Origin: a virus
IMG/VR virus record: IMGVR_UViG_3300042350_004191
Span: 146,587 to 210,586 of that record
Strand: one strand, 5' to 3'
Length of the DNA: 64,000 nt
In this document: one piece after another, positions 1 through 64,000 of the stretch
Position numbering within the stretch: the first letter of the stretch is position 1
How the letters are laid out: each line of letters opens with the position of its first letter
Program-made: the position numbers and the translations under genes
The notes under the pieces: model-generated
What the model saw: the letters and a program-made list of their open reading frames with translations, nothing else
What the model was told of the DNA's origin: nothing
Databases searched by the model: none

Positions 1-1
1 C

Positions 2-199
2 AGTATGTACGATGAACTATTTGATTCTGCATTAGATGATGCTGGTTCTGCTAAAGTGTTGGAAATTTTAAAAGAAAATACAGAAAAACATCAAGAATCT
101 GTTTATATTATATCTCATAGTTCTTCCATCAATAAAAATGATGTTAATAAAGTTATTGAATTAGAAAAAATTAACGGCCAAACCAAGATAGTTAATTGA
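2..199 (+). CDS. gp46-like recombination endonuclease subunit, C-terminal fragment
   Basis: Only the last 65 or so codons are in the window; the reading frame is open to the left edge. The visible part carries the end of an SMC/Rad50-type ABC ATPase: a Walker B/D-loop-like stretch (YDELFDSALDDAG) and an H-loop (YIISH). In T4 this protein pairs with gp47 as the Mre11/Rad50-like exonuclease that resects DNA ends for recombination-dependent replication. Its place just before the polymerase and UvsX region fits. Other ABC ATPases of the RecF/SbcC class cannot be excluded because the N-terminal Walker A and coiled coil are missing. Confidence 0.68.
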   Translation, partial: SMYDELFDSALDDAGSAKVLEILKENTEKHQESVYIISHSSSINKNDVNKVIELEKINGQTKIVN

Positions 200-223
200 T
201 TTTTAGTATTTTAGTGATATAAT
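196..223 (+). promoter_or_regulatory. sigma70-like promoter before the glycosyltransferase gene
   Basis: TTGATT and TATAAT are separated by 16 bases. The ATG lies 11 bases after the -10 box, so the predicted 5' leader is only a few bases. Confidence 0.5.
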
Positions 224-234
224 ATTATACAAAC

Positions 235-1539
235 ATGGCTTTAAAAATTAAACAAAACACCGAACAAAACGACAGAAAAACCGTTTATGAATTTTCATGT
301 GTTAGAAGAGCTATCCCATTCCCACCACTAGGAACAACTACTAATTTACTGAATTTTAATTATATTGCCTTAAATGCAATAAAAATACCGCCACCACTAC
401 CAGTAGAAATGCCTGAAACCTCATTACCGAGAGTTTTAAATTATTATGCAGACTATGGTGGTTGTGGTTTTTGGCGAATGATATGGCCTGAATTTCTTTT
501 AAATTTCTATCAGAAGATGGTTTGTACTGGAATGACACAAATGGTCTTAGATACCCGTTTTTATTCCACTATAAGGGCTATAAGGTTCCAAAGACAAGCT
601 ACAGATCATCAAATGATGTTTATTAAAGAGCTTAATAAGGTTAAGAAAGACCTTAACCTAAGATTATTGTATGAAGTAGATGATGTAGTCTTCAAAGAAG
701 ATATTCCAGAATATAATCGTTGTAGAGATGCATTTAATGATGATAAAATTGTCAAAAATATTTTAGAAATCATAGAAATGATGGATGAAATGACAGTAAC
801 TTGTCAATTCATGAAAGATTATTATATCGAAAAAACTGGAAATAAAAAAATTACAGTTATTCCAAATTATGCCCCCAAATTTTGGCTGGATAGATTTTAT
901 AATCCTGAAAAACTAGAAGAGAATTTTGAAAAAAACAAAAAACGCCCAAGAATATTATATTCTGGTTCTGGAACTCATATAGATGTTCTTAATAGAACGG
1001 GTATGAAAGATGATTTTAGTCATGTAATTGACCAAATTATAAAAGCTAGAAAGAAATTTAAGTTTGTTTGGAAGGGTTGTTATCCATTAGCACTAAGACC
1101 CTTCATTGATAGCGGTGAAATGGAATATGTTGATTGGTCGCCTTTACCTGATTACCCTAAAGGTTTGATGGATACAAATTGCAATGCAACTTTTGCACCT
1201 TTAATTGATAATATTTTCAATAAATCAAAAAGTAACATTAAAATGGTTGAATCTGGTGCATTAGGTATGCCCGGTGCATATCAAAATTTATGCACTTATG
1301 AAATGGCCGAACACAGATTTGATAAAGGTACAGATTTAATTGAAAAACTTGAATACATTACCTCTGATGTCGATAGATATATGAAAGAATCACAAAAAGC
1401 ACGAAAATTCGCAGAAGGTCTTTGGTTAGAAGATCATATAAACGAATATGAGGGTCTATATTTGACTGCATGGGGTTCAAAAGAACGTAATGAGAAATAT
1501 CCGAGCTTGATTTCTCTCAATAAAGATCAGATAATATAG
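235..1539 (+). CDS. GT-B-like glycosyltransferase
   Basis: A 434-residue protein that resembles GT-B glycosyltransferases. It has an acidic YEVDDVVF segment near residue 143, a linker with VTCQFMKDYY and VIPNYAP near residue 190-220, and a C-terminal half starting ILYSGSGTH that looks like a nucleotide-sugar-binding Rossmann lobe. It sits directly upstream of the DNA polymerase gene. T4-like phages use such enzymes either to glycosylate hypermodified pyrimidines in their DNA or for surface sugars. The target here is unknown, because no pyrimidine hydroxymethylase is visible in the window. The start ATG follows a promoter with almost no leader. Confidence 0.62.
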   Translation: MALKIKQNTEQNDRKTVYEFSCVRRAIPFPPLGTTTNLLNFNYIALNAIKIPPPLPVEMPETSLPRVLNYYADYGGCGFWRMIWPEFLLNFYQKMVCTGMTQMVLDTRFYSTIRAIRFQRQATDHQMMFIKELNKVKKDLNLRLLYEVDDVVFKEDIPEYNRCRDAFNDDKIVKNILEIIEMMDEMTVTCQFMKDYYIEKTGNKKITVIPNYAPKFWLDRFYNPEKLEENFEKNKKRPRILYSGSGTHIDVLNRTGMKDDFSHVIDQIIKARKKFKFVWKGCYPLALRPFIDSGEMEYVDWSPLPDYPKGLMDTNCNATFAPLIDNIFNKSKSNIKMVESGALGMPGAYQNLCTYEMAEHRFDKGTDLIEKLEYITSDVDRYMKESQKARKFAEGLWLEDHINEYEGLYLTAWGSKERNEKYPSLISLNKDQII

Positions 1540-1546
1540 GCCAATC

Positions 1547-4120
1547 ATGGCATATCGAAATATCGCATACGACAACAATAACTGTTGTATCCATCTCTGG
1601 ACATGGGACGAGGATGGACAGCGTGTTAAGTTAGAAACCTCCTATGAACCTAGTTTGTATGTAGAAAGCGCATCATCCAATGATGCTTTGTCGATATATA
1701 ATACCAATTTAAAGAAAATATCGTTTAAAAACAATTATTACCGATCAAAGTATGTTAATGAAACTCCGATTAAGCGTATTTTCCAAAATTTATCTGTTGA
1801 ACAAGATTTTTTGTTAAATACCTACCGTGACGATTTAAAAGATCCAGATTTTGGTAAACACCCACTAAAGATTTTTTTCTGGGACATAGAAACATATAGT
1901 CCAAACTCTTTTCCAGAACCCAGTAAAGCAGCAGATCCTATTAATCTGATTACACTTTATGACAGTTTATCCAAAAAATATTATAGTTGGGGATTGAAAG
2001 AATATGTTTCTGATGATGAGAATGTAATTTATACACATTGTAAGAGTGAATATTATATAATAGAAAAGTTTTTAACATTTTGGCAACAAGATCCACCAGA
2101 TATTATGTGTGGTTGGAATACAGAATCCTTCGACGTACCTTATTTGATCAATAGAATAAAAAATTTAAAAGGTGAAGACGAATATAAAAGACTTTCTCCT
2201 ATAGAAAACGTCTATTGTAGAGAAGGTGTTGTTATAAACAAGTACAACAAACCAATAGATAAATGGTACATCAGTGGAATTTCTAACCTCGACTACATGA
2301 TCATCTATAAAGCCTTCTCCAGAGGAGATTCAGAATCATATAGCTTAAACTTTATAGCTGAAAAGGAACTTAAGGAAGGTAAAATTGATTTTGGTGGCAG
2401 TAATTTGGCTATGTTAGCAGATAAAGATTGGGATACCTTTGTAAAGTATAATATTCAAGATGTAAAACTTCTTGTAAAATTGGAAGACACCTTAAAATAT
2501 TTGAAGCTAGTACGCAATTTATCATATAAGGGATTCATTCCTTTTGAAAAGGCTACAGGAAAAGTTTCGATGATTACTGGAGCGGTTGCACACGAAGCCT
2601 TGTTACAAGGCAAAATGATCCCCACATTCAAAACGGACAACAACAAAACAGAATTTACAGGCGGTTATGTCCACGAACCTGAAAGAGGCATTCATAATGC
2701 ATTAGTAAGCTATGATGCTAATAGTCTATATCCAAATACGATTATATCCTTGAACATCTCACCAGAAACAAAGATTGGAAAGATTGTAAACAAAGAAGAA
2801 AATGTTTATTCCCTAAGATTAATAAACGGAAAAGTTGTAACTTTGGATAAGGATAAATTTGAAAAGCTTATACACAAAGAAAAATTATGTATATCAGACT
2901 ATGATGTGTTATATACGCAAAAATTTAAAGGCGTAGTTCCGTGTTTGATTGATAAACTTTATAAAGAACGTGTTGATACCAAAAAAGAAATGCAAAAGTA
3001 TCAAACAATCTTAAACAAGGAAAAAGATTTTAAAGTAAAACAACAGATTGAAGAAAAAATACAAGACTTGGATACACAACAAAACGTTTATAAGCTTGTT
3101 TTAAATTCAATATATGGAACCTTTGCTCAAAGATTTTCTCCTTTGTTTGATATTGACCATTCTGCGAGTGTAACATTAACGGGACAGTCAGTGGTTAAAA
3201 AAGCATCCGATATTGTTTATGAATATGCTGTTCAGAAAGGTTTTGTTGGTGACAAAAAAAATATTTATATATACGGTGATACTGACAGCATTTATATAAC
3301 TATAAATCCTATATTAAAAATAACGGGTAAACAGTTTTTAGTGGACAATAAAATAACCGACGAGGCTTCAAAGGTTGTTGATGAGATAGATAATAAATTA
3401 AATACAGATATAATTGAATGGTCGAAACAGAAACACAATTCAATAGACCCAAGATTTGTTTTTAAACGTGAAACTATTTGTGACAAGGCACTTTTCTTGG
3501 AAAAGAAAATGTACATTCTTCATATTATTGATAAAGAAGGTTATAAACCAAAAGATCCATTTGTTTATAAAGGGATAGAACTAGCTCGTTCAACTTTATC
3601 CAAAGAAGTTAAAGATCTTATTAAAAATGTTGTTGAGTCTGTTATTTTATCAGAAGATAAAACTGAAAGTGATAGAATTTTTTTCGATTCTTATAGCAGA
3701 TTTAAAGATATGGACGTAGTAACCATATCTAAACGAGCAAAAGTTTCTGATATAGAAAAATATCAAAGTAGAAGTGATGGCTTTAAAATCTATAAAGGAA
3801 CGCCCATGCATGTTAAAGGATCGATTTATTACAACAATCTACTTAAAAAGTACAGTGTTGATCATTTGTATGAAAGAATAACAAACGGAACCAAAGTTAA
3901 GATTTTTTATGCAAATAAAAACAAATATAATATACAAGTTTTTTCTTTTTTAGATGAAATGCCTGAAGAAATTATAAAAGATGTAGCACCGGATTACGAT
4001 AAAATGTTTCAAAAGAACGTGTTTCCACCATTAGAAAGAATTTATAAATGTATTGGTTGGGATACACCTTCTCTTGTGCAAAACTATTGCACTGATTTAA
4101 CTGAATTATTTAAAGATTAA
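1547..4120 (+). CDS. 43: DNA polymerase, family B (gp43-like)
   Basis: Replicative polymerase of 857 residues (T4 gp43 has 898). The 3'-5' exonuclease Exo I motif FWDIET is at about residue 111-116. Polymerase motif A (YDANSLYPN) is near residue 389, motif B (LVLNSIYGTFAQRF) near 520, and motif C (YGDTDSIY) at 576-583 with catalytic aspartates at 578 and 580. Both proofreading and polymerisation therefore look intact. The gene starts 7 bases after the glycosyltransferase stop, which suggests co-transcription. A clamp and a helicase of the same replisome type are encoded downstream. Confidence 0.97.
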   Translation: MAYRNIAYDNNNCCIHLWTWDEDGQRVKLETSYEPSLYVESASSNDALSIYNTNLKKISFKNNYYRSKYVNETPIKRIFQNLSVEQDFLLNTYRDDLKDPDFGKHPLKIFFWDIETYSPNSFPEPSKAADPINLITLYDSLSKKYYSWGLKEYVSDDENVIYTHCKSEYYIIEKFLTFWQQDPPDIMCGWNTESFDVPYLINRIKNLKGEDEYKRLSPIENVYCREGVVINKYNKPIDKWYISGISNLDYMIIYKAFSRGDSESYSLNFIAEKELKEGKIDFGGSNLAMLADKDWDTFVKYNIQDVKLLVKLEDTLKYLKLVRNLSYKGFIPFEKATGKVSMITGAVAHEALLQGKMIPTFKTDNNKTEFTGGYVHEPERGIHNALVSYDANSLYPNTIISLNISPETKIGKIVNKEENVYSLRLINGKVVTLDKDKFEKLIHKEKLCISDYDVLYTQKFKGVVPCLIDKLYKERVDTKKEMQKYQTILNKEKDFKVKQQIEEKIQDLDTQQNVYKLVLNSIYGTFAQRFSPLFDIDHSASVTLTGQSVVKKASDIVYEYAVQKGFVGDKKNIYIYGDTDSIYITINPILKITGKQFLVDNKITDEASKVVDEIDNKLNTDIIEWSKQKHNSIDPRFVFKRETICDKALFLEKKMYILHIIDKEGYKPKDPFVYKGIELARSTLSKEVKDLIKNVVESVILSEDKTESDRIFFDSYSRFKDMDVVTISKRAKVSDIEKYQSRSDGFKIYKGTPMHVKGSIYYNNLLKKYSVDHLYERITNGTKVKIFYANKNKYNIQVFSFLDEMPEEIIKDVAPDYDKMFQKNVFPPLERIYKCIGWDTPSLVQNYCTDLTELFKD

Positions 4121-4123
4121 TAC

Positions 4124-4151
4124 TTGAAAAAGAAATAGACTGTGATAATAT
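4124..4151 (+). promoter_or_regulatory. sigma70-like promoter, near-leaderless
   Basis: TTGAAA, 16-base spacer, TAATAT; the ATG begins 7 bases after the -10 box. Confidence 0.5.
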
Positions 4152-4158
4152 ATTAAAT

Positions 4159-4566
4159 ATGAGCGATAAAAATAATAAATTAACCGTGTTTTTAGATTAT
4201 GTTGGTAGAACAATTATTGGAGAAATTGTTGAAGAAAATGATTCACAATTTAAAGTTAAAAATCCAGTTATTCTTTCTACTGTAGCAACTCCTGACAACA
4301 GAATGTCAATTCAACTGTTTCCTTTGTTGTTCAGAGAATTCTTGGCTGACAAAGAAGCTGATGCTATTTTCCCTTTTAATAAGAGTTATATTACTCCTAT
4401 TCATGATAATGAAAATAAATTTATCTCTTTAGATTTTAGATTACAAGCACAATATTCTCAAATCTTTAATAAGAGTAATTTGTATGTTCCTACACAACAA
4501 ACTCCTGATGCACCACAACAAAACGCTGGAGCAGATGCTAATGTTGTTAAATTGTTCGATGAGTAA
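4159..4566 (+). CDS. conserved hypothetical protein with Sm-like N-terminal half
   Basis: A 135-residue protein between polymerase and uvsX. The first 50 residues alternate short beta strands (TVFLDYVGRTIIGEIVEEN, then FKVKNPVILST), a pattern like Sm/Lsm or other small barrel folds. The C-terminal 35 residues are rich in Gln, Pro and Ala and probably disordered. It is preceded by its own promoter and followed by a strong intrinsic terminator, so it can be expressed as a single-gene unit. No enzyme motif is visible and the Sm-like reading is an inference from strand pattern only. Confidence 0.55.
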   Translation: MSDKNNKLTVFLDYVGRTIIGEIVEENDSQFKVKNPVILSTVATPDNRMSIQLFPLLFREFLADKEADAIFPFNKSYITPIHDNENKFISLDFRLQAQYSQIFNKSNLYVPTQQTPDAPQQNAGADANVVKLFDE

Positions 4567-4582
4567 ACAAAATTAAAACAAG

Positions 4583-4616
4583 AAAAGCCTGAATCGTAAA
4601 GATTCAGGCTTTTTTA
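4583..4616 (+). terminator. Rho-independent terminator
   Basis: An 11-bp perfect stem (AAGCCTGAATC / GATTCAGGCTT) with a 5-base loop is followed by a T run. It closes the 135-residue gene and precedes the uvsX promoter. Confidence 0.9.
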
Positions 4617-4644
4617 TTGCTTTTTTAAAAAAGTATGTTAGACT
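4617..4644 (+). promoter_or_regulatory. uvsX promoter, leaderless
   Basis: TTGCTT, 16-base spacer, TAGACT; the ATG follows exactly 6 bases after the -10 box. Confidence 0.55.
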
Positions 4645-4650
4645 AATTCT

Positions 4651-5793
4651 ATGGCTAAAAATAAAAAAGAAAATATAAACGATGAGACTCTTGCGATCAT
4701 TGATGATGCATTTAAGGTATTGGATGATTTAAATCCTGATGCAGCCTATCTTAATGAAAATACATTATCTTCCGTAAAAGAATGGATTGATACAGGTTGT
4801 ATGGCATTAAATGCTATTATTTCAGGCTCTTTATATGGTGGCGTTCCTATGGGGCGAATTACAGGCTTTGTTGGACCACAGGCATGTGGAAAAACTATGA
4901 TTGTTAATAAAATCATGGCAAATGCTCAAAAGAAAGGTATGCATATTGCATATTTTGATACAGAAAATGCATTAGATCCAGATACAGCAACTAATCTTGG
5001 TTGTGATACCAAAAAAATTAAACATTGTCCTATTGAAGTTATTGAAGATTGTAGAAATCAGATTGTTAAATTTTTAAAAAGCGTTATTGAACACAATCTT
5101 CATGGTAAGGTTGTTCTTGTGATCGATTCTTTGGGGAATTTGATCTCCGCGAGAGAAGCAAAAGTAATCGAAGATGGAAAAGATTCAGCAGATATGGGTG
5201 CAAGAGCAGTTTCTTTAAAGAGTATGCTTCGCGCAATCACACATACAGCAGCAAAAGCTAACGTTCCTGTTTTGTTTACTAATCATATATACGATAATCC
5301 TGGTGCAATGTACCCAACATTGGTAAAAAGCCAATCTGGAGGTTCTGGACCACTTTATATGAGTTCTGTCTTGGTTCAAATGGCAACTAAACAAGAAAGA
5401 GTTAGTAGATCAGATAATAAGAACGCTAATGATGACAGTACTCCTCTATCAAAGGATGTGAACGGTTTAACAATTCGCGCATTAACAACTAAAAATCGTT
5501 TTATCCCACCATTTTTAGAGTGTGAAATGTATTTAAATTTCAAACAAGGCTTATCAAAGTATGCTGGTTTGCTTGAAATGGCAGAGGGTTATGGTGTAAT
5601 AACCAAACAGGGTCATAGATACGTCATAGGAGAAGATGTTTTAGGTTTCTATAAAGATTGGAGAGAAGACGAGACTGTTTGGGCTAAAGTTCTACCAGCA
5701 TTAGAGAATAAATTAAAAGAACAATTGAAATTTAATAACGAATCTTTAAAGACTTTTACCCCAAAGTCTGAACAAGTGTTATTAAATGAGTAA
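4651..5793 (+). CDS. uvsX: UvsX, RecA-like recombinase
   Basis: A 380-residue RecA/Rad51-family strand-exchange ATPase. Walker A (GPQACGKT) is at residues 75-82, and Walker B (VVLVIDSLGNL) is near 154-164 after an FDTEN segment at about 102-106. It would form filaments on single-stranded DNA coated by the gp32-like protein encoded further on, and drive recombination-dependent replication with the gp46-like nuclease. It has its own leaderless promoter and an intrinsic terminator. Length is close to T4 UvsX (391 residues). Confidence 0.94.
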   Translation: MAKNKKENINDETLAIIDDAFKVLDDLNPDAAYLNENTLSSVKEWIDTGCMALNAIISGSLYGGVPMGRITGFVGPQACGKTMIVNKIMANAQKKGMHIAYFDTENALDPDTATNLGCDTKKIKHCPIEVIEDCRNQIVKFLKSVIEHNLHGKVVLVIDSLGNLISAREAKVIEDGKDSADMGARAVSLKSMLRAITHTAAKANVPVLFTNHIYDNPGAMYPTLVKSQSGGSGPLYMSSVLVQMATKQERVSRSDNKNANDDSTPLSKDVNGLTIRALTTKNRFIPPFLECEMYLNFKQGLSKYAGLLEMAEGYGVITKQGHRYVIGEDVLGFYKDWREDETVWAKVLPALENKLKEQLKFNNESLKTFTPKSEQVLLNE

Positions 5794-5808
5794 ATTGTTA
5801 TTCATACA

Positions 5809-5842
5809 ACAAGGGGATAGGGCAACCTATCCCCTTTTTTAT
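5809..5842 (+). terminator. Rho-independent terminator after uvsX
   Basis: An 11-bp stem (AAGGGGATAGG / CCTATCCCCTT) with a GCAA tetraloop is followed by a T run. Confidence 0.92.
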
Positions 5843-5870
5843 TGACTTTATAGGTAAAAAAGGATAATAT
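5842..5870 (+). promoter_or_regulatory. helicase gene promoter, leaderless
   Basis: TTGACT, 17-base spacer, TAATAT; the ATG begins 6 bases after the -10 box. This is one of the best matches to the window's early consensus. Confidence 0.65.
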
Positions 5871-5876
5871 TTCTAT

Positions 5877-7256
5877 ATGGGAAAATCTCTCGATTTCGAT
5901 TACGAACTTTTTGAAAAAATTATTGTATACAATTATCTGACTGATGCGAATTATTTTGAAACTGTATATGAATATATAAATTCATCATTTTTTACAAACG
6001 AAAATCATAAAACTGTAGTCAAAATTTTAAAAGAATATTATAGAAACAACCAAAAATTTCCAAACCCAACAGAATTAAAATTAAATTTTACTAGTCCAAG
6101 TGATAGACAGGCTCTAAAAGAGGTTTTGTTGAGCTTTAAAGATATTGATAAAAAATATGATAAAGAATTACTTTTAAAAAACACCGAAAGATTTTTTAAA
6201 GAGAAAGCGGTTCATAATACAGTCATTAATACATATGTTAATATTCAAGCTGGTGATATAAACTCGTCAGAAATCTTAAAGTCTTTTGAAAAAGCTTGTT
6301 CTATTTCTTTAGTAGAAAATAAAGGATTTGATTATTTGGAAAAAATTGATGAACATTGCGATGAACTGCAAAAAGTTTTCAAATACATACCTTCTGGTTG
6401 GAAATGGTTAGATGAAAGAATAGGTGGCGGGTTTCTTGCTACAGGAAGAGCTATTTATGTGTTTTATGGTGTAACAAACGTAGGTAAATCGATTTTTCTT
6501 GGTAATATTGCAACAAATATTCTTAGTCAGAATAAAACGGTGGTATTGATTTCAATGGAAATGCCTGAACAAGTGTATGCAAAAAGAATAAGTGCTCAAC
6601 TTACTCAGATTCCTATGGATGATTTATCATCAGAAATTCAATTATTAAAGACTAAATTAAATTCTTACAAATTAAAAAACAAAGAAGCAAAATTAATCAT
6701 TAAGGAATTTCCCCCAAAGACCGTTTCGACTCTCCACATAAAAACATATATTGAAAAATTAAAAAATTCTGGAATAAATCCTGATATAATAATCTTAGAT
6801 TATTTAAACTTAATTGCTCCAGCAGACAAAGGACAATCTTCTTATGATTCGGTGAAACAAATCACTGAGGCGGTAAGGGCCATGTCATACCAGTTTGAAT
6901 GTCCTATAATAACCGCTACACAAGCTAATAGAAGCGCATACAATGAGGCTAATCCGGGTCTTGAGACTACCAGCGAGTCTATGGGCTTGTCTCATACAGC
7001 CGATGCACAATTTTCTATATGGACGGAAAAAGAAGAAATGGATTTAAATTTAATTCATTTAGGTATAACTAAAAACCGCTTCGGTCCTAGAGATTGTCAA
7101 ACTGTATTGGAAATAGATTATCCCACGTTGTCATTAAAAGATCCAGAATCTGATTCAATTGTCTCGACATTTTCTTCATCAAAATCTAGTAAATCAAATT
7201 CAATTAATGATACTGTATCATTATTAGAATCTTTAGGGGATGATGTTGATAATTAA
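5877..7256 (+). CDS. 41: replicative DNA helicase (DnaB/gp41-like)
   Basis: A 459-residue hexameric helicase of the DnaB/gp41 family (T4 gp41 has 475). The N-terminal 170 residues are helical and divergent. The RecA-like motor has Walker A (YGVTNVGKSIFLG, about residue 196-208), an ISMEMPE segment (H1a, about 223) and Walker B (IILDYLNLI, about 304). A glutamine-containing ITATQANRS follows (H3), then a late arginine-rich GITKNRFG region. It unwinds DNA 5' to 3' at the fork for the polymerase and clamp. It is separated from uvsX by a terminator and promoter, so it is regulated independently. Confidence 0.9.
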   Translation: MGKSLDFDYELFEKIIVYNYLTDANYFETVYEYINSSFFTNENHKTVVKILKEYYRNNQKFPNPTELKLNFTSPSDRQALKEVLLSFKDIDKKYDKELLLKNTERFFKEKAVHNTVINTYVNIQAGDINSSEILKSFEKACSISLVENKGFDYLEKIDEHCDELQKVFKYIPSGWKWLDERIGGGFLATGRAIYVFYGVTNVGKSIFLGNIATNILSQNKTVVLISMEMPEQVYAKRISAQLTQIPMDDLSSEIQLLKTKLNSYKLKNKEAKLIIKEFPPKTVSTLHIKTYIEKLKNSGINPDIIILDYLNLIAPADKGQSSYDSVKQITEAVRAMSYQFECPIITATQANRSAYNEANPGLETTSESMGLSHTADAQFSIWTEKEEMDLNLIHLGITKNRFGPRDCQTVLEIDYPTLSLKDPESDSIVSTFSSSKSSKSNSINDTVSLLESLGDDVDN

Positions 7257-7265
7257 AAAATTATA

Positions 7266-7273
7266 TATAAGTA
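7266..7273 (+). promoter_or_regulatory. possible late-type box (TATAAGTA)
   Basis: TATAAGTA lies 5 bases before the next ATG. It differs at one base from the late box seen before structural genes, and chance is possible in such AT-rich DNA. Confidence 0.3.
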
Positions 7274-7278
7274 CTTGA

Positions 7279-8169
7279 ATGACTAATAAATTATATAAAG
7301 TTTTTACCCATGGCGACTTAGATGGTGCCGTGAGTTTATTATGTTTATTATGGTCGAAACCAGAAGCCACAATAGAATACGAAGAGCTTTATAATAATAC
7401 AATTGAAGAACGATTAATAAGTTATAATCAAAAAACAATTAATAAACCAACAACTATAGTAATGGATTTCTCTTTAAGAGAATCATTTTTAAATTTCGAC
7501 TCAAATGAATATGTTTTTATTGATCATCATAAAACTTCAGAAAAATTTGTAGAAAAATTTAAAAACGCTAAAATAATTTATAAAAATAACAATTCAAATA
7601 CAGGGTTAATATATAGCACATTTAATAAATCTCTTAGTTCAATATCAAAAGAACAAAAATATCTTATAGCATTAGCCGATGACTTCGACTCTTATACTTT
7701 AAGACTCCCCCATTCTTATGATTTGAATATTTTATTCTGGACAGAGTACAGAGGTCAGTTTTCTAAGTTTGTTAAGGATTATTCAAACGGATTTAAACCA
7801 TTTACCGAAAAACAAATAAAATTGATCAATTTTGAAAAGAACAGTGCTTGTGAACAATCTCATAAACTTCAAAAGTATGAAGGATCTGTAACTATTAAAG
7901 GAGAAAAATATAAAACACTAGCAGTTATAGGAGAAAAATATAATAATTTAGTGATCGATTGCTTAATAAGAGAGAATGATCCAGATTTATTTTTTTACAT
8001 AAACACAAAATCGGAAAAAGTTAATCTTAGAAAAAAATCTTCGATAACATCTTTTGATTTAGGAACATTTGCAGAGAAAATATGTGAAGGTGGTGGTAAC
8101 ACCAACTCTGCTGGTGGAAAACTAACACCGTTATTTATGGAGTTGACAAAAAATTTAAAACCTGTATGA
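7279..8169 (+). CDS. DHH-family phosphoesterase
   Basis: A 296-residue protein with the DHH superfamily metal sites in order: THGDLDGAVS near residue 10-19, IVMDFS near 61, FIDHHKT near 79-85, and LADDFD near 133. The C-terminal GGGNTNSAGG (about 274-283) is the DHHA1 substrate-binding signature. Relatives are RecJ-type exonucleases and NrnA-type oligoribonucleases or cyclic-dinucleotide phosphodiesterases. The short length and DHHA1 domain favour a nanoRNase-like or small-nucleotide phosphodiesterase over RecJ. It lies in the replication block and overlaps the next gene by 4 bases, so the two are probably translationally coupled. Confidence 0.8.
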   Translation: MTNKLYKVFTHGDLDGAVSLLCLLWSKPEATIEYEELYNNTIEERLISYNQKTINKPTTIVMDFSLRESFLNFDSNEYVFIDHHKTSEKFVEKFKNAKIIYKNNNSNTGLIYSTFNKSLSSISKEQKYLIALADDFDSYTLRLPHSYDLNILFWTEYRGQFSKFVKDYSNGFKPFTEKQIKLINFEKNSACEQSHKLQKYEGSVTIKGEKYKTLAVIGEKYNNLVIDCLIRENDPDLFFYINTKSEKVNLRKKSSITSFDLGTFAEKICEGGGNTNSAGGKLTPLFMELTKNLKPV

Positions 8170-8456
8170 TTATAACATCATATCAACAAATCGAAAAATT
8201 GATAAATCCTTCAAACTCGTTGGATGTAAATGAATTTGAAGAAATCACTTTAAAATTTGGTTCTTTTATGTGTATATGTTATAACAAAAAATTTAACTTT
8301 TTAAATCTTTTAAAAATAATTTTAGAGGACAAAAAAGTACAAAAATTGTATTGTGATTTGTTGGGAGAATACAATTTACAATATGTTATCAAGACATACA
8401 TAGATAATATACCAGGTTTTTATAAGAAAATTTTTCGATCAAAATTCAACAGGTAA
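8166..8456 (+). CDS. hypothetical protein, 96 aa
   Basis: Not recognised. A small helical protein, basic at the C terminus (KKIFRSKFNR). Its ATG overlaps the stop of the DHH gene (ATGA). In T4 the genes just before gene 32 are 33 (late transcription co-activator) and 59 (helicase loader). By position this could correspond to gp33, but I see no clear sequence match. Confidence 0.6.
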   Translation: MIITSYQQIEKLINPSNSLDVNEFEEITLKFGSFMCICYNKKFNFLNLLKIILEDKKVQKLYCDLLGEYNLQYVIKTYIDNIPGFYKKIFRSKFNR

Positions 8457-8461
8457 TAAAC

Positions 8462-9112
8462 TTGAATATAACCGAAAAACAAAAACAGATATATAATTGC
8501 TACCTTAAACATTTACGTAAAGGTCAGCCATACAATCCTAGAAAAAATTTTGATGACCTCAATGGTCAAACAAAAATAGATCTGTATAAACTTCAAAACT
8601 TTTTTAATAAATTTAAACAAATTAGAATGGATTTCTTTTTTGAAGCATTTGCATTTGTTTACCCGAATGACGATTATCCTCAATTGTCTTTTTTTTGTAC
8701 CAGAAAAGCATTAAAGTGTTATTCCTTGTATAAGGAGCATAAAGAAAACCAATCACCAGATACGATGTTGGACGATATTAAGAAGAGCGTAATTTTTATT
8801 GGCTCATTTTGTATGAGAAATAACATTCTTATGCAGAAGTATTTGAAACATAAAACATTATGTATTCCTACATGGATTAAACACTATAAAGAAGGAAACA
8901 TAAACATATATGCAGTAATAGCATTGGGATATTCTAATGAATTGAATTCTTTACAAGAAGATGAAAGAGAACTATGGGTCCCAAACCTGTTACAAAATAT
9001 AACATCTTATAAAATAAGATATAGTAATTGTAAATCTAAAGTTAAGATTATCAAATGGTTAGAAACTACTGAAAATTTTGTCAAAAAGAATTTGACTTTC
9101 GTTGCAGACTGA
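8462..9112 (+). CDS. hypothetical protein, 216 aa, in gene 59 position
   Basis: Not firmly recognised. The frame opens with a TTG start 3 bases after the previous stop; the next in-frame ATG is more than 50 codons later. It is helical, basic and rich in aromatic residues, with no catalytic motif. Its length (216) and its place directly upstream of the gene 32 homologue match T4 gp59 (217 residues, helicase loader). The C-terminal half has a loosely similar helical pattern. This is a synteny-based suggestion only. The promoter for the SSB gene lies inside its 3' end. Confidence 0.6.
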   Translation: MNITEKQKQIYNCYLKHLRKGQPYNPRKNFDDLNGQTKIDLYKLQNFFNKFKQIRMDFFFEAFAFVYPNDDYPQLSFFCTRKALKCYSLYKEHKENQSPDTMLDDIKKSVIFIGSFCMRNNILMQKYLKHKTLCIPTWIKHYKEGNINIYAVIALGYSNELNSLQEDERELWVPNLLQNITSYKIRYSNCKSKVKIIKWLETTENFVKKNLTFVAD

Positions 9113-9120
9113 TTTAATAT
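9092..9120 (+). promoter_or_regulatory. SSB (gene 32) promoter
   Basis: TTGACT, 17-base spacer, TAATAT, lying inside the end of the upstream gene. The ATG at 9132 is 11 bases after the -10 box. The promoter lies between or over the alternative upstream start codons, so it decides the start. Confidence 0.6.
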
Positions 9121-9131
9121 ATAACAAAATT

Positions 9132-10019
9132 ATGAACAAATACTCAAACAACCTATTCGAATCCATCAAAGACGCACTCAATAAGAAAACAACTAACACA
9201 GAGAGCAGTTTTAAGGATTTTATGAAGACAGAAATGAACAAAACATATATTGTTCGTTTACTTCCAAATGTGGAATCTCCAGACAGAACATTTTTCCATT
9301 ATTTTCATCATATGTGGAAAAGCGTATTAACAAATAATATGATTTCTTTTCTTTGTCCCACAACCTATGGGGAAAAATGTCCTCTCGAAGAATATAGAGG
9401 AAAGGCATATCGCAGTAAAAATGAAGCAGAGATTGAGAAAACAAGACCAATCAAAAGAAACGAATCTTGGCTTGCCAATGTTTATGTTATTAAAGATCCA
9501 ACAAATCCTGAAAATGAGGGTAAAGTAAAAATCCTCCGTTTCGGTAAGCAACTTAATAAAATTATCACTGATGCTATTTCCGGTGATGAAAGCGAAGAAT
9601 TTGGTCCAAAAATCTTTGATTTATCTGAAAATGGTTGTAATTTTAAGATTAAAGTAGATTCAAATGAAGGCGGTTATCCAACATATGTTAGTTCAAAGTT
9701 TATGACACCTTCAAAACTCGAAGAGATCACTAATCCAGATGAAGTATATGCACAAGTTAAACAACTTGATAAAATCTTCACTCAAAAATCTTATGAAGAG
9801 ATTAAAGAATTGTTGGATGTTCACTTCCTTGGCTTAGAGAAGGAAGAAAAGCCTTCTATTAATCAGCAGAAACCAGTCCATGAAGAAATTCCTGAAATTA
9901 ATTCGATGGTTGAAGTAGAGTCTACTGATAACTCAAATAAATCAGAAGCCAAAGTAGATTCTATAGGAGATATTGATGATGCTGATGCAAAGATTGAAGA
10001 AATTCTTAAAGGTTTGTAA
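9132..10019 (+). CDS. 32: single-stranded DNA-binding protein (gp32-like)
   Basis: 295 residues from the chosen ATG (T4 gp32 has 301). The core has the aromatic and basic OB-fold pattern of phage T4-type SSBs. A His/Cys cluster (FHYFHHMW, then LCPTTYGEKCP) near residues 46-77 matches the gp32 zinc site. The C-terminal 60 residues are acidic, as expected for the tail that recruits helicase loader, UvsY and polymerase. I prefer the start at 9132 because a consensus promoter ends at 9120. A frame-compatible start 30 bases earlier would lie inside the promoter. Confidence 0.88.
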   Translation: MNKYSNNLFESIKDALNKKTTNTESSFKDFMKTEMNKTYIVRLLPNVESPDRTFFHYFHHMWKSVLTNNMISFLCPTTYGEKCPLEEYRGKAYRSKNEAEIEKTRPIKRNESWLANVYVIKDPTNPENEGKVKILRFGKQLNKIITDAISGDESEEFGPKIFDLSENGCNFKIKVDSNEGGYPTYVSSKFMTPSKLEEITNPDEVYAQVKQLDKIFTQKSYEEIKELLDVHFLGLEKEEKPSINQQKPVHEEIPEINSMVEVESTDNSNKSEAKVDSIGDIDDADAKIEEILKGL

Positions 10020-10023
10020 GAAT

Positions 10024-10842
10024 ATGCCTGTCAAAAAATCCAAAGAAGACATTCTTTATACTGAAAAGAACGTTTCGAAAAACACACCACATCTTATACA
10101 AATAGGATGTGGTGATGTTCATATACCAATTTCTGTTTTAAGAAAAGACGGTTCTACTAATTTTTCACAGGCTATTGTTAATGTGATGGTAGATTTGAAT
10201 CCATCAGTAAATGGATCTAATATTTCAAAAATTTTAAAGATCCTTAATAAGGACGATCATTATACATTCGAAACATTAATTGATTCTTTATTAAGAAACA
10301 TCGATGAATTTAAAATTTATGATAAACAAATCAAAATCAATCTTGATTTTATGTATTTCTTAAGAAAGAAAGCATTAGTTTCTAAAAAAGAGTCTTGGGT
10401 TGGATTTAAAACTACATTCACAGTCCAAAAAATAGAGGAAAACATCAATTATTTTCTTAAAGTATACGTTCCATATGCATCTGTGTGTCCTACATCTAAA
10501 GAAATATCTGATTATGGAGCACACAATCAAAGATCATTAGCTGAAATTGAAGTTCAATTAACTAACTTGGATGATAAAAAAGAATTTTGGGTCGAGGATA
10601 TTGTATATTTGATAGATCATTGTGTATCTTGTCCTGTTTTTAATGTCATTGAACTTGAGGATGAAGCGTTCCAAACAGAGATGATGTATGAAAACCCAAT
10701 GTTTGTCGAGGAAGTTGCAACAAAAATAGCAAAAAGCCTAGATAAACACAAAGACAAACACATTAAAAGCTATAATTTTGTCTTAAATCATTATGAAAGC
10801 ATAAATGATTATACGGTAAAGGCTATTTTACAAAACAATTAA
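10024..10842 (+). CDS. folE2: GTP cyclohydrolase IB (FolE2 family)
   Basis: 272 residues. The family signature is clear: VPYASVCPTSKEIS then DYGAHNQRS (about residues 154-177), which contains the metal-binding cysteine and the GAHNQR loop, and MYENPMFVEE (about 223-232). FolE2 makes 7,8-dihydroneopterin triphosphate from GTP. This is the entry to folate and also to the 7-deazaguanine (queuosine/archaeosine) pathway that some phages use for DNA modification. No queC/D/E or transglycosylase is in this window. Folate support for ThyX is an alternative role. The ATG is 5 bases after the SSB stop. Earlier in-frame starts would overlap the SSB gene by more than 40 bases and are unlikely. Confidence 0.88.
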   Translation: MPVKKSKEDILYTEKNVSKNTPHLIQIGCGDVHIPISVLRKDGSTNFSQAIVNVMVDLNPSVNGSNISKILKILNKDDHYTFETLIDSLLRNIDEFKIYDKQIKINLDFMYFLRKKALVSKKESWVGFKTTFTVQKIEENINYFLKVYVPYASVCPTSKEISDYGAHNQRSLAEIEVQLTNLDDKKEFWVEDIVYLIDHCVSCPVFNVIELEDEAFQTEMMYENPMFVEEVATKIAKSLDKHKDKHIKSYNFVLNHYESINDYTVKAILQNN

Positions 10843-10846
10843 CAAT

Positions 10847-11230
10847 ATGAATACAGAAACAAACGATTTAGCTATGTTAGCAGGTATGGTGAAGGGTAAT
10901 ATGAGAAAAATAGACTCTTTAATGGCCGATAGACCTGATCGACCAGCAGACAATATTGATATTAGAAACTTTATCAATGAACCTAGAGTCGAAACATTAC
11001 CGACAATCACAACAAATTTACCGCAACAACAGGTTTATGTAGAACAATCTGCTATTCACACACCACAACCACAAATATCACAAATTACACACCATAATGA
11101 TGACCAAATTAAGCAAGATATTGAATCTATTAAGTTGACTTTGGAGAAGATTAATGTTAATCTTACAAAACTCACAGGAATGTTTGGAAAAGTGTTTCAG
11201 AGTTTAACCAAGGGCAATAAAAATGGATAA
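10847..11230 (+). CDS. hypothetical protein, 127 aa, C-terminal coiled coil
   Basis: Not recognised. The middle is rich in Pro, Gln and Thr and probably disordered. Residues about 85-120 form an amphipathic helix with heptad-like leucine and isoleucine spacing. It starts 5 bases after folE2 and its end overlaps the sliding clamp start by 8 bases, so it belongs to the same operon. Confidence 0.65.
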   Translation: MNTETNDLAMLAGMVKGNMRKIDSLMADRPDRPADNIDIRNFINEPRVETLPTITTNLPQQQVYVEQSAIHTPQPQISQITHHNDDQIKQDIESIKLTLEKINVNLTKLTGMFGKVFQSLTKGNKNG

Positions 11231-11969
11231 AATATGTTTTGAAAAGGATTTTTTAGTTAAAATACTTAAAACAATCAATAGATTGTGTGATAGTTGTGTT
11301 CTTAAAATAGAGAACAATCGAATATATTCAGTTACATCATCAAGTGACAATGTAATTGTACTGTATATTAATGGTGAATTAGTAGAAAATACTAATTTTA
11401 CTGGTAAAATCAATATCATTGATATTAAAAGATTTTTGTGTGGCTTGGATTGTTTAGATAGTCAAAAAATTGAAATACAATTTAATGATAACTATATTAA
11501 ATGTGTAACAAAAGATAGTAATGATCCAACTCATGTAAAATATCATCTTGTTGATGATAGTGTAATGAGCAAATCTACTTTTAATATTAAGAAAATAACA
11601 CAACTAACGTTTGATACAGAATTTTCTATACCTTTAAGTGTCCAGAAAAAAATTATAACAGCTTACTCTTTCTCTGCTGACTGTCAGAAGGTTTATTTAA
11701 AGGAAAGTGAAGGTAGTATTTACGCAGAAATTAATGATCTAACTCAACACAATAAAGATAGTGTAGAGTTAAAAATTACAGATGAATACAAAGGAGATTT
11801 AATAAAGCAACCAATTCCTATAAACATTGAAATATTCAAAAATTTGATGTACACAAAAAATAGCAATATACAAGTAAAAATAAATAACGAATATAAAGTA
11901 TTAATTTTTAATGTAAAAGAAGATGATACAATAGACGTAAAATATATCATATCAGCACTTGTTAAATAA
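11223..11969 (+). CDS. 45: sliding clamp (gp45-like)
   Basis: 248 residues with the repeated beta-alpha-beta pattern of PCNA/gp45 clamps. There are two similar halves, an interdomain segment around residue 115-135, and a second half beginning FDTEFSIPLSVQKKIITAYS. T4 gp45 has 228 residues. It would form the trimeric ring that tethers the polymerase and, in T4, also activates late transcription through gp33/gp55. Sequence identity to T4 is low. The call rests on fold pattern, length and replisome context. Confidence 0.72.
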   Translation: MDKICFEKDFLVKILKTINRLCDSCVLKIENNRIYSVTSSSDNVIVLYINGELVENTNFTGKINIIDIKRFLCGLDCLDSQKIEIQFNDNYIKCVTKDSNDPTHVKYHLVDDSVMSKSTFNIKKITQLTFDTEFSIPLSVQKKIITAYSFSADCQKVYLKESEGSIYAEINDLTQHNKDSVELKITDEYKGDLIKQPIPINIEIFKNLMYTKNSNIQVKINNEYKVLIFNVKEDDTIDVKYIISALVK

Positions 11970-11990
11970 AAAAATTTAATAATTAATATT

Positions 11991-12314
11991 ATGGCTAAAA
12001 CAAAAATTACTACAGTTAGTTATTTCTTAAAAAGACTGAGAGATAGTGGATATGTTGCTGATAAACTTTATACTAAATACAGTGATGTTGATCCTAGAAG
12101 CTGGACTATAATAGTAGATCCAGAAAATACATCAATTTTTATAACTTGTTTTAACAATAAAAATTTTTTTGGTGAAGAATTTTTTGAAATTTATGATGGT
12201 GGACAATACATACCTGAAAACTTTAGAATAAAGACTTCTTCAATTGAAGTTATTGTAGAATATTTAGTAAAGTTTAACATAAATAATAAGGCACACACTT
12301 ATAAAGGAAAATAA
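11991..12314 (+). CDS. conserved T4-like hypothetical protein, 107 aa
   Basis: Resembles a small protein found next to core genes in cyanophages and related aquatic T4-like phages: TTVSYFLKRLRDSGY at the N terminus, then SDVDPRSWTIIVDP. Function unknown. It looks like a compact alpha/beta domain without cysteines or catalytic motifs. It is followed 1 base later by the next gene. Confidence 0.7.
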   Translation: MAKTKITTVSYFLKRLRDSGYVADKLYTKYSDVDPRSWTIIVDPENTSIFITCFNNKNFFGEEFFEIYDGGQYIPENFRIKTSSIEVIVEYLVKFNINNKAHTYKGK

Positions 12315-12315
12315 G

Positions 12316-12699
12316 ATGTCAACAAACAAAAAATCAAAAAAGAAAGTTGTTTTAGATGCAACTACGGGTATTAATAGTTTGTCTGCCTCAAATCAAGTTC
12401 AAATAACTGAAGATTTAGAACAAAAATTATTTGATACTTTAAATGCAGCAGAATTAAAAAAAAGCATGGATAAGTGGCTTCGTACCGCTGAAGGAAAAAA
12501 TGCAACAATTTTTAGAGATTTATCTATTTTAAAAAGCATTAACGAAGAATATTTAAATAGTTTTATTACTTTAGGTTATACAATGGATGGTGAACGTGTA
12601 ATTCTTCAAAGTTATTCATGTCCAAAAGATAAGGATGCTTTAATGGAATTCTTAAAAGTCATTTTTATTCAAAATCATCAACATTCTTCTGAGGATTAA
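12316..12699 (+). CDS. hypothetical protein, 127 aa
   Basis: Not recognised. A lysine-rich N terminus (KKSKKKVV) leads into a helical domain. A good ribosome-binding site (AAGGA) lies about 8 bases before the ATG, inside the end of the upstream gene. Operon position between the clamp and the structural block is the only context. Confidence 0.65.
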   Translation: MSTNKKSKKKVVLDATTGINSLSASNQVQITEDLEQKLFDTLNAAELKKSMDKWLRTAEGKNATIFRDLSILKSINEEYLNSFITLGYTMDGERVILQSYSCPKDKDALMEFLKVIFIQNHQHSSED

Positions 12700-12706
12700 T
12701 TCGATT

Positions 12707-13504
12707 ATGGATTTTATTAGAAACCCAAGCAATCCAGATATATGTGAATTGCCTAAAGTCTTACCTGATTTTTCTAAGTTTCCAGGTATTACCTCAAATT
12801 TAAATAACTTAAGCGCAAGTATAGAACCTTGGCTTTGCGAAATATTAAAGATTGCAGGAGATGAAAGTAAAGACCCTGTATTAAGACCGGGTAATGAACC
12901 GGATTACAGTCCGTTCTTTGATTCATTAACTGGAATGAAGGGAGTTGGAGATCCTAGAGTTGATTTAGGATTTGTCATGACAAAAACTTTGGAAAAATAT
13001 TTGCCACTATTAGATGTTAAATTGAAAGTTCTCCAAGAGGGTTGTCAAATTATAGAAGAAACCTTGTGCGATAGTGACGGAAAACCTGTATATAAATTAA
13101 AGAGTGACTGTGATTATGGCGAGGAAATAACATTTGATAGCGTTGCACAGTTTACTCAAAATATTTGGGAAGAAGAAACAACTAAAGCAGCCAATTCTTT
13201 TGCTGATTTTATTAAAAGAACATATGTAGACAAAAACTGGAGCGTAGAGCTTTATGCTATGGGTGATGGTAATCTACTAAAAATTGCTAGAGGACAAAGT
13301 ATACCGATCTTTTATGTGAGAGCATCATCAGGTAATCAGATAAAGTTTCACAAATATTATTTTGATGCTAGAGAAAAAGTATCTAAAGCTCTCAATATTA
13401 AATTGAATATAAAAGATTATAATTTGTTTAACAACGTTAACAATTTTCAAGAAAATACACAATTAATGCAAGTTTTAAGTGGCCCTTATTGGCCTGAGAA
13501 CTAA
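12707..13504 (+). CDS. hypothetical protein, 265 aa, possibly virion-related
   Basis: Not recognised. It has proline-rich and Asn-rich loops, several cysteines and an acidic bias. It ends by overlapping the stop of the convergent spike gene by 4 bases. It is the last gene of the plus-strand replication block, and I see no enzyme motif. Confidence 0.65.
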   Translation: MDFIRNPSNPDICELPKVLPDFSKFPGITSNLNNLSASIEPWLCEILKIAGDESKDPVLRPGNEPDYSPFFDSLTGMKGVGDPRVDLGFVMTKTLEKYLPLLDVKLKVLQEGCQIIEETLCDSDGKPVYKLKSDCDYGEEITFDSVAQFTQNIWEEETTKAANSFADFIKRTYVDKNWSVELYAMGDGNLLKIARGQSIPIFYVRASSGNQIKFHKYYFDAREKVSKALNIKLNIKDYNLFNNVNNFQENTQLMQVLSGPYWPEN

Positions 13505-16500
13505 CATTTTGTATCATCGACTATAATATCAATATTACCATCTGGTAAGCGTTTAAATCTGATATTGCTGCTTTGTAAACGTGTATTTGTAAAACCGGGT
13601 ACTTTATCTCCGATTCCGAAGGAATTCATTTTGTTATAATTGAAACGGCGACCACCAGAACCACCACCCCAACCACCAAATCCACCGCAACCAGCCAATG
13701 TTTTAGGACCACCATCAGGCCCCTGACCATTGCTTCTTGCTTTGGTTGGAATAGGTCCCGGTTCTACCGCAGAATTCCTTACACCCTGAACATCATCATA
13801 ATAATTCCCCTTTGGTTGAGTGTAATCATGATGGTGAGGTTTTGGATCTTCTAATTGATTATGATGCCAGTTCCAGATCCAGCCCCAAGAAACACCCGGT
13901 CCTGCTGCATTACAACAAAAACCCAAATACAATCCAGTAGGCACTGGTTCAATTACTGTATTGATATAAATTGTATTATAAATTTGCATAACAGCTTTAA
14001 CAATGTTTGTGAGGTTTAGCATAGCACCCGGCATTGCATAGTGTGTTAAAGCTGTCCTTACAGTATTTAAAATATCATTAGTCTGTGCAGGGCCAGTTGC
14101 CCAAGTTGTAAAAGGTATTCTTTGATCTGGTGAACTTCCTTGGTCTGATTGGGTTCGTTGTCCAACTGTATTTAAAAACGGCACAGACAACTCTCCATCC
14201 AATCTCATCCCACCAACAACACCTACGTTTCCGGTTGCACTAAATCCTTTGCAAACCATAGTGGGTGAATTTATTTCCACACCACCTTTATTAGTCCTAT
14301 CATTTGCGTCTATGGTAACTACTCTACCTTTTAAAGTAGTATGATTTTTTGATCCGAAAACCATTTCACCGTCTGAAGCTAAAAGTTCAACAGAACCACA
14401 ATTTAATTTTAATCTTCCTTTAGTATTTAATTCTATGCCAGCAGCACCAGCAACTATTTGTACAGAATTTCCGCCACGCAACATAAGATTACCGGGTAAA
14501 TTGATCGGTGGGGTATAAACAACGTTTTTTATTTCAGCAGATTTATGCCTTTGTGCAATGGTTTGTCCATCATTTGATTTTGTTTGTGTACCAACAGAAA
14601 CTGACTTATTAACAGTTTCTGCATAACATGGCGCATCGTTCATTCCTCCGGGTAATCCAGCAGAAATCACAACATCTTTTGATGCTGTAACTGTAAAACT
14701 TCCACCATTTCCTAACTGTTGTTCTGCATCAGCAATTTCTTTTTGTTTACTTGATAACTTTTTAGCCGCTTCTTTATTTGCATTTTCTATGGGTTTTTGT
14801 GGTGAAGGTATTTCGCCTTTATCACAATCAGGATTACCACATTTACCTAAGACATGCCCCGGTACAACCGAAGTAAATGGAACTAATATTAATCCCAATA
14901 AAAATTGGAAAACGTCTATAGCATACGAAAAATAAGGTGGTAATAAATTTCTTAAAAAGTTAAATGCTCTTTTTGCAAAACTTGATGCTCTGTCCACAGC
15001 ATATGATGTGGAACATAAAGGACACGGAACTTTTTCTCCGCTTTTTGCTGTATTTTTTATCTGTTCTACTTTTTCTTTTTGAACAGTTTCGGTTATAGTT
15101 TTTAATTTTTCTATAGCAGCTATTTCTTTATCCGTCATTCTACCAGCATTTATAAAAATATCTGACTCAACATCTGTATGAGATGTTGTGCCTATTCTTG
15201 CATTATAAGAGCCTCCTAATGATGTAAAAGCATCTGCTCTAGATTGAATATTTAAAGTATCTTGAGCTACCAATGACGTACCAGCACCATGAACCATTAA
15301 ACCAGATCCTCTAGCCAACACTTCAAAAGAACTTGTATCTGTTATTAAATTTCCATCTTTTAATTTTGTATCGGTCATTGACATTTTAACTGGGCCTGAT
15401 GCAAAAACGTTACCAACTCTAGCTGAATCTACATCAAGACCAATAACCGAATCAGAACCTGTTTGTATCATTTTTTTCATTGTTTCGGGTTCCAATGAAT
15501 TTGCAAAATATATAGGTTTTTGAATGTCACCAGCTAAAAAGAATACAAATACTTTTGCACCAGGAAATGGTATCGATATCATTCCTGATGCTTGATCACC
15601 AGCAAGACCAGGATCCGTTATCGGAGCATGAAAATTCGGGTTTGGAGAAGTTTGTGATCCTCCTCTAGCAGCAGCATAACCTGTTTTACCCTCTAATACA
15701 TCACCCTTCCCTGCTGCTATTAAATCTTCAGCGGCAGATGCACCGGGTGGCACAGTACCATATTTTGCAAGCTGTGCTTTGACATCTTCAGCACTTTTAC
15801 CTATCGTAGATTCTCTCCCTAAAACTTCAAAATTTACATTACTTACAGTATTATTAACGTTATACGTACTTCGATCAACATACATGTCTATTGTAGATCC
15901 TTGATTTGAATTTCCGTGTACGTCTGAAACTATATATACATAATTTGTTCTAGTATCTCGAATCACAGTTCCTACTGGTAAAAATTTATTATTTTGTGGA
16001 ACTGCAATGATGCCTGGTGTTAGATTTTGTCCTTGAGAAGAATATCCTTTAGAAGTCCAAGAATCTGTTGTTTCATCGCCTACTGTTGTATATTGAAATA
16101 CTTTGTCAGCAACAAAACTTCCTTGAACTTCTGGAGATTCTGTTGTTGTTGCGTCTTTTACTTCCAGACTTCCTTCGGTTGCTGTACTATGTGGATTTAC
16201 TGTTGTTCCAGCAACACTTTCGGATGGTTGCGTTATATCACCTCCATAATTCGGATCGAATTTGCCGTGTAAAATCTCAAATCGTCTACCATCGGGTAAT
16301 TCAAATGTAGCTCTATCTCCTACTTCTCCATTTTTAAATGTCATAGAAGAATTGTCTACCCATCTAGCTCCATTACTAAGAGTTAATGCTGCCTGTCTAT
16401 TACCAAAAGCAAAATCCCATCCACTGTGAGTACGTGTTCCCCCGTCCCTAGATGCATAAAAAGTTCCACCTGATGTAGTGGTTCCAGATGAAAGAGGGCT

Positions 16501-16962
16501 ACCATCTACTTGTACATATTGGTCTAAATCAGTTCTTTCAAAAAATCCTCTACCAACTTGTTTAATATCATAATGGCCTATTTTATTACGGGGTGATCCT
16601 ATTTTTCCTTGTATATAAGCACCTTTTTGTGGATCTGTTACAGGAAAAGTTCTACCAGCATATGTGTCAGTTATACCTGTATTTGGATTATATGTCGCAG
16701 AAGTACCTCCACCAAATATAGGACTAGCACATTCAGCCCAAGGTAAAACAGTTTTTAATTCTTCTACTAATTCAGGAGTTAATGAACCAGAATCATGAAT
16801 ATGTTTGAAATTTTTGTTACTTAAATCTTTATTCCAACCAGCATGTAAAGTATTTGTTAAATAAGGAATCCATATTTGTACACGGCCTCTGAATTCTGGA
16901 TCTTTATTATTAACAACAATTCCTAAATGATTACCATAAATTGGTTCTTTTGAGAGACTCAT
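13501..16962 (-). CDS. gp5-like baseplate spike with embedded cell-wall modules
   Basis: 1153 residues. Residues about 10-35 (NHLGIVVNNKDPEFRGRVQI) are the OB-fold start of gp5/VgrG-type spikes. A segment near 175-235 has HSGWDFAFG and EILHGKF, an M23-like metal-site arrangement, though the second motif has a single histidine. Residues about 290-370 look like a 3D (MltA-type double-psi barrel) domain, with LTPGIIAVP and VSDVHGN. An insert at about 640-715 carries CPLC and CGNPDC pairs flanking a hydrophobic stretch. Residues about 780-960 alternate short strands like the gp5 beta-helix, and the C terminus is Gly-rich. It would pierce the outer membrane and attack peptidoglycan during tail contraction. 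It is the last gene of the late tail operon. Confidence 0.75.
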   Translation of the reverse strand: MSLSKEPIYGNHLGIVVNNKDPEFRGRVQIWIPYLTNTLHAGWNKDLSNKNFKHIHDSGSLTPELVEELKTVLPWAECASPIFGGGTSATYNPNTGITDTYAGRTFPVTDPQKGAYIQGKIGSPRNKIGHYDIKQVGRGFFERTDLDQYVQVDGSPLSSGTTTSGGTFYASRDGGTRTHSGWDFAFGNRQAALTLSNGARWVDNSSMTFKNGEVGDRATFELPDGRRFEILHGKFDPNYGGDITQPSESVAGTTVNPHSTATEGSLEVKDATTTESPEVQGSFVADKVFQYTTVGDETTDSWTSKGYSSQGQNLTPGIIAVPQNNKFLPVGTVIRDTRTNYVYIVSDVHGNSNQGSTIDMYVDRSTYNVNNTVSNVNFEVLGRESTIGKSAEDVKAQLAKYGTVPPGASAAEDLIAAGKGDVLEGKTGYAAARGGSQTSPNPNFHAPITDPGLAGDQASGMISIPFPGAKVFVFFLAGDIQKPIYFANSLEPETMKKMIQTGSDSVIGLDVDSARVGNVFASGPVKMSMTDTKLKDGNLITDTSSFEVLARGSGLMVHGAGTSLVAQDTLNIQSRADAFTSLGGSYNARIGTTSHTDVESDIFINAGRMTDKEIAAIEKLKTITETVQKEKVEQIKNTAKSGEKVPCPLCSTSYAVDRASSFAKRAFNFLRNLLPPYFSYAIDVFQFLLGLILVPFTSVVPGHVLGKCGNPDCDKGEIPSPQKPIENANKEAAKKLSSKQKEIADAEQQLGNGGSFTVTASKDVVISAGLPGGMNDAPCYAETVNKSVSVGTQTKSNDGQTIAQRHKSAEIKNVVYTPPINLPGNLMLRGGNSVQIVAGAAGIELNTKGRLKLNCGSVELLASDGEMVFGSKNHTTLKGRVVTIDANDRTNKGGVEINSPTMVCKGFSATGNVGVVGGMRLDGELSVPFLNTVGQRTQSDQGSSPDQRIPFTTWATGPAQTNDILNTVRTALTHYAMPGAMLNLTNIVKAVMQIYNTIYINTVIEPVPTGLYLGFCCNAAGPGVSWGWIWNWHHNQLEDPKPHHHDYTQPKGNYYDDVQGVRNSAVEPGPIPTKARSNGQGPDGGPKTLAGCGGFGGWGGGSGGRRFNYNKMNSFGIGDKVPGFTNTRLQSSNIRFKRLPDGNIDIIVDDTKC

Positions 16963-16966
16963 AATA

Positions 16967-18673
16967 TTATGTTCCAGTTGTATTGGAATCTAATCCAAAA
17001 TTATTTGTAGGTGTACCAAAATCACTCGGAGAACCAGCTAATGTTTTTGCGACATTATAAACACCTTCATTTATATAATTTTTACCTTTAACTAAATCTC
17101 TACCCATATTATCCAACGATCTTTGAACATTACCTCTAAATTCTGTTAAAAATTCTGGCATTACTACATTTCTGGAGGGGGAATTTGGGTCGAATAATTG
17201 TACTTGTCCAGTTATTCCATATTTTCTAAATACCGCTGCTAAAGGATATAAAACAGGTGCTTGTGAACCAAACTGGTTTAAAAGACCGCCCATAACATCG
17301 CCTTTTAGATAATAAGCCATGTATGTATATCCATACTCCGATAAAACAGAACCCAAATAACCTAAAGGATCATTTCCTACACTGTTAACAATATTCATTA
17401 TATTTTGTACTTCTTCAGGCAAGTAAGATGTCAAACTTCCGACTGGATCTGATAAAAATTCAGTTATTTCTGGGGCAATACCAAATTCTTCCAAAATGTC
17501 TGATATTTTAAGAGAACTTGAAAACCATTGCGTAAACATAGTTAAATCTCCAGCGAAAATAGATATAATATCCAAAATGAAACATATAATTTCCAAAGGT
17601 ATAATTCTATCCAGTAAAGTTAATAACCATTGCATAATAACACCAGCAATTGAATCTAGTGCAGCAACAAATTCTTTCACTAATTTTAATGCTCCTTGAT
17701 AAATTTCATTTATCATTTGAGCTATGTATGCCACCACTCCTGTTATATAGTTAATAGCATATTGAATAGAACCTAATACACCAGCAGGAAGTGCTAAATA
17801 TGCTTTTCCTTTTAAAACATTTATATATTTTTCTAATTCTTCTGTAAATTTTGGATGAATTTTATTTAATGCTTGTTCTAGTAAAGACGGAACTTGTTTT
17901 TCAGAACCAGTCATTGGATTGTTAGGTAAATTATCAGTACTAGAAACAAGAGTGTTTCCTATTGCTCCTATGTCTTCGAAAAATTTATTTTTATATGCTG
18001 GTGTTTTTTTAAAAATAGCTTGTAAGGTTGGATTATAATATCCTTTAGTGATAGCATTACCTCTATACCACATGTACATTAACATGTTACCTTCTATTGA
18101 TACTGGCTGATCTTTTAAATTTCGATTTACACTACTTTGAATTGTTTTACCCGCTGCTGCTGCACCATTTAACAAAAGATAAACCCATGCTGACAATAAA
18201 TTATAATTCGTACCAGTTAATGATGATGCTAATACACAAAGATCGTTTAATGTCAATCCCGCCGCTCTACCTACAGTATCATAATCTATAGATATTATTT
18301 CTCCCGTAGTACCTGTTTTGGTTTCAAATTGTGTTCTTGTTCCTTGATTTAAAGATTTAGCAGTTTCGGGTGTAACTCCCCTAGGAGCATCTGGATCTTC
18401 AGGACCCGGCGCAGACCCCACTGCCAATCTACCACCACCAGATACTGCATCAAAGTCATCTTGTGAGATCAATTCATTAGACCAGTCCATAGGAGATTCA
18501 AAACCACCGCTTGAACTAGATCCTGATGTATCTACAGTAGGCCCTGTTGAGGCCGAAGTTTGGGTTATTCCACGACCATATTGTGATCGATCCCCTGATG
18601 TAACAATAGGACCTCCTTGCGAAGTTACATCTTCAGCAGTAGTTGGTAATGGAATTATTTTATTATCGCCCAT
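16967..18673 (-). CDS. virion-associated hypothetical protein, 568 aa
   Basis: Not recognised. The N-terminal 110 residues are rich in Ser, Gly, Thr and Pro and likely disordered. Residues about 300-400 contain long hydrophobic or amphipathic helices (AINYITGVVAYIAQM, IICFILDIISIFAG). It sits between a zinc-ribbon protein and the spike gene in the late tail operon and has its own TATAAATA box. A baseplate component or an injected membrane-active protein is plausible; neither can be shown. Confidence 0.6.
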   Translation of the reverse strand: MGDNKIIPLPTTAEDVTSQGGPIVTSGDRSQYGRGITQTSASTGPTVDTSGSSSSGGFESPMDWSNELISQDDFDAVSGGGRLAVGSAPGPEDPDAPRGVTPETAKSLNQGTRTQFETKTGTTGEIISIDYDTVGRAAGLTLNDLCVLASSLTGTNYNLLSAWVYLLLNGAAAAGKTIQSSVNRNLKDQPVSIEGNMLMYMWYRGNAITKGYYNPTLQAIFKKTPAYKNKFFEDIGAIGNTLVSSTDNLPNNPMTGSEKQVPSLLEQALNKIHPKFTEELEKYINVLKGKAYLALPAGVLGSIQYAINYITGVVAYIAQMINEIYQGALKLVKEFVAALDSIAGVIMQWLLTLLDRIIPLEIICFILDIISIFAGDLTMFTQWFSSSLKISDILEEFGIAPEITEFLSDPVGSLTSYLPEEVQNIMNIVNSVGNDPLGYLGSVLSEYGYTYMAYYLKGDVMGGLLNQFGSQAPVLYPLAAVFRKYGITGQVQLFDPNSPSRNVVMPEFLTEFRGNVQRSLDNMGRDLVKGKNYINEGVYNVAKTLAGSPSDFGTPTNNFGLDSNTTGT

Positions 18674-18680
18674 TTAAGAA

Positions 18681-18688
18681 TATTTATA
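18681..18688 (-). promoter_or_regulatory. T4-type late promoter box TATAAATA
   Basis: A perfect TATAAATA, 7 bases before the start of the 568-residue virion gene. Confidence 0.7.
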
Positions 18689-18702
18689 ATATAAAAATGG
18701 GA

Positions 18703-19014
18703 TTACCACTTACCAACAGGACACTTTTCAGCTTTCAAATAAGTTTTAACAGACAAATAACAACCACATTTTTGACATCTTTGTGCTTCAGCAGAAAAAA
18801 ATTCACAACCTTGACAAATTGATAATCTTCTATTAGCCTCTGCTGGATCTATTCTTAAAGCATTTCCTTGAGCAACGCTTGCTGCATTTCTAACAACGCT
18901 TTGAGCAGCATTAGCAGCCATTCTACCTAAAGAAGGCATCTGTGGCTTATTGGAAGACTGTAATTGTCTTAATCTCGTCTGTTCTAATCTTTGTTTTAAA
19001 TAATCAGGATTCAT
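18703..19014 (-). CDS. small zinc-ribbon protein of the tail operon
   Basis: 103 residues. The C-terminal 35 residues hold a Cys-rich ribbon (CQGCEFF, RCQKCGCYL, then EKCPVGKW) seen in small proteins of T4-like phages. The N-terminal part is basic and Ala/Gln-rich. It lies 3 bases after the hub-like gene in the late operon, so a structural or assembly role is inferred; the precise function is unknown. Confidence 0.7.
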   Translation of the reverse strand: MNPDYLKQRLEQTRLRQLQSSNKPQMPSLGRMAANAAQSVVRNAASVAQGNALRIDPAEANRRLSICQGCEFFSAEAQRCQKCGCYLSVKTYLKAEKCPVGKW

Positions 19015-19017
19015 AAA

Positions 19018-20643
19018 TTACCAATTTTTATCGTCTAAAACAGACCAATGGTTATGTAAACCATCGATTTTATTTGCATAAACGTCTGTAATGTATTTAC
19101 TACTATCGAAATAATGTACAACTTTATTAATGAGCCATTGTCCCAAAAACTTATCATCAAATGCATTTTTATCGGATGAGTCTGATCTGTCGATAAACAA
19201 AAATGTACCGGGTTGTCTTAGCGTCAATCCTTCTGTTTGAAAATATAATGCTTGATTTAAAAATATTGCATCTTTTAACATTTTTACCATCATCATGTCA
19301 GGTGGACCTTGTGTGTAAAATGCATTTTCTACACTCAAACCTTCCAATTTAGTTTTGTTTATATTTAACCAAATCTGATTTGGTCCATTTGTATTGTTCA
19401 AGAAAGAATACAATCCTTTTTTTCCTAATGTCTCTAAATTTTCAAATATTTTTTCGGCTTTATTTTCTTCAAAATGAATACTGTATGTTCCCGTATTAAA
19501 ATCCATTGTATGTGTTGGTCTATTAATTAAACGCATATCATCCACAGGAGCCATAGCTGCAAATTTATAGTTTTTCATCACAGATGTTCTTCCAGAAAAA
19601 ATATTTAAAATCTTTTCATTATTATCATCAAATAAAGCAGCCCTAGCAATATAGGCTAATGTTTGTGGTTCCAGTCCGTCTTGAAGAGTCATTCTTTCAA
19701 TTTGTTTGGCTTTTGAAAAAATATCACTTAATGATATTAATGACCATTTTTTATTATATCTATCTAATCTTAAAAACACTGGATCATTATCGAACCCTTT
19801 AGCATAAGACATCATAAATTTTATGTCATCTATTGTTTTTGCGTTTGCTGGTGACGTATAAAACACAAGATTATTAGGGTCGTTAGTATTTGTTATATTC
19901 CAATTATCCTCATCAATATTATCAAAAGGTAAATTTGGGTTGTCAATAGAACCGCCGCTATCAAAACCTACTTTTAATTCACTAGTTTGTTCTTTTCCTA
20001 GAGTAAAATCGTTACATGCGGCAGTTTTTATAATAGATTTAATTGATTCGTTAGGATTCCACTTTCTTTCTATGTCTGTAAGATAAGAAACAGAAACATT
20101 CCTCTGCTTTGCAATATCGTTTGCTGGTCCATGAGTAGACGTTGACCATGGAATATTTCTTTCTGATAAAATTTGATATCTTTCATCTATAAAATAAATT
20201 TTTTTAAGTTTGGCTGTAGCTGAATTAGTTTCAATATCTTCAACATCATATACAACAAAATCATAATCCATTGTCCATGTTTCAGGTTTTATTAAAGGAT
20301 TTCCATTAGATAATGTTTCTATTTTGATATTAATACGGTTTCTACCATCGTGTCTAAAAACAAAAAAAGCATCTGTGCTTGTAGTATTTTGATTTTTCTC
20401 GGTATCTGATACTGTTTTAGCTGTGGTAGATCTTTCTATTACTTCAAAATCGTTTTTTAATATAATCCAACCTTTTGTCCACCAATTTGTTAAACTTTCT
20501 TCTATAACCAAACTATCTACAATCTTGAACGGAAGGCTTAAAGGTTTTTTTGTTACAGTATTGAAAAAAACAATTCTTATGAGATAATATTGGTCTTTTA
20601 TTAAGACAATATCACCTTTATTTTTATTTAATTCTCCAGCCAT
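19018..20643 (-). CDS. baseplate hub protein (gp27-like)
   Basis: 541 residues, between a tube-fold protein and the spike gene, where a gp27-type hub is expected. The C-terminal region has a segment GTFLFIDRSD followed by FLGQWLINKVVHYF, a pattern I associate with T4-like hub proteins whose barrel domain meets the spike. It would join the tail tube to the gp5-like spike. Sequence alone does not prove the assignment. Confidence 0.55.
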   Translation of the reverse strand: MAGELNKNKGDIVLIKDQYYLIRIVFFNTVTKKPLSLPFKIVDSLVIEESLTNWWTKGWIILKNDFEVIERSTTAKTVSDTEKNQNTTSTDAFFVFRHDGRNRINIKIETLSNGNPLIKPETWTMDYDFVVYDVEDIETNSATAKLKKIYFIDERYQILSERNIPWSTSTHGPANDIAKQRNVSVSYLTDIERKWNPNESIKSIIKTAACNDFTLGKEQTSELKVGFDSGGSIDNPNLPFDNIDEDNWNITNTNDPNNLVFYTSPANAKTIDDIKFMMSYAKGFDNDPVFLRLDRYNKKWSLISLSDIFSKAKQIERMTLQDGLEPQTLAYIARAALFDDNNEKILNIFSGRTSVMKNYKFAAMAPVDDMRLINRPTHTMDFNTGTYSIHFEENKAEKIFENLETLGKKGLYSFLNNTNGPNQIWLNINKTKLEGLSVENAFYTQGPPDMMMVKMLKDAIFLNQALYFQTEGLTLRQPGTFLFIDRSDSSDKNAFDDKFLGQWLINKVVHYFDSSKYITDVYANKIDGLHNHWSVLDDKNW

Positions 20644-20646
20644 ATT

Positions 20647-21252
20647 TTATTTGCATACATTTTCATTCACATTAGACTCCAAGCTAACATTGATTTGATT
20701 ATAACTGAAAGATGCTGTGCTTGTAATTTCGACACCATCTTGATGTGAATAATTAATTCCACCCAAAGAAGTTATAAATGCTCCTTCATATTCAAATCTT
20801 ATAAGTTTTCTATTATATTCATCTAATGTTATAATTGTTAATGTCGTAGTATAATCAGGAAATTGATTTTCTAATTCTAACTCTGGATTTGGTGGGACTT
20901 CGGCTGATCTTAAAATTTCACTAGAAGAATTTCTAGAATCATTAAAAAGATTTAACCAATTCCAAAGAATATAATAATTATGATACCCGTTATCTATAAA
21001 AAATCTAATATCCATTGATGGATAATCTGGTCTTGAGAAAGAACTGGTTTTATAAGTTTGTCCACCGTATCCTAAACTTATAGACGGAATACTAATATCA
21101 GGTACTGACATGTTGTATATACTCAATTGAACTTTATCGTCATTAAAATCAGATTTTAATTTAGGATCATAAAGATTGTCTAATGCTTTGGGTAAAGCAA
21201 AAAGAAATATAAATTTATCGTTTCTAGACTTGTTTAAAATAGATTGGTTCAT
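20647..21252 (-). CDS. tail-tube-fold baseplate protein
   Basis: 201 residues, beta-rich. The VPDISIPSISLGYGGQTYK stretch and an MDIRFFIDNGYHNYYILWNW region match the general pattern of gp19-type tube folds. It sits between the terminase and hub genes. It may be a tube initiator or hub-ring protein (gp54-like), separate from the main tube protein further up the operon. Confidence 0.55.
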   Translation of the reverse strand: MNQSILNKSRNDKFIFLFALPKALDNLYDPKLKSDFNDDKVQLSIYNMSVPDISIPSISLGYGGQTYKTSSFSRPDYPSMDIRFFIDNGYHNYYILWNWLNLFNDSRNSSSEILRSAEVPPNPELELENQFPDYTTTLTIITLDEYNRKLIRFEYEGAFITSLGGINYSHQDGVEITSTASFSYNQINVSLESNVNENVCK

Positions 21253-21255
21253 ATA

Positions 21256-23091
21256 TTAAAATAAAATAACAGGAGAATTGTTTTCTTCATTTAAAGAATT
21301 TTCCGTTTTTTCTCCATCTTTATTACTTATATTAGGTTTACCGTCCCAAAGGTTACTAATCCAATTAAATAGTTCCATTTGATCATTTGTTGTTGGTCCA
21401 ATTTCATCTTGTCCTATAAAGGATAATGGTCTATAATTGTTTTCTGTTTTTTTATAAAGACTACTTTTACCTAAAAATAAAGAACTCTTTTTTATTAGCT
21501 CAGAATTGTTTACAAATGGTTTAATTTTTAGTGGTCTACCTTGATCATCAACATCATGAATATAAAAATATTTTTCTACTATAGAAGGATCTAAAATGAA
21601 AAGACACCAAATTAAAGCAAAAACTCTGTCATCAAAATCATCATTTGTTCTTTTACTATATGTATAGTTTGGGTGTTGAATAAAGTTATTAATTTCTAAA
21701 AGTGTATCTAAATCATAAAACTCAACAGCATTTAGAGAATTTATCCAATATCTAAGATTTGCAGTTCCTCTATATTTTGTATTAGTATGACTATGTATTC
21801 CTAGTCTATTATCATTTTTATAAAATTTGCTCATACCTTCGCTATAGTATGATACAATATTTTCATAATTATGAATTTTACCTAAAACATCTAAAACCTG
21901 TTGACCACTATTATTGTTTTCAATTAACACAGGAGGTCTTCCCCAATCGTCTAAAATACCCATTAAACGTGTACCGAAATGATATGGACTAATTTCATTA
22001 TTAGCATAAATGGCTGCTTGTTTTATGTTGGTCAAATCCGAAACGTTCATAATCTGGACAACAGTATTTGATCTACCTATACCTTCACCTACGTCTACGC
22101 CCACTACATAAAAATCATTTTCTTTAGGAAAATCGAATATTTTATATGAACCTTCGTCTAAAATTAAAACAGGCTCTTTACATTTAGCTTTTAATTCTTC
22201 TAAAAGTTTTGTATCAATAACAGCTTTACCTTTTGTAAAAAATTGATTTCCAAATTCTTGTTCAAAATCTTGTTCAGAACCTAATTGAGCTATAGTTGAG
22301 CGTTTCCATTCTTCATCTCTACCGGGCACATCCCACCAATCAACTCTTTCTAAATTCCAATCATTATTTTCTTTTAATGATTCTTGATATATTTCGTAAA
22401 ATTTATTATCTGTCCCGTTAGGTGTACTAATAACAATTATTTGTGAGTTTTTAGAAGATGAAATAATAGGTATTGCAGACTTCCACAATTCTTTCATAAC
22501 TTCATTTGGACAATGTGCCATCTCATCGATAAGAAGAAGATTGCTAGTAGATCCGCGAGGTCCAGCACTTGATGTTGTGCTGACTTGTATAGCAGAACCA
22601 TTACCTAAAGCAAATCCGTTTTTTCTCCAAGACTTAACTGGTGGTTTTAAATATAAAGGCAATTCTTCAAATGCCATTTTAATACGTGCAAAAATTTCTT
22701 CAGCAGTATCGGCTTTGTTTGCAACTATAGTAATTCTTTTGTCATCAAAAAAACAAGTAAGCCATAATGCATAAATTGTTATAGTTGTAGTTTTTCCACT
22801 CTGACGGCTTGATAATATAATGTTAAATCTATTAGATTTATAAGATTTTAATAATCTTTTTTGGTATTTATAAAGTTCAATTTTTCTTCTACCCTCATCA
22901 AGAGTTAATATAAAAAAATGATTTTCAGCAAAATGGAGAATACTTTTTCTGCATAAACGCAGATCGTCTTCCATTTCTTTTGTCCACTTTAATGTAGCAT
23001 TTCCTCTTAAAAGGTTTTCATTACCTTTATAAAATGCTGCATCTACCAAAATGTCATCTGGATCTACAGGTTTTACATTTGTTTTTGGCAT
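21256..23091 (-). CDS. 17: terminase large subunit (gp17-like)
   Basis: 611 residues (T4 gp17 has 610). The ATPase has Walker A SSRQSGKTTT near residue 95-104 and Walker B LLLIDEMAHC near 185-194, with a coupling STPNG motif near 222. The RNase H-like nuclease starts VVGVDVGEGIG near 326, with LIENNNSGQ near 391 and a later aspartate-rich DDFDDRVFAL near 479. It packages DNA into proheads through the portal. The gene is oddly placed inside the tail and baseplate block, not next to portal or capsid genes. Confidence 0.95.
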   Translation of the reverse strand: MPKTNVKPVDPDDILVDAAFYKGNENLLRGNATLKWTKEMEDDLRLCRKSILHFAENHFFILTLDEGRRKIELYKYQKRLLKSYKSNRFNIILSSRQSGKTTTITIYALWLTCFFDDKRITIVANKADTAEEIFARIKMAFEELPLYLKPPVKSWRKNGFALGNGSAIQVSTTSSAGPRGSTSNLLLIDEMAHCPNEVMKELWKSAIPIISSSKNSQIIVISTPNGTDNKFYEIYQESLKENNDWNLERVDWWDVPGRDEEWKRSTIAQLGSEQDFEQEFGNQFFTKGKAVIDTKLLEELKAKCKEPVLILDEGSYKIFDFPKENDFYVVGVDVGEGIGRSNTVVQIMNVSDLTNIKQAAIYANNEISPYHFGTRLMGILDDWGRPPVLIENNNSGQQVLDVLGKIHNYENIVSYYSEGMSKFYKNDNRLGIHSHTNTKYRGTANLRYWINSLNAVEFYDLDTLLEINNFIQHPNYTYSKRTNDDFDDRVFALIWCLFILDPSIVEKYFYIHDVDDQGRPLKIKPFVNNSELIKKSSLFLGKSSLYKKTENNYRPLSFIGQDEIGPTTNDQMELFNWISNLWDGKPNISNKDGEKTENSLNEENNSPVILF

Positions 23092-23096
23092 GATTT

Positions 23097-23450
23097 TTAT
23101 TTATTAATTTGTTTTGATATTTCAGCCAGAACTACCCCAACGTAATTGGGTCTTAAATATTTTATAAGCGTTTTTGATTTTATTTTCTCAAAGGGGTCTA
23201 AAACACTATTATATAAACATATTAACCACCACAAATTCATATTACCATAAATTCTATGAGATATGGAGTACCATGTATCAGTGTAGTCTGATATATATTC
23301 TCCTTCCAATTCACTGTTATTTGACGGGAAAATTGATATATTTTTTAATAAATTAAAAAAACGAAACCCTTGGTCATTTTCGTATATATTAAAAAAATTT
23401 TCGTAACTAAAAGAACTACTATTAATTTCTGGTATATCTGTTTTTCTCAT
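23097..23450 (-). CDS. 53: baseplate wedge protein gp53-like
   Basis: 117 residues. The centre has a LysM-like arrangement typical of gp53 and other short wedge proteins: DYTDTWYSISHRIYGNMNLW, then a proline-containing end (LRPNYVGVVLAEI). In T4, gp53 clamps neighbouring wedges into the baseplate ring. It is co-transcribed with the terminase (5-base gap). Confidence 0.7.
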   Translation of the reverse strand: MRKTDIPEINSSSFSYENFFNIYENDQGFRFFNLLKNISIFPSNNSELEGEYISDYTDTWYSISHRIYGNMNLWWLICLYNSVLDPFEKIKSKTLIKYLRPNYVGVVLAEISKQINK

Positions 23451-23464
23451 TTTAATTATTAACC

Positions 23465-24523
23465 TTATTCAGGTCCACCTCTTGTATTTGGTCCACCCCC
23501 AAAAGGATTAGTTCCAACTACTTCCACTTTAGCACCACCAACAGCCCCTTGGAAAATATTGGTACTTTGTGGTAACATTTCCTGTAATGTTATATTAACA
23601 TCATATGCCTCTGGTACTAGTACGGTTTTACCGGGTATTATATCATCGGTGATTTGTCTAACAGTTCCTATATTATTAATTTTTAATTCTCTCATATATG
23701 CTATAGGCATATATACACCATTCATACCTTCACAAGATACTGTATATACTGATGGTGGAACATATGTAACAAGGGATGTTCTGTTTTTTAGATTTTGATA
23801 AGTCAATAGTATGGTAAAGTAAAAATTATCTATTGTAGATTGAATATTAAAAGTATTATATAAAGGAAATCTTATATTAAGTGTCATACAATTGGTAGTA
23901 GAAAAGGTATAGATGGGATCTACTTCTATACCTGGTGTTAGAAAACCAGCCGCACCACCTATTGCTCCACCAAAAAATTGAGAAAGTTTAGAATTAGGTG
24001 CTCCGGTACTACTGCTACTACTTCTCGGTGAAAACCCCTTATTATCATTCCAAGTATTTGTTATACTTCTCAAATTACTACCGCTATTTAACAACCATGG
24101 TATTCTGTATTTGAATGGACTGTTATTTTGTTCTATAACATACAATTGAGCATATGGCTCAGACATAGCTGCTTCAAAAGATTCGTTTTGTGCAGTGTCG
24201 ATAACATTTCTAAAAGTATTAATAACATTAGATATTGTTGCAGCTATTCCTCTCATGGCTAAAGTTTTTTCTTCTAAAATCAAGGACGGAACTTCATTTA
24301 GTACGGAATCATCTTGTGCTTCTGAAGAATTTCTCCATTTAAAACCATTTCTAATGTCTACCATGTTACCATTAGATCTTAGTCTAATTCTTTTTAAAAA
24401 ATTAGTTACTGCTGTATCACCTGATCCAGCAAGTGTTTCTGAATATTTTTCTAAAGTAAACAAATTATTTTGTTGACTTACAGCACTTTCAAACAAGGAA
24501 TAATCTTTATCAAAATCTGCCAT
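23465..24523 (-). CDS. baseplate tail-tube junction protein (gp48-like)
   Basis: 352 residues (T4 gp48 has 364). The N-terminal third is helical, followed by a Gly/Ser-rich linker, then a beta-rich C-terminal domain with VPEAYDVNITLQEML, a strand that matches tube-cap proteins gp48/gp54. It follows the tape measure gene and overlaps it by 14 bases, as expected for a protein that starts tube polymerisation on the baseplate. Confidence 0.62.
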   Translation of the reverse strand: MADFDKDYSLFESAVSQQNNLFTLEKYSETLAGSGDTAVTNFLKRIRLRSNGNMVDIRNGFKWRNSSEAQDDSVLNEVPSLILEEKTLAMRGIAATISNVINTFRNVIDTAQNESFEAAMSEPYAQLYVIEQNNSPFKYRIPWLLNSGSNLRSITNTWNDNKGFSPRSSSSSTGAPNSKLSQFFGGAIGGAAGFLTPGIEVDPIYTFSTTNCMTLNIRFPLYNTFNIQSTIDNFYFTILLTYQNLKNRTSLVTYVPPSVYTVSCEGMNGVYMPIAYMRELKINNIGTVRQITDDIIPGKTVLVPEAYDVNITLQEMLPQSTNIFQGAVGGAKVEVVGTNPFGGGPNTRGGPE

Positions 24524-27500
24524 ATGTATTACTCCTTAGAAACTCTGTTCTTGATAAATATATTTCGTCTCTGCCACCGCTTATTTTTACTTTTTCTGAA
24601 GCATTTTCCATACTACCGTTATTATTATTTATAATAATAGGTTCTGTTGGGGTGTTATCTATTTCTGGATTTCTTCTTTGATTTAACATATCGATCTCTT
24701 TAGACATTAATAGTCTTTCCATTTTTTTAGATAAATTTTCTACACTATTGGTTAAATTAATAAATGTTTTGTCTACAGCATCTCCTTTTTTAGATGCAAA
24801 AATAGTGTCATCAGAAGACAGTTGAATAGCATTACCACTTCTGTCTAATATTATTTTTCCGTCTTTTGAATCAAATCTTTTTTCTATAAATGAAGATTTT
24901 GAAGGACCTTCAAAAGCAGTGTCTTCTAATAACATATTTGAAAGTTTTTTATCATCGGTATAAAAATTAGCTTTTTCTGGTTCAATAACTTCTTTGTTTT
25001 TTTTATCCATCAATTCTTGAAGCTCTTGTCTCAACAAGTTTAATTTTTGTCCTTTGGTTCTGTCCCTAGATTGACTGATTTTTTCAATTTTTTCTTCTAT
25101 CAATGAAATTTGTTTGTCTAATTCAGTCTCTGGCAATACCCCTAAATCTTCAGCAGTCGTAACTTGTTTACCTTCCTTCAGTTCTTCATATCTTTTGAGT
25201 TTGTAATTTAATGCTTTTTGAGATTCTAATATATTCTCTCTTTGTCTTTCTAACATTTCTATTTTTCTATCATCTCTTGATATAAAATTTTTGTTTTTTT
25301 CTTCTTCAATAGAAGCTTCTAATTCTTTTCGGTTGGAGATTAATCCTTTTGCATTATCTTTTAATTCAGTCTCATCTTTTTCATTGTATTCGGTTGGAAG
25401 ATTTCTTATAACATTCTTTTCAACTCCAGACATTTTTGGTTGTTTAATCTCAGATATTGGAGCATTATTTTCTACAAGTTCTTTTGTCTTTTCATCGTAT
25501 GTATATCCAAACATACTAGCAAACCAAGATTTTATACCGAATCCTTCTGGGAAAAAATTTACTAAATTTTTATACAAGTTCTTTTTTAAATTGTCTGCTA
25601 ATTTAGTAAATGAAAATTTTGTAGTAGTTACGCCTGTTTTTGAATCGGTTGTGGTTTCAAATGCATCTAATATTGATAAAAATGTTCCTGCTACAGAACC
25701 GAAAAATGGTAATTCATTGATCAATTCTAAACCCTCACGTATATTGCCTGTAAACAAAGAATATAGACCTTCACCAGCTTTGATTAAGGTTCCTACCAAA
25801 TAACTTTCTCTGAGATATTTGTAAAAAGAACCAAACCAGTTTCCCATAATAGAAGCTTTACCAGTAGATGTATCTGAACCTTGTTGGTAATCTAAAACGC
25901 TGTTTAATATATCTATACCTATAGCCAACGTTGTACCTACACCGGGAACAAACGCAGCAATGCCTGATACTATATCCAAAACACCGCCTAAGATATCGTT
26001 TTGTTGAAACCTTCCCCATGCTAAACCAAAACTTAAAAGAGAACCAATAACAGGTATAAATTTTAATTTACTTCCTATTTTAGCTACCCAACCTACGGCT
26101 TTCATTAGCATCGCTGTTATGCTCAATCCTGTCTCGGCCTTTTGTTCTTTTTCTTCACCGCCCTTTAAGTCGATAAAGGTATTTAAAAGGCTTAAACCTA
26201 TAGACAGAGCAGTTCCTACACCGGGAACCAAACCAGTGACTCCAGCGGCTATGTCTATCAAACCTTGCATATATTCACCTTCACGAAACCTTGCCCAAGC
26301 CTGACCAAAGCTAATAACTGTGCCTATTAATGGAATGGCTTTTAATGCGGTCAAAGATACACCTTTCAAAAGTAAACCAGCACCTCTAGCTAAAAGACCT
26401 TTTAAATTACGTCCCACAGTAGATCCAGCCACTTTTCCACCAACTTCAGCACTTTCACCTATGATATTATCAAACACACCAGAAAACATTTGAGTAGCAT
26501 ATGTTGCCAGCTTTTCACTAATACTACCAAAGAATGTACCAACGGTCTTAAAAGCATTCCCAAAGGTCATTTGGAGTCCACCCATAGTAAAAAATTTACT
26601 CATGGCATTCACTACTCCTTGAAATTTATCAAAAGTTTCAGCAGCCTTATCGCCAAATTTCTCACTAATGTAATTTTTAATTTCAGGCCAATAAAAGGAT
26701 GTAATAGCTCCTATGCCACCTATAGCCGCCATAGCACCTCCAATCAAACCAGCAACGCCACCTAGACCATTTAATAAACCACCAAACAAACCACCAAACA
26801 AACCACCACCTTGTTGTATTGTAACATTCGATGTTTCTTCGGATTTTTCTTTTAAAATTTTATCTACTAATTTAGATAAAAAATCACTTGTCTGAGTAGA
26901 AAAAGTTATAATTGTTTCTGTTGGTTTGTTTTCAAATAATTTTTGTTCTTCTGAAGTTGTTTGTGTGTTATTTGTTGGATTTTCGTTATTGGCTTTAATG
27001 AATTCTAGCGTGTTATTTTTTTGTAAATCTAAAACATTTACTAAATTACCAATCAGATTATTGTTGTTTTCGTTGTTTAAATTGAAAATATTTTTAATAT
27101 CAAAAATAAAACTTTTAAGAGTATCACTTAAATCGAATTTTTGATTTTTTAAAATATTTTTGTTATTGAGTGTTTCAACATCTGTCGTTTCTTCCGTATT
27201 TTTTTTCTGATAAGCTTCTTTTATTTTAGAAAAAATATCTGAAAATATATTTTGATAGTCGGTTAAGAAATTAAAATCTGTTTGAACATTTGTATCTTTT
27301 ACGGGTTGTTTAGGCTGTTCAACTAATCTCGGAGACTCTTTGGATGATTTAGCTTGAATGTCGGTTACTTCTTTGTCTTTGGTTTGAACTTTTTGAATTA
27401 ATGTGTTCAGCTTTTCATATATCTCAGTAGCCCTTTCAGAAGAATTTTCAACATTATCTGTTAAAGTTTTCCATTTTTTGACCAACTTTTCTAATATATT

Positions 27501-27638
27501 CCGTTTAAAATCTCTTCGAATTAACTGTAAATCTTGATCGTTGACAAATATCTTTACAAGAACATCTAAAGGATTTTCCTTTAATCCCTTTTCTGTAAAT
27601 TCTTTTATAAAGCTTTCTATGTCAGGATTCGCTACCAT
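24510..27638 (-). CDS. tape measure protein with repeated hydrophobic modules
   Basis: 1042 residues, the longest coiled-coil protein of the window. The N-terminal 230 residues and residues about 750-900 are charged helices. A Gly-rich hydrophobic run (GGLFGGLFGGLLNGLGG) lies near residue 277. Two copies of a similar module follow at about 425-500 and 520-595, each with IPLIG or IPVIG, FGxAWxRF, LVPGVGT or FVPGVGT, and a final helix. A weaker third copy (LPFFGSVAGTFLSIL) follows. It would set tail length and leave through the tube at infection, so the modules could act in the host membrane. Position between chaperone-like genes and the gp48-like gene is standard. Confidence 0.82.
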   Translation of the reverse strand: MVANPDIESFIKEFTEKGLKENPLDVLVKIFVNDQDLQLIRRDFKRNILEKLVKKWKTLTDNVENSSERATEIYEKLNTLIQKVQTKDKEVTDIQAKSSKESPRLVEQPKQPVKDTNVQTDFNFLTDYQNIFSDIFSKIKEAYQKKNTEETTDVETLNNKNILKNQKFDLSDTLKSFIFDIKNIFNLNNENNNNLIGNLVNVLDLQKNNTLEFIKANNENPTNNTQTTSEEQKLFENKPTETIITFSTQTSDFLSKLVDKILKEKSEETSNVTIQQGGGLFGGLFGGLLNGLGGVAGLIGGAMAAIGGIGAITSFYWPEIKNYISEKFGDKAAETFDKFQGVVNAMSKFFTMGGLQMTFGNAFKTVGTFFGSISEKLATYATQMFSGVFDNIIGESAEVGGKVAGSTVGRNLKGLLARGAGLLLKGVSLTALKAIPLIGTVISFGQAWARFREGEYMQGLIDIAAGVTGLVPGVGTALSIGLSLLNTFIDLKGGEEKEQKAETGLSITAMLMKAVGWVAKIGSKLKFIPVIGSLLSFGLAWGRFQQNDILGGVLDIVSGIAAFVPGVGTTLAIGIDILNSVLDYQQGSDTSTGKASIMGNWFGSFYKYLRESYLVGTLIKAGEGLYSLFTGNIREGLELINELPFFGSVAGTFLSILDAFETTTDSKTGVTTTKFSFTKLADNLKKNLYKNLVNFFPEGFGIKSWFASMFGYTYDEKTKELVENNAPISEIKQPKMSGVEKNVIRNLPTEYNEKDETELKDNAKGLISNRKELEASIEEEKNKNFISRDDRKIEMLERQRENILESQKALNYKLKRYEELKEGKQVTTAEDLGVLPETELDKQISLIEEKIEKISQSRDRTKGQKLNLLRQELQELMDKKNKEVIEPEKANFYTDDKKLSNMLLEDTAFEGPSKSSFIEKRFDSKDGKIILDRSGNAIQLSSDDTIFASKKGDAVDKTFINLTNSVENLSKKMERLLMSKEIDMLNQRRNPEIDNTPTEPIIINNNNGSMENASEKVKISGGRDEIYLSRTEFLRSNTYGRF

Positions 27639-27643
27639 AATAA

Positions 27644-27650
27644 TATTTAT
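27644..27650 (-). promoter_or_regulatory. late promoter box ATAAATA before the tape measure gene
   Basis: CATAAATATTA context; the box ends 5 bases before the ATG. Confidence 0.5.
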
Positions 27651-27670
27651 GGCCGATTACTGTTATAGTG

Positions 27671-28483
27671 CTACATTAGGAACAAAAGATTATCTAATGT
27701 TAGAGTCTTTTTATACTCTCCATTCTTAGAAGAAACTGTTAAAAAAGAATCTAATTCGGTTTTCCAGTCTGCAATTTTTTGTAGTACTTTTTGAGTCAAA
27801 TCAGCAGTCAAAAGTTCTGTTAATTTTATTCTCTGGTTTATAGTAAGTCCTTCTAAACTAATGACTTTATCATCGAATGCTATTTTACTTATAAATTTAG
27901 ATACTTCACCAATAAATGCATCTGACAAAAGTGTTCCCATGTCATTTACATTTTTAACATCATCTATTTTTTTATAAGTTTTTGATAATTCTAATTCATA
28001 TTTCGATTCCAAAGTTATTGTCGGGATTAAAACTTCGACGTTTATAGATACTCCATCTTTTACAATATTGATACTTTCAGTAGAAGGGTGATTATACTTT
28101 AAGCTGTTATCAATTATTGGCTGCAATTCTACAGATTCAGAGTAAACGGGATTTTCATTAAAAACCACATTTAAGTTATTAGATATTTTTGATCTTAAAA
28201 ATAAACCTATATAAACTTTATCGTAGATTGTTAGTTTTTCTACTTCTACACCTTCGGTAATTAAATTCTCTTTAATAATTTTTAAAAAATTTTGGGTGAA
28301 TTTACTTTTATATATTGATGTATCAGTTACCGTTTCCAATAAATCTTTTTGTTGTTTTGTATTAAGTTCTTTAAACTCAACGTTTTTCTTAAGAGAAGGT
28401 ATATATACAGATAAACTAAAAGTATTTGATATATCTGTTAATGATTTTAAAATATCATTAAAATTTTGTGTATTATCGCTCAT
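27671..28483 (-). CDS. gp26-like baseplate/tail assembly protein
   Basis: 270 residues, helical and acidic. Residues about 30-45 (VEFKELNTKQQKDLLET) match a motif that also occurs in the next upstream gene and in T4 gp26-type baseplate proteins, where a conserved Phe-Lys pair is characteristic. It is encoded directly before the tape measure gene, the usual place for tail chaperones. No frameshift signal joins it to its neighbour; the two genes are separate, with a 12-base gap. Confidence 0.6.
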   Translation of the reverse strand: MSDNTQNFNDILKSLTDISNTFSLSVYIPSLKKNVEFKELNTKQQKDLLETVTDTSIYKSKFTQNFLKIIKENLITEGVEVEKLTIYDKVYIGLFLRSKISNNLNVVFNENPVYSESVELQPIIDNSLKYNHPSTESINIVKDGVSINVEVLIPTITLESKYELELSKTYKKIDDVKNVNDMGTLLSDAFIGEVSKFISKIAFDDKVISLEGLTINQRIKLTELLTADLTQKVLQKIADWKTELDSFLTVSSKNGEYKKTLTLDNLLFLM

Positions 28484-28495
28484 TTATTAAAATAA

Positions 28496-29401
28496 TTATA
28501 AATTCACGTTAGAATTCAAGTCAGAATTTTGATTAGACTTGGTTATTTGCTCAACATATTCATGAATATAGTCAGCCTTCTCTAATGGTGTTAAATTATT
28601 AATTTCTTCCAATGAAAAATTATATTTTTTCAAAAAAATATTTTCTTGTAAAATAGATCTTTCATCACCAGAAAATATAAATCTAATTAAATCTTGCATT
28701 GTTGCATTAAAAAATTCTAATTTATATTCATTAAATTCTTTTATTTCAAAAAGAGGTATAACAGAAATTTCTTTGAGTAAAGAAAGAACATTTGTTTGAA
28801 TAATTTGTTTTATTGATAACGGTATAGATTCTAACAAAGTATTTTTTTGTTTTGCATCAAATTTTTTAAATTCAAAGTTTTTATCTTTGATAATTATTTT
28901 TTCAATAAACAACGGTAAAGATTTTAAAAATTTATCTAATTGATCATTTGTTAAATTTTCTAAAAAGAACTCTTCGTCTTTTAACATCGGCCAATTTAAG
29001 TGTATTTCTATATTTTCGTCTTTTATAATTTTATATTTTTTGATATTTTCAGCTATATCATAAACAGATTTTAATAAATCAAAAAAGTTTATAATAATTT
29101 TAGTATTTTTTGTTTCTTCGTTTTTTATGGAAAGTTCTACTGTATGTCCAACAGATATTGTTCTTAGACGAATACAAAACATTAAAAATTCTACAATATT
29201 TAAATCAAAAATTTTTTCTTTATCCTTTAAACATTCAGATAAAATATTTATAATGGTATAATGATAATCTATTCTGTAGTCTGCTTCTGGTGGTAAATTA
29301 GTATTACTCTTTATTAGATTATGATATTGCTTATTATTAAATTCTTTAAAATGTAAAACTGTATTAGTATATGGAAACTGTAATGCGTGTGTATAAAACA
29401 T
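28496..29401 (-). CDS. gp26-like baseplate/tail assembly protein, paralogue
   Basis: 301 residues, helical and Lys/Ile/Asn-rich. It contains LHFKEFNNKQYHNLIKS near the N terminus and FKKFDAKQKNTLLESIP near residue 178, both similar to the motif of the downstream gene. That suggests an internal or tandem duplication of one assembly-factor domain. It lies between the tube-fold genes and the tape measure gene. A hub-assembly or chaperone role is inferred. Confidence 0.58.
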   Translation of the reverse strand: MFYTHALQFPYTNTVLHFKEFNNKQYHNLIKSNTNLPPEADYRIDYHYTIINILSECLKDKEKIFDLNIVEFLMFCIRLRTISVGHTVELSIKNEETKNTKIIINFFDLLKSVYDIAENIKKYKIIKDENIEIHLNWPMLKDEEFFLENLTNDQLDKFLKSLPLFIEKIIIKDKNFEFKKFDAKQKNTLLESIPLSIKQIIQTNVLSLLKEISVIPLFEIKEFNEYKLEFFNATMQDLIRFIFSGDERSILQENIFLKKYNFSLEEINNLTPLEKADYIHEYVEQITKSNQNSDLNSNVNL

Positions 29402-29449
29402 TATATTATAGCTTATTCTACAAAGCTTGAAAATAAAGGCTTTTGTTTA

Positions 29450-30163
29450 CTATCTTGTTAAATTTAATAAATTTGGTGTGTTTTGATCTCTTACGTAATA
29501 TTGATCATATACAAAATCTACAGAGGTATATTTCATATCATCGGCCATATATGAATATTGTTCTCCATCAATACCCACCGGAACAATATTGTTAAATCTA
29601 TAAGTTTTTCGTATGGCTTGTTTATTACCACTACCTACTCTTGCCATTAAGTTAACATCACAGTATGAACACTTTACGTTTCTTGTGCTATCAAAATCTC
29701 TAGATATTAAACCATAATACGAAGACAATACCATCCAAGGTCTTATTACTAGATCAACAAAAGACGCATTTGTTTCCAAGAAAGTTATTCTTAATTTTGA
29801 ATATTTTGTTCTAGTATTAGATGTTGCTGGTGGTAAAAATCCACCATATTCTAATCCAGTATTTCCAGCATCAATACCATCATTTGGAAGATTTACTTGT
29901 CTTGCAAATACACAGCCAACGCCATATTGTGTATTATATTCCCAATCAGTTAATTTAGTAATACTGTCTTGTTTAACATGCCAACCAGCCTGACCAAAAT
30001 TTGACTCAATTGCATTTAATCTCTTAGTTACGTCTCCTTGCAAAGCAGGTACACTGTCTATATCGAATATTAGCCACCATTGACTAGCAGACGCAAGAGC
30101 AGTAGGCCACGCAGCTAAAGACTTGAAATAATTTTCATAAGGATAAGGATCTTCACTAGCCAT
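29450..30163 (-). CDS. tail-tube-fold structural protein, 237 aa
   Basis: Beta-rich protein with a central LRITFLETNASFVDLVIRPW and a C-terminal strand-helix pattern that resembles tube-fold proteins. It follows the main tube gene in the late operon, and a GATAAGTA late-like box lies about 10 bases before its ATG. It may be a tube terminator, tube initiator or second tube protein. No sequence motif distinguishes these. Confidence 0.55.
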   Translation of the reverse strand: MASEDPYPYENYFKSLAAWPTALASASQWWLIFDIDSVPALQGDVTKRLNAIESNFGQAGWHVKQDSITKLTDWEYNTQYGVGCVFARQVNLPNDGIDAGNTGLEYGGFLPPATSNTRTKYSKLRITFLETNASFVDLVIRPWMVLSSYYGLISRDFDSTRNVKCSYCDVNLMARVGSGNKQAIRKTYRFNNIVPVGIDGEQYSYMADDMKYTSVDFVYDQYYVRDQNTPNLLNLTR

Positions 30164-30195
30164 ATGCTATATGAATTACTTATCCTTAAGTAAAA

Positions 30196-30735
30196 TTATT
30201 CTACTCTCCAGTATTGGTAAGCAATAGTAGCTGGAACTGTGACAATATCACCAGCAGTGCCAACATTCAGTGTCATTTCTCCCAAATTAGTAATATAGCA
30301 ACCATAGAGATGATATCTTCTAAGTCTGTTACCATTTTTACCAATCAAGTCGAGAGTTGTAACACCTTCATCACCAGCGGGAATAGAATATTCTCCGGTG
30401 CTGGTTTCATCATCAAAGATGCTCTTCATCCAATCTTCAAGTTTGTCACGGACATCAAGCTCTGCATCCATTCTCATAGTAACCTGCCATGCGTTACTAT
30501 TTGGATACTGAACCGTACCGGGAACATTGAATTGAAGTCCCATATAAGGAACTTGAATGTTGTTTATTGTCTTGCTAGGGAGTGTTGTTGATTCGATGTA
30601 AAGCAAATCATCATCGTTGAAGAAGTTTGCTCCACCGAATGCAATTACTCTAAAAAGATTTTGTCTGAAGAAATCTTTTCTACCAGCAACTTCGTGGAAG
30701 TTTCTAATGCCTTGTTGATCTAATATTCCTGCCAT
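30196..30735 (-). CDS. 19: tail tube protein (gp19-like)
   Basis: 179 residues (T4 gp19 has 163). The pattern is characteristic: RKDFFRQNLFRVIAFGG, a IESTTLPSKTINNIQVPYMG strand pair, WQVTMRMD, a central helix (RDKLEDWMKSIFDD), then LYGCYITNLGEMTL and a final YQYWRVE. It polymerises as hexameric rings into the inner tail tube. It is the second gene of the late tail operon, directly after the sheath. Confidence 0.88.
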   Translation of the reverse strand: MAGILDQQGIRNFHEVAGRKDFFRQNLFRVIAFGGANFFNDDDLLYIESTTLPSKTINNIQVPYMGLQFNVPGTVQYPNSNAWQVTMRMDAELDVRDKLEDWMKSIFDDETSTGEYSIPAGDEGVTTLDLIGKNGNRLRRYHLYGCYITNLGEMTLNVGTAGDIVTVPATIAYQYWRVE

Positions 30736-30740
30736 AATTT

Positions 30741-30748
30741 TATTTATC
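30741..30748 (-). promoter_or_regulatory. late promoter box GATAAATA before the tube gene
   Basis: GATAAATA lies 5 bases before the tube ATG. It would give the tube gene its own strong late transcript. Confidence 0.6.
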
Positions 30749-30762
30749 CTTTTATTCTATAA

Positions 30763-33459
30763 TTAGTTGATTAATGCATCTAAGTCTGTACCAGTTCTGG
30801 TAGCAACGAAGTCAGCCAAGATAAATTCAGCGGCTCTAACAGGTTGAATATATATTGCAACTCTGAGTTCGTTTCTATCGATTGTGTCTGGTGTGTTATT
30901 TCTTTCATCACAGATAATTCTGTAATCATAGATGCCTTCTCTTGTCTTTGCTCTTTCGAATAAAGGTGTTAATCTAAGAACAACTCTGTTTCTTGTTGTG
31001 ATTGTATTTGGTTCAAATACAAATCTATTTAAGATAGTTGTTGTGCTCTTTTCTAACCATAAGAAGAGGTTTCTTACATTCAATCTATCGAATGCTGTTT
31101 GATAATTTATGAATGTTTTTTGACCATAAACTACCATACCTTCTCTTGGGAAGTTAACGATAGGATTGTAGGAATGTCTATAAAGAAGATCTCTTTGTCT
31201 TTGATTTGGGTTGAGTGCTAGATCTACAACGCCAGTCAATCTTCCATAATTAAATCCTGCTGGAGCTAACCATGGTGCTCTTCTTCTGGTATTGAGGAGA
31301 ACTCTACCAGCAAAGCCTGATGGTGGCAACCAAACAAATTCGTCTGAGGCTGCATCATAACGTCTCATCCAGTTTGCATATGTTGCCATGTATGTTGAGC
31401 GACCAATTTTTGCATAAAGCACATTCAGAGGTCTTAAAACATCATCAACGAAGTTGAATGTTCTTGAATCGGCTATTTTAGCGTTTTTGCCTTTGACAAA
31501 AACATACCTCAATGGATCAGAAATAAATACGTGATTTTTTCTATTTTGTGCATAATTTCTGAATTTTCTCTGAACATCAACGTAAGCTTCTCTTACGACA
31601 TCAAACTCTTGGTAATAAGCTCTCCAGTTCTTAGGAATGACTTTAAGATTGTTGACATCGACATCTCTTGTGTCATCAAAGTGACCCGCGAGATCTGAAC
31701 CAACATATGGGTTAAATCTTGCAGCACTTAATGCTACGTTTATTGTGCCTAAACCAGCTTCACAAACAATGTCTATGAATGTACTTTCATTTTCAGTTAA
31801 TTCATATGTTTGGAAAACTCTGTCTAATTTAAGACTGAGATCACCAATATTTTTGTTTTTATTATCAACTGATGTAGGTGAGAACAGACTGTGACACCAA
31901 ATAGCTTTGGTTCCTTCAGCAACTCTTACCTTCTTGACAGGTCTACCAAATTGATCGATCCATACGCCTGTTTCAGATATGTTAGGATTAGTTACAAATT
32001 TAATTCTAGAATTGAGATTATTTTCAATTCTATTTTCGATGTTGAAGCTAACTAATCTTCCACCGCGAGGGTCATTTTGCTTTCTCTTGGCATACAATGA
32101 ACCAGCATATGCTTCCACTGTGCTATAATCTAAAGTTATAGCATCCTGAAGGAAAGGTGAAGTGTTTAATCTGTATACAAACAGTTTCAAGGAATCATTG
32201 AATGCATCATCTGAGAAATCATAAGCAGGGAATCTTGACATTCTTTCAGAAACACTTTGGAATGTTACACTTGAATAAGACTCTGTTAATGTGAAGTTTA
32301 ATCTTTCATCAGGAATTCTATAGAAAGACTGACCGACATTATTTCCAGAATTAACTGCGAAAATTGATGTTACAGAACTAAAATCTGTATAAGGAGTATC
32401 ATCTGAATTATCTGCAAGGGCAATGTAAAACCCTTCAAACATATCATTAACCCCTAATTTATCACTGTTGATGATAACAATACCAGCCTTACTTAAATCT
32501 TCTGGGCCATTGATTGTTAATGCGTTTAATGATCTCTTATCATGATAGTTAAGATCATATGATATTACAGTTCCTACACCATTACTGTTACTTGAAACAT
32601 AATTTGTCCAAGAACTTAATGTGTTTAAATCTGTGTTTACTGTTGCCCAAGCAATAGGAGCACCGCCAACCAAGTTTTTATCTAACTTGTTGGCATCATT
32701 TATAAGCCCATTGTCAGCAGCAACAATTCCATCAATATAATCTTGAACTCTTTGATTAAAGTATGCTTGGATATTGAATGCTGTTAAAGGTCTTTGTACT
32801 ACTTGTTGGTTTGGTAAAACAGCAGGACCTTGATATGCATTAGGAGCATATGGGAAATATTTATTGACTTCAGAAACATCACTAACTCTTAAATCATTAA
32901 CTACGTCTAAGAATAAAGCACTAGCTACTGTTCTGTTTAAAGTGAAGGTTTGGTTTGCTACTGTTGATACAGAACTTACTTGTGTACTCCATGTTACACT
33001 TCCTTCTCTGATGTATTTATCGTATTGATTTTGGTCAAATTTAACAGATTTAGGAGGAAGAATGTAATATGCTTCTGCATCAGAATAAGTTTTACCGTGT
33101 GGTAAAACTGGAAATACTAAGGCACTATAATGATTCTGAGGATCTTCTTCTCCTCCATTGGCACCATAGGGCATTCTTGTTACATGAACATCAGAACCAG
33201 TACTAACCAATTGTTCTACAGTATGGGAGAGATAACGCTCTGCGGCTGTTTCAGGTAAGCCGAAAACGGTATTAAATTGAGCCATGCTTGTGATTCTAAC
33301 AACTTGTTCAGTAGGACCCTGTGAAGCGAAACCAGTAACAACTGCGGCTGGTCTAATTGCTGCACCTCCTCCACTAGGTAGTCTTGTTAAGTCAGTTTCA
33401 GTAATTTGAACTCCGGGTGATTCAATTCTTCTTGGTGTTTGTATAATTCTTGTTGCCAT
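30763..33459 (-). CDS. 18: contractile tail sheath protein (gp18-like)
   Basis: 898 residues, larger than T4 gp18 (659), so it probably carries extra surface domains in the middle. The N terminus is a typical sheath start (RIESPGVQITETDLTRLP, then AAVVTGFASQGP). The C-terminal 250 residues have the conserved core with a nucleation strand (RVVLRLTPLFERA; VRAAEFILADFVAT). It forms the sheath around the tube that contracts to drive injection. It is the first gene of the late minus-strand tail operon. Confidence 0.93.
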   Translation of the reverse strand: MATRIIQTPRRIESPGVQITETDLTRLPSGGGAAIRPAAVVTGFASQGPTEQVVRITSMAQFNTVFGLPETAAERYLSHTVEQLVSTGSDVHVTRMPYGANGGEEDPQNHYSALVFPVLPHGKTYSDAEAYYILPPKSVKFDQNQYDKYIREGSVTWSTQVSSVSTVANQTFTLNRTVASALFLDVVNDLRVSDVSEVNKYFPYAPNAYQGPAVLPNQQVVQRPLTAFNIQAYFNQRVQDYIDGIVAADNGLINDANKLDKNLVGGAPIAWATVNTDLNTLSSWTNYVSSNSNGVGTVISYDLNYHDKRSLNALTINGPEDLSKAGIVIINSDKLGVNDMFEGFYIALADNSDDTPYTDFSSVTSIFAVNSGNNVGQSFYRIPDERLNFTLTESYSSVTFQSVSERMSRFPAYDFSDDAFNDSLKLFVYRLNTSPFLQDAITLDYSTVEAYAGSLYAKRKQNDPRGGRLVSFNIENRIENNLNSRIKFVTNPNISETGVWIDQFGRPVKKVRVAEGTKAIWCHSLFSPTSVDNKNKNIGDLSLKLDRVFQTYELTENESTFIDIVCEAGLGTINVALSAARFNPYVGSDLAGHFDDTRDVDVNNLKVIPKNWRAYYQEFDVVREAYVDVQRKFRNYAQNRKNHVFISDPLRYVFVKGKNAKIADSRTFNFVDDVLRPLNVLYAKIGRSTYMATYANWMRRYDAASDEFVWLPPSGFAGRVLLNTRRRAPWLAPAGFNYGRLTGVVDLALNPNQRQRDLLYRHSYNPIVNFPREGMVVYGQKTFINYQTAFDRLNVRNLFLWLEKSTTTILNRFVFEPNTITTRNRVVLRLTPLFERAKTREGIYDYRIICDERNNTPDTIDRNELRVAIYIQPVRAAEFILADFVATRTGTDLDALIN

Positions 33460-33470
33460 ATGTTATGAAA

Positions 33471-33479
33471 ATATTTATC
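33471..33479 (-). promoter_or_regulatory. late promoter box before the sheath gene
   Basis: GATAAATAT, 11 bases before the sheath ATG. It is divergent from a plus-strand late box at 33518 in the same 72-base gap. Confidence 0.6.
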
Positions 33480-33517
33480 TTATTTAAGTACCAATTTACG
33501 TAAAATTATAAAAAAAT

Positions 33518-33524
33518 GTAAATA
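33518..33524 (+). promoter_or_regulatory. late promoter box GTAAATA
   Basis: GTAAATA, 7 bases before the ATG of the 107-residue gene. Confidence 0.5.
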
Positions 33525-33531
33525 GTAGTAT

Positions 33532-33855
33532 ATGAAATCATATAATGAACTTTATACACAGTTACTTAGTGAATATCAAAATACAAATACGGATGTCCAA
33601 AATCCCAATTTTTTAAAATTACAAAATTATTTTAAGCAACTTGGCCAAAATATCGATCCTAAAACTATAGAAGGAATTCTAAAAACATTGGAAGATAAAT
33701 CTGAAAATGTTACGCAAAATACAAATGCAACAGAAAACGAAGAAGACCAAAATCAACCAGAAGTTCCAAAAGAAAAACAAACTTCCCCTAATGTTAGTCC
33801 AGTAATGAATAACCCATTGAACCCTTTCAATAAAAATCAACAAGCAACAGTATAA
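33532..33855 (+). CDS. small late protein with capsid-targeting-like N terminus
   Basis: 107 residues. It begins MKSYNELYTQLLSE, which resembles the T4 internal-protein leader (MKTYQEFIAE) and ends in LSE, fitting the [LI]xE cleavage rule of T4-type prohead protease. The rest is Asn/Gln/Pro-rich and probably disordered. A late box precedes it. Packaging inside the head is inferred; the function after delivery is unknown. Confidence 0.62.
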   Translation: MKSYNELYTQLLSEYQNTNTDVQNPNFLKLQNYFKQLGQNIDPKTIEGILKTLEDKSENVTQNTNATENEEDQNQPEVPKEKQTSPNVSPVMNNPLNPFNKNQQATV

Positions 33856-33858
33856 ATA
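33851..33858 (+). promoter_or_regulatory. late promoter box TATAAATA
   Basis: A perfect TATAAATA overlapping the end of the upstream gene, 6 bases before the next ATG. Confidence 0.7.
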
Positions 33859-33864
33859 TAATAT

Positions 33865-34149
33865 ATGTTACCAGAAAATTTCGATAATTTAGTAACTGAG
33901 CTTTTGGAAGAAGCCAAATGCACAGGACCAACGAAAAAAGCTTCATCTACAGCCAAGGGTAAAAAGTGGATGAAGTGTGTAAAAAACCCAAGTGGTGGTG
34001 GATATAAAAGAATACATTGGGGTCAAAAAGGTGTTCGTGTAACTGGTAAATCCGGTAACACAAAACGTAAAAAATCATTTCGTGCAAGACATAAATGCTC
34101 TGGAGCAAAGGCTGGCACACCACGTTACCAAGCGTGTAAAGATTGGTAA
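33865..34149 (+). CDS. small basic late protein, capsid-targeting-like, DUF5872-like
   Basis: 94 residues. The N terminus NFDNLVTELLEEAK fits a capsid-targeting helix ending in LEE. The mature part is strongly basic, with many Lys, Arg, Gly and Ser residues and cysteines (KWMKCVKNPSGGGYKRIHWG; HKCSGAK; YQACKDW). It belongs with small proteins common in cyanophage-like myoviruses, some annotated DUF5872. A basic, packaged DNA-binding protein is the simplest reading. Confidence 0.65.
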   Translation: MLPENFDNLVTELLEEAKCTGPTKKASSTAKGKKWMKCVKNPSGGGYKRIHWGQKGVRVTGKSGNTKRKKSFRARHKCSGAKAGTPRYQACKDW

Positions 34150-34157
34150 CTTCTTCA

Positions 34158-34958
34158 ATGAAGTCAAAAAAAAGTAAAAAGAAACAGACAGACTCTGTTC
34201 AAAAAAGCCATTCTCAAAACCGTGAGGATACTTCTCCTTATGTATACCAAAGAGAAAAAATTAATTTTGAATTTGGTATTAGGGAACTACCGTGGACAAA
34301 TAAACAAAAAGAACTAATTGAAGCTATTTTAGATAAACATACAAGATGTGTTTTTATTGAAGGGCCAGCAGGTACATCAAAGACATTAACTGCTGTTTAT
34401 GCCGCACTGAACCTTTTGAAAAATAAAAAAATTTCTGACATAATCTTTGTAAGAAGTGCTGTTGAAAGTGCTGATTCTAAAATAGGTTATTTACCCGGTT
34501 CTATTGATGAAAAATTTGAAGCGTATATGGTTCCCTTTATGGAAAAACTTGAAGAACTTTTAGATAAAGGTGCATTGAATAGATTAAGACATGACGAAAG
34601 ATTTAGTGCAACGCCTGTGAATTATATCCGAGGTTTACATTGGGCAGCAAAAACGATCATCGTTGACGAAGCACAAAACATCACATTCAGAGAATTGGTA
34701 ACAACTATTACTAGAATGGGTGAATTTTCAAAAATTATTTTTTGTGGAGATCCTATGCAATCAGATTTACCAGAAGCAAAAGCTGGTGGTTTTTCTAAAA
34801 TGTGTGATTTATTTTCAGATGATGAATGTAAAAAATACGGTATTCATCATTTTAGATTTACAAATGAAGACGTTGTACGATCTGAGTTTGTGAAATTTAT
34901 TGTTAATCGCCTTGAAAATGAAAAAGACACTTGGAAACCAAAAAATGTAAGTAAATAA
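34158..34958 (+). CDS. phoH: PhoH-like ATPase
   Basis: 266 residues from the ATG at 34158; an in-frame TTG 15 bases earlier is less likely. A Lys/Ser-rich N-terminal tail precedes a PhoH P-loop domain: Walker A FIEGPAGTSKTLT near residue 70-82, Walker B TIIVDEAQNI near 171-180, and a sensor segment FCGDPMQSD near 200-208. PhoH proteins are RNA helicase-like ATPases often carried by aquatic phages. Their role in infection is not settled. It sits within the group of small late genes. Confidence 0.88.
   Translation: MKSKKSKKKQTDSVQKSHSQNREDTSPYVYQREKINFEFGIRELPWTNKQKELIEAILDKHTRCVFIEGPAGTSKTLTAVYAALNLLKNKKISDIIFVRSAVESADSKIGYLPGSIDEKFEAYMVPFMEKLEELLDKGALNRLRHDERFSATPVNYIRGLHWAAKTIIVDEAQNITFRELVTTITRMGEFSKIIFCGDPMQSDLPEAKAGGFSKMCDLFSDDECKKYGIHHFRFTNEDVVRSEFVKFIVNRLENEKDTWKPKNVSK
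34951..34957 (+). promoter_or_regulatory. late promoter box GTAAATA
   Basis: GTAAATA overlapping the phoH stop codon region, 5 bases before the next ATG. Confidence 0.5.
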
Positions 34959-34962
34959 TAGA

Positions 34963-35133
34963 ATGGATCAAAATCAACAAAAAGTAGATTATAACAAAGT
35001 ATCAAACAGACCAGTTACATGTATTTATTGTGGTGCTACAGTTGTAGGAAGAGTTCAAAAAACACCACAAGGAGAACAAATAAAGTGGATTTGTGATAGA
35101 TGTAATCAACTAGTAAAAGTAGGAAATGTATGA
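34963..35133 (+). CDS. small zinc-ribbon protein, 56 aa
   Basis: MDQNQQKVDYNK start, then two cysteine pairs (TCIYCGAT near residue 19-26 and WICDRCNQ near 42-49), forming a zinc ribbon. Its stop overlaps the next gene (ATGA), so the two are translationally coupled, and a late box precedes it. It is too short to name; zinc ribbons of this size may bind nucleic acid or a partner protein. Confidence 0.7.
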   Translation: MDQNQQKVDYNKVSNRPVTCIYCGATVVGRVQKTPQGEQIKWICDRCNQLVKVGNV

Positions 35134-35534
35134 ATTTAAAGGATATTATTGAAGAAACTATTACGAATGCGGGTAGCATGAAAGCATATTCTGCTTATGA
35201 ACAACCTGCTCGTAAAGACTTCATTCCTTTAAATCAATCAGATTATAATTTTCAATACAATCAAAATGTAAGACCCGGTGGAGAAAGACTTCCAGAACCA
35301 CCTATACAAGGAGCCGTTCCTTGGCCTTTAGAGGGTGTTGTAGACGATTTTACTAGTAGTTATGTAAATCTCTACACCGCTGGTCAAAAAATCAATGCTT
35401 CAATAAAAGCTAATAAGGCATTATCTGATAATCAAAAAGAAGAATTAAAAAAGTTTTTAAAAGATATTAAAACTATTTTAAATCATATAAAAACACTTGG
35501 GTCTAAAATAGTAGACGTTTCCAAGATCAATTAA
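35130..35534 (+). CDS. small late protein with capsid-targeting-like N terminus, 134 aa
   Basis: Begins MNLKDIIEETITNAG, a short amphipathic helix ending in IEE, matching the [LI]xE prohead-protease rule. The middle has a proline-rich loop (GERLPEPPIQGAVPWP) and the end is a basic helix. It is coupled to the zinc-ribbon gene. Function unknown. Confidence 0.65.
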   Translation: MNLKDIIEETITNAGSMKAYSAYEQPARKDFIPLNQSDYNFQYNQNVRPGGERLPEPPIQGAVPWPLEGVVDDFTSSYVNLYTAGQKINASIKANKALSDNQKEELKKFLKDIKTILNHIKTLGSKIVDVSKIN

Positions 35535-35542
35535 AAATTTTC

Positions 35543-35571
35543 TTGACCTTACAAGAAAATTCTAGTAATCT
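35543..35571 (+). promoter_or_regulatory. sigma70-like promoter, leaderless
   Basis: TTGACC, 17-base spacer, TAATCT; the ATG begins 8 bases after the -10 box. Confidence 0.55.
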
Positions 35572-35579
35572 CGTTATAG

Positions 35580-35981
35580 ATGAAAAATCTTATAAGATCT
35601 ATCTCTATTAATTTAATAGTTTCTGCTTTATTCGGATTGGCCAATGTACTGTTTGGTGGTAATTTTCTTTACGTATTTGCGTTTGCTTTTTTAATTCAAT
35701 ACGTACTTTACTCTGTAATAGCAACTATCATAATAAACTATTATAGAGAAAAAACAAAACAAATAGAATTAAATAAATTAGAAAATTTATCGACTATTCT
35801 TGAGTGTGCTTATTGTAAGCAAAAAAATTTATTAACATTTATACCTGAACAAAATGAAAGAACAGAGTTTATCTGTACTTCTTGTAATAAAGAAAACGCT
35901 GTGATTATTAATTTTACAGTTGCCAGAATCACAGATTCTTTGCCAATCAATTCACTTTTAACTGATGAAGACAAAAAATAA
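35580..35981 (+). CDS. two-TM membrane protein with cytoplasmic zinc ribbon
   Basis: 133 residues. Two hydrophobic segments at about 9-29 and 33-54 are followed by a positively charged stretch and a CAYCKQKN plus CTSCNKEN zinc ribbon. The charge pattern puts both termini in the cytoplasm. It has an early-type leaderless promoter, unlike its late-box neighbours, so it may act early at the host membrane. Function unknown. Confidence 0.7.
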   Translation: MKNLIRSISINLIVSALFGLANVLFGGNFLYVFAFAFLIQYVLYSVIATIIINYYREKTKQIELNKLENLSTILECAYCKQKNLLTFIPEQNERTEFICTSCNKENAVIINFTVARITDSLPINSLLTDEDKK

Positions 35982-36258
35982 AACTAAACAAACTAACATT
36001 GACCTGTCCGGTAAAAATATATACGAAGAAACTATGTATTATGCTAGATGGATAGCTTTATACGAAGCAATCAACATGATTGCTGAAGAAGCAAAACAGA
36101 GAAAAAAAGAGTTTGATGTTCTCAAACTTAGTCCAGTTAAGATTAAAAAATACATTTCTAGTGTAGAAGATCATATTCAAAAAAGACTTTTACAAGAAAA
36201 ATTAGGTGTTGATTTTTATATTAAAGACAAAGATAAAGAAAAGACCTATTCTGTCTAA
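35965..36258 (+). CDS. hypothetical protein, 97 aa
   Basis: Not recognised. Basic N terminus, then helices (YYARWIALYEAINMIAEEAKQ). It overlaps the upstream gene by 17 bases and converges on the neck protein gene. Confidence 0.62.
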   Translation: MKTKNKTKQTNIDLSGKNIYEETMYYARWIALYEAINMIAEEAKQRKKEFDVLKLSPVKIKKYISSVEDHIQKRLLQEKLGVDFYIKDKDKEKTYSV

Positions 36259-36884
36259 TAATCACCATAGACATTATCATTACTACAGGGGTTCTGTAGG
36301 TATGAAAAATTTTCTTGGGAGTCTTGTTCGATAGTATCATTGTCACTGACATTGGTATTATTTCCAACACCAGCACCGGGACCACCTGTTTCGTGGCTGT
36401 AATCATACCTACGACCCTTGAAGAACCAAAGATAATGTCCAGCTATAGGATTTATTTGAAACTCGTCTATAACCTCTGTTAATTCAAATACATTAGCACC
36501 ACGTTTCGGAAAGTGTATTCTATCAGCACCAAATTCTGTCAATTCAATAACATCACCAGCTTTGGGTTCACTACCGACACCAAATAATGCTTCAAACATT
36601 TCAGGATGAATAACACCATTTATATCACTATCGGCTACAATACCAAATTTAGAAAGAAGATATGAATCATTGTTAAGATTTAATAGAACAACAAGTTCTT
36701 TCCCTTCACCAAAACCCGAAACCGTATCTTCACCATATAAATCGTCAGCAGAAGATAAAGAAGTTAAATTAGAAAAAAACTTAACTTCTTGACCAAACAT
36801 TTCAATTTGTTCTTTGTTCCAACGATTGAAGTTTGACCTTTCGTTAGCATTAATTTTTTTATTTAAAAATCTAACCTTTTCCAT
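36255..36884 (-). CDS. neck protein (gp14-like)
   Basis: 209 residues (T4 gp14 has 256). Residues about 40-90 hold the pattern DDLYGED, then LLSKFGIVADSD. Later, GDVIELTEFGADRIHFPKRG and NPIAGHYLWFFKGRRYDYSHE follow the order seen in T4-type gp14. In T4, gp13 and gp14 form the neck ring that seals the filled head and receives the tail. The C-terminal 45 residues are Asn/Asp/Gly-rich and probably disordered. No gp13 homologue is obvious next to it. Confidence 0.66.
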   Translation of the reverse strand: MEKVRFLNKKINANERSNFNRWNKEQIEMFGQEVKFFSNLTSLSSADDLYGEDTVSGFGEGKELVVLLNLNNDSYLLSKFGIVADSDINGVIHPEMFEALFGVGSEPKAGDVIELTEFGADRIHFPKRGANVFELTEVIDEFQINPIAGHYLWFFKGRRYDYSHETGGPGAGVGNNTNVSDNDTIEQDSQENFSYLQNPCSNDNVYGDY

Positions 36885-36887
36885 ATT

Positions 36888-37241
36888 TTATTTTTTACGT
36901 ACAACAAAATATTTTGTACCCTTTCTTACTAAAAATAAATCTGTTCTTCCTAGAGATTTTTTAAAATCACCAGTTTCTTTTTCTATATTTCGTCTAAAAA
37001 TTTTTGCTAACTCTTTTGCTACTGTAAGTGGAATTTTATCAAATTTTAAATTTTTATTCATTTTAAATCTTTTGATAATATAATGTGATCGTTTAATATT
37101 ATCAGAATCAGGAACAAAATTTAAACCTTTTTTACGGTCTATCGTATTTCTATTTAAAGACTGTGTGTGTTTTCTAGAATTTTTTGTAGGTTTTACAATA
37201 TCAGATTTTTGGTTATAAAAATTTTTAAAGCTAGAAATCAT
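36888..37241 (-). CDS. small basic late protein, 117 aa
   Basis: Not recognised. It is strongly basic throughout, starts MISSFKNFYNQ and ends YFVVRKK. It has a perfect TATAAATA late box and is followed 3 bases later by the neck gene, so it is a late structural or head-associated gene by context. Confidence 0.65.
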   Translation of the reverse strand: MISSFKNFYNQKSDIVKPTKNSRKHTQSLNRNTIDRKKGLNFVPDSDNIKRSHYIIKRFKMNKNLKFDKIPLTVAKELAKIFRRNIEKETGDFKKSLGRTDLFLVRKGTKYFVVRKK

Positions 37242-37246
37242 ATATC

Positions 37247-37254
37247 TATTTATA
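37247..37254 (-). promoter_or_regulatory. T4-type late promoter box TATAAATA
   Basis: A perfect box, 5 bases before the ATG of the basic late protein. It partly overlaps the terminator of the upstream gene. Confidence 0.65.
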
Positions 37255-37290
37255 AAAAAACTCCATCTTTTCAGATGGAGTTTTCTTTTT
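37254..37290 (-). terminator. Rho-independent terminator (likely bidirectional)
   Basis: A 12-bp stem (AAAACTCCATCT / AGATGGAGTTTT) with a 4-base loop and a T run on both sides. On the minus strand it ends the prohead-core-like gene. Confidence 0.85.
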
Positions 37291-37307
37291 TAATTTTTAT
37301 TAATTAA

Positions 37308-38156
37308 TTATTTGTTGTCAATTATTCCTTTGCCAACATTTACTGCTGCTACTTTGTTATTTTTGTTTTGTAAAGATTTTCCAGCAGAATCACTTTGTTT
37401 TGTTAATTCGCCTTTGAATCCTTTACCAGTAGAAGGAACTTGAGCTTTCTTTTTATGAGCCTTGATTGTGCTCTTAACAACGTTATTAGAAGGTTTGTTC
37501 ATTCCTTTAAGAAGTTTTTCTTGGTCAACCAATGCATGACCAACGACTTCTGCATCAACCTCTTCTTTAACGGTTTCTTCTTCGTCTTCAGATTCTTCAT
37601 TTTCTTCGTCAGAAGCACCGAAATCAAATTCTTCATCTTCAGATTCTTCATTTTCAGATTCTTCGTCTTCAGATTCACCGCCAATAGCAGTTTGAAGAAC
37701 GTCGATAAGTTTTTGGGCAGTTTCTTTATCAAGGGTAAGAGTTACTTCTTCAGATTCTTCTTCTTCTTCTTCAGATTCTTCTTCAGACTCATCAGAATTT
37801 TCGAGTGAAGGAACTTCATTGTCGATTTCTCCCATACCATTATCACTACCATTTTCAATTTCCCATCCAAAAGCGTCTTCTTGAAGAATTTTGTTATACA
37901 AATCTTCAAAAGGATTAGCAGCTTCTTTATAGGTAGGAGCTTTTTCTAAAGCACCGTCTTTTTCACCTTTTTCGTCACTAGAATTTCTTTTATCTTCGAC
38001 AGGTTTATCAAGATCAACATTTACATCAGCTTCATCAGCTTTGTTAAGTTTTTCAGTGCCTTCAAACGAATTTCCTGTTTTTAAAGTTGTTTTAACAACA
38101 CCAGTATCATTGCCTTCGTTTAAAACTTCTAAGTATTTTTCGGTTAATGGGTCCAT
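37308..38156 (-). CDS. acidic prohead core/scaffold-like protein
   Basis: 282 residues, extremely acidic: residues about 115-215 are mostly Glu, Asp and Ser, with two internal repeats of the ESEDEE type, and the C-terminal 60 residues are basic. The N terminus MDPLTEKYLEVLNEG ends in LNE. An internal LYNKILQED also fits an [LI]xE protease site. Such charge blocks and sites are typical of T4 prohead core proteins (gp22, gp67, gp68), which are degraded during maturation. The exact homologue cannot be decided. Confidence 0.55.
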   Translation of the reverse strand: MDPLTEKYLEVLNEGNDTGVVKTTLKTGNSFEGTEKLNKADEADVNVDLDKPVEDKRNSSDEKGEKDGALEKAPTYKEAANPFEDLYNKILQEDAFGWEIENGSDNGMGEIDNEVPSLENSDESEEESEEEEEESEEVTLTLDKETAQKLIDVLQTAIGGESEDEESENEESEDEEFDFGASDEENEESEDEEETVKEEVDAEVVGHALVDQEKLLKGMNKPSNNVVKSTIKAHKKKAQVPSTGKGFKGELTKQSDSAGKSLQNKNNKVAAVNVGKGIIDNK

Positions 38157-38174
38157 AATTTTTGTTTGTAATAA

Positions 38175-38181
38175 TATTTAC
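38175..38181 (-). promoter_or_regulatory. late promoter box GTAAATA
   Basis: GTAAATATTA context, 18 bases before the core-protein ATG, a longer leader than for other late boxes. Confidence 0.4.
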
Positions 38182-38182
38182 T

Positions 38183-39028
38183 CTATTTAGGTACATTTTC
38201 ATCAAAAAATGACTCTTTGTTTAAAATAAACTCTGCTTCCTTTTCCAAATCCAACGGTTTGATTATTTGATAATCTTTATTTTCAGGAAACCATACGATG
38301 TATAAGTCATCTACTTTATAACCAGAATTTTTTTCGACTATTTTTTTATAAATGTGTAATTGTAAAGAATATTTACTCAACTCACAATCTTGTAAATGAG
38401 ACAAACCATTTAGCATAGTTTTTCCGTTGAATCCTTCAGTTTTGATCGATTGGTTGGTTTTATAATCAAAAATAGATAAGTTTTTTGTTTTTCTATTATA
38501 TGAAAGATTATCAATTGTACCACAAATTTTACTACCAACATCACCTACAACAAATTCTGATCTTATACAATAATATGATTCATCATACCATTTATAAAAA
38601 TTTAAAAAGTTTTTAACCATGAAACGCATCGTTTCTCGATACTGTTCTTTCTTTTTTTCAGCATCCAATTCTTGCCCTTCTTGAAAAAGCATATAATGAA
38701 ACCCGTCCATATCTAAAGACACAAATTTTTTATTTAAAAAGTTTTCAACATATTTGTGAAAATCAGTTCCTTTAAAACAAGCATATTCTTTTTTGAAATT
38801 CCATTCTTTTAAAATATCTTCTACAGGTCTTCCTTGTTTAAAGGCTACATTTTTAGCCACACCCGCAGAATCAAATTCTTCTGCATAATTTTTGAGAAGT
38901 GTCGTAACCGAATATTTGCAAAGTTCTCCATTTATTTTATATTTGTGATCTTTCTCGTAAAATTTTACTTTTTTAAAAGTCTCTTCGAGAAGTAAAAGGT
39001 CATCAAAAGTTTTTATTGCTTTTAGCAT
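38183..39028 (-). CDS. RecB/Cas4-like PD-(D/E)XK nuclease
   Basis: 281 residues. The nuclease core is visible as EFVVGD (about 160), CGTIDNL (about 169-175), then LSIFDYKTNQ (about 184-193; the D and K of motifs II/III) and YSLQLHIYKK (about 222-231; the QxxxY motif). This is the RecB/Cas4-type exonuclease order. The likely role is DNA end processing or host DNA degradation. It has a leaderless promoter facing away from the methyltransferase gene, so the two genes are divergent. Confidence 0.75.
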   Translation of the reverse strand: MLKAIKTFDDLLLLEETFKKVKFYEKDHKYKINGELCKYSVTTLLKNYAEEFDSAGVAKNVAFKQGRPVEDILKEWNFKKEYACFKGTDFHKYVENFLNKKFVSLDMDGFHYMLFQEGQELDAEKKKEQYRETMRFMVKNFLNFYKWYDESYYCIRSEFVVGDVGSKICGTIDNLSYNRKTKNLSIFDYKTNQSIKTEGFNGKTMLNGLSHLQDCELSKYSLQLHIYKKIVEKNSGYKVDDLYIVWFPENKDYQIIKPLDLEKEAEFILNKESFFDENVPK

Positions 39029-39034
39029 CCAAAG

Positions 39035-39063
39035 AGTCTATCATAATTCGTCAACCAATGCAA
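39035..39063 (-). promoter_or_regulatory. nuclease gene promoter, leaderless
   Basis: TTGCAT, 17-base spacer, TAGACT; the ATG begins 6 bases after the -10 box. The same -10 box (TAGACT) serves uvsX. Confidence 0.5.
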
Positions 39064-40143
39064 ATATATTCACAAGAAAAATGGTCTGAAATTTTAACAA
39101 AATATCCTAAACCAGAAGATCTTATAAAAGAAGATATTTGGATTAAAACCAGAGGATTAGATCTTAAAAAAGAGATAACATTAGACCAAGCTAAAGATGA
39201 TTTTAATTTATTAAAGTCGTTAGAAACAAATAATTTAATCAAAGAAAGAAATATCTTTTCAAGATATGATTATAAATGGGAATTGGGAAGCAAATATATA
39301 GACTCTTGTAATATTGGTAACAAATCTTCGAATTATTTTCATCAAGCTACTCGTTGGAAGTGTGATTCGATTAACTCACCGTCACCAGAAAGAAATTGGA
39401 ATGAAAAGAAGTTCTTTTTTACTTTATTAAACTCTCTGTGGTCATTAAAGGTTAAAGAAGTTTCTTTGGATACATTAAGAACATGTATGTCCATGAGAAA
39501 ATATGTAGCAAGCCAATTTAGACCATCTGCTGCAAAATGTTTATATGATCATTTTAAAGCTAAAAGAGTTTTAGATTTTAGTTCGGGTTGGGGTGATCGT
39601 TTATCAGCAGCAATGAGTTCTGAAACTGTAGAACAATATGTGGGTATTGATCCAAACGAAGAGCTTTTTGAGAATTATAAAAGACAAATTAATTATTTTA
39701 ATACAAATAAAAATATTCAACTTATAACTGCACCAGCAGAAGAAGTGTTTCAAAATTCACTAATAACAAAAGAAGATATCGAACCTGATCTTGTATTCAC
39801 TTCACCACCATATTTTATAGTTGAAAGGTATTCAAAGAGCGATACTCAATCATGGGTTAGATATAAAAAAATAGATAAATGGTTAACGGGATTTTTGTTT
39901 CCTGTTATAGCTGGAAGCTTAAATATATTAAAGACCAATGGTATTTTGGCAATAAACATAAGTGATGTTTATTGTAATCATACTGTTAATCAAATTTGCG
40001 ATCCTATGAATGATTATATTCAAAGTCTAGGTCTAGCTGACAAGATTGAAAATATTAATTATAGAATGGCAAAGAGAACAAATAGTAAATCGAACAAACA
40101 AGGAATATTTGTAGAACCTATTTGGATATGGAGAAAAAAATGA
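39058..40143 (+). CDS. amino-type (N4C/N6A) DNA methyltransferase
   Basis: 361 residues from the ATG at 39058. A TTG 42 bases earlier would put the start inside the divergent nuclease gene. The SAM-binding motif I is VLDFSSGWGDRL (about 165-176) and the catalytic motif IV is FTSPPYF (about 242-248). The D/N/S-PPY form is typical of amino-methylating enzymes acting on adenine N6 or cytosine N4. No partner restriction enzyme is present, so protection of phage DNA from host restriction is the likely role. A promoter-like TTGCTT/TATCAT pair lies just upstream. Confidence 0.72.
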   Translation: MQIYSQEKWSEILTKYPKPEDLIKEDIWIKTRGLDLKKEITLDQAKDDFNLLKSLETNNLIKERNIFSRYDYKWELGSKYIDSCNIGNKSSNYFHQATRWKCDSINSPSPERNWNEKKFFFTLLNSLWSLKVKEVSLDTLRTCMSMRKYVASQFRPSAAKCLYDHFKAKRVLDFSSGWGDRLSAAMSSETVEQYVGIDPNEELFENYKRQINYFNTNKNIQLITAPAEEVFQNSLITKEDIEPDLVFTSPPYFIVERYSKSDTQSWVRYKKIDKWLTGFLFPVIAGSLNILKTNGILAINISDVYCNHTVNQICDPMNDYIQSLGLADKIENINYRMAKRTNSKSNKQGIFVEPIWIWRKK

Positions 40144-40478
40144 AATTTACAACCAGACAATTAAACAAACTTTATTCTGATTGCTTGAATTTATTAAAAA
40201 AGCAAAAACCAGATTTTTTTCATTTAAGAAAAATGAGAGGTATATGGGGTCTGTGTTATGATGATAAATTAGAATTCGATTACAGATACTCAATAATTCC
40301 AACAATGTTTCATGAGTGTATTCATTTTTTATACCCCAACTGGTCTGAAACAAAGGTTTTACAAGCAGAATCTAGACTTATGAATTTTATTACACCATTA
40401 CAAGTCGCGGAGTGTTTAAAAATTTTTGCTAACAAACTTTATCGAAGTGAGCTTAAAAAGTCATTTTTTAATGAGTGA
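40140..40478 (+). CDS. putative zinc metalloprotease (HExxH), 112 aa
   Basis: The ATG overlaps the methyltransferase stop (ATGA), which favours it over earlier starts. A clear HECIH zinc motif is at about residue 58-62. Acidic residues about 12 and 18 positions later (ETKVLQAESR) could be the third ligand. Small SprT-like or WLM-like peptidases have this form. Substrate unknown. A second HExxH protein is encoded near 52.2 kb. Confidence 0.6.
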   Translation: MKFTTRQLNKLYSDCLNLLKKQKPDFFHLRKMRGIWGLCYDDKLEFDYRYSIIPTMFHECIHFLYPNWSETKVLQAESRLMNFITPLQVAECLKIFANKLYRSELKKSFFNE

Positions 40479-41216
40479 ATGGAATGGACATTTTTCTATT
40501 GAGTAAGACTTCTTTGCTCTAAAGTTATTTTTATAGATATTAAAAAACGAAGCACTTGCTTTGTACCAACGATAAAGCAAACTGTTATCATACTTTTTAA
40601 ATCTCAATTTAAAATTTTCGCGTTTAAATGGAATTATTTGAGCAATAGGTGTTCCTTTTGGAATTAAACCAACGAAATCTTTTTTCAAAAAGAATGGAAA
40701 ATTTACCGACAAAGGAAAATTATCAGTATCTACTAAACCTCCTAATGTTCTAAAAGGTAAGTCTTCATAATAAGAAGGATGTGTGAAGATACAAGACCAA
40801 TTCGGCGGGGTTTCTATAATCCAAAAATTATTAAATTTAAATGGCATTTTTTCAAATTCTTTATGTATAGGATAGCCTTTAGATTGAATTTCCATATGAG
40901 GCTCGATCAATGGTAAATTATCCAAGGCCCACCGAAAATTTACACTCTGATTACCGCCATCATCAAATGTTCTTTCAACCCAAACATCACAAGGTAATGG
41001 AATATGATAACCACACGATATTAAATCTCTTACAGGCATACAATTTTTAATTGTAGCTGTGGGCATATTAAATTGATCTAAACTTTTTTCTTTTGTGTAA
41101 TATAAAGAGATATTTTTTATCCAATCCGGCAATTTTGAATTTGCTGGATATGGTTTTTCTAAAAACTCAGCATATTCGTTTCTAACAGGATAAATTTTTA
41201 ATCTGATACTAGACAT
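40461..41216 (-). CDS. conserved phage hypothetical protein, 251 aa (DUF6065-like)
   Basis: Contains a pattern that recurs in T4-like aquatic phages: NFRWALDNLPLIEPH, then WSCIFTHPSYYEDLPFRTL, GGLVDTDNFPLSVNFPFFL and GTPIAQIIPFKRE. It looks like an all-beta cupin-like or jelly-roll domain, but no function is established. The N terminus carries PDWIKN. It has a textbook promoter and converges with the metalloprotease gene, overlapping it by 18 bases. Confidence 0.72.
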   Translation of the reverse strand: MSSIRLKIYPVRNEYAEFLEKPYPANSKLPDWIKNISLYYTKEKSLDQFNMPTATIKNCMPVRDLISCGYHIPLPCDVWVERTFDDGGNQSVNFRWALDNLPLIEPHMEIQSKGYPIHKEFEKMPFKFNNFWIIETPPNWSCIFTHPSYYEDLPFRTLGGLVDTDNFPLSVNFPFFLKKDFVGLIPKGTPIAQIIPFKRENFKLRFKKYDNSLLYRWYKASASFFNIYKNNFRAKKSYSIEKCPFHSLIKK

Positions 41217-41223
41217 GTGTGTA

Positions 41224-41252
41224 ATATTAAAACATTTTTATGTAAATGTCAA
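41224..41252 (-). promoter_or_regulatory. consensus sigma70 promoter, leaderless
   Basis: TTGACA, 17-base spacer, TAATAT; the ATG begins 7 bases after the -10 box. It has a perfect -35 box. Confidence 0.7.
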
Positions 41253-41291
41253 ATACTTGCTTTCTTAAAAAAAGAAATAATTAAAAACACA

Positions 41292-41489
41292 ATGGAATAC
41301 GTCTATTTTATTTTAGCTTATTTCTTTTTTCTTTTAGGTGATATTTGTAGCAAAATTCCAACCCAAACTTTTTTTATTTTATATCAAAGATTTATGAATA
41401 TTTCGTTAACCCTTGATTCTAAGAGTGGTTACAAAATCTGGAAATTACCAAAGAAAAAACATTGCAAAAAAGCTAAAAAGGTGCAATAA
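41292..41489 (+). CDS. small single-TM membrane protein, 65 aa
   Basis: The ATG at 41292 is chosen because a TTGCTT-containing promoter-like region lies just upstream, and an earlier in-frame start has no support. One hydrophobic segment (YVYFILAYFFFLLGD) is followed by a YQRFMNISLTLDSKSGYKIW stretch and a basic tail. This layout recurs in small phage membrane proteins near RNR genes. Function unknown. Confidence 0.6.
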   Translation: MEYVYFILAYFFFLLGDICSKIPTQTFFILYQRFMNISLTLDSKSGYKIWKLPKKKHCKKAKKVQ

Positions 41490-41490
41490 T
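41462..41490 (+). promoter_or_regulatory. RNR promoter
   Basis: TTGCAA, 17-base spacer, AATAAT. The ATG lies 13 bases after the -10 box. Confidence 0.45.
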
Positions 41491-41503
41491 TATAGAACAA
41501 TTT

Positions 41504-43483
41504 ATGGAAAAAATCATCACTGACGAGTTTATCAAAAAATATGAAAATAAAACTACCAATTGGGGTTTTAATGGCTTGGGTTATATCGTTTATAAAAGAA
41601 CTTATTCTAGAGTCAAAGAAAACGGTCAGAAAGAAGAGTGGTATGAAACAATTCAACGTTGTATCAACGGCGCACAGAAATTAGGAGCACAATATACTCA
41701 AGAAGAAGCCGAGAGACTTTTTGATCACATTTTCAATCTTCGCTGTAACTATGCAGGAAGAATGCTTTGGCAATTAGGGACAAACACCGTCGATAGATTT
41801 GGTGCAAATTCTCTTCTTAATTGCTGGAATGTTTCCATGAATGAACCAAAAGCGTTTTTGTTTTTATTTGAAAACTTAATGCTTGGTGGTGGTGTTGGGT
41901 TTTCTATTCGCAGAGAAGATATTCACGAACTTCCCAAAATTAAAAAAGGAGTAACTGTAATTCATGAATGCACAAAAGATGCAAAGTTTATTGTTCCCGA
42001 TAGCCGTGAAGGTTGGATTGAACTCCTTGATCGTGTTCTTCATGCTTACTACGTAAGTGGAAAATCTTTCAACTATTCTACAATTCTCATTCGTGGTGCA
42101 GGAGAAAAAATTCAAGGTTTCGGTGGTCAGGCTAGTGGTGCTGGTATCTTGATTGAAGGTATTGATAAGATTTCAAAAATCTTTCAACAAAGAGAAGGTA
42201 AAAAACTTCGCTCAATTGATGTGTTGGATATTTGTAATATTATCGGCAGTATTGTTGTTTCTGGTAACGTAAGACGATCTGCACAGATTGCTCTTGGTGA
42301 TCCTGATGATTACCTCTATCTTAGAGCTAAGAATTGGTCTTTAGGAAATATTCCTAACTGGAGAGCAATGTCTAACAATACAATCTATGCTGATGATTTC
42401 TCTCATATTTCAAACGAGATTTGGCAAAATGGTTATACCACAGATAAAGAAACTGGATTCGCCAAAGGTGAACCATATGGTTTTTTCAATCTTCCTCTTT
42501 CACAAAAGTATGGAAGAATTAAAGATGGTCTAATGAAAGATTCTAGTCTTTATCCAACAGACGAAGATAACGTTGTCGGAACAAACCCATGTGGGGAAAT
42601 TAGTCTTGCATCATATGAGTGTTGTAATCTTTCAGAATTATATCTTAACAACATTTCCTCTAAAGAAGAATTAATTGACTGTGCTAAATTGCTTTATAAA
42701 ACACAAAAAGCAATTGCAGCACTTCCGTTCATTCATGAAGAAACAAATAAGATCGTTCATAAGAACATGCGTCTTGGTCTTGGAGTAACAGGTGTTTGTC
42801 AATCACTTGATAAAGTTGATTGGCTAGATGAATGTTATAAAGAGCTTCGTAAATTTGATAAAGAATGGAGCAAACAAAAAGGATTTCCTCGTAGTATTAA
42901 ACTTACTACAATCAAGCCTAGCGGAACCTTGAGTCTTCTTGGTGGGGCAACGCCGGGTGTCCATCCAGCATACTCAAAATATTATATTCGCCGTGTCCGT
43001 ATGGCAAGCAATGATTCTTTGGTTCAATATTGTAGAGATATTGGATATCATACCGAATATGTAATCAATTTTGATGGATCAGAAAATCATGATACTGTTG
43101 TAGTTGAATTTCCGTGTGAAACACCAGATGGTGCAATTTTTGCAGCAGACATGGGTGTTATCAAACAACTTGAGACTGTAAAGAAATTGCAAACAGTTTG
43201 GTCTGATAATGCCGTCAGTGTTACAGCATATTATGCTGAAGAGGAACTTCCAGAACTTAAAAAATGGTTGGAAGAAAATTATCAAAATTCAATTAAGTCG
43301 GTTAGTTTCTTGTTAAGACAAAATCATGGTTTTAAACAAGCACCTTACGAAGAGATTGATAAAGAAACTTACGAAAGACTTAAATCAAAAGTAAAACAAC
43401 CTAAAGCCGTGGAATTCGACGGTATTGGTGATACTGCTCTTGAAGGCTTGGAGTGTGAAGGTGGTGCATGTCCTATTAAATAA
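41504..43483 (+). CDS. nrdJ: adenosylcobalamin-dependent (class II) ribonucleotide reductase
   Basis: 659 residues, monomeric RTPR type like the Lactobacillus leichmannii enzyme. The active-site segment TNPCGEISL is near residue 359-367. An N-terminal cysteine (LLNCWNVS, about 108) is the redox partner, and the extreme C terminus ECEGGACPIK (650-659) holds the swinging cysteine pair. It reduces ribonucleotides using B12-generated radicals, so no oxygen or separate small subunit is needed. Cobalamin must come from the host or environment. It leads a group with dUTPase and GMP reductase. T4 itself uses class I and class III enzymes. Confidence 0.93.
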   Translation: MEKIITDEFIKKYENKTTNWGFNGLGYIVYKRTYSRVKENGQKEEWYETIQRCINGAQKLGAQYTQEEAERLFDHIFNLRCNYAGRMLWQLGTNTVDRFGANSLLNCWNVSMNEPKAFLFLFENLMLGGGVGFSIRREDIHELPKIKKGVTVIHECTKDAKFIVPDSREGWIELLDRVLHAYYVSGKSFNYSTILIRGAGEKIQGFGGQASGAGILIEGIDKISKIFQQREGKKLRSIDVLDICNIIGSIVVSGNVRRSAQIALGDPDDYLYLRAKNWSLGNIPNWRAMSNNTIYADDFSHISNEIWQNGYTTDKETGFAKGEPYGFFNLPLSQKYGRIKDGLMKDSSLYPTDEDNVVGTNPCGEISLASYECCNLSELYLNNISSKEELIDCAKLLYKTQKAIAALPFIHEETNKIVHKNMRLGLGVTGVCQSLDKVDWLDECYKELRKFDKEWSKQKGFPRSIKLTTIKPSGTLSLLGGATPGVHPAYSKYYIRRVRMASNDSLVQYCRDIGYHTEYVINFDGSENHDTVVVEFPCETPDGAIFAADMGVIKQLETVKKLQTVWSDNAVSVTAYYAEEELPELKKWLEENYQNSIKSVSFLLRQNHGFKQAPYEEIDKETYERLKSKVKQPKAVEFDGIGDTALEGLECEGGACPIK

Positions 43484-43494
43484 TCTTTTAATAG

Positions 43495-43502
43495 GATAAG
43501 TA
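43495..43502 (+). promoter_or_regulatory. late-like box GATAAGTA
   Basis: GATAAGTA, 8 bases before the next ATG. The same variant occurs before the 237-residue tube-fold gene. Confidence 0.4.
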
Positions 43503-43510
43503 CTATAATC

Positions 43511-43945
43511 ATGAATGATTTTGAACAAAAGAAACTCGCAGAGGTATACCAAAAAGTATACAATAAAACAAATTTAAAAGAGGCTATAGATGTTTCTTTT
43601 GGTTCAGACTTCTTAACACAAGTTGTTCCTGCTTGGACAGCCGTAGGTTCTAGTGTTATGGCACTTGTTTTAGGTAACAAATATGCTGAAAATATTAAAA
43701 ATTTCTTAAACAAATTTGTTACAAAATATGCTATTAAAGAATTAGAAAATAATTCAGAGTTTAAAAGTTTAATTGAGCAAAGAACTAAAAGCCAAGACAA
43801 CCAAGAAAGAAGTCAGTTAACGACTAAAATTTATGAAATGATGTTGGATACTTTTGCAAACAGTTCTTTATTATCCAAGCTCAGAATTAGTCCTCAACAA
43901 AAACAACAAATAATTAATACTTTTAGAGAAAAAATAGTGAAATAA
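43511..43945 (+). CDS. small late protein with capsid-targeting-like N terminus, 144 aa
   Basis: Starts MNDFEQKKLAEVYQK; LAE at residues 9-11 fits the prohead-protease rule. A hydrophobic stretch near 43-58 (AWTAVGSSVMALVLG) is followed by charged helices. It is set between nucleotide-metabolism genes but carries a late-like box. Function unknown. Confidence 0.6.
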   Translation: MNDFEQKKLAEVYQKVYNKTNLKEAIDVSFGSDFLTQVVPAWTAVGSSVMALVLGNKYAENIKNFLNKFVTKYAIKELENNSEFKSLIEQRTKSQDNQERSQLTTKIYEMMLDTFANSSLLSKLRISPQQKQQIINTFREKIVK

Positions 43946-43949
43946 GTTC

Positions 43950-43978
43950 TTGCATTATTCCACCTTTTATTATAGAAT
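43950..43978 (+). promoter_or_regulatory. dUTPase promoter, leaderless GTG
   Basis: TTGCAT, 17-base spacer, TAGAAT; the GTG start follows 6 bases later, so the transcript should begin at the start codon. Confidence 0.6.
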
Positions 43979-43984
43979 AAAAGG

Positions 43985-44404
43985 GTGAAAGTTAAACTCT
44001 TAAATATAAATGCAGAGATACCTACTAAAGGTTCACAAAATGCTGCTGGATATGATCTTTATTCAACAGAAGCTGGTGTAATCAAACCCAAGGAAAGAAG
44101 ATTAATTAAGACGGGTTTGGTATTAGAAATACCATCTGGCTATTATGGTAGAATAGCACCAAGATCAGGTTTAGCATTTAAAAGTGGCATAGATGTTATG
44201 GCTGGTGTGATTGATTCTGATTATAGAGGAGAAATTGGAGTGATTCTTTATAATAGTGATAGCTATAGTGATTTTATTTTCGGTATGGGAGATAAAATTG
44301 CACAAATAATTTTTGAAAAACACTATGACTTCGATATGAGTCTTATAAATGATTTAAGTGAAACTAAAAGAGGAGATGGTGGTTTTGGTTCAACTGGAAT
44401 TTAA
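43985..44404 (+). CDS. dut: dUTP diphosphatase
   Basis: 139 residues, trimeric dUTPase with all five motifs: AAGYDLYS (20-27), RIAPRSGLAF (56-65), GVIDSDYRGEIG (74-85), GDKIAQIIF (102-110) and RGDGGFGSTG (129-138). It hydrolyses dUTP to dUMP, which prevents uracil incorporation and feeds ThyX. It starts with GTG on a predicted leaderless mRNA. The next gene starts 3 bases after its stop. Confidence 0.95.
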   Translation: MKVKLLNINAEIPTKGSQNAAGYDLYSTEAGVIKPKERRLIKTGLVLEIPSGYYGRIAPRSGLAFKSGIDVMAGVIDSDYRGEIGVILYNSDSYSDFIFGMGDKIAQIIFEKHYDFDMSLINDLSETKRGDGGFGSTGI

Positions 44405-44407
44405 AAA

Positions 44408-45343
44408 ATGAAAAACAAAGCATTATCATATGATGAGGTATATCTAGTTCCGCAATATTCGGAATTAGAAACACGAAAAGAAGCAAACACAAGTATTACA
44501 TTAGGTAAACATACGTTTAAACTACCAGTATTTCCATCAAACATGAAAACTGTTATTGATGAAAAGTGGTCTGAACAGTTTTCCTATAATGGCTATTTTT
44601 ATGCTATGCATAGATTCGATAGTGTGACAGTACCTTTTGTTCAAAAAGCTAACGAAAAAGACTTTAAGGTTATTAGTATTAGCACTGGTGTAAATGACGA
44701 TTCTTATCAAGAATTGTTAGACATTTATTACAAAAACTGGAGAGTAGATTATATCACAATTGACGTAGCTCATGGACATCATTTGAAAGTAAAAAATAGA
44801 ATTGAAGAAATTAGAAAATTATTTCCTAATGTTTTTATTATTGCTGGAAATGTAACCACACCAGAAGGTGTTGAGTTTTTAGAGGCATCTGGTGCAGATG
44901 CTACACGGATCGGTATAGGACCCGGTAAAGCCTGTACGACCAAATACCAAACAGGCTTTCATGTTCCGATGTTCAGTGCATTATTGGAATGCTCACAGGT
45001 AGCCAAAAAGCCAATGATTGCTGATGGTGGTGTAAACTATTATGGAGACGTAGCCAAAGCATTAACTGCTGGAGCAAGTCTTGTAATGGCTGGATCTATG
45101 TTTGCATCATGTTCAGATTCTCCAGCACCTACAATTAACGGAAGAAAGATATATTATGGTTCAGCTAGTTCACACAATAAAGGACATAACAATCATATTG
45201 AAGGAACTTTATTAGAATTAGAAACTCAAATTTCTTTGGAAGAAAGAATTAAAGAAATTACTCAAGCATTGCAAAGTTCAATTAGCTATGCTGGAGGTAA
45301 AGACTTGTCTTGTTTTCAAGGAATAAAATATGTTACAATTTAA
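44408..45343 (+). CDS. guaC: GMP reductase (IMPDH/GMPR family)
   Basis: 311 residues, a TIM barrel without the CBS domains found in most IMP dehydrogenases. YDEVYLVPQYSE at the N terminus and the catalytic loop RIGIGPGKACTTKYQTGF (about 167-184, Cys 176) are family hallmarks. The loop and the short length favour GMP reductase, which deaminates GMP to IMP with NADPH. Further evidence is GGVNYYGDVAKAL near 205. Together with the adenylosuccinate synthetase at 58 kb it forms a G-to-A conversion route. IMP dehydrogenase remains a less likely alternative. Confidence 0.85.
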   Translation: MKNKALSYDEVYLVPQYSELETRKEANTSITLGKHTFKLPVFPSNMKTVIDEKWSEQFSYNGYFYAMHRFDSVTVPFVQKANEKDFKVISISTGVNDDSYQELLDIYYKNWRVDYITIDVAHGHHLKVKNRIEEIRKLFPNVFIIAGNVTTPEGVEFLEASGADATRIGIGPGKACTTKYQTGFHVPMFSALLECSQVAKKPMIADGGVNYYGDVAKALTAGASLVMAGSMFASCSDSPAPTINGRKIYYGSASSHNKGHNNHIEGTLLELETQISLEERIKEITQALQSSISYAGGKDLSCFQGIKYVTI

Positions 45344-45384
45344 CTTGAGATTTTTAAAAATTTCAGGATAAATCATTAATATAG

Positions 45385-45742
45385 ATCTTTGACAAAAAAA
45401 ATCACGATTCGGTAGCAGTTCATTACCGAATCAGGATAACAATCTTTTCTTGTTGGTGCGTTGGGAAAGTTATCCGAGCTAGGGGAGCCAAGCTGCGTTA
45501 AGCTATGATCCTATGCATTGATACAACACAAGATATGGACGAAGTTGTGTTCTGCGTATCGCGGAGCCTTCGTTGAGTGATAGGACAAATTCTAGGATAA
45601 AACCTATCAAAACCAACATTTGGGTTAATTCTGTAAATGGAGCCGACATGAGTATAAGGGTGATCTTAAGCAGTCTTATATCTCCACATACGAGTGGTTG
45701 GAATTAGTCCTGAATCGTCGCGGGTAAACGATTCAATTTTTT
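45385..45742 (+). ncRNA. unidentified structured RNA upstream of tRNA-Ser
   Basis: About 360 bases without a plausible gene, markedly more GC-rich than the flanks. Clear helices include GATTCGGTA/TACCGAATC (45406-45432), GGATAAC/GTTATCC (45434-45475), TCCTAT/ATAGGA (45509-45585) enclosing GATAC/GTATC (45520-45560) and AACAC/GTGTT (45525-45551), and TATAAG/CTTATA inside TGGAG/CTCCA near 45637-45685. It ends in an intrinsic terminator one base before tRNA-Ser. A promoter-like TTGAGA/GATAAA pair lies at 45345-45372. I could not match it to tmRNA, RNase P RNA or a group I intron. Confidence 0.58.
45711..45742 (+). terminator. Rho-independent terminator of the structured RNA
   Basis: Stem TGAATCGT/ACGATTCA with a 9-base loop, followed by ATTTTTT. 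Confidence 0.75.
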
Positions 45743-45743
45743 A

Positions 45744-45828
45744 GGAAGCGTACTCAAGCGGCTTAAGAGAACTGTCTACTAAACAGTCGAACAGAAATGT
45801 TCCGTGAGTTCGAATCTCACCGCTTCCG
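45744..45828 (+). tRNA. tRNA-Ser, apparent anticodon ACU
   Basis: 85 bases with a 7-bp acceptor (GGAAGCG/CGCTTCC), D-arm with GG, anticodon stem ACTGT/ACAGT, a long class II variable arm (GAACA-GAAA-TGTTC), T-loop TTCGAAT and discriminator G, all as in serine tRNAs. The loop CTACTAA gives anticodon ACU at 45778-45780 in place of the usual GCU. CCA is not encoded. Confidence 0.88.
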
Positions 45829-45841
45829 TATATTAATACCA

Positions 45842-45870
45842 TTGATTTTTTATAACAACCTTGTTAATTA
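45842..45870 (+). promoter_or_regulatory. sigma70-like promoter, leaderless GTG
   Basis: TTGATT, 17-base spacer, TAATTA; the GTG start is 5 bases after the -10 box. The promoter covers an alternative upstream TTG start, which is therefore unlikely. Confidence 0.5.
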
Positions 45871-45875
45871 TTAAT

Positions 45876-46094
45876 GTGAAAAAATACGCAATTAATATTA
45901 AATTCAAAAATCGTAATTTTAAATTAAATATTCTACCAAAAGGACATGATTCTTTTGATTTAGAAATGGAAGTTAAAGGAGTTTTAACAGGTCAAGATTT
46001 TCAAGAACTAAGAAAGTATCTTATTGATGAAGGTTATGTTGATGCAGCGAAAAGTTGGATTAAAGGTGAGAGCTATTTAGCTGAAGAATTATAG
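45876..46094 (+). CDS. hypothetical protein, 72 aa
   Basis: Not recognised. A small alpha/beta protein (basic N-terminal strands, then an acidic helix, LRKYLIDEGYVDAAKSW). The GTG at 45876 is chosen over a TTG 15 bases upstream because the promoter -10 box overlaps that TTG. It lies between two tRNA genes; its stop is just before tRNA-Asp. Confidence 0.62.
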   Translation: MKKYAINIKFKNRNFKLNILPKGHDSFDLEMEVKGVLTGQDFQELRKYLIDEGYVDAAKSWIKGESYLAEEL

Positions 46095-46168
46095 GGAGTT
46101 ATAGCTCAATTGGTTAGAGTGTCGCCCTGTCACGGCGAAGGTTGCGAGTTCGAGCCTCGTTGACTCCG
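46095..46168 (+). tRNA. tRNA-Asp (GUC)
   Basis: 74 bases; acceptor GGAGTTA/TGACTCC, anticodon loop CTGTCAC (GTC at 46129-46131), T-loop TTCGAGC, discriminator G. CCA is not encoded. It begins immediately after the stop of the upstream gene. Confidence 0.94.
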
Positions 46169-46180
46169 TTTTAACGATAG

Positions 46181-46187
46181 GTAAATA
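46181..46187 (+). promoter_or_regulatory. late promoter box GTAAATA
   Basis: GTAAATA, 6 bases before the ATG of a 41-residue gene. Confidence 0.5.
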
Positions 46188-46193
46188 CTGTTA

Positions 46194-46319
46194 ATGGAGC
46201 TAAAAAAATACAATTTAAAAGAATTGTATGAAATTGCAGAATGGGCTGCTAATATAGGTTTTTATTTCTTAACGAAAGAAATTATCAAGGAAATAAAAAA
46301 CAGGAAAGATAAAAATTAA
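46194..46319 (+). CDS. small late protein, 41 aa, capsid-targeting-like
   Basis: The sequence starts MELKKYNLKELYEIAEWAAN: an amphipathic helix ending in IAE, identical in its last three residues to the T4 internal-protein leader. The remainder is a short basic helix. A late box at the usual spacing supports its reality. It overlaps the stop of the convergent gene by 4 bases. Confidence 0.55.
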   Translation: MELKKYNLKELYEIAEWAANIGFYFLTKEIIKEIKNRKDKN

Positions 46320-46903
46320 GCTACATATCTCGTTATGTAGTATTGGATTTTTTGAATAAAACCCGAAAACTTGTAAAGTAATTTTGCTACGATATTCCAA
46401 AACTTTTCCCAACCAATTTTTCTTAAGACTTTTTTGATTCGATTCCATAATTTTTTTTGTTCTTCGTTATGTTCTTTTTGCCATTCTTCAATAGAAAATT
46501 TGTTAGATTCTGTTCTTTTAAATTCTAACAATTCAATTTTATCTAACTTTCCATAGATAAAATATGCAGCGAAATCTACCCAAAAATCTTCTTTATCGTT
46601 AAGCTCTTCGTAAGCATAGAACTTTAACACACCGTGAAAGTCTATTTTTTTATTATAACGCTTTTTCTCTTCAAAATCTGCAACATGCCAAGGAACATCC
46701 CTTTGATCTTCTGGTACAGGGATCCAATCTCCTTCGACTACTTCTTCAAAAAGATAACCTCTTTTATCAATAAAATAATGTCCCATATAGTTTTCCAAAG
46801 CTTTTGTTTGGAAGCTGACCTTATCCCAATTAATATTAAGATCTTTGAGTTCCTTACTTAAAGGAAGCTTTCTTTTAATTTTTATTGAATCAAACATTCC
46901 CAT
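46316..46903 (-). CDS. conserved phage hypothetical protein, 195 aa
   Basis: The N terminus (MGMFDSIKIKRKLPLSKELK, then VSFQTKALENYM) recurs in unrelated large phages, but the function is unknown. The C-terminal 60 residues form basic, tryptophan-rich amphipathic helices that could contact membrane or nucleic acid. A strong Shine-Dalgarno site (GGAGGA at 46912-46917) lies 8 bases before the ATG, in contrast to the leaderless genes of the window. Confidence 0.7.
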   Translation of the reverse strand: MGMFDSIKIKRKLPLSKELKDLNINWDKVSFQTKALENYMGHYFIDKRGYLFEEVVEGDWIPVPEDQRDVPWHVADFEEKKRYNKKIDFHGVLKFYAYEELNDKEDFWVDFAAYFIYGKLDKIELLEFKRTESNKFSIEEWQKEHNEEQKKLWNRIKKVLRKIGWEKFWNIVAKLLYKFSGFIQKIQYYITRYVA

Positions 46904-46904
46904 T

Positions 46905-47069
46905 TTATTGTTCCTCCCACTTTGGTAATTCTACATCGTTAATTGGTGCGAAATATTCATCTATCTTTTTTTCAATTCTAGAAAAACGATATTCGCTAGA
47001 AATTAAAAATCCTAGTTGGATTATTAAAATAGACATTATAGCAAATGTTACAGTATTAAAGTTTTTCAT
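46905..47069 (-). CDS. small single-TM protein, 54 aa
   Basis: MKNFNTVTFAIMSILII start, one hydrophobic segment at residues about 6-24, then a charged coiled-coil-like helix and an acidic C terminus (VELPKWEEQ). Its 3' end contains the Shine-Dalgarno site of the next gene. Function unknown. Confidence 0.58.
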   Translation of the reverse strand: MKNFNTVTFAIMSILIIQLGFLISSEYRFSRIEKKIDEYFAPINDVELPKWEEQ

Positions 47070-47085
47070 ATCTTATATAGTATCA

Positions 47086-47937
47086 TTACTTGTTATAGTT
47101 TTCAATAGCCTTTTTCATAGCTGTTTTGATATCAGATAAACCTAATCCCAAATCATTGATTTTTTTGGTACTTAAAACACAGTTACTTCTAGCAACTCTA
47201 AAATTGGCATCTTGCAATGAAACAAAGTTCCAGTTGGGATTTTCAAGATTGTTTTCTTTAAGAAGATCAACCACTTCTTGTGCATTGATTGTACCACTAT
47301 TCACAACATTATACACACCAGTTGGTGGTCTTTCTTTAAAGCAGCAGCAAGAAATAAACTTATAAGTGAAATTAACAAGTTCATCAATATTTGTTAAAGA
47401 ATTTTTCATATTGATGAGATTGTTATAATTCAACAATTTCCACAGGTAATTTTTAGGCTCTGCAACCGAATTAAAAGGAATTCTGATTCTGAAAATATAA
47501 CGATCCATGTGTGCTGTTAATTTCTCGAAGATATCTTTTGTTTTAGAATAAAAAGAACTATAGTATTGTTCAATACCAAAATTTGAAGGATCTTCTTCAG
47601 TAAATTCTTTATCATAACCATTATAGATACAGCCAGAACCTATATGAATAATAGGTATTCTCATTTTATTAGCAGCCTTGGTTAATAGTATAGGGACTTC
47701 TACATTATATTTGAAACACTCTGCTTTTTGATCTTCACAAGCGTCTACATTTGGCTTTCCGGTAAAACCAGAAGTATTAACAATATATTCTGGTTTTTCA
47801 CTTACTAAAAATTCTTTAAACGCCGAAAAGTTTGAATAGTCTAAACTTCTTTTTGAGTGATGAATAATTTCGTGGTTTGTATTGGCTTTTGCTAAATAGT
47901 TTCCAATATATCCTTTTCCTAAGATTGCAATTTTCAT
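47086..47937 (-). CDS. NAD(P)-dependent epimerase/dehydratase or RmlD-like reductase
   Basis: 283 residues, extended short-chain dehydrogenase fold. The Rossmann glycine motif is GKGYIGNYL (residues 7-15), the catalytic serine region is HIGSGCIYNG (about 97-106), and the YxxxK motif is YSSFYSKTK (about 125-133). Relatives reduce or epimerise nucleotide sugars such as dTDP-rhamnose precursors. It could serve surface-sugar synthesis together with the glycosyltransferase at the window start, but no other sugar-nucleotide enzymes are near. It overlaps the upstream gene by 4 bases. Confidence 0.8.
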   Translation of the reverse strand: MKIAILGKGYIGNYLAKANTNHEIIHHSKRSLDYSNFSAFKEFLVSEKPEYIVNTSGFTGKPNVDACEDQKAECFKYNVEVPILLTKAANKMRIPIIHIGSGCIYNGYDKEFTEEDPSNFGIEQYYSSFYSKTKDIFEKLTAHMDRYIFRIRIPFNSVAEPKNYLWKLLNYNNLINMKNSLTNIDELVNFTYKFISCCCFKERPPTGVYNVVNSGTINAQEVVDLLKENNLENPNWNFVSLQDANFRVARSNCVLSTKKINDLGLGLSDIKTAMKKAIENYNK

Positions 47938-48176
47938 ATAAAATTTAATTTTTCTTTTTTAGATTCTTCTAAGAGTTTATCTTTTAAAAAATCTAGTATA
48001 AGTTTAACATCATCATCGTCTAAGTCAAGTTCTAGTTTTGATTCATCATATTTCGAACCATAATTAAATTCCAAAATTAATTTCACAGGAGGTTCTACCC
48101 AATTTAAAAGTTTTCCTGAAAAGTCCGAATAGTATACAGCTTCTTCGTTTTCGGAAGGTTTTGTAACTTTTTTCAT
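47934..48176 (-). CDS. hypothetical acidic protein, 80 aa
   Basis: Not recognised. Acidic, with an LELDLDDDDVKLILDFLKD stretch. It is translationally coupled to the SDR gene downstream. No motif suggests a function. Confidence 0.6.
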   Translation of the reverse strand: MKKVTKPSENEEAVYYSDFSGKLLNWVEPPVKLILEFNYGSKYDESKLELDLDDDDVKLILDFLKDKLLEESKKEKLNFI

Positions 48177-48199
48177 TAAAATACTTTACATTATTAAAA

Positions 48200-48475
48200 T
48201 TAATATTCAATACCTAATACTGTAAAAACGTTGGACTTCAATTCTCCACCAAAATGATTATAATCAAATGTAATCTTTCCGCCTAAATAGAATATCCACT
48301 TTTTATGTAGTGGTTCGTATAGATTTAATCGATATTCTGGACCAAATCTATGTGTAAGTTTTTCTTCATCTCCTTGTTTAGTATATGTAGTATCACCTTT
48401 AAACTTAACATCTAAATCTACGGCATAACTAATGTTAGCCATAACTATCAATATTAATAAAGTTTTTATACCCAT
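48200..48475 (-). CDS. exported beta-rich protein with signal peptide, 91 aa
   Basis: Residues 1-18 are a typical signal peptide (KTLLILIVMANISYA, cleavage after Ala-18). The mature part has alternating hydrophobic strands (YRLNLYEPL, WIFYLGGKITFDYN, VFTVLGIEY) ending in an aromatic residue, as in outer-membrane or periplasmic beta proteins. Its start overlaps the thyX stop. An envelope role such as superinfection exclusion or lysis support is possible but unproven. Confidence 0.68.
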   Translation of the reverse strand: MGIKTLLILIVMANISYAVDLDVKFKGDTTYTKQGDEEKLTHRFGPEYRLNLYEPLHKKWIFYLGGKITFDYNHFGGELKSNVFTVLGIEY

Positions 48476-49113
48476 GATAATGCTTTTGATGTGTTGGGAA
48501 AATTATTTATAAAAATATCTTTAATTTTAAAAGCGATTTCTCTGTGCTCTTTCTGTGTATCTTCGTTAGCTCTTAAGTCTATGTAATGAATCCAAGAACG
48601 AATAGAACCAGACATATACATAGTTGTACTAGTGTTTAACGGTAAAACCATTCTTGCACATTCTTTAGCAATTCCTTTACTAATTAATTTATTATATAAA
48701 TCTAAACTTTGGTGTTGTAAACGATCTATATCTTCAAATACTTCCAAATGTTCTGAAATATTAATAGGCTCATCACCAACTTGTCTATTTGTTTTACCTT
48801 GTTTTCGTAATTCAATCCTTTCTAGTTCTGTTGCGGTTGAATAACGTTGACTAAATTCTTGAAATGAAAAACTGCGATGTCTTAAAATTTGTGCAGCAAT
48901 AGCTCTACTTGTTTGTATTTCCATACACATAGAAACCATTTCAAAAGGACTCCAGTGTTTATGTTTAATAAGATAGCTCAAAAGCTTTGGAGCAGTTTCT
49001 GTGTTAAGTTGGTTAGAAGGATTACTAACCCTTGCACAGTAAGCTATTAATTCTTCAGGACTGCTCATACCAGTTGTTACTGGGTTTGATAAGGATATAA
49101 GTTTAACGTTCAT
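48466..49113 (-). CDS. thyX: flavin-dependent thymidylate synthase
   Basis: 215 residues. The ThyX signature is complete: RHRSFSFQEFSQRYS (residues 78-92). It methylates dUMP to dTMP using FAD, NADPH and methylene-tetrahydrofolate and returns tetrahydrofolate, so no phage dihydrofolate reductase is required. It completes the route from dUTPase to thymine. It overlaps the genes on both sides (4 and 10 bases), forming a tight operon. Confidence 0.95.
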   Translation of the reverse strand: MNVKLISLSNPVTTGMSSPEELIAYCARVSNPSNQLNTETAPKLLSYLIKHKHWSPFEMVSMCMEIQTSRAIAAQILRHRSFSFQEFSQRYSTATELERIELRKQGKTNRQVGDEPINISEHLEVFEDIDRLQHQSLDLYNKLISKGIAKECARMVLPLNTSTTMYMSGSIRSWIHYIDLRANEDTQKEHREIAFKIKDIFINNFPNTSKALSWV

Positions 49114-49325
49114 GATTTTCTAGGTAACAAAATAGCATATTCATCAGAATCATCTAAATTAACTTCTCTATATTCCCCCATCCAAGGCTTATGATCCTTG
49201 TTATATTCAATAGGAACATATTCAATATGCGTAACTTCATCAAAATCTCCCTCATAGCCATCTACGACAACTTTTAAGTCTTGATCTTGTTGTTTTAAAA
49301 TCTCAATAAGTTTTCTTACTGTCAT
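49110..49325 (-). CDS. conserved hypothetical protein, 71 aa
   Basis: VRKLIEILKQQDQDLKVVVDGYEGDFDE is a pattern common to small bacterial and phage proteins of unknown function. It is coupled to thyX and to the small membrane protein upstream (overlaps of 4 and 23 bases). Confidence 0.7.
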   Translation of the reverse strand: MTVRKLIEILKQQDQDLKVVVDGYEGDFDEVTHIEYVPIEYNKDHKPWMGEYREVNLDDSDEYAILLPRKS

Positions 49326-49470
49326 TTTCTTTTAAAATTCTAATCTCTTCTAATGTTTCTTGTTTGAATTTTTCAAAATCTTCTTTGAAAAAGAGATCAA
49401 TAAAAATGTTAGTTAATACATACGCTAACACAGGTATACATAAAAAAGTTATAATCAATATTTTTTTCAT
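49303..49470 (-). CDS. small membrane-anchored protein, 55 aa
   Basis: Starts MKKILIITFLCIPVLAYVL: either a signal peptide without a clear cleavage site or an N-terminal anchor. It is followed by an acidic coiled-coil-like helix (FKEDFEKFKQETLEEIRILK). It overlaps both neighbouring genes. Its layout resembles the 54-residue protein at 47.0 kb. Confidence 0.55.
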   Translation of the reverse strand: MKKILIITFLCIPVLAYVLTNIFIDLFFKEDFEKFKQETLEEIRILKENDSKKTY

Positions 49471-49622
49471 ATACAAACTAATGCTTTTTTATCTTTTGGT
49501 TCTATAGGTTTTGGTGTCTGATCATTTTGATCAGAACCAAAACACTCTATTAAAAAAACTATTAATATCAGCAAGCCAAAAGCAAACCAAAATTTCCATG
49601 TATTCTTAAAATAAGAATTCAT
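49467..49622 (-). CDS. small single-TM protein, 51 aa
   Basis: MNSYFKNTWKFWFAFGLLIL start; one hydrophobic segment at residues about 10-30, then an acidic, proline-rich tail. An in-frame upstream ATG would overlap the preceding gene by 62 bases and is less likely. It overlaps the next gene by 4 bases. Confidence 0.55.
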   Translation of the reverse strand: MNSYFKNTWKFWFAFGLLILIVFLIECFGSDQNDQTPKPIEPKDKKALVCI

Positions 49623-49623
49623 A

Positions 49624-50385
49624 TTATGTCCAGAAAAACTCTCTGTTTTTAACAAACCAATTAATAGTTTTTGTGTCTGTATCAAACAATTCTTTTTCGA
49701 GTTTGTTATGTTTACTATATGTTGCTTCGTAATTAAAAACGCCTTTTTTCTCTACAGGTTTTTTTGTTGCTTCATCTAAAGCTATCTCAATTTTTTGTAG
49801 ATGTTTTGGTCTATTAATCTCGATCCATTCAATAACTTGTTTAAGTTCTTTATAAAACTTTTTATGAGTTTTATCGGACTCCCAATTAACATGTCCCTGT
49901 GAAACTTCTTCATGAAAGAAATCTGAAATAAGAGCGAAATTTGAAGTTACGACTAAATCAGTAATATCGCCCCACTCATGCCTCGGTAAAACTTTTCTCC
50001 AACGAGGGTGACATGGTTTAATGTAATTTCTTACAGCCCATTTTAAATCACGCAACGGCCAGTAGAGTTTAGTCTTAACGAGTGCATAAGCAGGGTTAGA
50101 GTAGCTAAAAATCCAATAACGAAAAAAATATTGAATAGGGTATTCTTGTTTAATTTGTTTATAGAAATCTGCCCATCCTTTTTCTTTTGTTTCTTTTCTT
50201 CCAAAAAAATCAAAAGGTAAAGAAATAGGAGGTTTGTATAAACCATACCATTCTCTTTCTTTTTTAGACTTAGAGAAATATTCATCAACAGTTTTTACAT
50301 TGATACTCGGAATTCTTAAAAGATTAAATCTTTTTTTTCTCATATCAGGTAAGTTTATACTTTTAGTAAGTGTGTCTTTATTCAT
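49624..50385 (-). CDS. conserved phage hypothetical protein, 253 aa
   Basis: Tryptophan- and lysine-rich. The central YIKPCHPRWRKVLPRHEWGD segment recurs in large phages, but the function is unknown. There is no P-loop or recognisable metal site. It may be cytoplasmic, since no membrane segment is seen. Confidence 0.7.
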   Translation of the reverse strand: MNKDTLTKSINLPDMRKKRFNLLRIPSINVKTVDEYFSKSKKEREWYGLYKPPISLPFDFFGRKETKEKGWADFYKQIKQEYPIQYFFRYWIFSYSNPAYALVKTKLYWPLRDLKWAVRNYIKPCHPRWRKVLPRHEWGDITDLVVTSNFALISDFFHEEVSQGHVNWESDKTHKKFYKELKQVIEWIEINRPKHLQKIEIALDEATKKPVEKKGVFNYEATYSKHNKLEKELFDTDTKTINWFVKNREFFWT

Positions 50386-50406
50386 AGTTAAAATGTATAT
50401 ATGCTT

Positions 50407-50682
50407 TTAAAGTTCCCAAGCATCCGCATCACAGTCCCAATGTCTATTATCATAAAAATTTAATGTAAATTCTAGTCCTAAGAAACAAATCTCAAAACGA
50501 ATACCCGCATGATCTTTGCCTGTGAAGCTCATATCTAATTCTAATTTAAATAAAAAATAATTAGAATATAAAATTTCAAGTTCTAATGATTTATTTTTTG
50601 TTAAAGGTCTGTAAAAAGATAATAGAGTTTTAAATTTGTTTTTCTTTTGGAAGAAATTATAAACATGTATTAAAACTAGCAT
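50407..50682 (-). CDS. conserved phage hypothetical protein, 91 aa
   Basis: The C-terminal half (SFTGKDHAGIRFEICFLGLE, then NFYDNRHWD) is a motif found in small proteins of many large phages, function unknown. It has a consensus leaderless promoter. Confidence 0.7.
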   Translation of the reverse strand: MLVLIHVYNFFQKKNKFKTLLSFYRPLTKNKSLELEILYSNYFLFKLELDMSFTGKDHAGIRFEICFLGLEFTLNFYDNRHWDCDADAWEL

Positions 50683-50688
50683 TGTGTT

Positions 50689-50717
50689 ATAATAATATAA
50701 CTGGCAATAAAAGTCAA
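50689..50717 (-). promoter_or_regulatory. sigma70-like promoter, leaderless
   Basis: TTGACT, 17-base spacer, TATTAT; the ATG begins 6 bases after the -10 box. It is back-to-back with the late box at 50727. Confidence 0.6.
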
Positions 50718-50726
50718 GAAATTTGG

Positions 50727-50733
50727 GTAAATA
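50727..50733 (+). promoter_or_regulatory. late promoter box GTAAATA
   Basis: GTAAATATTT context, 6 bases before the ATG of a three-gene set of small late proteins. Confidence 0.5.
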
Positions 50734-50739
50734 TTTTAT

Positions 50740-50910
50740 ATGAATAAATCATTCGAAACTTTCTTTGGAGAAATTATTGAAGAAGAAAAAGCAAAAAGAG
50801 ATCGCTGTTTAAAAAAAGCTGATCAAGTCTATGGTAAAAAAACAAGTGCATACAAATCTGGTGCTGTAGTAAAATGTCGCCAAGGTAAAATATGGAAAAA
50901 GAAAAAATAA
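50740..50910 (+). CDS. small basic late protein, 56 aa, capsid-targeting-like
   Basis: Starts MNKSFETFFGEIIEEEK: an amphipathic helix ending in IEE. The mature part is basic, with cysteines (RCLKKADQVYG; VVKCRQGKIWKKKK), a pattern common in small cyanophage-like proteins. It overlaps the next gene by 19 bases. It is probably packaged and DNA-binding. Confidence 0.62.
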   Translation: MNKSFETFFGEIIEEEKAKRDRCLKKADQVYGKKTSAYKSGAVVKCRQGKIWKKKK

Positions 50911-51167
50911 ACCTAAAAGAAATCTTATTTGAAGTTTTAGAAGAAGGTTTTGAAAAAGAAGAGAAGCAAGGTCTTCATGGTTGGTTTTCTAGAAATAAGG
51001 GTAAGGGTTGGGTAGATTGTAAAACTGGAAAGCCTTGTGGTAGACAGAAAGGTGAAAAAAGAAGAAGTTATCCTGCTTGCCGCCCAACCAAATCTATGTG
51101 CAATTCTAGAAAAAGACATAAAAAAGGATCTAAAAGAATTTCTTGGAAAAAAGGAGATAAAGCATGA
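50892..51167 (+). CDS. small basic late protein, DUF5872-like, capsid-targeting-like
   Basis: 91 residues. N terminus INLKEILFEVLEEGF (ends LEE). The mature part LHGWFSRNKGKGWVDCK, PCGR and YPACRPTKSMC is the pattern of the DUF5872-type proteins common in T4-like cyanophages. It is strongly basic with five cysteines. It overlaps both neighbours, forming a late three-gene operon. Confidence 0.7.
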   Translation: MEKEKINLKEILFEVLEEGFEKEEKQGLHGWFSRNKGKGWVDCKTGKPCGRQKGEKRRSYPACRPTKSMCNSRKRHKKGSKRISWKKGDKA

Positions 51168-51391
51168 ATTTAATAAAAATTATAGAAGAGGAGTTATCTG
51201 AGAAAAAAACTTATGTTGTTTCTAGTTATAAATTTGGATATAAAAAAGAGACACAAGCTTCTTCTGAAAGAGAAGCAAAAAGTAATGTAGCTTTTAATTT
51301 TGCTGAAGAGTTTTCTAAAAAAACTGGAAAACCTGAAGGAGTTCTTAGAAAAGATTTTTTTAATTCTGCTACAGTTAGAATTAAAAAGTAG
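51164..51391 (+). CDS. small late protein, 75 aa, capsid-targeting-like
   Basis: Starts MNLIKIIEEELSEKK, very similar to the start of the 134-residue protein at 35.1 kb (MNLKDIIEE). A good Shine-Dalgarno site (AAGGAG) lies upstream, inside the previous gene. The rest is basic and beta-poor. It converges on tRNA-Met. Confidence 0.62.
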   Translation: MNLIKIIEEELSEKKTYVVSSYKFGYKKETQASSEREAKSNVAFNFAEEFSKKTGKPEGVLRKDFFNSATVRIKK

Positions 51392-51460
51392 CGGGAGAGG
51401 GAATCGAACCCCCGACCTTCTGGTTATGAGCCAGACTATCTACCACTGATAATATCCCGC
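51391..51460 (-). tRNA. tRNA-Met or Ile2 (CAU)
   Basis: About 70 bases; acceptor GCGGGA/TCCCGC, anticodon loop CTCATAA (CAU), T-loop TTCGATT. The D-arm is short and the seventh acceptor pair is irregular. Initiator, elongator and lysidine-type Ile cannot be distinguished with confidence. Confidence 0.82.
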
Positions 51461-51468
51461 AATTTAAA

Positions 51469-51540
51469 AGCCCCTGTAGAGATTTGCGCTCTACTCTCCC
51501 GATTACAAATCGGGTGCATCGCTATCTATGCTTCAAGGGC
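51469..51540 (-). tRNA. tRNA-Thr (UGU) with unusual T-loop
   Basis: 72 bases; acceptor GCCCTTG/CAGGGGC with one G-U pair, anticodon stem CCCGA/TCGGG with loop TTTGTAA (UGU). The T-arm stem TAGAG/CTCTA encloses CGCAAAT where TTCRAAT is expected. Confidence 0.82.
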
Positions 51541-51546
51541 GATATT

Positions 51547-51795
51547 TTACTTACTTTTCTTTTTTGTTTTCTTTTTTAAAGCTGACAATTCTTTACTTAA
51601 TTGTTTAGATGTTGTGCGAATATATGAATTTGTATCTTTTTTAGGTCCACTAAATTCTATTAAATATCTAAACCAACGAAAACCGATTTTAAAATAAGAA
51701 CCACCATTAAAGTATGATAATTTAGGAATGGGTTTTGAATCAAAAACAGGAATTTTACCAGACCACACCGAATACTTAGAAAAATTTAAAATCAT
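51547..51795 (-). CDS. hypothetical protein, 82 aa
   Basis: Not recognised. Aromatic- and lysine-rich with a basic C-terminal tail (KKKTKKKSK). It follows the metallopeptidase-like gene by 1 base. Confidence 0.6.
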   Translation of the reverse strand: MILNFSKYSVWSGKIPVFDSKPIPKLSYFNGGSYFKIGFRWFRYLIEFSGPKKDTNSYIRTTSKQLSKELSALKKKTKKKSK

Positions 51796-51796
51796 A

Positions 51797-52381
51797 TTAT
51801 TTGTATAAATTTAGATACTTCTCGTAATTTTTCAAGTATTCATTTTTAGGTAAAAAAACTTTTGGCATTTTTCCATAAATTTTTTTATTTTGATACGGAA
51901 ACGGATACCATTTTTTATCTCTATAAGTTGCCCAATACGACAAAATATACGCATTCGCTTTTTGAATGTATGTTTCTTTATCAAATGGAATTTTATATTT
52001 TATATATTTTTTAACAGTTCTTATTTCACAATCAAGTTCCAATAAAATTGCGCTATTAATAGATTTTAATAGGTTTTTTTCTTTTATATTTTCACCCTTT
52101 AACCATTTATCTAAAGAATCTATCGGGTCTGAATTTTTAACCCATAAAGATTTTTTATCTAAAAATTGGTCCATGTGACAAGATTCATGAATAAGAATAG
52201 AAATCCATTCAGATTCTTTTTTGTTTACCGATGCAGCCAAAGTTGTTTCATCAAAAAAACCACTACATTCGATCTGTTCATTAAGTCGAATGGTTTTTTC
52301 AGCAACCAAACTAAGATTAATTTTGTTTTTGATACAAGTGACAGCTATATCACCTAATAAGTTTTTAAGATTGTTTTTCAT
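51797..52381 (-). CDS. putative zinc metallopeptidase (HExxH), 194 aa
   Basis: HESCHMDQF at about residue 64-72 is a zinc-binding helix. A later LLELDCE (about 113-119) could give the third ligand, as in gluzincin-type folds. No signal peptide, so it is probably cytoplasmic. It overlaps the upstream gene by 17 bases. Substrate unknown. Confidence 0.62.
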   Translation of the reverse strand: MKNNLKNLLGDIAVTCIKNKINLSLVAEKTIRLNEQIECSGFFDETTLAASVNKKESEWISILIHESCHMDQFLDKKSLWVKNSDPIDSLDKWLKGENIKEKNLLKSINSAILLELDCEIRTVKKYIKYKIPFDKETYIQKANAYILSYWATYRDKKWYPFPYQNKKIYGKMPKVFLPKNEYLKNYEKYLNLYK

Positions 52382-52829
52382 TTAAGGAGTCCCAATATTT
52401 GGCTACGTCTGGATTAGTTGGTGCATAATCTACTTTATCGGCTTCTTCTTTTGAAAGAATTTTTATATATCCTTGTGTTGATTGGCATTTGTAACCAGCT
52501 TTACCTGTATTTTCACAGATATGTGCGCTTTGTTTTTCTGCATCTTGAATTATAGCCGAAAAAATACGATTAATAGTATCAGTATAAGTTTCTACTCTAT
52601 AGTAGAATCGAAGCGTTCCAAATTTTTCTTTAATTTGTTCTGCAACTAATTGCACATGTGTAATGTCACACATATACTGAATTTTATGCATAGTTTCATC
52701 AAGAAGTTCATACCAACCATCATTACATTCCATACCCCAATGCATACAAGTTTTTTTCTTGTCACCACCATATTCTTTTAGAATTTTAGGATATTTCTCA
52801 ACAAGCTTGAGTTCTAATTCTTTAGTCAT
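52365..52829 (-). CDS. conserved phage hypothetical protein, 154 aa
   Basis: Carries ECNDGWYELLD and EQIKEKFGTLRFYYRVE, a pattern found in proteins of many phages and some prophages, function unknown. Several cysteines (CMHWGMEC; HICENTGKAGYKC) could bind metal. Confidence 0.72.
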   Translation of the reverse strand: MTKELELKLVEKYPKILKEYGGDKKKTCMHWGMECNDGWYELLDETMHKIQYMCDITHVQLVAEQIKEKFGTLRFYYRVETYTDTINRIFSAIIQDAEKQSAHICENTGKAGYKCQSTQGYIKILSKEEADKVDYAPTNPDVAKYWDSLNEKQS

Positions 52830-52843
52830 TTCCGTTAATATTA

Positions 52844-53941
52844 CTATAATTTGTCAGAAATGTCAAAGTATTCTTTTATCAAAGTTATATATTGTTTTTT
52901 ATTCGGTTCTTTATTATCCAATAAATTAAAAACTAAAGAAGAATATTCTGATTTGTAATTTTGTAAAATAGCTTCGGCTTGTTCTTTTCTGGTTTCATAT
53001 TTTTGAATGACCAAAACAAATCTTTTCATTTTATCAATCGCTGTTTTAACCTTTTCACTCGCTTCCACCAATTTAAGGATTTGTGAGGATAACTGTTCGG
53101 CAATTTCATAATCAAAATTTTTCTCTATAATATCATAAAAATCTTGATAATTTGGCATGTTGTTATCAACATAATATTCAATCAAATTATTTTCAGAACT
53201 TAATTGAGACTTTATTTTATGGAGAAAACAGTACCAGTCTGATTTAATTTTAATTTTATTTTGATTATTGTTATAGCTTACTACTATTCCCTCTTTACCT
53301 TTCCAGTCTTTTATAAGTTTAGAAATTTCCAAGAGACTTTGGTTGTCCTCGAATTTGTAATGTTTAGGTGTTGGAGGGTTTCCAATAGCTTGTTTAATTT
53401 CTTCTAATGCTGCTAAAGGTAACATTTTTAATGTATCTTTATCTACCGCACCTAAAAAACAAAAATCAACATCTTGGGGTCTTATAACAATAACATTATT
53501 AGGAGTTACAATTTCAAACAATAAAGAAAGTTTGGAATCGAAAGGAAAATATTCTAAAATTTTAGGATATTTTTCTGGTAAAAGTTCAAAGTCTTTCCAG
53601 TTTTCTTGGGTCAGATAAGAAGCAGTTCCTCTGGTTCTCATGTTAAATCGACCATTTACATAATCACATATTACAAGAGAACCATCTATTTTTTCTTCGA
53701 CATACCAAGTAAATTTTTCTGGATCTGGATAACAATCTGGTTTTTCCCCTAAATTAAAAAATTTAGGAAAACCTGAAGATAATACATAACCTTCTTTATC
53801 TACGATTAAAGAGCGATAAATTAAATTTTCTGCATTCCATTCAGCATCTATTTTTGGGATTATTAAATACGAAGAAATGCCACAAAATTCGTGTTCATAT
53901 AAACCAAAACCCTTATCTGGATCTGGTAATTTAACTTTCAT
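52844..53941 (-). CDS. RNA ligase (T4 Rnl1-like)
   Basis: 365 residues. The nucleotidyltransferase motif I is EEKIDGSLVI (about 92-101), preceded by the family's SSGFPKFFNLGE segment. Motif III/IIIa-like LLFEIVTPNN is near 147, motif IV EGIVV near 223 and motif V KIKSDWY near 235. The C-terminal domain is helical. It would seal RNA ends such as cleaved tRNA anticodon loops. It is the last gene of a tight set with a kinase and a phosphatase. Confidence 0.85.
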   Translation of the reverse strand: MKVKLPDPDKGFGLYEHEFCGISSYLIIPKIDAEWNAENLIYRSLIVDKEGYVLSSGFPKFFNLGEKPDCYPDPEKFTWYVEEKIDGSLVICDYVNGRFNMRTRGTASYLTQENWKDFELLPEKYPKILEYFPFDSKLSLLFEIVTPNNVIVIRPQDVDFCFLGAVDKDTLKMLPLAALEEIKQAIGNPPTPKHYKFEDNQSLLEISKLIKDWKGKEGIVVSYNNNQNKIKIKSDWYCFLHKIKSQLSSENNLIEYYVDNNMPNYQDFYDIIEKNFDYEIAEQLSSQILKLVEASEKVKTAIDKMKRFVLVIQKYETRKEQAEAILQNYKSEYSSLVFNLLDNKEPNKKQYITLIKEYFDISDKL

Positions 53942-53943
53942 AA

Positions 53944-54354
53944 TTAAAAGTCTTCAACTCTAAAAAACTCTCTTCTATTTTTCATTTTTTCCACAACTTC
54001 TTGAGGAACATCGTGAATATTTTTATATTCAGTTGTTAAGTGTTCGATTATGATGTTATATCCATGTTTTTTGGCTAATTCAATATAAGGCTTTGCTTCT
54101 TTTTTGGTTGTCATAGTATTAGAAACAATAACAGCCTCACCTAATTCCATGGCCTTTTCTGTTGCTTTTCTGCACCAAGAATGACATTCGCCTAATTTTT
54201 TAGGAGAAAACCAGTAATCACCATTACGATTGATCATCAACATATCAGCTTCATAATGATGCCTAATACCTTTTTCGTGCATTAATTTTTTAGCGCGAGT
54301 AGTTTTACCTGCGCCAGAATGTCCAGTTATCAAATATAATAATTTTTGTTTCAT
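53944..54354 (-). CDS. P-loop polynucleotide kinase-like protein
   Basis: 136 residues. Walker A GHSGAGKTT (11-19), an ADML segment near 36, KKLGECHSWCRKAT near 52-65, and VSNTMTT near 77-83. This is the small AAA_33/zeta-type kinase pattern shared with T4 Pnk N-terminal and bacterial Pnkp kinase domains. It would phosphorylate 5'-OH RNA ends. It is linked by 2 bases to the ligase gene and overlaps the phosphatase gene by 4 bases. Confidence 0.75.
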   Translation of the reverse strand: MKQKLLYLITGHSGAGKTTRAKKLMHEKGIRHHYEADMLMINRNGDYWFSPKKLGECHSWCRKATEKAMELGEAVIVSNTMTTKKEAKPYIELAKKHGYNIIIEHLTTEYKNIHDVPQEVVEKMKNRREFFRVEDF

Positions 54355-55049
54355 ATTCTATACTCCCATATTTCGTTAATATTTAAAAGTTTGTGAAAAC
54401 AGTCATTTATTTCCTCTGACCAACTGCTATGAAAATGCCCATAACAATGTATCTTGGGTCTGCAAATAGCAAACAATTGATCCATTTTGCTTCTTTCTTC
54501 TAATAAATCAGAGATTAAATTTTTATCTTCCTTGGACCAACCATAAACTATTTCATTAAACTTTTGAGGAAAACAATATGAAGGTGCTGTGTGAGTAATT
54601 AAAAAATCTACCTTTTCACATTTATCAGGCTGATAGTCAACTTTTTCCCCAGACCAATATGATACACCTTCTCTGCGAGCCAGTCTATCAATAGAAGTTG
54701 CACCGCCTATAAATTGAATTTTTTTATCACCATATTGAGCTACTGTATAATCTTCTATTAATTCAAAATTACTCAGAACAACTCTGTTATCGCCTTTAAA
54801 GTAAGAAGGGTCTGAATGGTTTCCTCTTATACTCAGATAATTTATATTTTTTTCTTTAAACTTATCATTTAAAGATTCAAATTGTTTCATCTGTTGATCT
54901 TTTGGAGAAAACCCTTCACCACCATCACCGACATGAATTAAATAACAATCTCTTATATCGTAGTTATTGATATAAAAAAATACTTCATACCAATTACCAT
55001 GGGTATCGCCTAAAACGTAGATAGGAAGAAATGAATCTAAAATTTTCAC
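54351..55049 (-). CDS. calcineurin-type metallophosphoesterase (Pnkp phosphatase-like)
   Basis: 232 residues. All binuclear-metal motifs are present: GDTHGNW (about 14-20), VGDGGEG, IRGNHSD, LITHTAP and YGHFHSSW near the C terminus. Bacterial Pnkp uses this fold to remove 2',3'-cyclic or 3' phosphates before ligation. It starts with GTG on a predicted leaderless transcript and heads the RNA-repair operon. Confidence 0.82.
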   Translation of the reverse strand: MKILDSFLPIYVLGDTHGNWYEVFFYINNYDIRDCYLIHVGDGGEGFSPKDQQMKQFESLNDKFKEKNINYLSIRGNHSDPSYFKGDNRVVLSNFELIEDYTVAQYGDKKIQFIGGATSIDRLARREGVSYWSGEKVDYQPDKCEKVDFLITHTAPSYCFPQKFNEIVYGWSKEDKNLISDLLEERSKMDQLFAICRPKIHCYGHFHSSWSEEINDCFHKLLNINEIWEYRI

Positions 55050-55055
55050 CCATCA

Positions 55056-55084
55056 TTTATATCAGATAATTGGTAGCGTGTCAA
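55056..55084 (-). promoter_or_regulatory. RNA-repair operon promoter, leaderless GTG
   Basis: TTGACA, 17-base spacer, TATAAA; the GTG start follows 6 bases after the -10 box. Confidence 0.68.
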
Positions 55085-55087
55085 GTA

Positions 55088-55294
55088 TTAAAGACCGTCT
55101 TTCTTTTTTATATCGAATGTAAAGTTTTGATACATTTTAATATGATCAGATCTAAAATGTAAAATACTACCACCATCTTCCATAACAACAGTCCATATAT
55201 CATTTTCAAACGTCCCTCCGTTTGTAACATATATAGCATATGCATTACCCACAGGAGTAACTACTGGTATAGGTGTTCTAAATTCTAACATCAT
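55088..55294 (-). CDS. hypothetical protein, 68 aa
   Basis: Not recognised. Beta-rich (VGNAYAIYVTNGGTFEND, WTVVMEDGG). It overlaps the upstream gene by 4 bases. Confidence 0.62.
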   Translation of the reverse strand: MMLEFRTPIPVVTPVGNAYAIYVTNGGTFENDIWTVVMEDGGSILHFRSDHIKMYQNFTFDIKKKDGL

Positions 55295-55551
55295 TTTATG
55301 ATATTTAAAAACACTGGGGTTTGTTCTCCTACATAGGCTCCCTGAACATTAAACTCGAAATATTCTTCAGCTTCCTCTTCGGACATGTCTTTCATTAATT
55401 CTTTGATACAAAGTGACCTATCATAGATTGCTATAGGTGTTCTAAACTGCCAACCTATACCAACAAAAGCTTTTTCAAAACCATCAGCCAATAATACTGT
55501 TTCATCTTCAGATAAAACATTTTTAATTTGATTTTTAATTTTTTTATTCAT
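55291..55551 (-). CDS. conserved phage hypothetical protein, 86 aa
   Basis: The pattern LADGFEKAFVGIGWQFRTPI, then CIKELM and MSEEEAEEYFEFNVQGAY, is common to small phage proteins of unknown function. It is coupled to the phosphoesterase gene upstream (4-base overlap). Confidence 0.72.
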   Translation of the reverse strand: MNKKIKNQIKNVLSEDETVLLADGFEKAFVGIGWQFRTPIAIYDRSLCIKELMKDMSEEEAEEYFEFNVQGAYVGEQTPVFLNIIK

Positions 55552-56234
55552 TTGCTAAAAGGAGTTGAAGCATTACCATCATGATGATCAGTTTTAAATT
55601 TTGATTTATTACGCATAATAGTTGCTATTTCACCATAGGTTAGTGGGTATGGATTGACCTCTACGGATACTTCCAAGTTAGTTCCACCGTTATTGACATA
55701 CATACGTCCTAGTTCGCTGTTTGTAAGAGAACCGTGGACATGACTAAAAAGCATCCAAGAACCCTTTCCTGCACCATTCCAAGACAAAACCGGATAGTGG
55801 CACATGACAATAGGTTGACCATTAATATATGCTTCCAAATAGTTTGGAACAAATATTACTTCTTTATGATAACCATCAATATAAAGTGTATTATCTTTGA
55901 TACTTTCAAATGCTTGTTTCCAACCCGCTGTGTGATTTCCAGACATGATAAACAAACGCTGAAACTTTAAACGGCGCATGAGCTTTGTAAATTCTTCTAG
56001 TCCACCATAACCAAACATGGTGTCACCAAGAAGAAATCCAATAGTTTTATCTGATGCTTTACTATTCCAGTTTAAAACAATAGCTTCATCATGCTCCTGT
56101 ACAGAATCAAAACCTCTGCGTTTCCAAATAGGGATATCCCACTTTGGATCGTGATGCCAGTGCAAGCAACCCCAAAAAAGAATTTCGTGGTTCTTTGCTT
56201 CTTGGCGTACATAATTATAAAATAGACCCTTCAT
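55548..56234 (-). CDS. metallophosphoesterase, second copy
   Basis: 228 residues, calcineurin fold: WGCLHWHHD (metal site 1), LLGDTMFG (bridging Asp), MSGNHTAGW, CHYPVLSW and FSHVHGS. It is distinct in sequence from the RNA-repair phosphatase. Relatives are broad phage phosphoesterases of unknown substrate (nucleic acid, cyclic or dinucleotide). It overlaps the upstream AbrB-like gene by 20 bases. Confidence 0.8.
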   Translation of the reverse strand: MKGLFYNYVRQEAKNHEILFWGCLHWHHDPKWDIPIWKRRGFDSVQEHDEAIVLNWNSKASDKTIGFLLGDTMFGYGGLEEFTKLMRRLKFQRLFIMSGNHTAGWKQAFESIKDNTLYIDGYHKEVIFVPNYLEAYINGQPIVMCHYPVLSWNGAGKGSWMLFSHVHGSLTNSELGRMYVNNGGTNLEVSVEVNPYPLTYGEIATIMRNKSKFKTDHHDGNASTPFSK

Positions 56235-56517
56235 CTTCGTCCTTATGATCTTCGCAGAATTTGGTCAAAGAGTCAACAACAAAATCTTCAAAAGTCATAT
56301 CTGCTTTATTTGCAGCAACAATAATATTGATTAATTCTTCTTTGGAAAACTCATTCAAATCAATTTCAAGTTCTTCGTGAGGAGTTAATTTCAAACCACT
56401 TTTGTCTTCGCTTAATTCAATAGTAAATTTTGTATTAGGTTTAAATCCAAGTTGATCCATTTCTTCATCTGTAAATTGGATAAAGTATTCTTCTTTTTTC
56501 TGTACAGTTTTGATCAT
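56215..56517 (-). CDS. hypothetical acidic protein, possible AbrB/MazE-like N-terminal half
   Basis: 100 residues. The first 45 residues (FIQFTDEEMDQLGFKPNTKF, then IELSEDKSGLKLTP) have the strand-turn layout of SpoVT/AbrB domains; the rest is an acidic helical tail. This could be a DNA-binding or antitoxin-like regulator, but the match is by pattern only. Confidence 0.6.
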   Translation of the reverse strand: MIKTVQKKEEYFIQFTDEEMDQLGFKPNTKFTIELSEDKSGLKLTPHEELEIDLNEFSKEELINIIVAANKADMTFEDFVVDSLTKFCEDHKDEDEGSIL

Positions 56518-56526
56518 AGTATTTAA

Positions 56527-56554
56527 AATATAACAGGAAAAAAATTAAATGCAA
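56527..56554 (-). promoter_or_regulatory. sigma70-like promoter, near-leaderless
   Basis: TTGCAT, 16-base spacer, TATATT; the ATG lies 9 bases after the -10 box. Confidence 0.5.
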
Positions 56555-56555
56555 A

Positions 56556-56954
56556 TTAAATCTTTGGTAAAAATTTAGCAGTAGTATTGTTTTTATCTTG
56601 ACCCCAATCTACTAATAAAACATCAATCTTTGCCATTATACAAAGAGTGCAAACTTCAACACTGTCATCAATATGAAGTTCACTTTTGAGTTGTTTTAAA
56701 AATGGAACTTTATTTGTTCCTTCTGTGCATACAATTGATTTAATAGGAATTTTATATCCTTTACAGAAATCATTTACTTGTTCTTTGTTTGACCAATTTC
56801 TAAAAGTTACTATATGAATCTCAGATCCTTTTTTGTGTTGATCCATAAGATAGTTAATCACCCTTGGAACAGGCGTTAATGTTTCACCACCCCAAGCACC
56901 GTTTGAAGTAGCGGCAATCGTATCATCAAAATCGCAAGTGATTACCTTTTTCAT
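56556..56954 (-). CDS. HAD-family phosphatase
   Basis: 132 residues. Motif I CDFDDTIAA (7-15), motif II IVTFRNW (about 48-54), a lysine in NKVPFLKQL (about 81-89) and motif IV LHIDDSVEV (about 93-101). Small phage HAD proteins include 5' nucleotidases and the phosphatase half of T4 Pnk. The substrate cannot be told. It overlaps the nuclease-like gene upstream by 4 bases. Confidence 0.8.
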   Translation of the reverse strand: MKKVITCDFDDTIAATSNGAWGGETLTPVPRVINYLMDQHKKGSEIHIVTFRNWSNKEQVNDFCKGYKIPIKSIVCTEGTNKVPFLKQLKSELHIDDSVEVCTLCIMAKIDVLLVDWGQDKNNTTAKFLPKI

Positions 56955-57463
56955 AACAATTCTAAATCTTTCATTCCTACGATATAATTGACTGGATAGT
57001 TTGGTTTATATTGTTTAATTCTTTTATGTTTATCAAATTTCTCGCGGGTAATCTCACCTAAAACGTCTATTGTCCTGAAAGCATCTTCGTTTATTCTGAC
57101 CAATACATATTTTTTTGGAAACTTGGTTTCAAAGTGTTTTTTCTCAACCTTTAATTCAATATCATCAGATAGTCTTGTGGAAGCTTTAACTTCCACATCG
57201 TCCACATCAGAACCTGTATCTCTTACTTTATAGATGTTTTCGTCTATTTGCTTATCTGTTATTTTAGCATAAGCCATTTCACCTAATATTCCTAGAAAAT
57301 GTGCTTTGTGTGTTGGGTGTTTAACAAACAAATCTACTTTGGTTTTTTTGGTAAAATCACCTAGCCTTCTTTTATTTTTAAAAGACGAATGTTTTGCTTC
57401 GTGTCTTTTTTCTGCTAAGTCTCTAGCAAATAACAATTCTTGATCTGTGAATTTAACTTTCAT
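56951..57463 (-). CDS. PD-(D/E)XK-like nuclease, 170 aa
   Basis: FLGILGEMAYAKI (about 57-69) gives the helix-borne glutamate. GSDVDDVEVKAST (about 84-96) supplies the aspartate and E-x-K of a restriction-like nuclease core, followed by a strand (KKYVLVRI). This is a compact endonuclease pattern. It is first in a small operon whose leader follows tRNA-Tyr. Confidence 0.58.
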   Translation of the reverse strand: MKVKFTDQELLFARDLAEKRHEAKHSSFKNKRRLGDFTKKTKVDLFVKHPTHKAHFLGILGEMAYAKITDKQIDENIYKVRDTGSDVDDVEVKASTRLSDDIELKVEKKHFETKFPKKYVLVRINEDAFRTIDVLGEITREKFDKHKRIKQYKPNYPVNYIVGMKDLELL

Positions 57464-57472
57464 ATTAAAAAG

Positions 57473-57556
57473 TGGGTAAGATAGGATTCGAACCTATTCA
57501 GCCGACAGGCAAAAGATTTACAGTCTTTCGTAACTCTCCAACTTTACCGCTTACCC
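57473..57556 (-). tRNA. tRNA-Tyr (GUA)
   Basis: 84 bases with a long variable arm; acceptor GGGTAAG/CTTACCC, anticodon loop CTGTAAA (GUA), T-loop TTCGAAT, discriminator A. Confidence 0.93.
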
Positions 57557-57560
57557 AAAA

Positions 57561-57631
57561 CTGGCTCGCATAGACTCGAACTATGAATAAGAGATCCAAA
57601 TTCTCTGGTGTTACCATTACACTACGAGCCA
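57561..57631 (-). tRNA. tRNA-Gln (UUG)
   Basis: 71 bases; acceptor TGGCTCG/CGAGCCA, anticodon loop ATTTGGA (UUG), T-loop TTCGAGT, discriminator G. Confidence 0.92.
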
Positions 57632-57667
57632 TCATCTTTACTAATTTATCATTTAATCAGTAAAATA

Positions 57668-57856
57668 TCAATTTTTCTTTTTTCTGCTTTTAAGCCATGG
57701 TGTTTTAAACTTCATTGTCCAATCAATTACTGCTCTTGCAAAACCAATATCATATCCCGCTTTTTCGGATTCGTACCACTTATGTTTCATGATTTCTTCT
57801 TTCATTGCTATGAATTCTTTGTATAAAGAAGTATTTGCCACGTTCACTATATTCAT
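57668..57856 (-). CDS. conserved phage hypothetical protein, 62 aa
   Basis: The ATG at 57856 is preferred; an upstream in-frame start would overlap the purA end by 37 bases. WYESEKAGYDIGFARAVIDW is a motif found in small proteins of many phages, function unknown. The C terminus is basic (KSRKKKN). Confidence 0.65.
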   Translation of the reverse strand: MNIVNVANTSLYKEFIAMKEEIMKHKWYESEKAGYDIGFARAVIDWTMKFKTPWLKSRKKKN

Positions 57857-57866
57857 ATTTATCTTT

Positions 57867-58880
57867 TTAAATGTTTGTCTGATCACCAGAAAAAATAATA
57901 TCATTTGGTTTTAATCCATTAATATTTTGATTAACCAAATCTTTTTTAATAATATCTTTTAATTGATCAAAGGAACCTGCTTCCAATGATGTTTCATAAA
58001 AATTATTAATTCGAAATATTCCTACTTTTTCAAATACATCACATTTGTTGATGATTACTTTGGTCGCACCTGAAAGATTTACAGCCTTATTTAATCTTCC
58101 AAAGTTTAACCAATTCACAAGTCTTTTTCTACCTGTGGTAGAACCAAACTCTTGACCAAGTTCAATTAATTGGTTGAGTTTTTCATCATTCCAAAGACAT
58201 TCTGGAAACAATGGATCGACACCACTTTTGGTATCATAAATTTTTGCTACACCGATAATGTCACGAATTTTCTTCGGTGAAAATCCAAGTGAACACGCAT
58301 TATGGGGAAATGTTTCAGAACTTGTTACATAAGGATAATTTCCATAGTTAACATCCAACCATATGCTTTGAGCACCTTCACAAAGAATTTTTCCTTCTAG
58401 TTTTCCATCCCAAAGAAAGTCTTTTAATGGATTAAAATTTGCTTTGCTAATCTGAATGCCAACACGATTTGCTTTGTCTGCATAACAAGGGGCAATACCC
58501 TGACCAGTAGTTCCAAGTTTAGGTTTCAGATGTTTCAGATCATATTCGATATGTGCATCTGTGATCACATGAACATTTGGATGAACTTTTACCAAAGACG
58601 TATCAAAACCATTTTGTTTTAAGTATTCAATTTCTTTGAGAAATTTATCGACATTCAAAACACAGTTTGGACCGATAACAGATTTTTTTCCGTGAAAAAC
58701 ACCAGAAGGAATCAGATGAGTTTTATATTTTTTCCCATCAAGATAAACAGTATGACCAGCATTTGGTCCACCATTCCAGCGACAGACCATATCATAGTCT
58801 TTCGCCATTGCGCTTGAAATTTTACCCTTGCCTTCATCCCCCCAAGCAAGACCGACAATTACATCAACATGTTTAATCAT
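57867..58880 (-). CDS. purA: adenylosuccinate synthetase, short archaeal/phage type
   Basis: 337 residues from the ATG at 58880; two in-frame ATGs 6 and 24 bases upstream are possible. It is shorter than bacterial PurA (about 430) and like archaeal PurA and phage PurZ forms (about 340). The P-loop is GLAWGDEGKGKI with the catalytic Asp kept (Ser or Gly in canonical PurZ). Further sites are GGPNAGHTVYLDG (catalytic His), GTTGQGIAPCYADK, YPYVTSSETF and GSTTGRKR. It joins IMP and Asp using GTP to make adenylosuccinate. A PurZ0-like role with dGMP cannot be excluded. The start overlaps the SemiSWEET-like gene. Confidence 0.85.
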   Translation of the reverse strand: MIKHVDVIVGLAWGDEGKGKISSAMAKDYDMVCRWNGGPNAGHTVYLDGKKYKTHLIPSGVFHGKKSVIGPNCVLNVDKFLKEIEYLKQNGFDTSLVKVHPNVHVITDAHIEYDLKHLKPKLGTTGQGIAPCYADKANRVGIQISKANFNPLKDFLWDGKLEGKILCEGAQSIWLDVNYGNYPYVTSSETFPHNACSLGFSPKKIRDIIGVAKIYDTKSGVDPLFPECLWNDEKLNQLIELGQEFGSTTGRKRLVNWLNFGRLNKAVNLSGATKVIINKCDVFEKVGIFRINNFYETSLEAGSFDQLKDIIKKDLVNQNINGLKPNDIIFSGDQTNI

Positions 58881-59145
58881 ATTCATTAAATTTAAACCAA
58901 GCATACACCAAAATACTGCACATAATCAAACCTACAGTATAATTTAAAAACCACCAAAGACCAAAAGTGGTCAAGAACATATAAACCATTCCTGAAATAT
59001 AGCCACCAATAGACATTAAAATTAACATTAAAGAAACATCTTTAGATGATTTATTTTTGAATATTTTTACGATTTGTGGAATATAACAAAGCATAAAAAA
59101 CAGCATCATCAATATTCCGAAGAATTCTGCTAAAATAGTTTTCAT
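58873..59145 (-). CDS. SemiSWEET/PQ-loop-like membrane protein
   Basis: 90 residues with three predicted membrane helices (about 5-24, 38-60, 65-84). A PQ motif in the first (MLCYIPQIVKIFKNKSSKDV) matches SemiSWEET and PQ-loop sugar-transporter families, which dimerise to form a pore. Substrate unknown. It overlaps the genes on both sides, so it is part of the purA operon. Confidence 0.75.
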   Translation of the reverse strand: MKTILAEFFGILMMLFFMLCYIPQIVKIFKNKSSKDVSLMLILMSIGGYISGMVYMFLTTFGLWWFLNYTVGLIMCSILVYAWFKFNEYD

Positions 59146-59303
59146 TCTTGAGTTATAAAATCATTAGGAACCCAAAGAGTTTGTGGAATATTATCACAAT
59201 AGTAACAGATATAACTCTGGGATTCTGCTACATCTAAAATAGAATGAAGTTGAATTTTAGTTCCATCTGGAAAATTACAAAACTTATTAATTACTGTATT
59301 CAT
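59142..59303 (-). CDS. small protein with CxxC motif, 53 aa
   Basis: MNTVINKFCNFPDGTKIQLH start, then YICYYCDNIPQTLWVP, giving a possible metal site with only one cysteine pair plus an earlier Cys. It is the first gene of the purA operon with a near-leaderless promoter, and its stop overlaps the next ATG. Function unknown. Confidence 0.62.
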   Translation of the reverse strand: MNTVINKFCNFPDGTKIQLHSILDVAESQSYICYYCDNIPQTLWVPNDFITQE

Positions 59304-59311
59304 ACATTACC

Positions 59312-59339
59312 ATAATACATTAAAAATATAAGATGTAAA
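59312..59339 (-). promoter_or_regulatory. purA operon promoter, near-leaderless
   Basis: TTTACA, 16-base spacer, TATTAT; the ATG lies 8 bases after the -10 box. Confidence 0.55.
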
Positions 59340-59358
59340 GAAAATTTTTACAACTTAA

Positions 59359-59401
59359 TTAACTAATGTCACTAAAATTTGACGATTGACATTAGTTAAT
59401 C
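59359..59401. repeat. 14-bp perfect inverted repeat
   Basis: ATTAACTAATGTCA and its exact complement flank a 15-base centre. It lies between the HNH gene end and the purA operon promoter. It has no adjacent T run on either strand, so it is not a standard terminator. Confidence 0.8.
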
Positions 59402-59405
59402 TTTG

Positions 59406-59428
59406 CCAAAAATTTATTATTTTTGGCG
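59406..59428 (-). terminator. hairpin over the stop of the HNH gene, possible terminator
   Basis: GCCAAAAAT/ATTTTTGGC stem with a short AT loop overlapping the HNH stop codon. The flanking T run is weak. Confidence 0.4.
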
Positions 59429-59980
59429 TTGGTTAATAGGTTGATAAATTTTTAATTTTTTTAATCTTTTTATAACTGCAACATCAGAAGCACCAACTAT
59501 TTTTCCTATTTTAAGATTACTTAATTTTTGAATTACGTGTAAATCATATAAATCAAAATTATCCCATTCGATTTGAGATTTTCTTTTTGCGGCACAAGTT
59601 TTTGAACAAGTTATAAGATAATTTGCTTTTTGCTTATTACAAATTGGACAATATGTTTTTCTTTTTCTTTTTTCTTTTAAATCTACAAATTTTGGAATAT
59701 TTTTTGGGATATTAGTTTTACCCGCATGATATTCTCTGTGACAGTTAGCACACAATAAAACACAATTTTCTAACTCTTTTAATAATAATTTCCATTGTTT
59801 AGGATTGGCTCTTATTCCACCAAAAGATAATGTTTTTTGTGAAGGATCAATATGATGTATATCAAAAGCTTCTTCACATTTATCATAACCACATATACAA
59901 CACTTTCCACCAAATCCCTCAACAATTAAATTTTTAGTATCTTTTCTCCAAGCCTTAACACGATCTGCATTTATACTCAT
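59417..59980 (-). CDS. HNH endonuclease with C-terminal zinc/DNA-binding region
   Basis: 187 residues. A zinc-framed HNH domain: KCCICGYDKCEEAFDIHHID (about 26-45), then CVLLCANCHREYHAG (about 73-87). A second Cys cluster follows (YCPICNKQ; CSKTC), then a helix-turn-helix-like end (KIGKIVGASDVAVIKRLKKL). This is the layout of free-standing homing endonucleases of T4-like phages. It lies downstream of tRNA-Asn and the large RNA on the same strand. Confidence 0.88.
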   Translation of the reverse strand: MSINADRVKAWRKDTKNLIVEGFGGKCCICGYDKCEEAFDIHHIDPSQKTLSFGGIRANPKQWKLLLKELENCVLLCANCHREYHAGKTNIPKNIPKFVDLKEKRKRKTYCPICNKQKANYLITCSKTCAAKRKSQIEWDNFDLYDLHVIQKLSNLKIGKIVGASDVAVIKRLKKLKIYQPINQRQK

Positions 59981-60039
59981 ATATAATACTTACATATTAT
60001 ATGTAACATTTTATATAAAGGTTTAGATATTCGTAAAAG

Positions 60040-60113
60040 CTCCTTGGGCTGGATTCGAACCAGCATGATGAACAAATTAACAGTTTGTTGGCTTACCGTT
60101 AGCCCACCAAGGA
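60040..60113 (-). tRNA. tRNA-Asn (GUU)
   Basis: 74 bases; acceptor TCCTTGG/CCAAGGA, anticodon stem ACAAA/TTTGT with loop CTGTTAA (GUU), T-loop TTCGAAT, discriminator G. It lies at the 3' end of the large structured RNA, probably in one transcript. Confidence 0.93.
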
Positions 60114-60834
60114 ATTAAATTTTCGGCTGTTTTTATCCGCCATCATTTTCTTATCCAGAATCAAGCGGGACTCCCTATCTTTTCAGACGAGTCAACTGAC
60201 GCACACCGTATGCGAGTCATGGCAACTATCCCCCTTATTGCTGTAACGAACAGCTTCTATTCATCAGTGGGTTCTGACTAGAATCTCGTTAGGATTCTCG
60301 GATTAATTATGAGACGGAAGATCGTGAGGAAGTGGCACTTTAGGCTATGTGCCTAACGCCGAACCAACAGCCGAAGCACCGCATCTTCACCCTTTCGGTT
60401 AACACGGTTTGTATTTCTACAACGTCTCAAAAATTGGTGTTTTTGTCGCAAACGGGACCAGACTGATGATTAAGTTGCGCCTTAATCGGCTGGCTTCTGG
60501 TTGGCAATATGCCAACATCAGAAAAACACAGAACCCTTATACAAGGGTTTTAGGTACTATCGACCTTTGGCTTTTTCCTTACCCAGAACCTACACTCTTC
60601 TTTTTTGACTCTCATTAGTAGTCTTATTCACTGTGGAACTCTATATGTCTGCCAGAACACGGACACGTATCCGTTACATAGAGAGGTAGAGTTGCATACC
60701 TTTTTATAAACCAATCCATTTATTACAGAGTTGTTAATTGGTTAGATCTTTCTCTGACCTGACGGGTTTCTCGGCAGGGTTTGTTTGATGTCGGCTAATC
60801 ACCCCGACACCAAAGATTAAAATTTTCAAAGAAC
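60114..60834 (-). ncRNA. large structured RNA (GOLLD/ROOL-like candidate)
   Basis: About 720 bases with no credible gene, far richer in G and C than any neighbour. It is preceded by a consensus promoter and runs into tRNA-Asn. Many strong helices are visible: TGTCGG/CCGACA (60789-60809), AACCCTT/AAGGGTT (60532-60549), GATTAAG/CTTAATC (60468-60487), TTGGC/GCCAA (60501-60515), and CTCTATATGT/ACATAGAG enclosing CGGA/TCCG near 60640-60685. Size, ornate folding, phage location and tRNA adjacency match the GOLLD and ROOL classes. The exact class needs a covariance search. Confidence 0.7.
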
Positions 60835-60840
60835 TAATAT

Positions 60841-60868
60841 ATCTTATCAGAAACTGAAAAAGAGTCAA
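60841..60868 (-). promoter_or_regulatory. promoter of the large structured RNA
   Basis: TTGACT, 16-base spacer, TAAGAT; predicted start near 60834. Confidence 0.65.
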
Positions 60869-60916
60869 TAAATATTATCGGTGAAATATTATTTTTTAGC
60901 TTTTTTCTTTTGGTAT

Positions 60917-61141
60917 TTATTGTTTAGACTTTTCTTTTAACTTTTGATATTCTTCGTAATACCAATCTCTCTGATCTACTAGTTCCCAAAAATCTTTCAT
61001 ATTTAACTCTACAAGCTTTTCACACATTGTAAGTTCTTTTCTTAAATCAAGGTTAACCTTCTTGTACAATTCTAAATCCTCTTTAAGACGTTCATAGTCT
61101 TTAAGAATAAAGTCTTTATATTGTTCATCGATCATACCCAT
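60917..61141 (-). CDS. coiled-coil hypothetical protein, 74 aa
   Basis: Almost entirely charged helix (YERLKEDLELYKKVNLDLRK; DWYYEEYQKLKEK) with heptad spacing. It is the last gene of the crowded small-gene operon. Function unknown. Confidence 0.6.
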   Translation of the reverse strand: MGMIDEQYKDFILKDYERLKEDLELYKKVNLDLRKELTMCEKLVELNMKDFWELVDQRDWYYEEYQKLKEKSKQ

Positions 61142-61142
61142 A

Positions 61143-61472
61143 CTATTCTTTAATTAATTCTGATCCAATATCTTTTAGACAAAGACGAGCTTTGTGTGCA
61201 GATGCATAAAACCCATCTTCGTCGGACATATAAAGTTCATTTTTAATTTCAAAACATTGCCAAATATTATAAAGAGTTTCTTCCATTTTTTTAACCATTA
61301 TCGCTAAATCTTCATTAGCTACCTTTAAAACGTGATTGTGAAGTTTTAAAGAATCAGAATTATCCAATTCTTTATATGGTTCATTAAGAGCCGTATTTAA
61401 AGGAACAACCCTACCAACAACTAAATCATTCATCGCATTTTCAAAAGATTCTGGAATATTATTTTCTTTCAT
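61143..61472 (-). CDS. hypothetical protein, 109 aa
   Basis: The ATG at 61472 overlaps the previous gene by 14 bases; a longer frame upstream would overlap it by 71. Helical, acidic. Not recognised; the MNDLVVGRVVPLNTAL segment has a beta-like feature. Confidence 0.58.
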   Translation of the reverse strand: MKENNIPESFENAMNDLVVGRVVPLNTALNEPYKELDNSDSLKLHNHVLKVANEDLAIMVKKMEETLYNIWQCFEIKNELYMSDEDGFYASAHKARLCLKDIGSELIKE

Positions 61473-61713
61473 AATTTGCAGGATATTGTGCGGGTAAACC
61501 AGCAATTTCAAACATTTTGGCACATGCAATTTGTGAGTCGTATCGGTTTTTAGTTTTGTAGAATTTTTTAATAGCTTCGATTAAAAGTTTATTTTCTTGC
61601 TCAAGAAGACGCAATCTGTCTTCGAGATTAGCCATCTCATCAAAGATATTGATTTTTCCTTGTTGCCATCTTTCAACAGCTTCTTGTGTAATTGGATTTT
61701 TTTCAGATTTCAT
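61459..61713 (-). CDS. coiled-coil hypothetical protein, 84 aa
   Basis: Starts MKSEKNPITQEAVERWQQG. A coiled coil (LEDRLRLLEQENKLLIEAIKK) lies at about residues 30-50. Not recognised. Confidence 0.58.
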   Translation of the reverse strand: MKSEKNPITQEAVERWQQGKINIFDEMANLEDRLRLLEQENKLLIEAIKKFYKTKNRYDSQIACAKMFEIAGLPAQYPANYERK

Positions 61714-62092
61714 TTTTATCGACCTTTTCTAATAACATTCTATCTGCAATTTTATAAACTTCAAAAAAATCTTTTTTCTCATCTTCTTCAATATAAAGCA
61801 ATCTATCTCCTACTGATTCGAGGTTTGTGCAATTTTCTTTAGAACAATATTTCAAAAATGCTATAACATAATGAGTTTCTTTGTTTTCAAAACAATTTTT
61901 ACTAATAGAACAATTATTATGATAGATAGCATCGCCCCGATCTTCCCAACCATCTTTAAGATAATTTTCTAGCTCTCCATAATATCTGTTAGGATGATAC
62001 TTTACAATAGAGCATTCATACTTCGCAACCTTGGAAGTTTTGCCAATATATGCTACAGACTCTGTACCAATGTTATTGATTCGAACTTTCAT
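61703..62092 (-). CDS. hypothetical protein, 129 aa
   Basis: Not recognised. Mixed alpha/beta with several cysteines (NNCSISKNC; YCSKENC) that could bind metal. It overlaps the L12-like gene by 20 bases. Confidence 0.58.
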   Translation of the reverse strand: MKVRINNIGTESVAYIGKTSKVAKYECSIVKYHPNRYYGELENYLKDGWEDRGDAIYHNNCSISKNCFENKETHYVIAFLKYCSKENCTNLESVGDRLLYIEEDEKKDFFEVYKIADRMLLEKVDKNEI

Positions 62093-62204
62093 CTTTTTTA
62101 TCTTCTGGTGTAAAAATAGGTTCTAAACTTTTGATAAGTTCATTAAGTTCAGTAATTGTTAGTTTACTGATTTCTTCCATAATTTGTTTTAATTTATCGC
62201 TCAT
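62073..62204 (-). CDS. L7/L12 N-terminal-domain-like protein, 43 aa
   Basis: The sequence KLKQIMEEISKLTITELNEL, then IKSLEPIF, closely matches the dimerisation domain of ribosomal protein bL12 (in bacteria, ISxLTxxELxELVKxLEExF). The C-terminal factor-binding domain is absent: the protein ends after a short charged tail. Full-length bL12 has been reported in aquatic phages. A domain-only form could bind L10 on the ribosomal stalk and displace host L12. It overlaps the genes on both sides. Confidence 0.6.
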   Translation of the reverse strand: MSDKLKQIMEEISKLTITELNELIKSLEPIFTPEDKKDESSNQ

Positions 62205-62485
62205 GTTGTTATTTCATTATACAAAGATTCTATGTTGTGGCAAATTTCTTTTCCTTCTTTGTCCCAAGCTTTCATATCTTCTCTACCGTCTTTTTCGTAG
62301 ATATACCAATTAATCCATTCTACTCCTTCTTTACCAAACGCTTCGACCATCAAAGGATGCACTACTTTTCTGTAATAATCCTCATTAAAGGATAACAAAT
62401 CCACTCCATGTTTATAAATTTCATGAGTCTTGTTATTTTGATTCTGAATACCTTCAATCAAAGTTTTAAATTTGTCTAGAGTCAT
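62201..62485 (-). CDS. hypothetical protein, 94 aa
   Basis: The ATG at 62485 gives MTLDKFKTLIEGIQ; an ATG 15 bases upstream is also possible. The middle (FGKEGVEWINWYIYEKDG) recurs in phage proteins of unknown function. Confidence 0.62.
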   Translation of the reverse strand: MTLDKFKTLIEGIQNQNNKTHEIYKHGVDLLSFNEDYYRKVVHPLMVEAFGKEGVEWINWYIYEKDGREDMKAWDKEGKEICHNIESLYNEITT

Positions 62486-62487
62486 AA

Positions 62488-62748
62488 TCAAATTTCCCAA
62501 ATTGTCCAGCTTACACTATCTCCACATTGATCGCAAGGTTCTTTTTCATATTTGTAATCATTATATTCAAACATTTCAACCACATCCAGTAATTGAATTT
62601 CACGATTATCAAACATCTCCCTTATTCTTTCAATAAGATAATCAAAGATTGCATATTCTTTTTCTCTTGGAATATCAGCAACGGATTCACCATCAACAGT
62701 GAAATCATAAGCCGTACAACCTTCTGTTTTTAAAAACTTATGTTTCAT
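62488..62748 (-). CDS. hypothetical protein with CxxC, 86 aa
   Basis: Acidic. The C-terminal EPCDQCGDSVSW carries one cysteine pair. Not recognised. Confidence 0.58.
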   Translation of the reverse strand: MKHKFLKTEGCTAYDFTVDGESVADIPREKEYAIFDYLIERIREMFDNREIQLLDVVEMFEYNDYKYEKEPCDQCGDSVSWTIWEI

Positions 62749-62935
62749 GAATTATAGTTTTAACTTTATCATTATGTTGCAATCTTGCTACATGTTTGGA
62801 CGCTTCTTCGAATGTATTAAAGTCGGCAGGGAAATAATGACAACCAGCATCAACCCAAAACAGTCCAAACATCTTCCATTGAACTTGGAATCTCGACCCA
62901 TCGTAATATTGATATTCTTTAATTCTGTATTTCAT
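62738..62935 (-). CDS. MKYRIKE-family protein, copy 1
   Basis: 65 residues. Shares MKYRIKEYxxYxG, a FGLFWVD core and an EAS...A.L.HN...I.HE end with the gene at 63.3 kb. The first 21 bases of its coding strand match those of the other two family members. Small alpha/beta domain, function unknown. Confidence 0.65.
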   Translation of the reverse strand: MKYRIKEYQYYDGSRFQVQWKMFGLFWVDAGCHYFPADFNTFEEASKHVARLQHNDKVKTIIHET

Positions 62936-63160
62936 TTATGATATATGGGAATGATACAATATCTGTTTAGAGCTATCAAGCTTTTTCTTGTTTAGTGCAT
63001 CTTTAAAGATTTCAATATGATCTCTGGCTCCTTTTAAATGAGGATATACTACTGGATCACTTTTTATTGTGGTCATATTTCTCCAGAAAAGGATTTTTTT
63101 ATACTGAGGGTAAAAGTAATGTTTACCCATCTTTATTTCTTCTTTAATTCTGTATTTCAT
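62936..63160 (-). CDS. MKYRIKE-family protein, diverged copy 2
   Basis: 74 residues. It begins MKYRIKEEIKMGKHYFYPQY; only the N terminus and a general strand-helix plan are shared with the other copies, so it is diverged or a mosaic. Confidence 0.58.
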   Translation of the reverse strand: MKYRIKEEIKMGKHYFYPQYKKILFWRNMTTIKSDPVVYPHLKGARDHIEIFKDALNKKKLDSSKQILYHSHIS

Positions 63161-63326
63161 TTGCTCCTAATTGTGCTAGTTCTGAAAGCTCATCCCATTT
63201 ACTGTTCTGTGACAGGTAGTCAATGAATTCACTTGTGCTGATCCATTTATTGTCTACAAGAATTTCTCTAGGGCGAACTTTGTAAATAGTATCTTTAATC
63301 TTTATAAAGGTATTATCAGATTTCAT
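63144..63326 (-). CDS. hypothetical protein, 60 aa
   Basis: Not recognised. It overlaps both neighbours and is set between two members of the MKYRIKE family. N-terminal beta part (FIKIKDTIYKVRPREILVDN), C-terminal helix. Confidence 0.55.
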   Translation of the reverse strand: MKSDNTFIKIKDTIYKVRPREILVDNKWISTSEFIDYLSQNSKWDELSELAQLGANEIQN

Positions 63327-63516
63327 GAACTATGGGTTTGGCATTTTTGTTATGTATAAGCATAGCAGCAAATTCAGATGCTTCAGTTAAAGTGTTAAAT
63401 TCTGGAACATATCCACCTAAAGATTCATAATCAACCCAAAAAAGACCAAATATCTTTTGTTGCACATAGTATTTTGGACCATTATACCAATTGTATTCTT
63501 TAATTCTGTATTTCAT
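63316..63516 (-). CDS. MKYRIKE-family protein, copy 3
   Basis: 66 residues; the closest relative of copy 1: MKYRIKEYNWYNGP, then IFGLFWVDYE, FNTLTEASEFAAML and IVHEI. Tandem duplication is the likely origin. Confidence 0.66.
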   Translation of the reverse strand: MKYRIKEYNWYNGPKYYVQQKIFGLFWVDYESLGGYVPEFNTLTEASEFAAMLIHNKNAKPIVHEI

Positions 63517-63680
63517 TTTTTTCTTATTTTTTTCTTTAATGCTTTATCTAACCTCTCTTGTAATATTTTAGCTATTTTTAAATCTACAACTCTGATATAT
63601 CTTTCTCCTCTTCCCCAAGGTTCAATGCCATTAAAAGTATCATGAAGAAAACTTATTTTATCTAAATCAAATTTGTTCAT
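63513..63680 (-). CDS. hypothetical protein, 55 aa
   Basis: MNKFDLDKISFLHDTFNGIE start, PWGRGERYIRVVD core, basic C terminus (KALKKKIRKK). It is the first gene of the small-gene operon and has a leaderless promoter. Its stop overlaps the next ATG. Confidence 0.6.
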   Translation of the reverse strand: MNKFDLDKISFLHDTFNGIEPWGRGERYIRVVDLKIAKILQERLDKALKKKIRKK

Positions 63681-63687
63681 TCTTCTA

Positions 63688-63716
63688 AGTATATCGGAAC
63701 CTTAAGGGCAAAGCAA
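63688..63716 (-). promoter_or_regulatory. small-gene operon promoter, leaderless
   Basis: TTGCTT, 17-base spacer, TATACT; the ATG begins 7 bases after the -10 box. Confidence 0.6.
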
Positions 63717-63731
63717 GAATTAAATTAATTG

Positions 63732-63962
63732 TCATTCTTCGTTCTCTTCCACTACAATCGGCACATCAGTCCAATGCGGCTTTCCACATTCAAGGCATCG
63801 CACCCCTTGCTGAAGTGTGTCTTGATAGTATACTCCACCGCTATTGAGTTTACCCCCAACCGCCTTGCGAACCCAACGCAAACCAGCGAATACGCCGCCT
63901 GTGACGCAATAATGCTTACCCATGGTTACTGTATCTCCTGTAACAATGTAATCTTGACTCAT
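63732..63962 (-). CDS. GC-rich hypothetical protein with CxxC, 76 aa
   Basis: Starts MSQDYIVTGDTVTMGKHYCV. A Gly-rich middle and RCLECGKPHW provide one cysteine pair plus a His. Base composition is close to half G+C, unlike all neighbouring genes, and it uses GC-ending codons. A recent acquisition is likely. Function unknown. Confidence 0.6.
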   Translation of the reverse strand: MSQDYIVTGDTVTMGKHYCVTGGVFAGLRWVRKAVGGKLNSGGVYYQDTLQQGVRCLECGKPHWTDVPIVVEENEE

Positions 63963-64000
63963 ATTATTTTATCCTCTTCCATCTAAATCCAAAGAATAAG

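Follow-up and report, generated by a model that had tools for sequence, protein, structure and literature searches.

A phage gene predicted to encode only the N-terminal domain of ribosomal protein bL12

Results

Organisation of the locus

The window analysed here is a 64,000-nucleotide stretch of viral DNA that covers bases 146,587-210,586 of a 210,586-base virus record (G000 below). A short open reading frame, which we term the domain gene, lies within its last 2 kb, and the 43-residue product of this gene is MSDKLKQIMEEISKLTITELNELIKSLEPIFTPEDKKDESSNQ, in which residues 12-31 are ISKLTITELNELIKSLEPIF. The positions of the domain gene and of the other features considered are listed in Table 1. 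It can be seen that the domain gene sits in a minus-strand cluster of small overlapping genes, in line with the first-pass annotation, which had placed it in a crowded small-gene operon. The stop codon of the upstream gene and the ATG of the domain gene share four nucleotides (ATGA), and translational coupling is therefore expected.

An AlphaFold2 model of the 129-residue downstream neighbour was poor (mean pLDDT 61). In one related locus (L003) this neighbour is tandemly duplicated, the copies showing 75% and 57% identity to that of the window. Three other genes of the cluster begin with MKYRIKE and match each other in tblastn; they look like paralogues, apparently a locally expanded family. 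A promoter-like sequence, TTGCCA-16-TATAAT (11/12), is found directly before the domain gene; promoter-like sites occur in the region at chance level (14 observed against 15.5), and when the other relatives were inspected by eye no such site was repeated upstream of the domain gene. Shine-Dalgarno sequences were mildly enriched, with AGGA present in 10 of 51 upstream stretches where 2.6 would be expected.

The phage adenylosuccinate synthetase gene serves as a stable landmark, being found downstream and on the same strand in L007, L012-L015 and L017, where it is 90-94% identical to that of the window. The encoded protein is short, and scores 270 bits against PRK01117, which is under the cut-off of that model, and 97 bits against the PurZ model. 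Also present in the window are a second purine gene, for GMP reductase (355.9 bits against a cut-off of 344), and six phage tRNA genes (Ser, Asp, Met, Tyr, Gln and Asn), of which the first was called with the unusual anticodon ACT.

Table 1. Positions of the domain gene, its neighbours and other features discussed (window coordinates unless another record is named).
Feature	Position	Strand	Remarks
Domain-only bL12 gene	62073-62204	minus	ATG at 62204, TAA at 62075-62073; 43 aa
Parts of the 43-aa protein	residues 3-13 and 17-31; residues 32-43		predicted helices; short polar tail
Upstream gene	62201-62485	minus	94 aa from its ATG
Downstream gene, no assigned function	61703-62092	minus	129 aa; ATG begins 20 nt before the domain gene ends
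Closely packed small genes, most of them overlapping, among which the domain gene lies	60917-63962	minus	functions unassigned
Genes starting MKYRIKE	62738-62935, 62936-63160, 63316-63516	minus	three genes
Promoter-like site	62243-62216	minus	directly before the domain gene
Phage adenylosuccinate synthetase	57867-58904	minus	about 3.2 kb downstream of the domain gene
GMP reductase	44408-45343	plus	
Phage tRNA genes	within 45744-60113		six genes
bS21 of the window's record (L028)	G000 bases 9,597-9,809	minus	70 aa; TIGR00030 30.4 bits, cut-off 28.95
Duplicated 129-aa neighbour	L003, 6001-6384 and 6380-6766		tandem copies
Full-length bL12 of another viral contig	L052, 1944-2372	plus	142 aa, N-terminal extension

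The domain gene product matches the N-terminal domain of bL12

The product of the domain gene matched the Pfam family PF16320 (Ribosomal_L12_N) over residues 4-28 with 28.1 bits (curated cut-off 25; E 1.7e-6), and this was the sole PF16320 match when all six frames of the 210,586-base record were searched (E 1.5e-6). Against the sequences of the PDB, the best phmmer matches were the L12-NTD chains of Thermotoga maritima (1zav; E 0.003). As an independent probe we used a profile made from nine cellular bL12 N-termini, from which phage sequences were excluded. It gave 44.2 bits (E 1.2e-12) for the domain ORF, compared with 6.7 bits for the runner-up among the 1,650 frames of the window and 9.8 bits for the best of 33,000 residue-shuffled frames. 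We conclude from these comparisons of sequence that the ORF at 62204-62073 encodes a genuine bL12 N-terminal domain, far above chance. A chance likeness of a helical peptide, which the short length of the product and its weak score with the full-length model TIGR00855 might suggest, is scarcely credible and was ruled out by the PF16320 match, its being the only one in the record, and the scores of the shuffled frames.

Residues 1-31 are homologous to cellular bL12, with identity of up to 61% over 31 residues. The match to the bL12 dimerisation domain on which the first-pass annotation was built was thereby borne out, by both the Pfam family and the cellular profile; its description of the product as a mimic holds as far as likeness to bL12 is concerned, but convergent imitation does not, the two being homologous instead. 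The equivalog model for full-length bL12 (NCBIfam TIGR00855) gave 19 bits against a cut-off of 84.4. By membership the product is thus not bL12, since it lacks the hinge and the C-terminal domain (CTD) and falls short of the full-length model; what it does represent is the N-terminal domain of bL12.

An AlphaFold2 model, for which five natural sequences were supplied as input, is a two-helix hairpin. Block-mean pLDDT was 91-96 over residues 1-30, the tail was of low confidence, and 26 of the 43 residues had a pLDDT of at least 90. The top Foldseek match of this model was chain U of 1zav (E 5.0; target-normalised TM 0.80), which is the 30-residue L12-NTD of the solved T. maritima L10-L12(NTD) complex, and VIA-align superposed 30 of 30 residues on it with an rmsd of 1.5 Å (Z 3.8); these statistics are weak because the domain spans only 30 residues. 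The helical hairpin anticipated by the first-pass annotation was accordingly recovered for the predicted monomer, which has the V shape of the PF16320 domain. It is the sequence match, not the fold statistics, that carries the identification of the domain.

The phage copies end after the N-terminal domain and are conserved

Relatives of the locus were reached in viral contigs by two routes, through the 129-residue neighbour (nine loci) and through the domain itself (seven loci), and 14 records, comprising the window's own and 13 reached through these loci, were searched with PF16320. Matches were found in eight (G000, G004, G008, G009, G010, G011, G012 and G013), seven of them above the cut-off and that of G004 slightly under it at 24.2 bits. 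The protein of G008 is identical to the window's, G009 and G010 have one protein in common, and so do G012 and G013; there are five distinct domain-only proteins, all of which end at 40-43 residues. Six records gave no PF16320 match (five contigs of 10-86 kb, and G002 of 211 kb), and the domain gene is optional within the phage group.

We found no CTD in frame past the stop codon at any of the seven related loci, and none of the five distinct proteins has an Ala-rich hinge after the domain, a short polar tail being followed by the stop. PF00542, the L12 C-terminal domain, gave no match in the 14 records at E values up to 0.1; 10 of 14 control genomes were positive. The cellular matches, by contrast (95 and 7), all lay in open frames of at least 123 codons. 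It had been claimed from the window that the gene ends before any factor-binding domain, and this extends to the relatives; the full-length versions that the first-pass annotation proposed to look for at the same locus were not present, the carriers being domain-only and the other six of the 14 records lacking a match.

The core of the phage copies (residues 1-33) is nearly invariant. Six gene copies were compared in all 15 pairs over these 33 codons, and dN/dS was between 0 and 0.116; six pairs had 3-6 synonymous and no nonsynonymous differences. With 99 bases of sequence and copies that are related to one another, the precise values are approximate, though the trend is clear. We conclude that the domain gene is under purifying selection and is a genuine, selected phage gene. 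That it is instead the decaying relic of a full-length bL12 gene that had been captured is very improbable: phages do carry full-length bL12 (L052, 142 residues), but the low dN/dS, the nearly identical end point of all copies and the lack of any CTD remnant, in frame or elsewhere, speak against decay, and this candidate was excluded on the domain-only relatives, the absence of PF00542 and the low dN/dS.

Seven residues, I8, L15, E19, E22, L23, K25 and E28, are invariant across the phage copies, Thermotoga and two MAGs from different bacterial phyla. The phage copies carry four fixed residues at the end of helix 2 (P29, I30, T32 and P33), where six cellular sequences have E29, K30, G32 and V33. 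These substitutions might tune or weaken the contacts within the dimer or with uL10, and they constitute the main doubt that arises at the level of sequence. The tail of the phage copies is polar and short, and is conserved only at TP 32-33.

Among isolates, tblastn of the 43 residues against 50,697 phage records returned four matches with E values of 3-9, all to unrelated proteins, and therefore no isolate relative was found at that sensitivity. Wider scans of viral contigs with mixed or cellular N-terminal alignments returned the same seven contigs, nothing, or one full-length bL12 (L052); since these scans depend on short motifs that match almost exactly, domain-only proteins of greater divergence may have escaped them.

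The cistron keeps its overlaps amid differing neighbours

Members of the small-gene run were found again around the domain gene in the relatives, in varying order; in G013 and G004, for example, the 129-residue gene also sits a short distance upstream of the domain gene. The preceding gene, which is one of five kinds, shares 4-11 bases with the start of the domain gene, ATG included, in all six contexts compared. Three of the six also show an overlap of 11-20 bases on the other side, between the domain gene and the gene that follows; the other three have no following same-strand ORF of at least 35 aa within 600 bases (the L016 locus ends sooner). The overlap thus persists while the neighbours differ, and the cistron is either moved or retained as one piece.

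bS21 genes in the same genomes

A bS21 gene was present in eight of the 14 records of the group, and in six of the eight that have the domain gene, the remaining two, G008 and G011, being fragments of 15 and 18 kb. Five domain-gene records have bS21 on the same strand, 5.5-9.3 kb upstream. In the window's record the bS21 gene, which shares the strand of the domain gene, is 9.6 kb away from the other end of the contig; this position would fit the same gene order if the genome were circularly permuted. Exact overlaps of 12-150 bases between the two record ends were looked for and none was found, and the distance from bS21 to the domain gene across these ends is therefore an assumption. G002 and G003 have bS21 without the domain gene, and bS21 is therefore not tied to it.

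Hints to donor and host

When the domain was compared with bL12 at E values up to 0.01, matches were obtained in 94 of 188 genomes in the class of a Candidatus Zambryskibacteria genome; for an alphaproteobacterial genome the figures were 7 of 190 within its class and 1 of 200 within its phylum. Because the genomes are of unequal size and about 30 residues are compared, these counts give a hint to the type of donor at best. The closest isolate terminases were mostly those of Sinorhizobium and Rhizobium phages, at 33-34% identity, which is too distant for naming the host.

Discussion

A candidate stalk-binding peptide

The N-terminal hairpins of bL12 dimerise and bind the C-terminal region of uL10, and its CTD recruits translational GTPases, as described in passages of two articles (PMC4592705; PMC10931766); the same passages report that a shortened linker restricts the mobility of the CTD and brings activity down as low as that of L12-depleted ribosomes (PMC4592705; PMC10931766). 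In the 1zav complex a 30-residue L12-NTD is bound to L10; going by the title of this entry and the length of the chain, the isolated domain is thus enough to bind L10 in T. maritima. We consider it on balance probable that the phage peptide pairs with itself or with host bL12 and occupies uL10, which would result in stalks with fewer arms. After infection, the peptide would fold into the V-shaped hairpin of bL12, and the hairpin would pair either with itself or with one host bL12 chain. The paired domain would dock on the C-terminal helix of host uL10, and a stalk bearing the phage domain would miss one or both of the factor-recruiting C-terminal arms at that site. The missing arms would mean fewer contacts for IF2, EF-Tu, EF-G and RF3, and the outcome would be a phage-tuned ribosome in which factor recruitment is damped or altered, beside the phage's own bS21. 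Such a change may damp translation in the host, bias it in favour of phage messages or take away a docking site that defence systems use.

The observations from which we start are the homology to bL12, the domain-only architecture, the purifying selection, the coupled cistron and the company of bS21. From these we infer the folding as a dimer, the binding to uL10 or bL12, the occupancy of the stalk and the effect on translation. The sequence observation of the first-pass annotation is confirmed. Its interpretation, that a domain-only form could dimerise with host L12 or bind L10 and change the composition of the stalk in an inhibitor-like role, is partly supported; simple inhibition is not obviously useful, because the phage needs ribosomes.

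A tentative idea, to which we give somewhat less than even credence, is that large tailed phages of this family have evolved the 40-43-residue domain as a natural 'stalk cap', which would displace or pair with host bL12 on uL10, leave fewer arms per ribosome and, together with bS21, rebuild host ribosomes. If this were true, it would be a natural dominant-negative fragment of a ribosomal protein.

Alternative roles

The bL12 hairpin may have been co-opted as a small non-ribosomal dimerisation module, for instance to pair with another phage protein. We regard this as unlikely. A two-helix hairpin is a simple dimeriser, the 129-residue gene is a close neighbour in several records, and the fixed changes at the end of helix 2 also speak for this role; however, the core keeps the invariant bL12 positions (I8, L15, E19, E22, L23, K25 and E28), charged ones included, and no neighbour is constant, the genes upstream and downstream both varying.

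Slightly less probable still is an action off the ribosome as a false co-repressor, where the peptide would load free host uL10 and the complex would bind the rplJ leader and stop new synthesis of uL10 and bL12, along with rpoBC. In Escherichia coli and Bacillus subtilis rplJL is repressed autogenously by L10(L12)4, according to the parts of PMC10931766 available, and the isolated domain has been solved in complex with L10 (1zav), both of which are consistent with such a role, but the mechanism of rplJL repression differs between hosts.

We give the same low probability to a role as a stalk adapter or shield, in which the peptide would take the uL10 site and either show its own tail or remove bL12 arms, with the effect that host defence effectors or host factors relying on the stalk fail while phage-preferred ones work. 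A polar tail does replace the bL12 hinge in every phage copy, and the cistron is placed among variable small genes. The tail, however, is short and conserved only at two positions, and the bases that encode its end run into the following gene in half of the contexts; it would therefore make a poor recruitment motif.

Comparison with known systems

The gene departs from the usual view of phage ribosomal proteins, which are read as substitutes for those of the host; an anchor-only piece cannot substitute, and therefore points to subtraction from or remodelling of the stalk. Phage-encoded ribosomal proteins are known already, and what is new is a phage gene that keeps only the N-terminal domain of bL12. 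We found no description of a phage protein with this domain only in the main text of open-access articles. The peptide is small enough for direct synthesis and testing, and a natural capping peptide could be used to probe why several bL12 dimers are needed per ribosome, a point called a 'mystery' in the available part of a review (PMC4592705).

Phages are known to act at the stalk: PHIKZ286 of phage phiKZ crosslinks to rplL, rplK and rplJ (PMC10449902, in part). It resembles the window's protein in being a phage protein at the host stalk, but in the excerpts of that article no relation to bL12 is claimed, and the comparison is by description only. Phage bS21 is likewise a phage ribosomal protein, occurs in the same genomes and is thought to substitute in host ribosomes; it is, however, complete and belongs to the small subunit. 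Chain U of 1zav is the same part of bL12 as a free-standing chain, but it is a laboratory construct, whereas the cut in the phage protein was made by evolution. Cellular bL12 goes on into the hinge and the factor-binding PF00542 domain, where the phage gene stops at 40-43 residues.

A full-length phage bL12 was also seen, on the 73.6-kb viral contig IMGVR_UViG_3300020440_001565 (L052), where it lies between a gene for a 522-residue membrane-protein-like product and a gene of 470 codons. It scored 80.6 bits with PF00542 and 126.8 bits with TIGR00855, for which it served as a positive control. This protein shares the N-terminal domain with that of the window, and differs from it in having the CTD and in its contig and gene context.

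A survey of huge phages lists L7/L12 among phage genes, without detail on domains in the sections available (PMC7162821). Mizuno et al. (2019) reported a Ribosomal_L12 domain in seven cultivated phages, with the residues that contact uL11, EF-G and EF-Tu conserved (PMC6375957, in part); we read this domain as the C-terminal one, sometimes within far larger proteins (PMC6375957). A CTD with factor-contact residues, which marks those published proteins as far as the available text describes them, is lacking here (PMC6375957). PHROGs contains families that match the C-terminal part of cellular bL12, whereas residues 1-31 of two cellular bL12s, and likewise the window's domain protein, matched no PHROGs family. 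When a full-length cellular bL12 was run by tblastn against the isolate phage records, 45 records were matched; of the 40 matches listed, six start at query residue 25 or 26, where the N-terminal domain ends, and 34 at residue 50 or beyond. The published phage bL12-domain proteins, as the accessible part of PMC6375957 presents them, the PHROGs families and the rIIB-like matches all concern the C-terminal domain, whereas the window's protein has the N-terminal domain only. The gene of the window thus mirrors the known phage L12-like proteins, providing the anchor without the effector.
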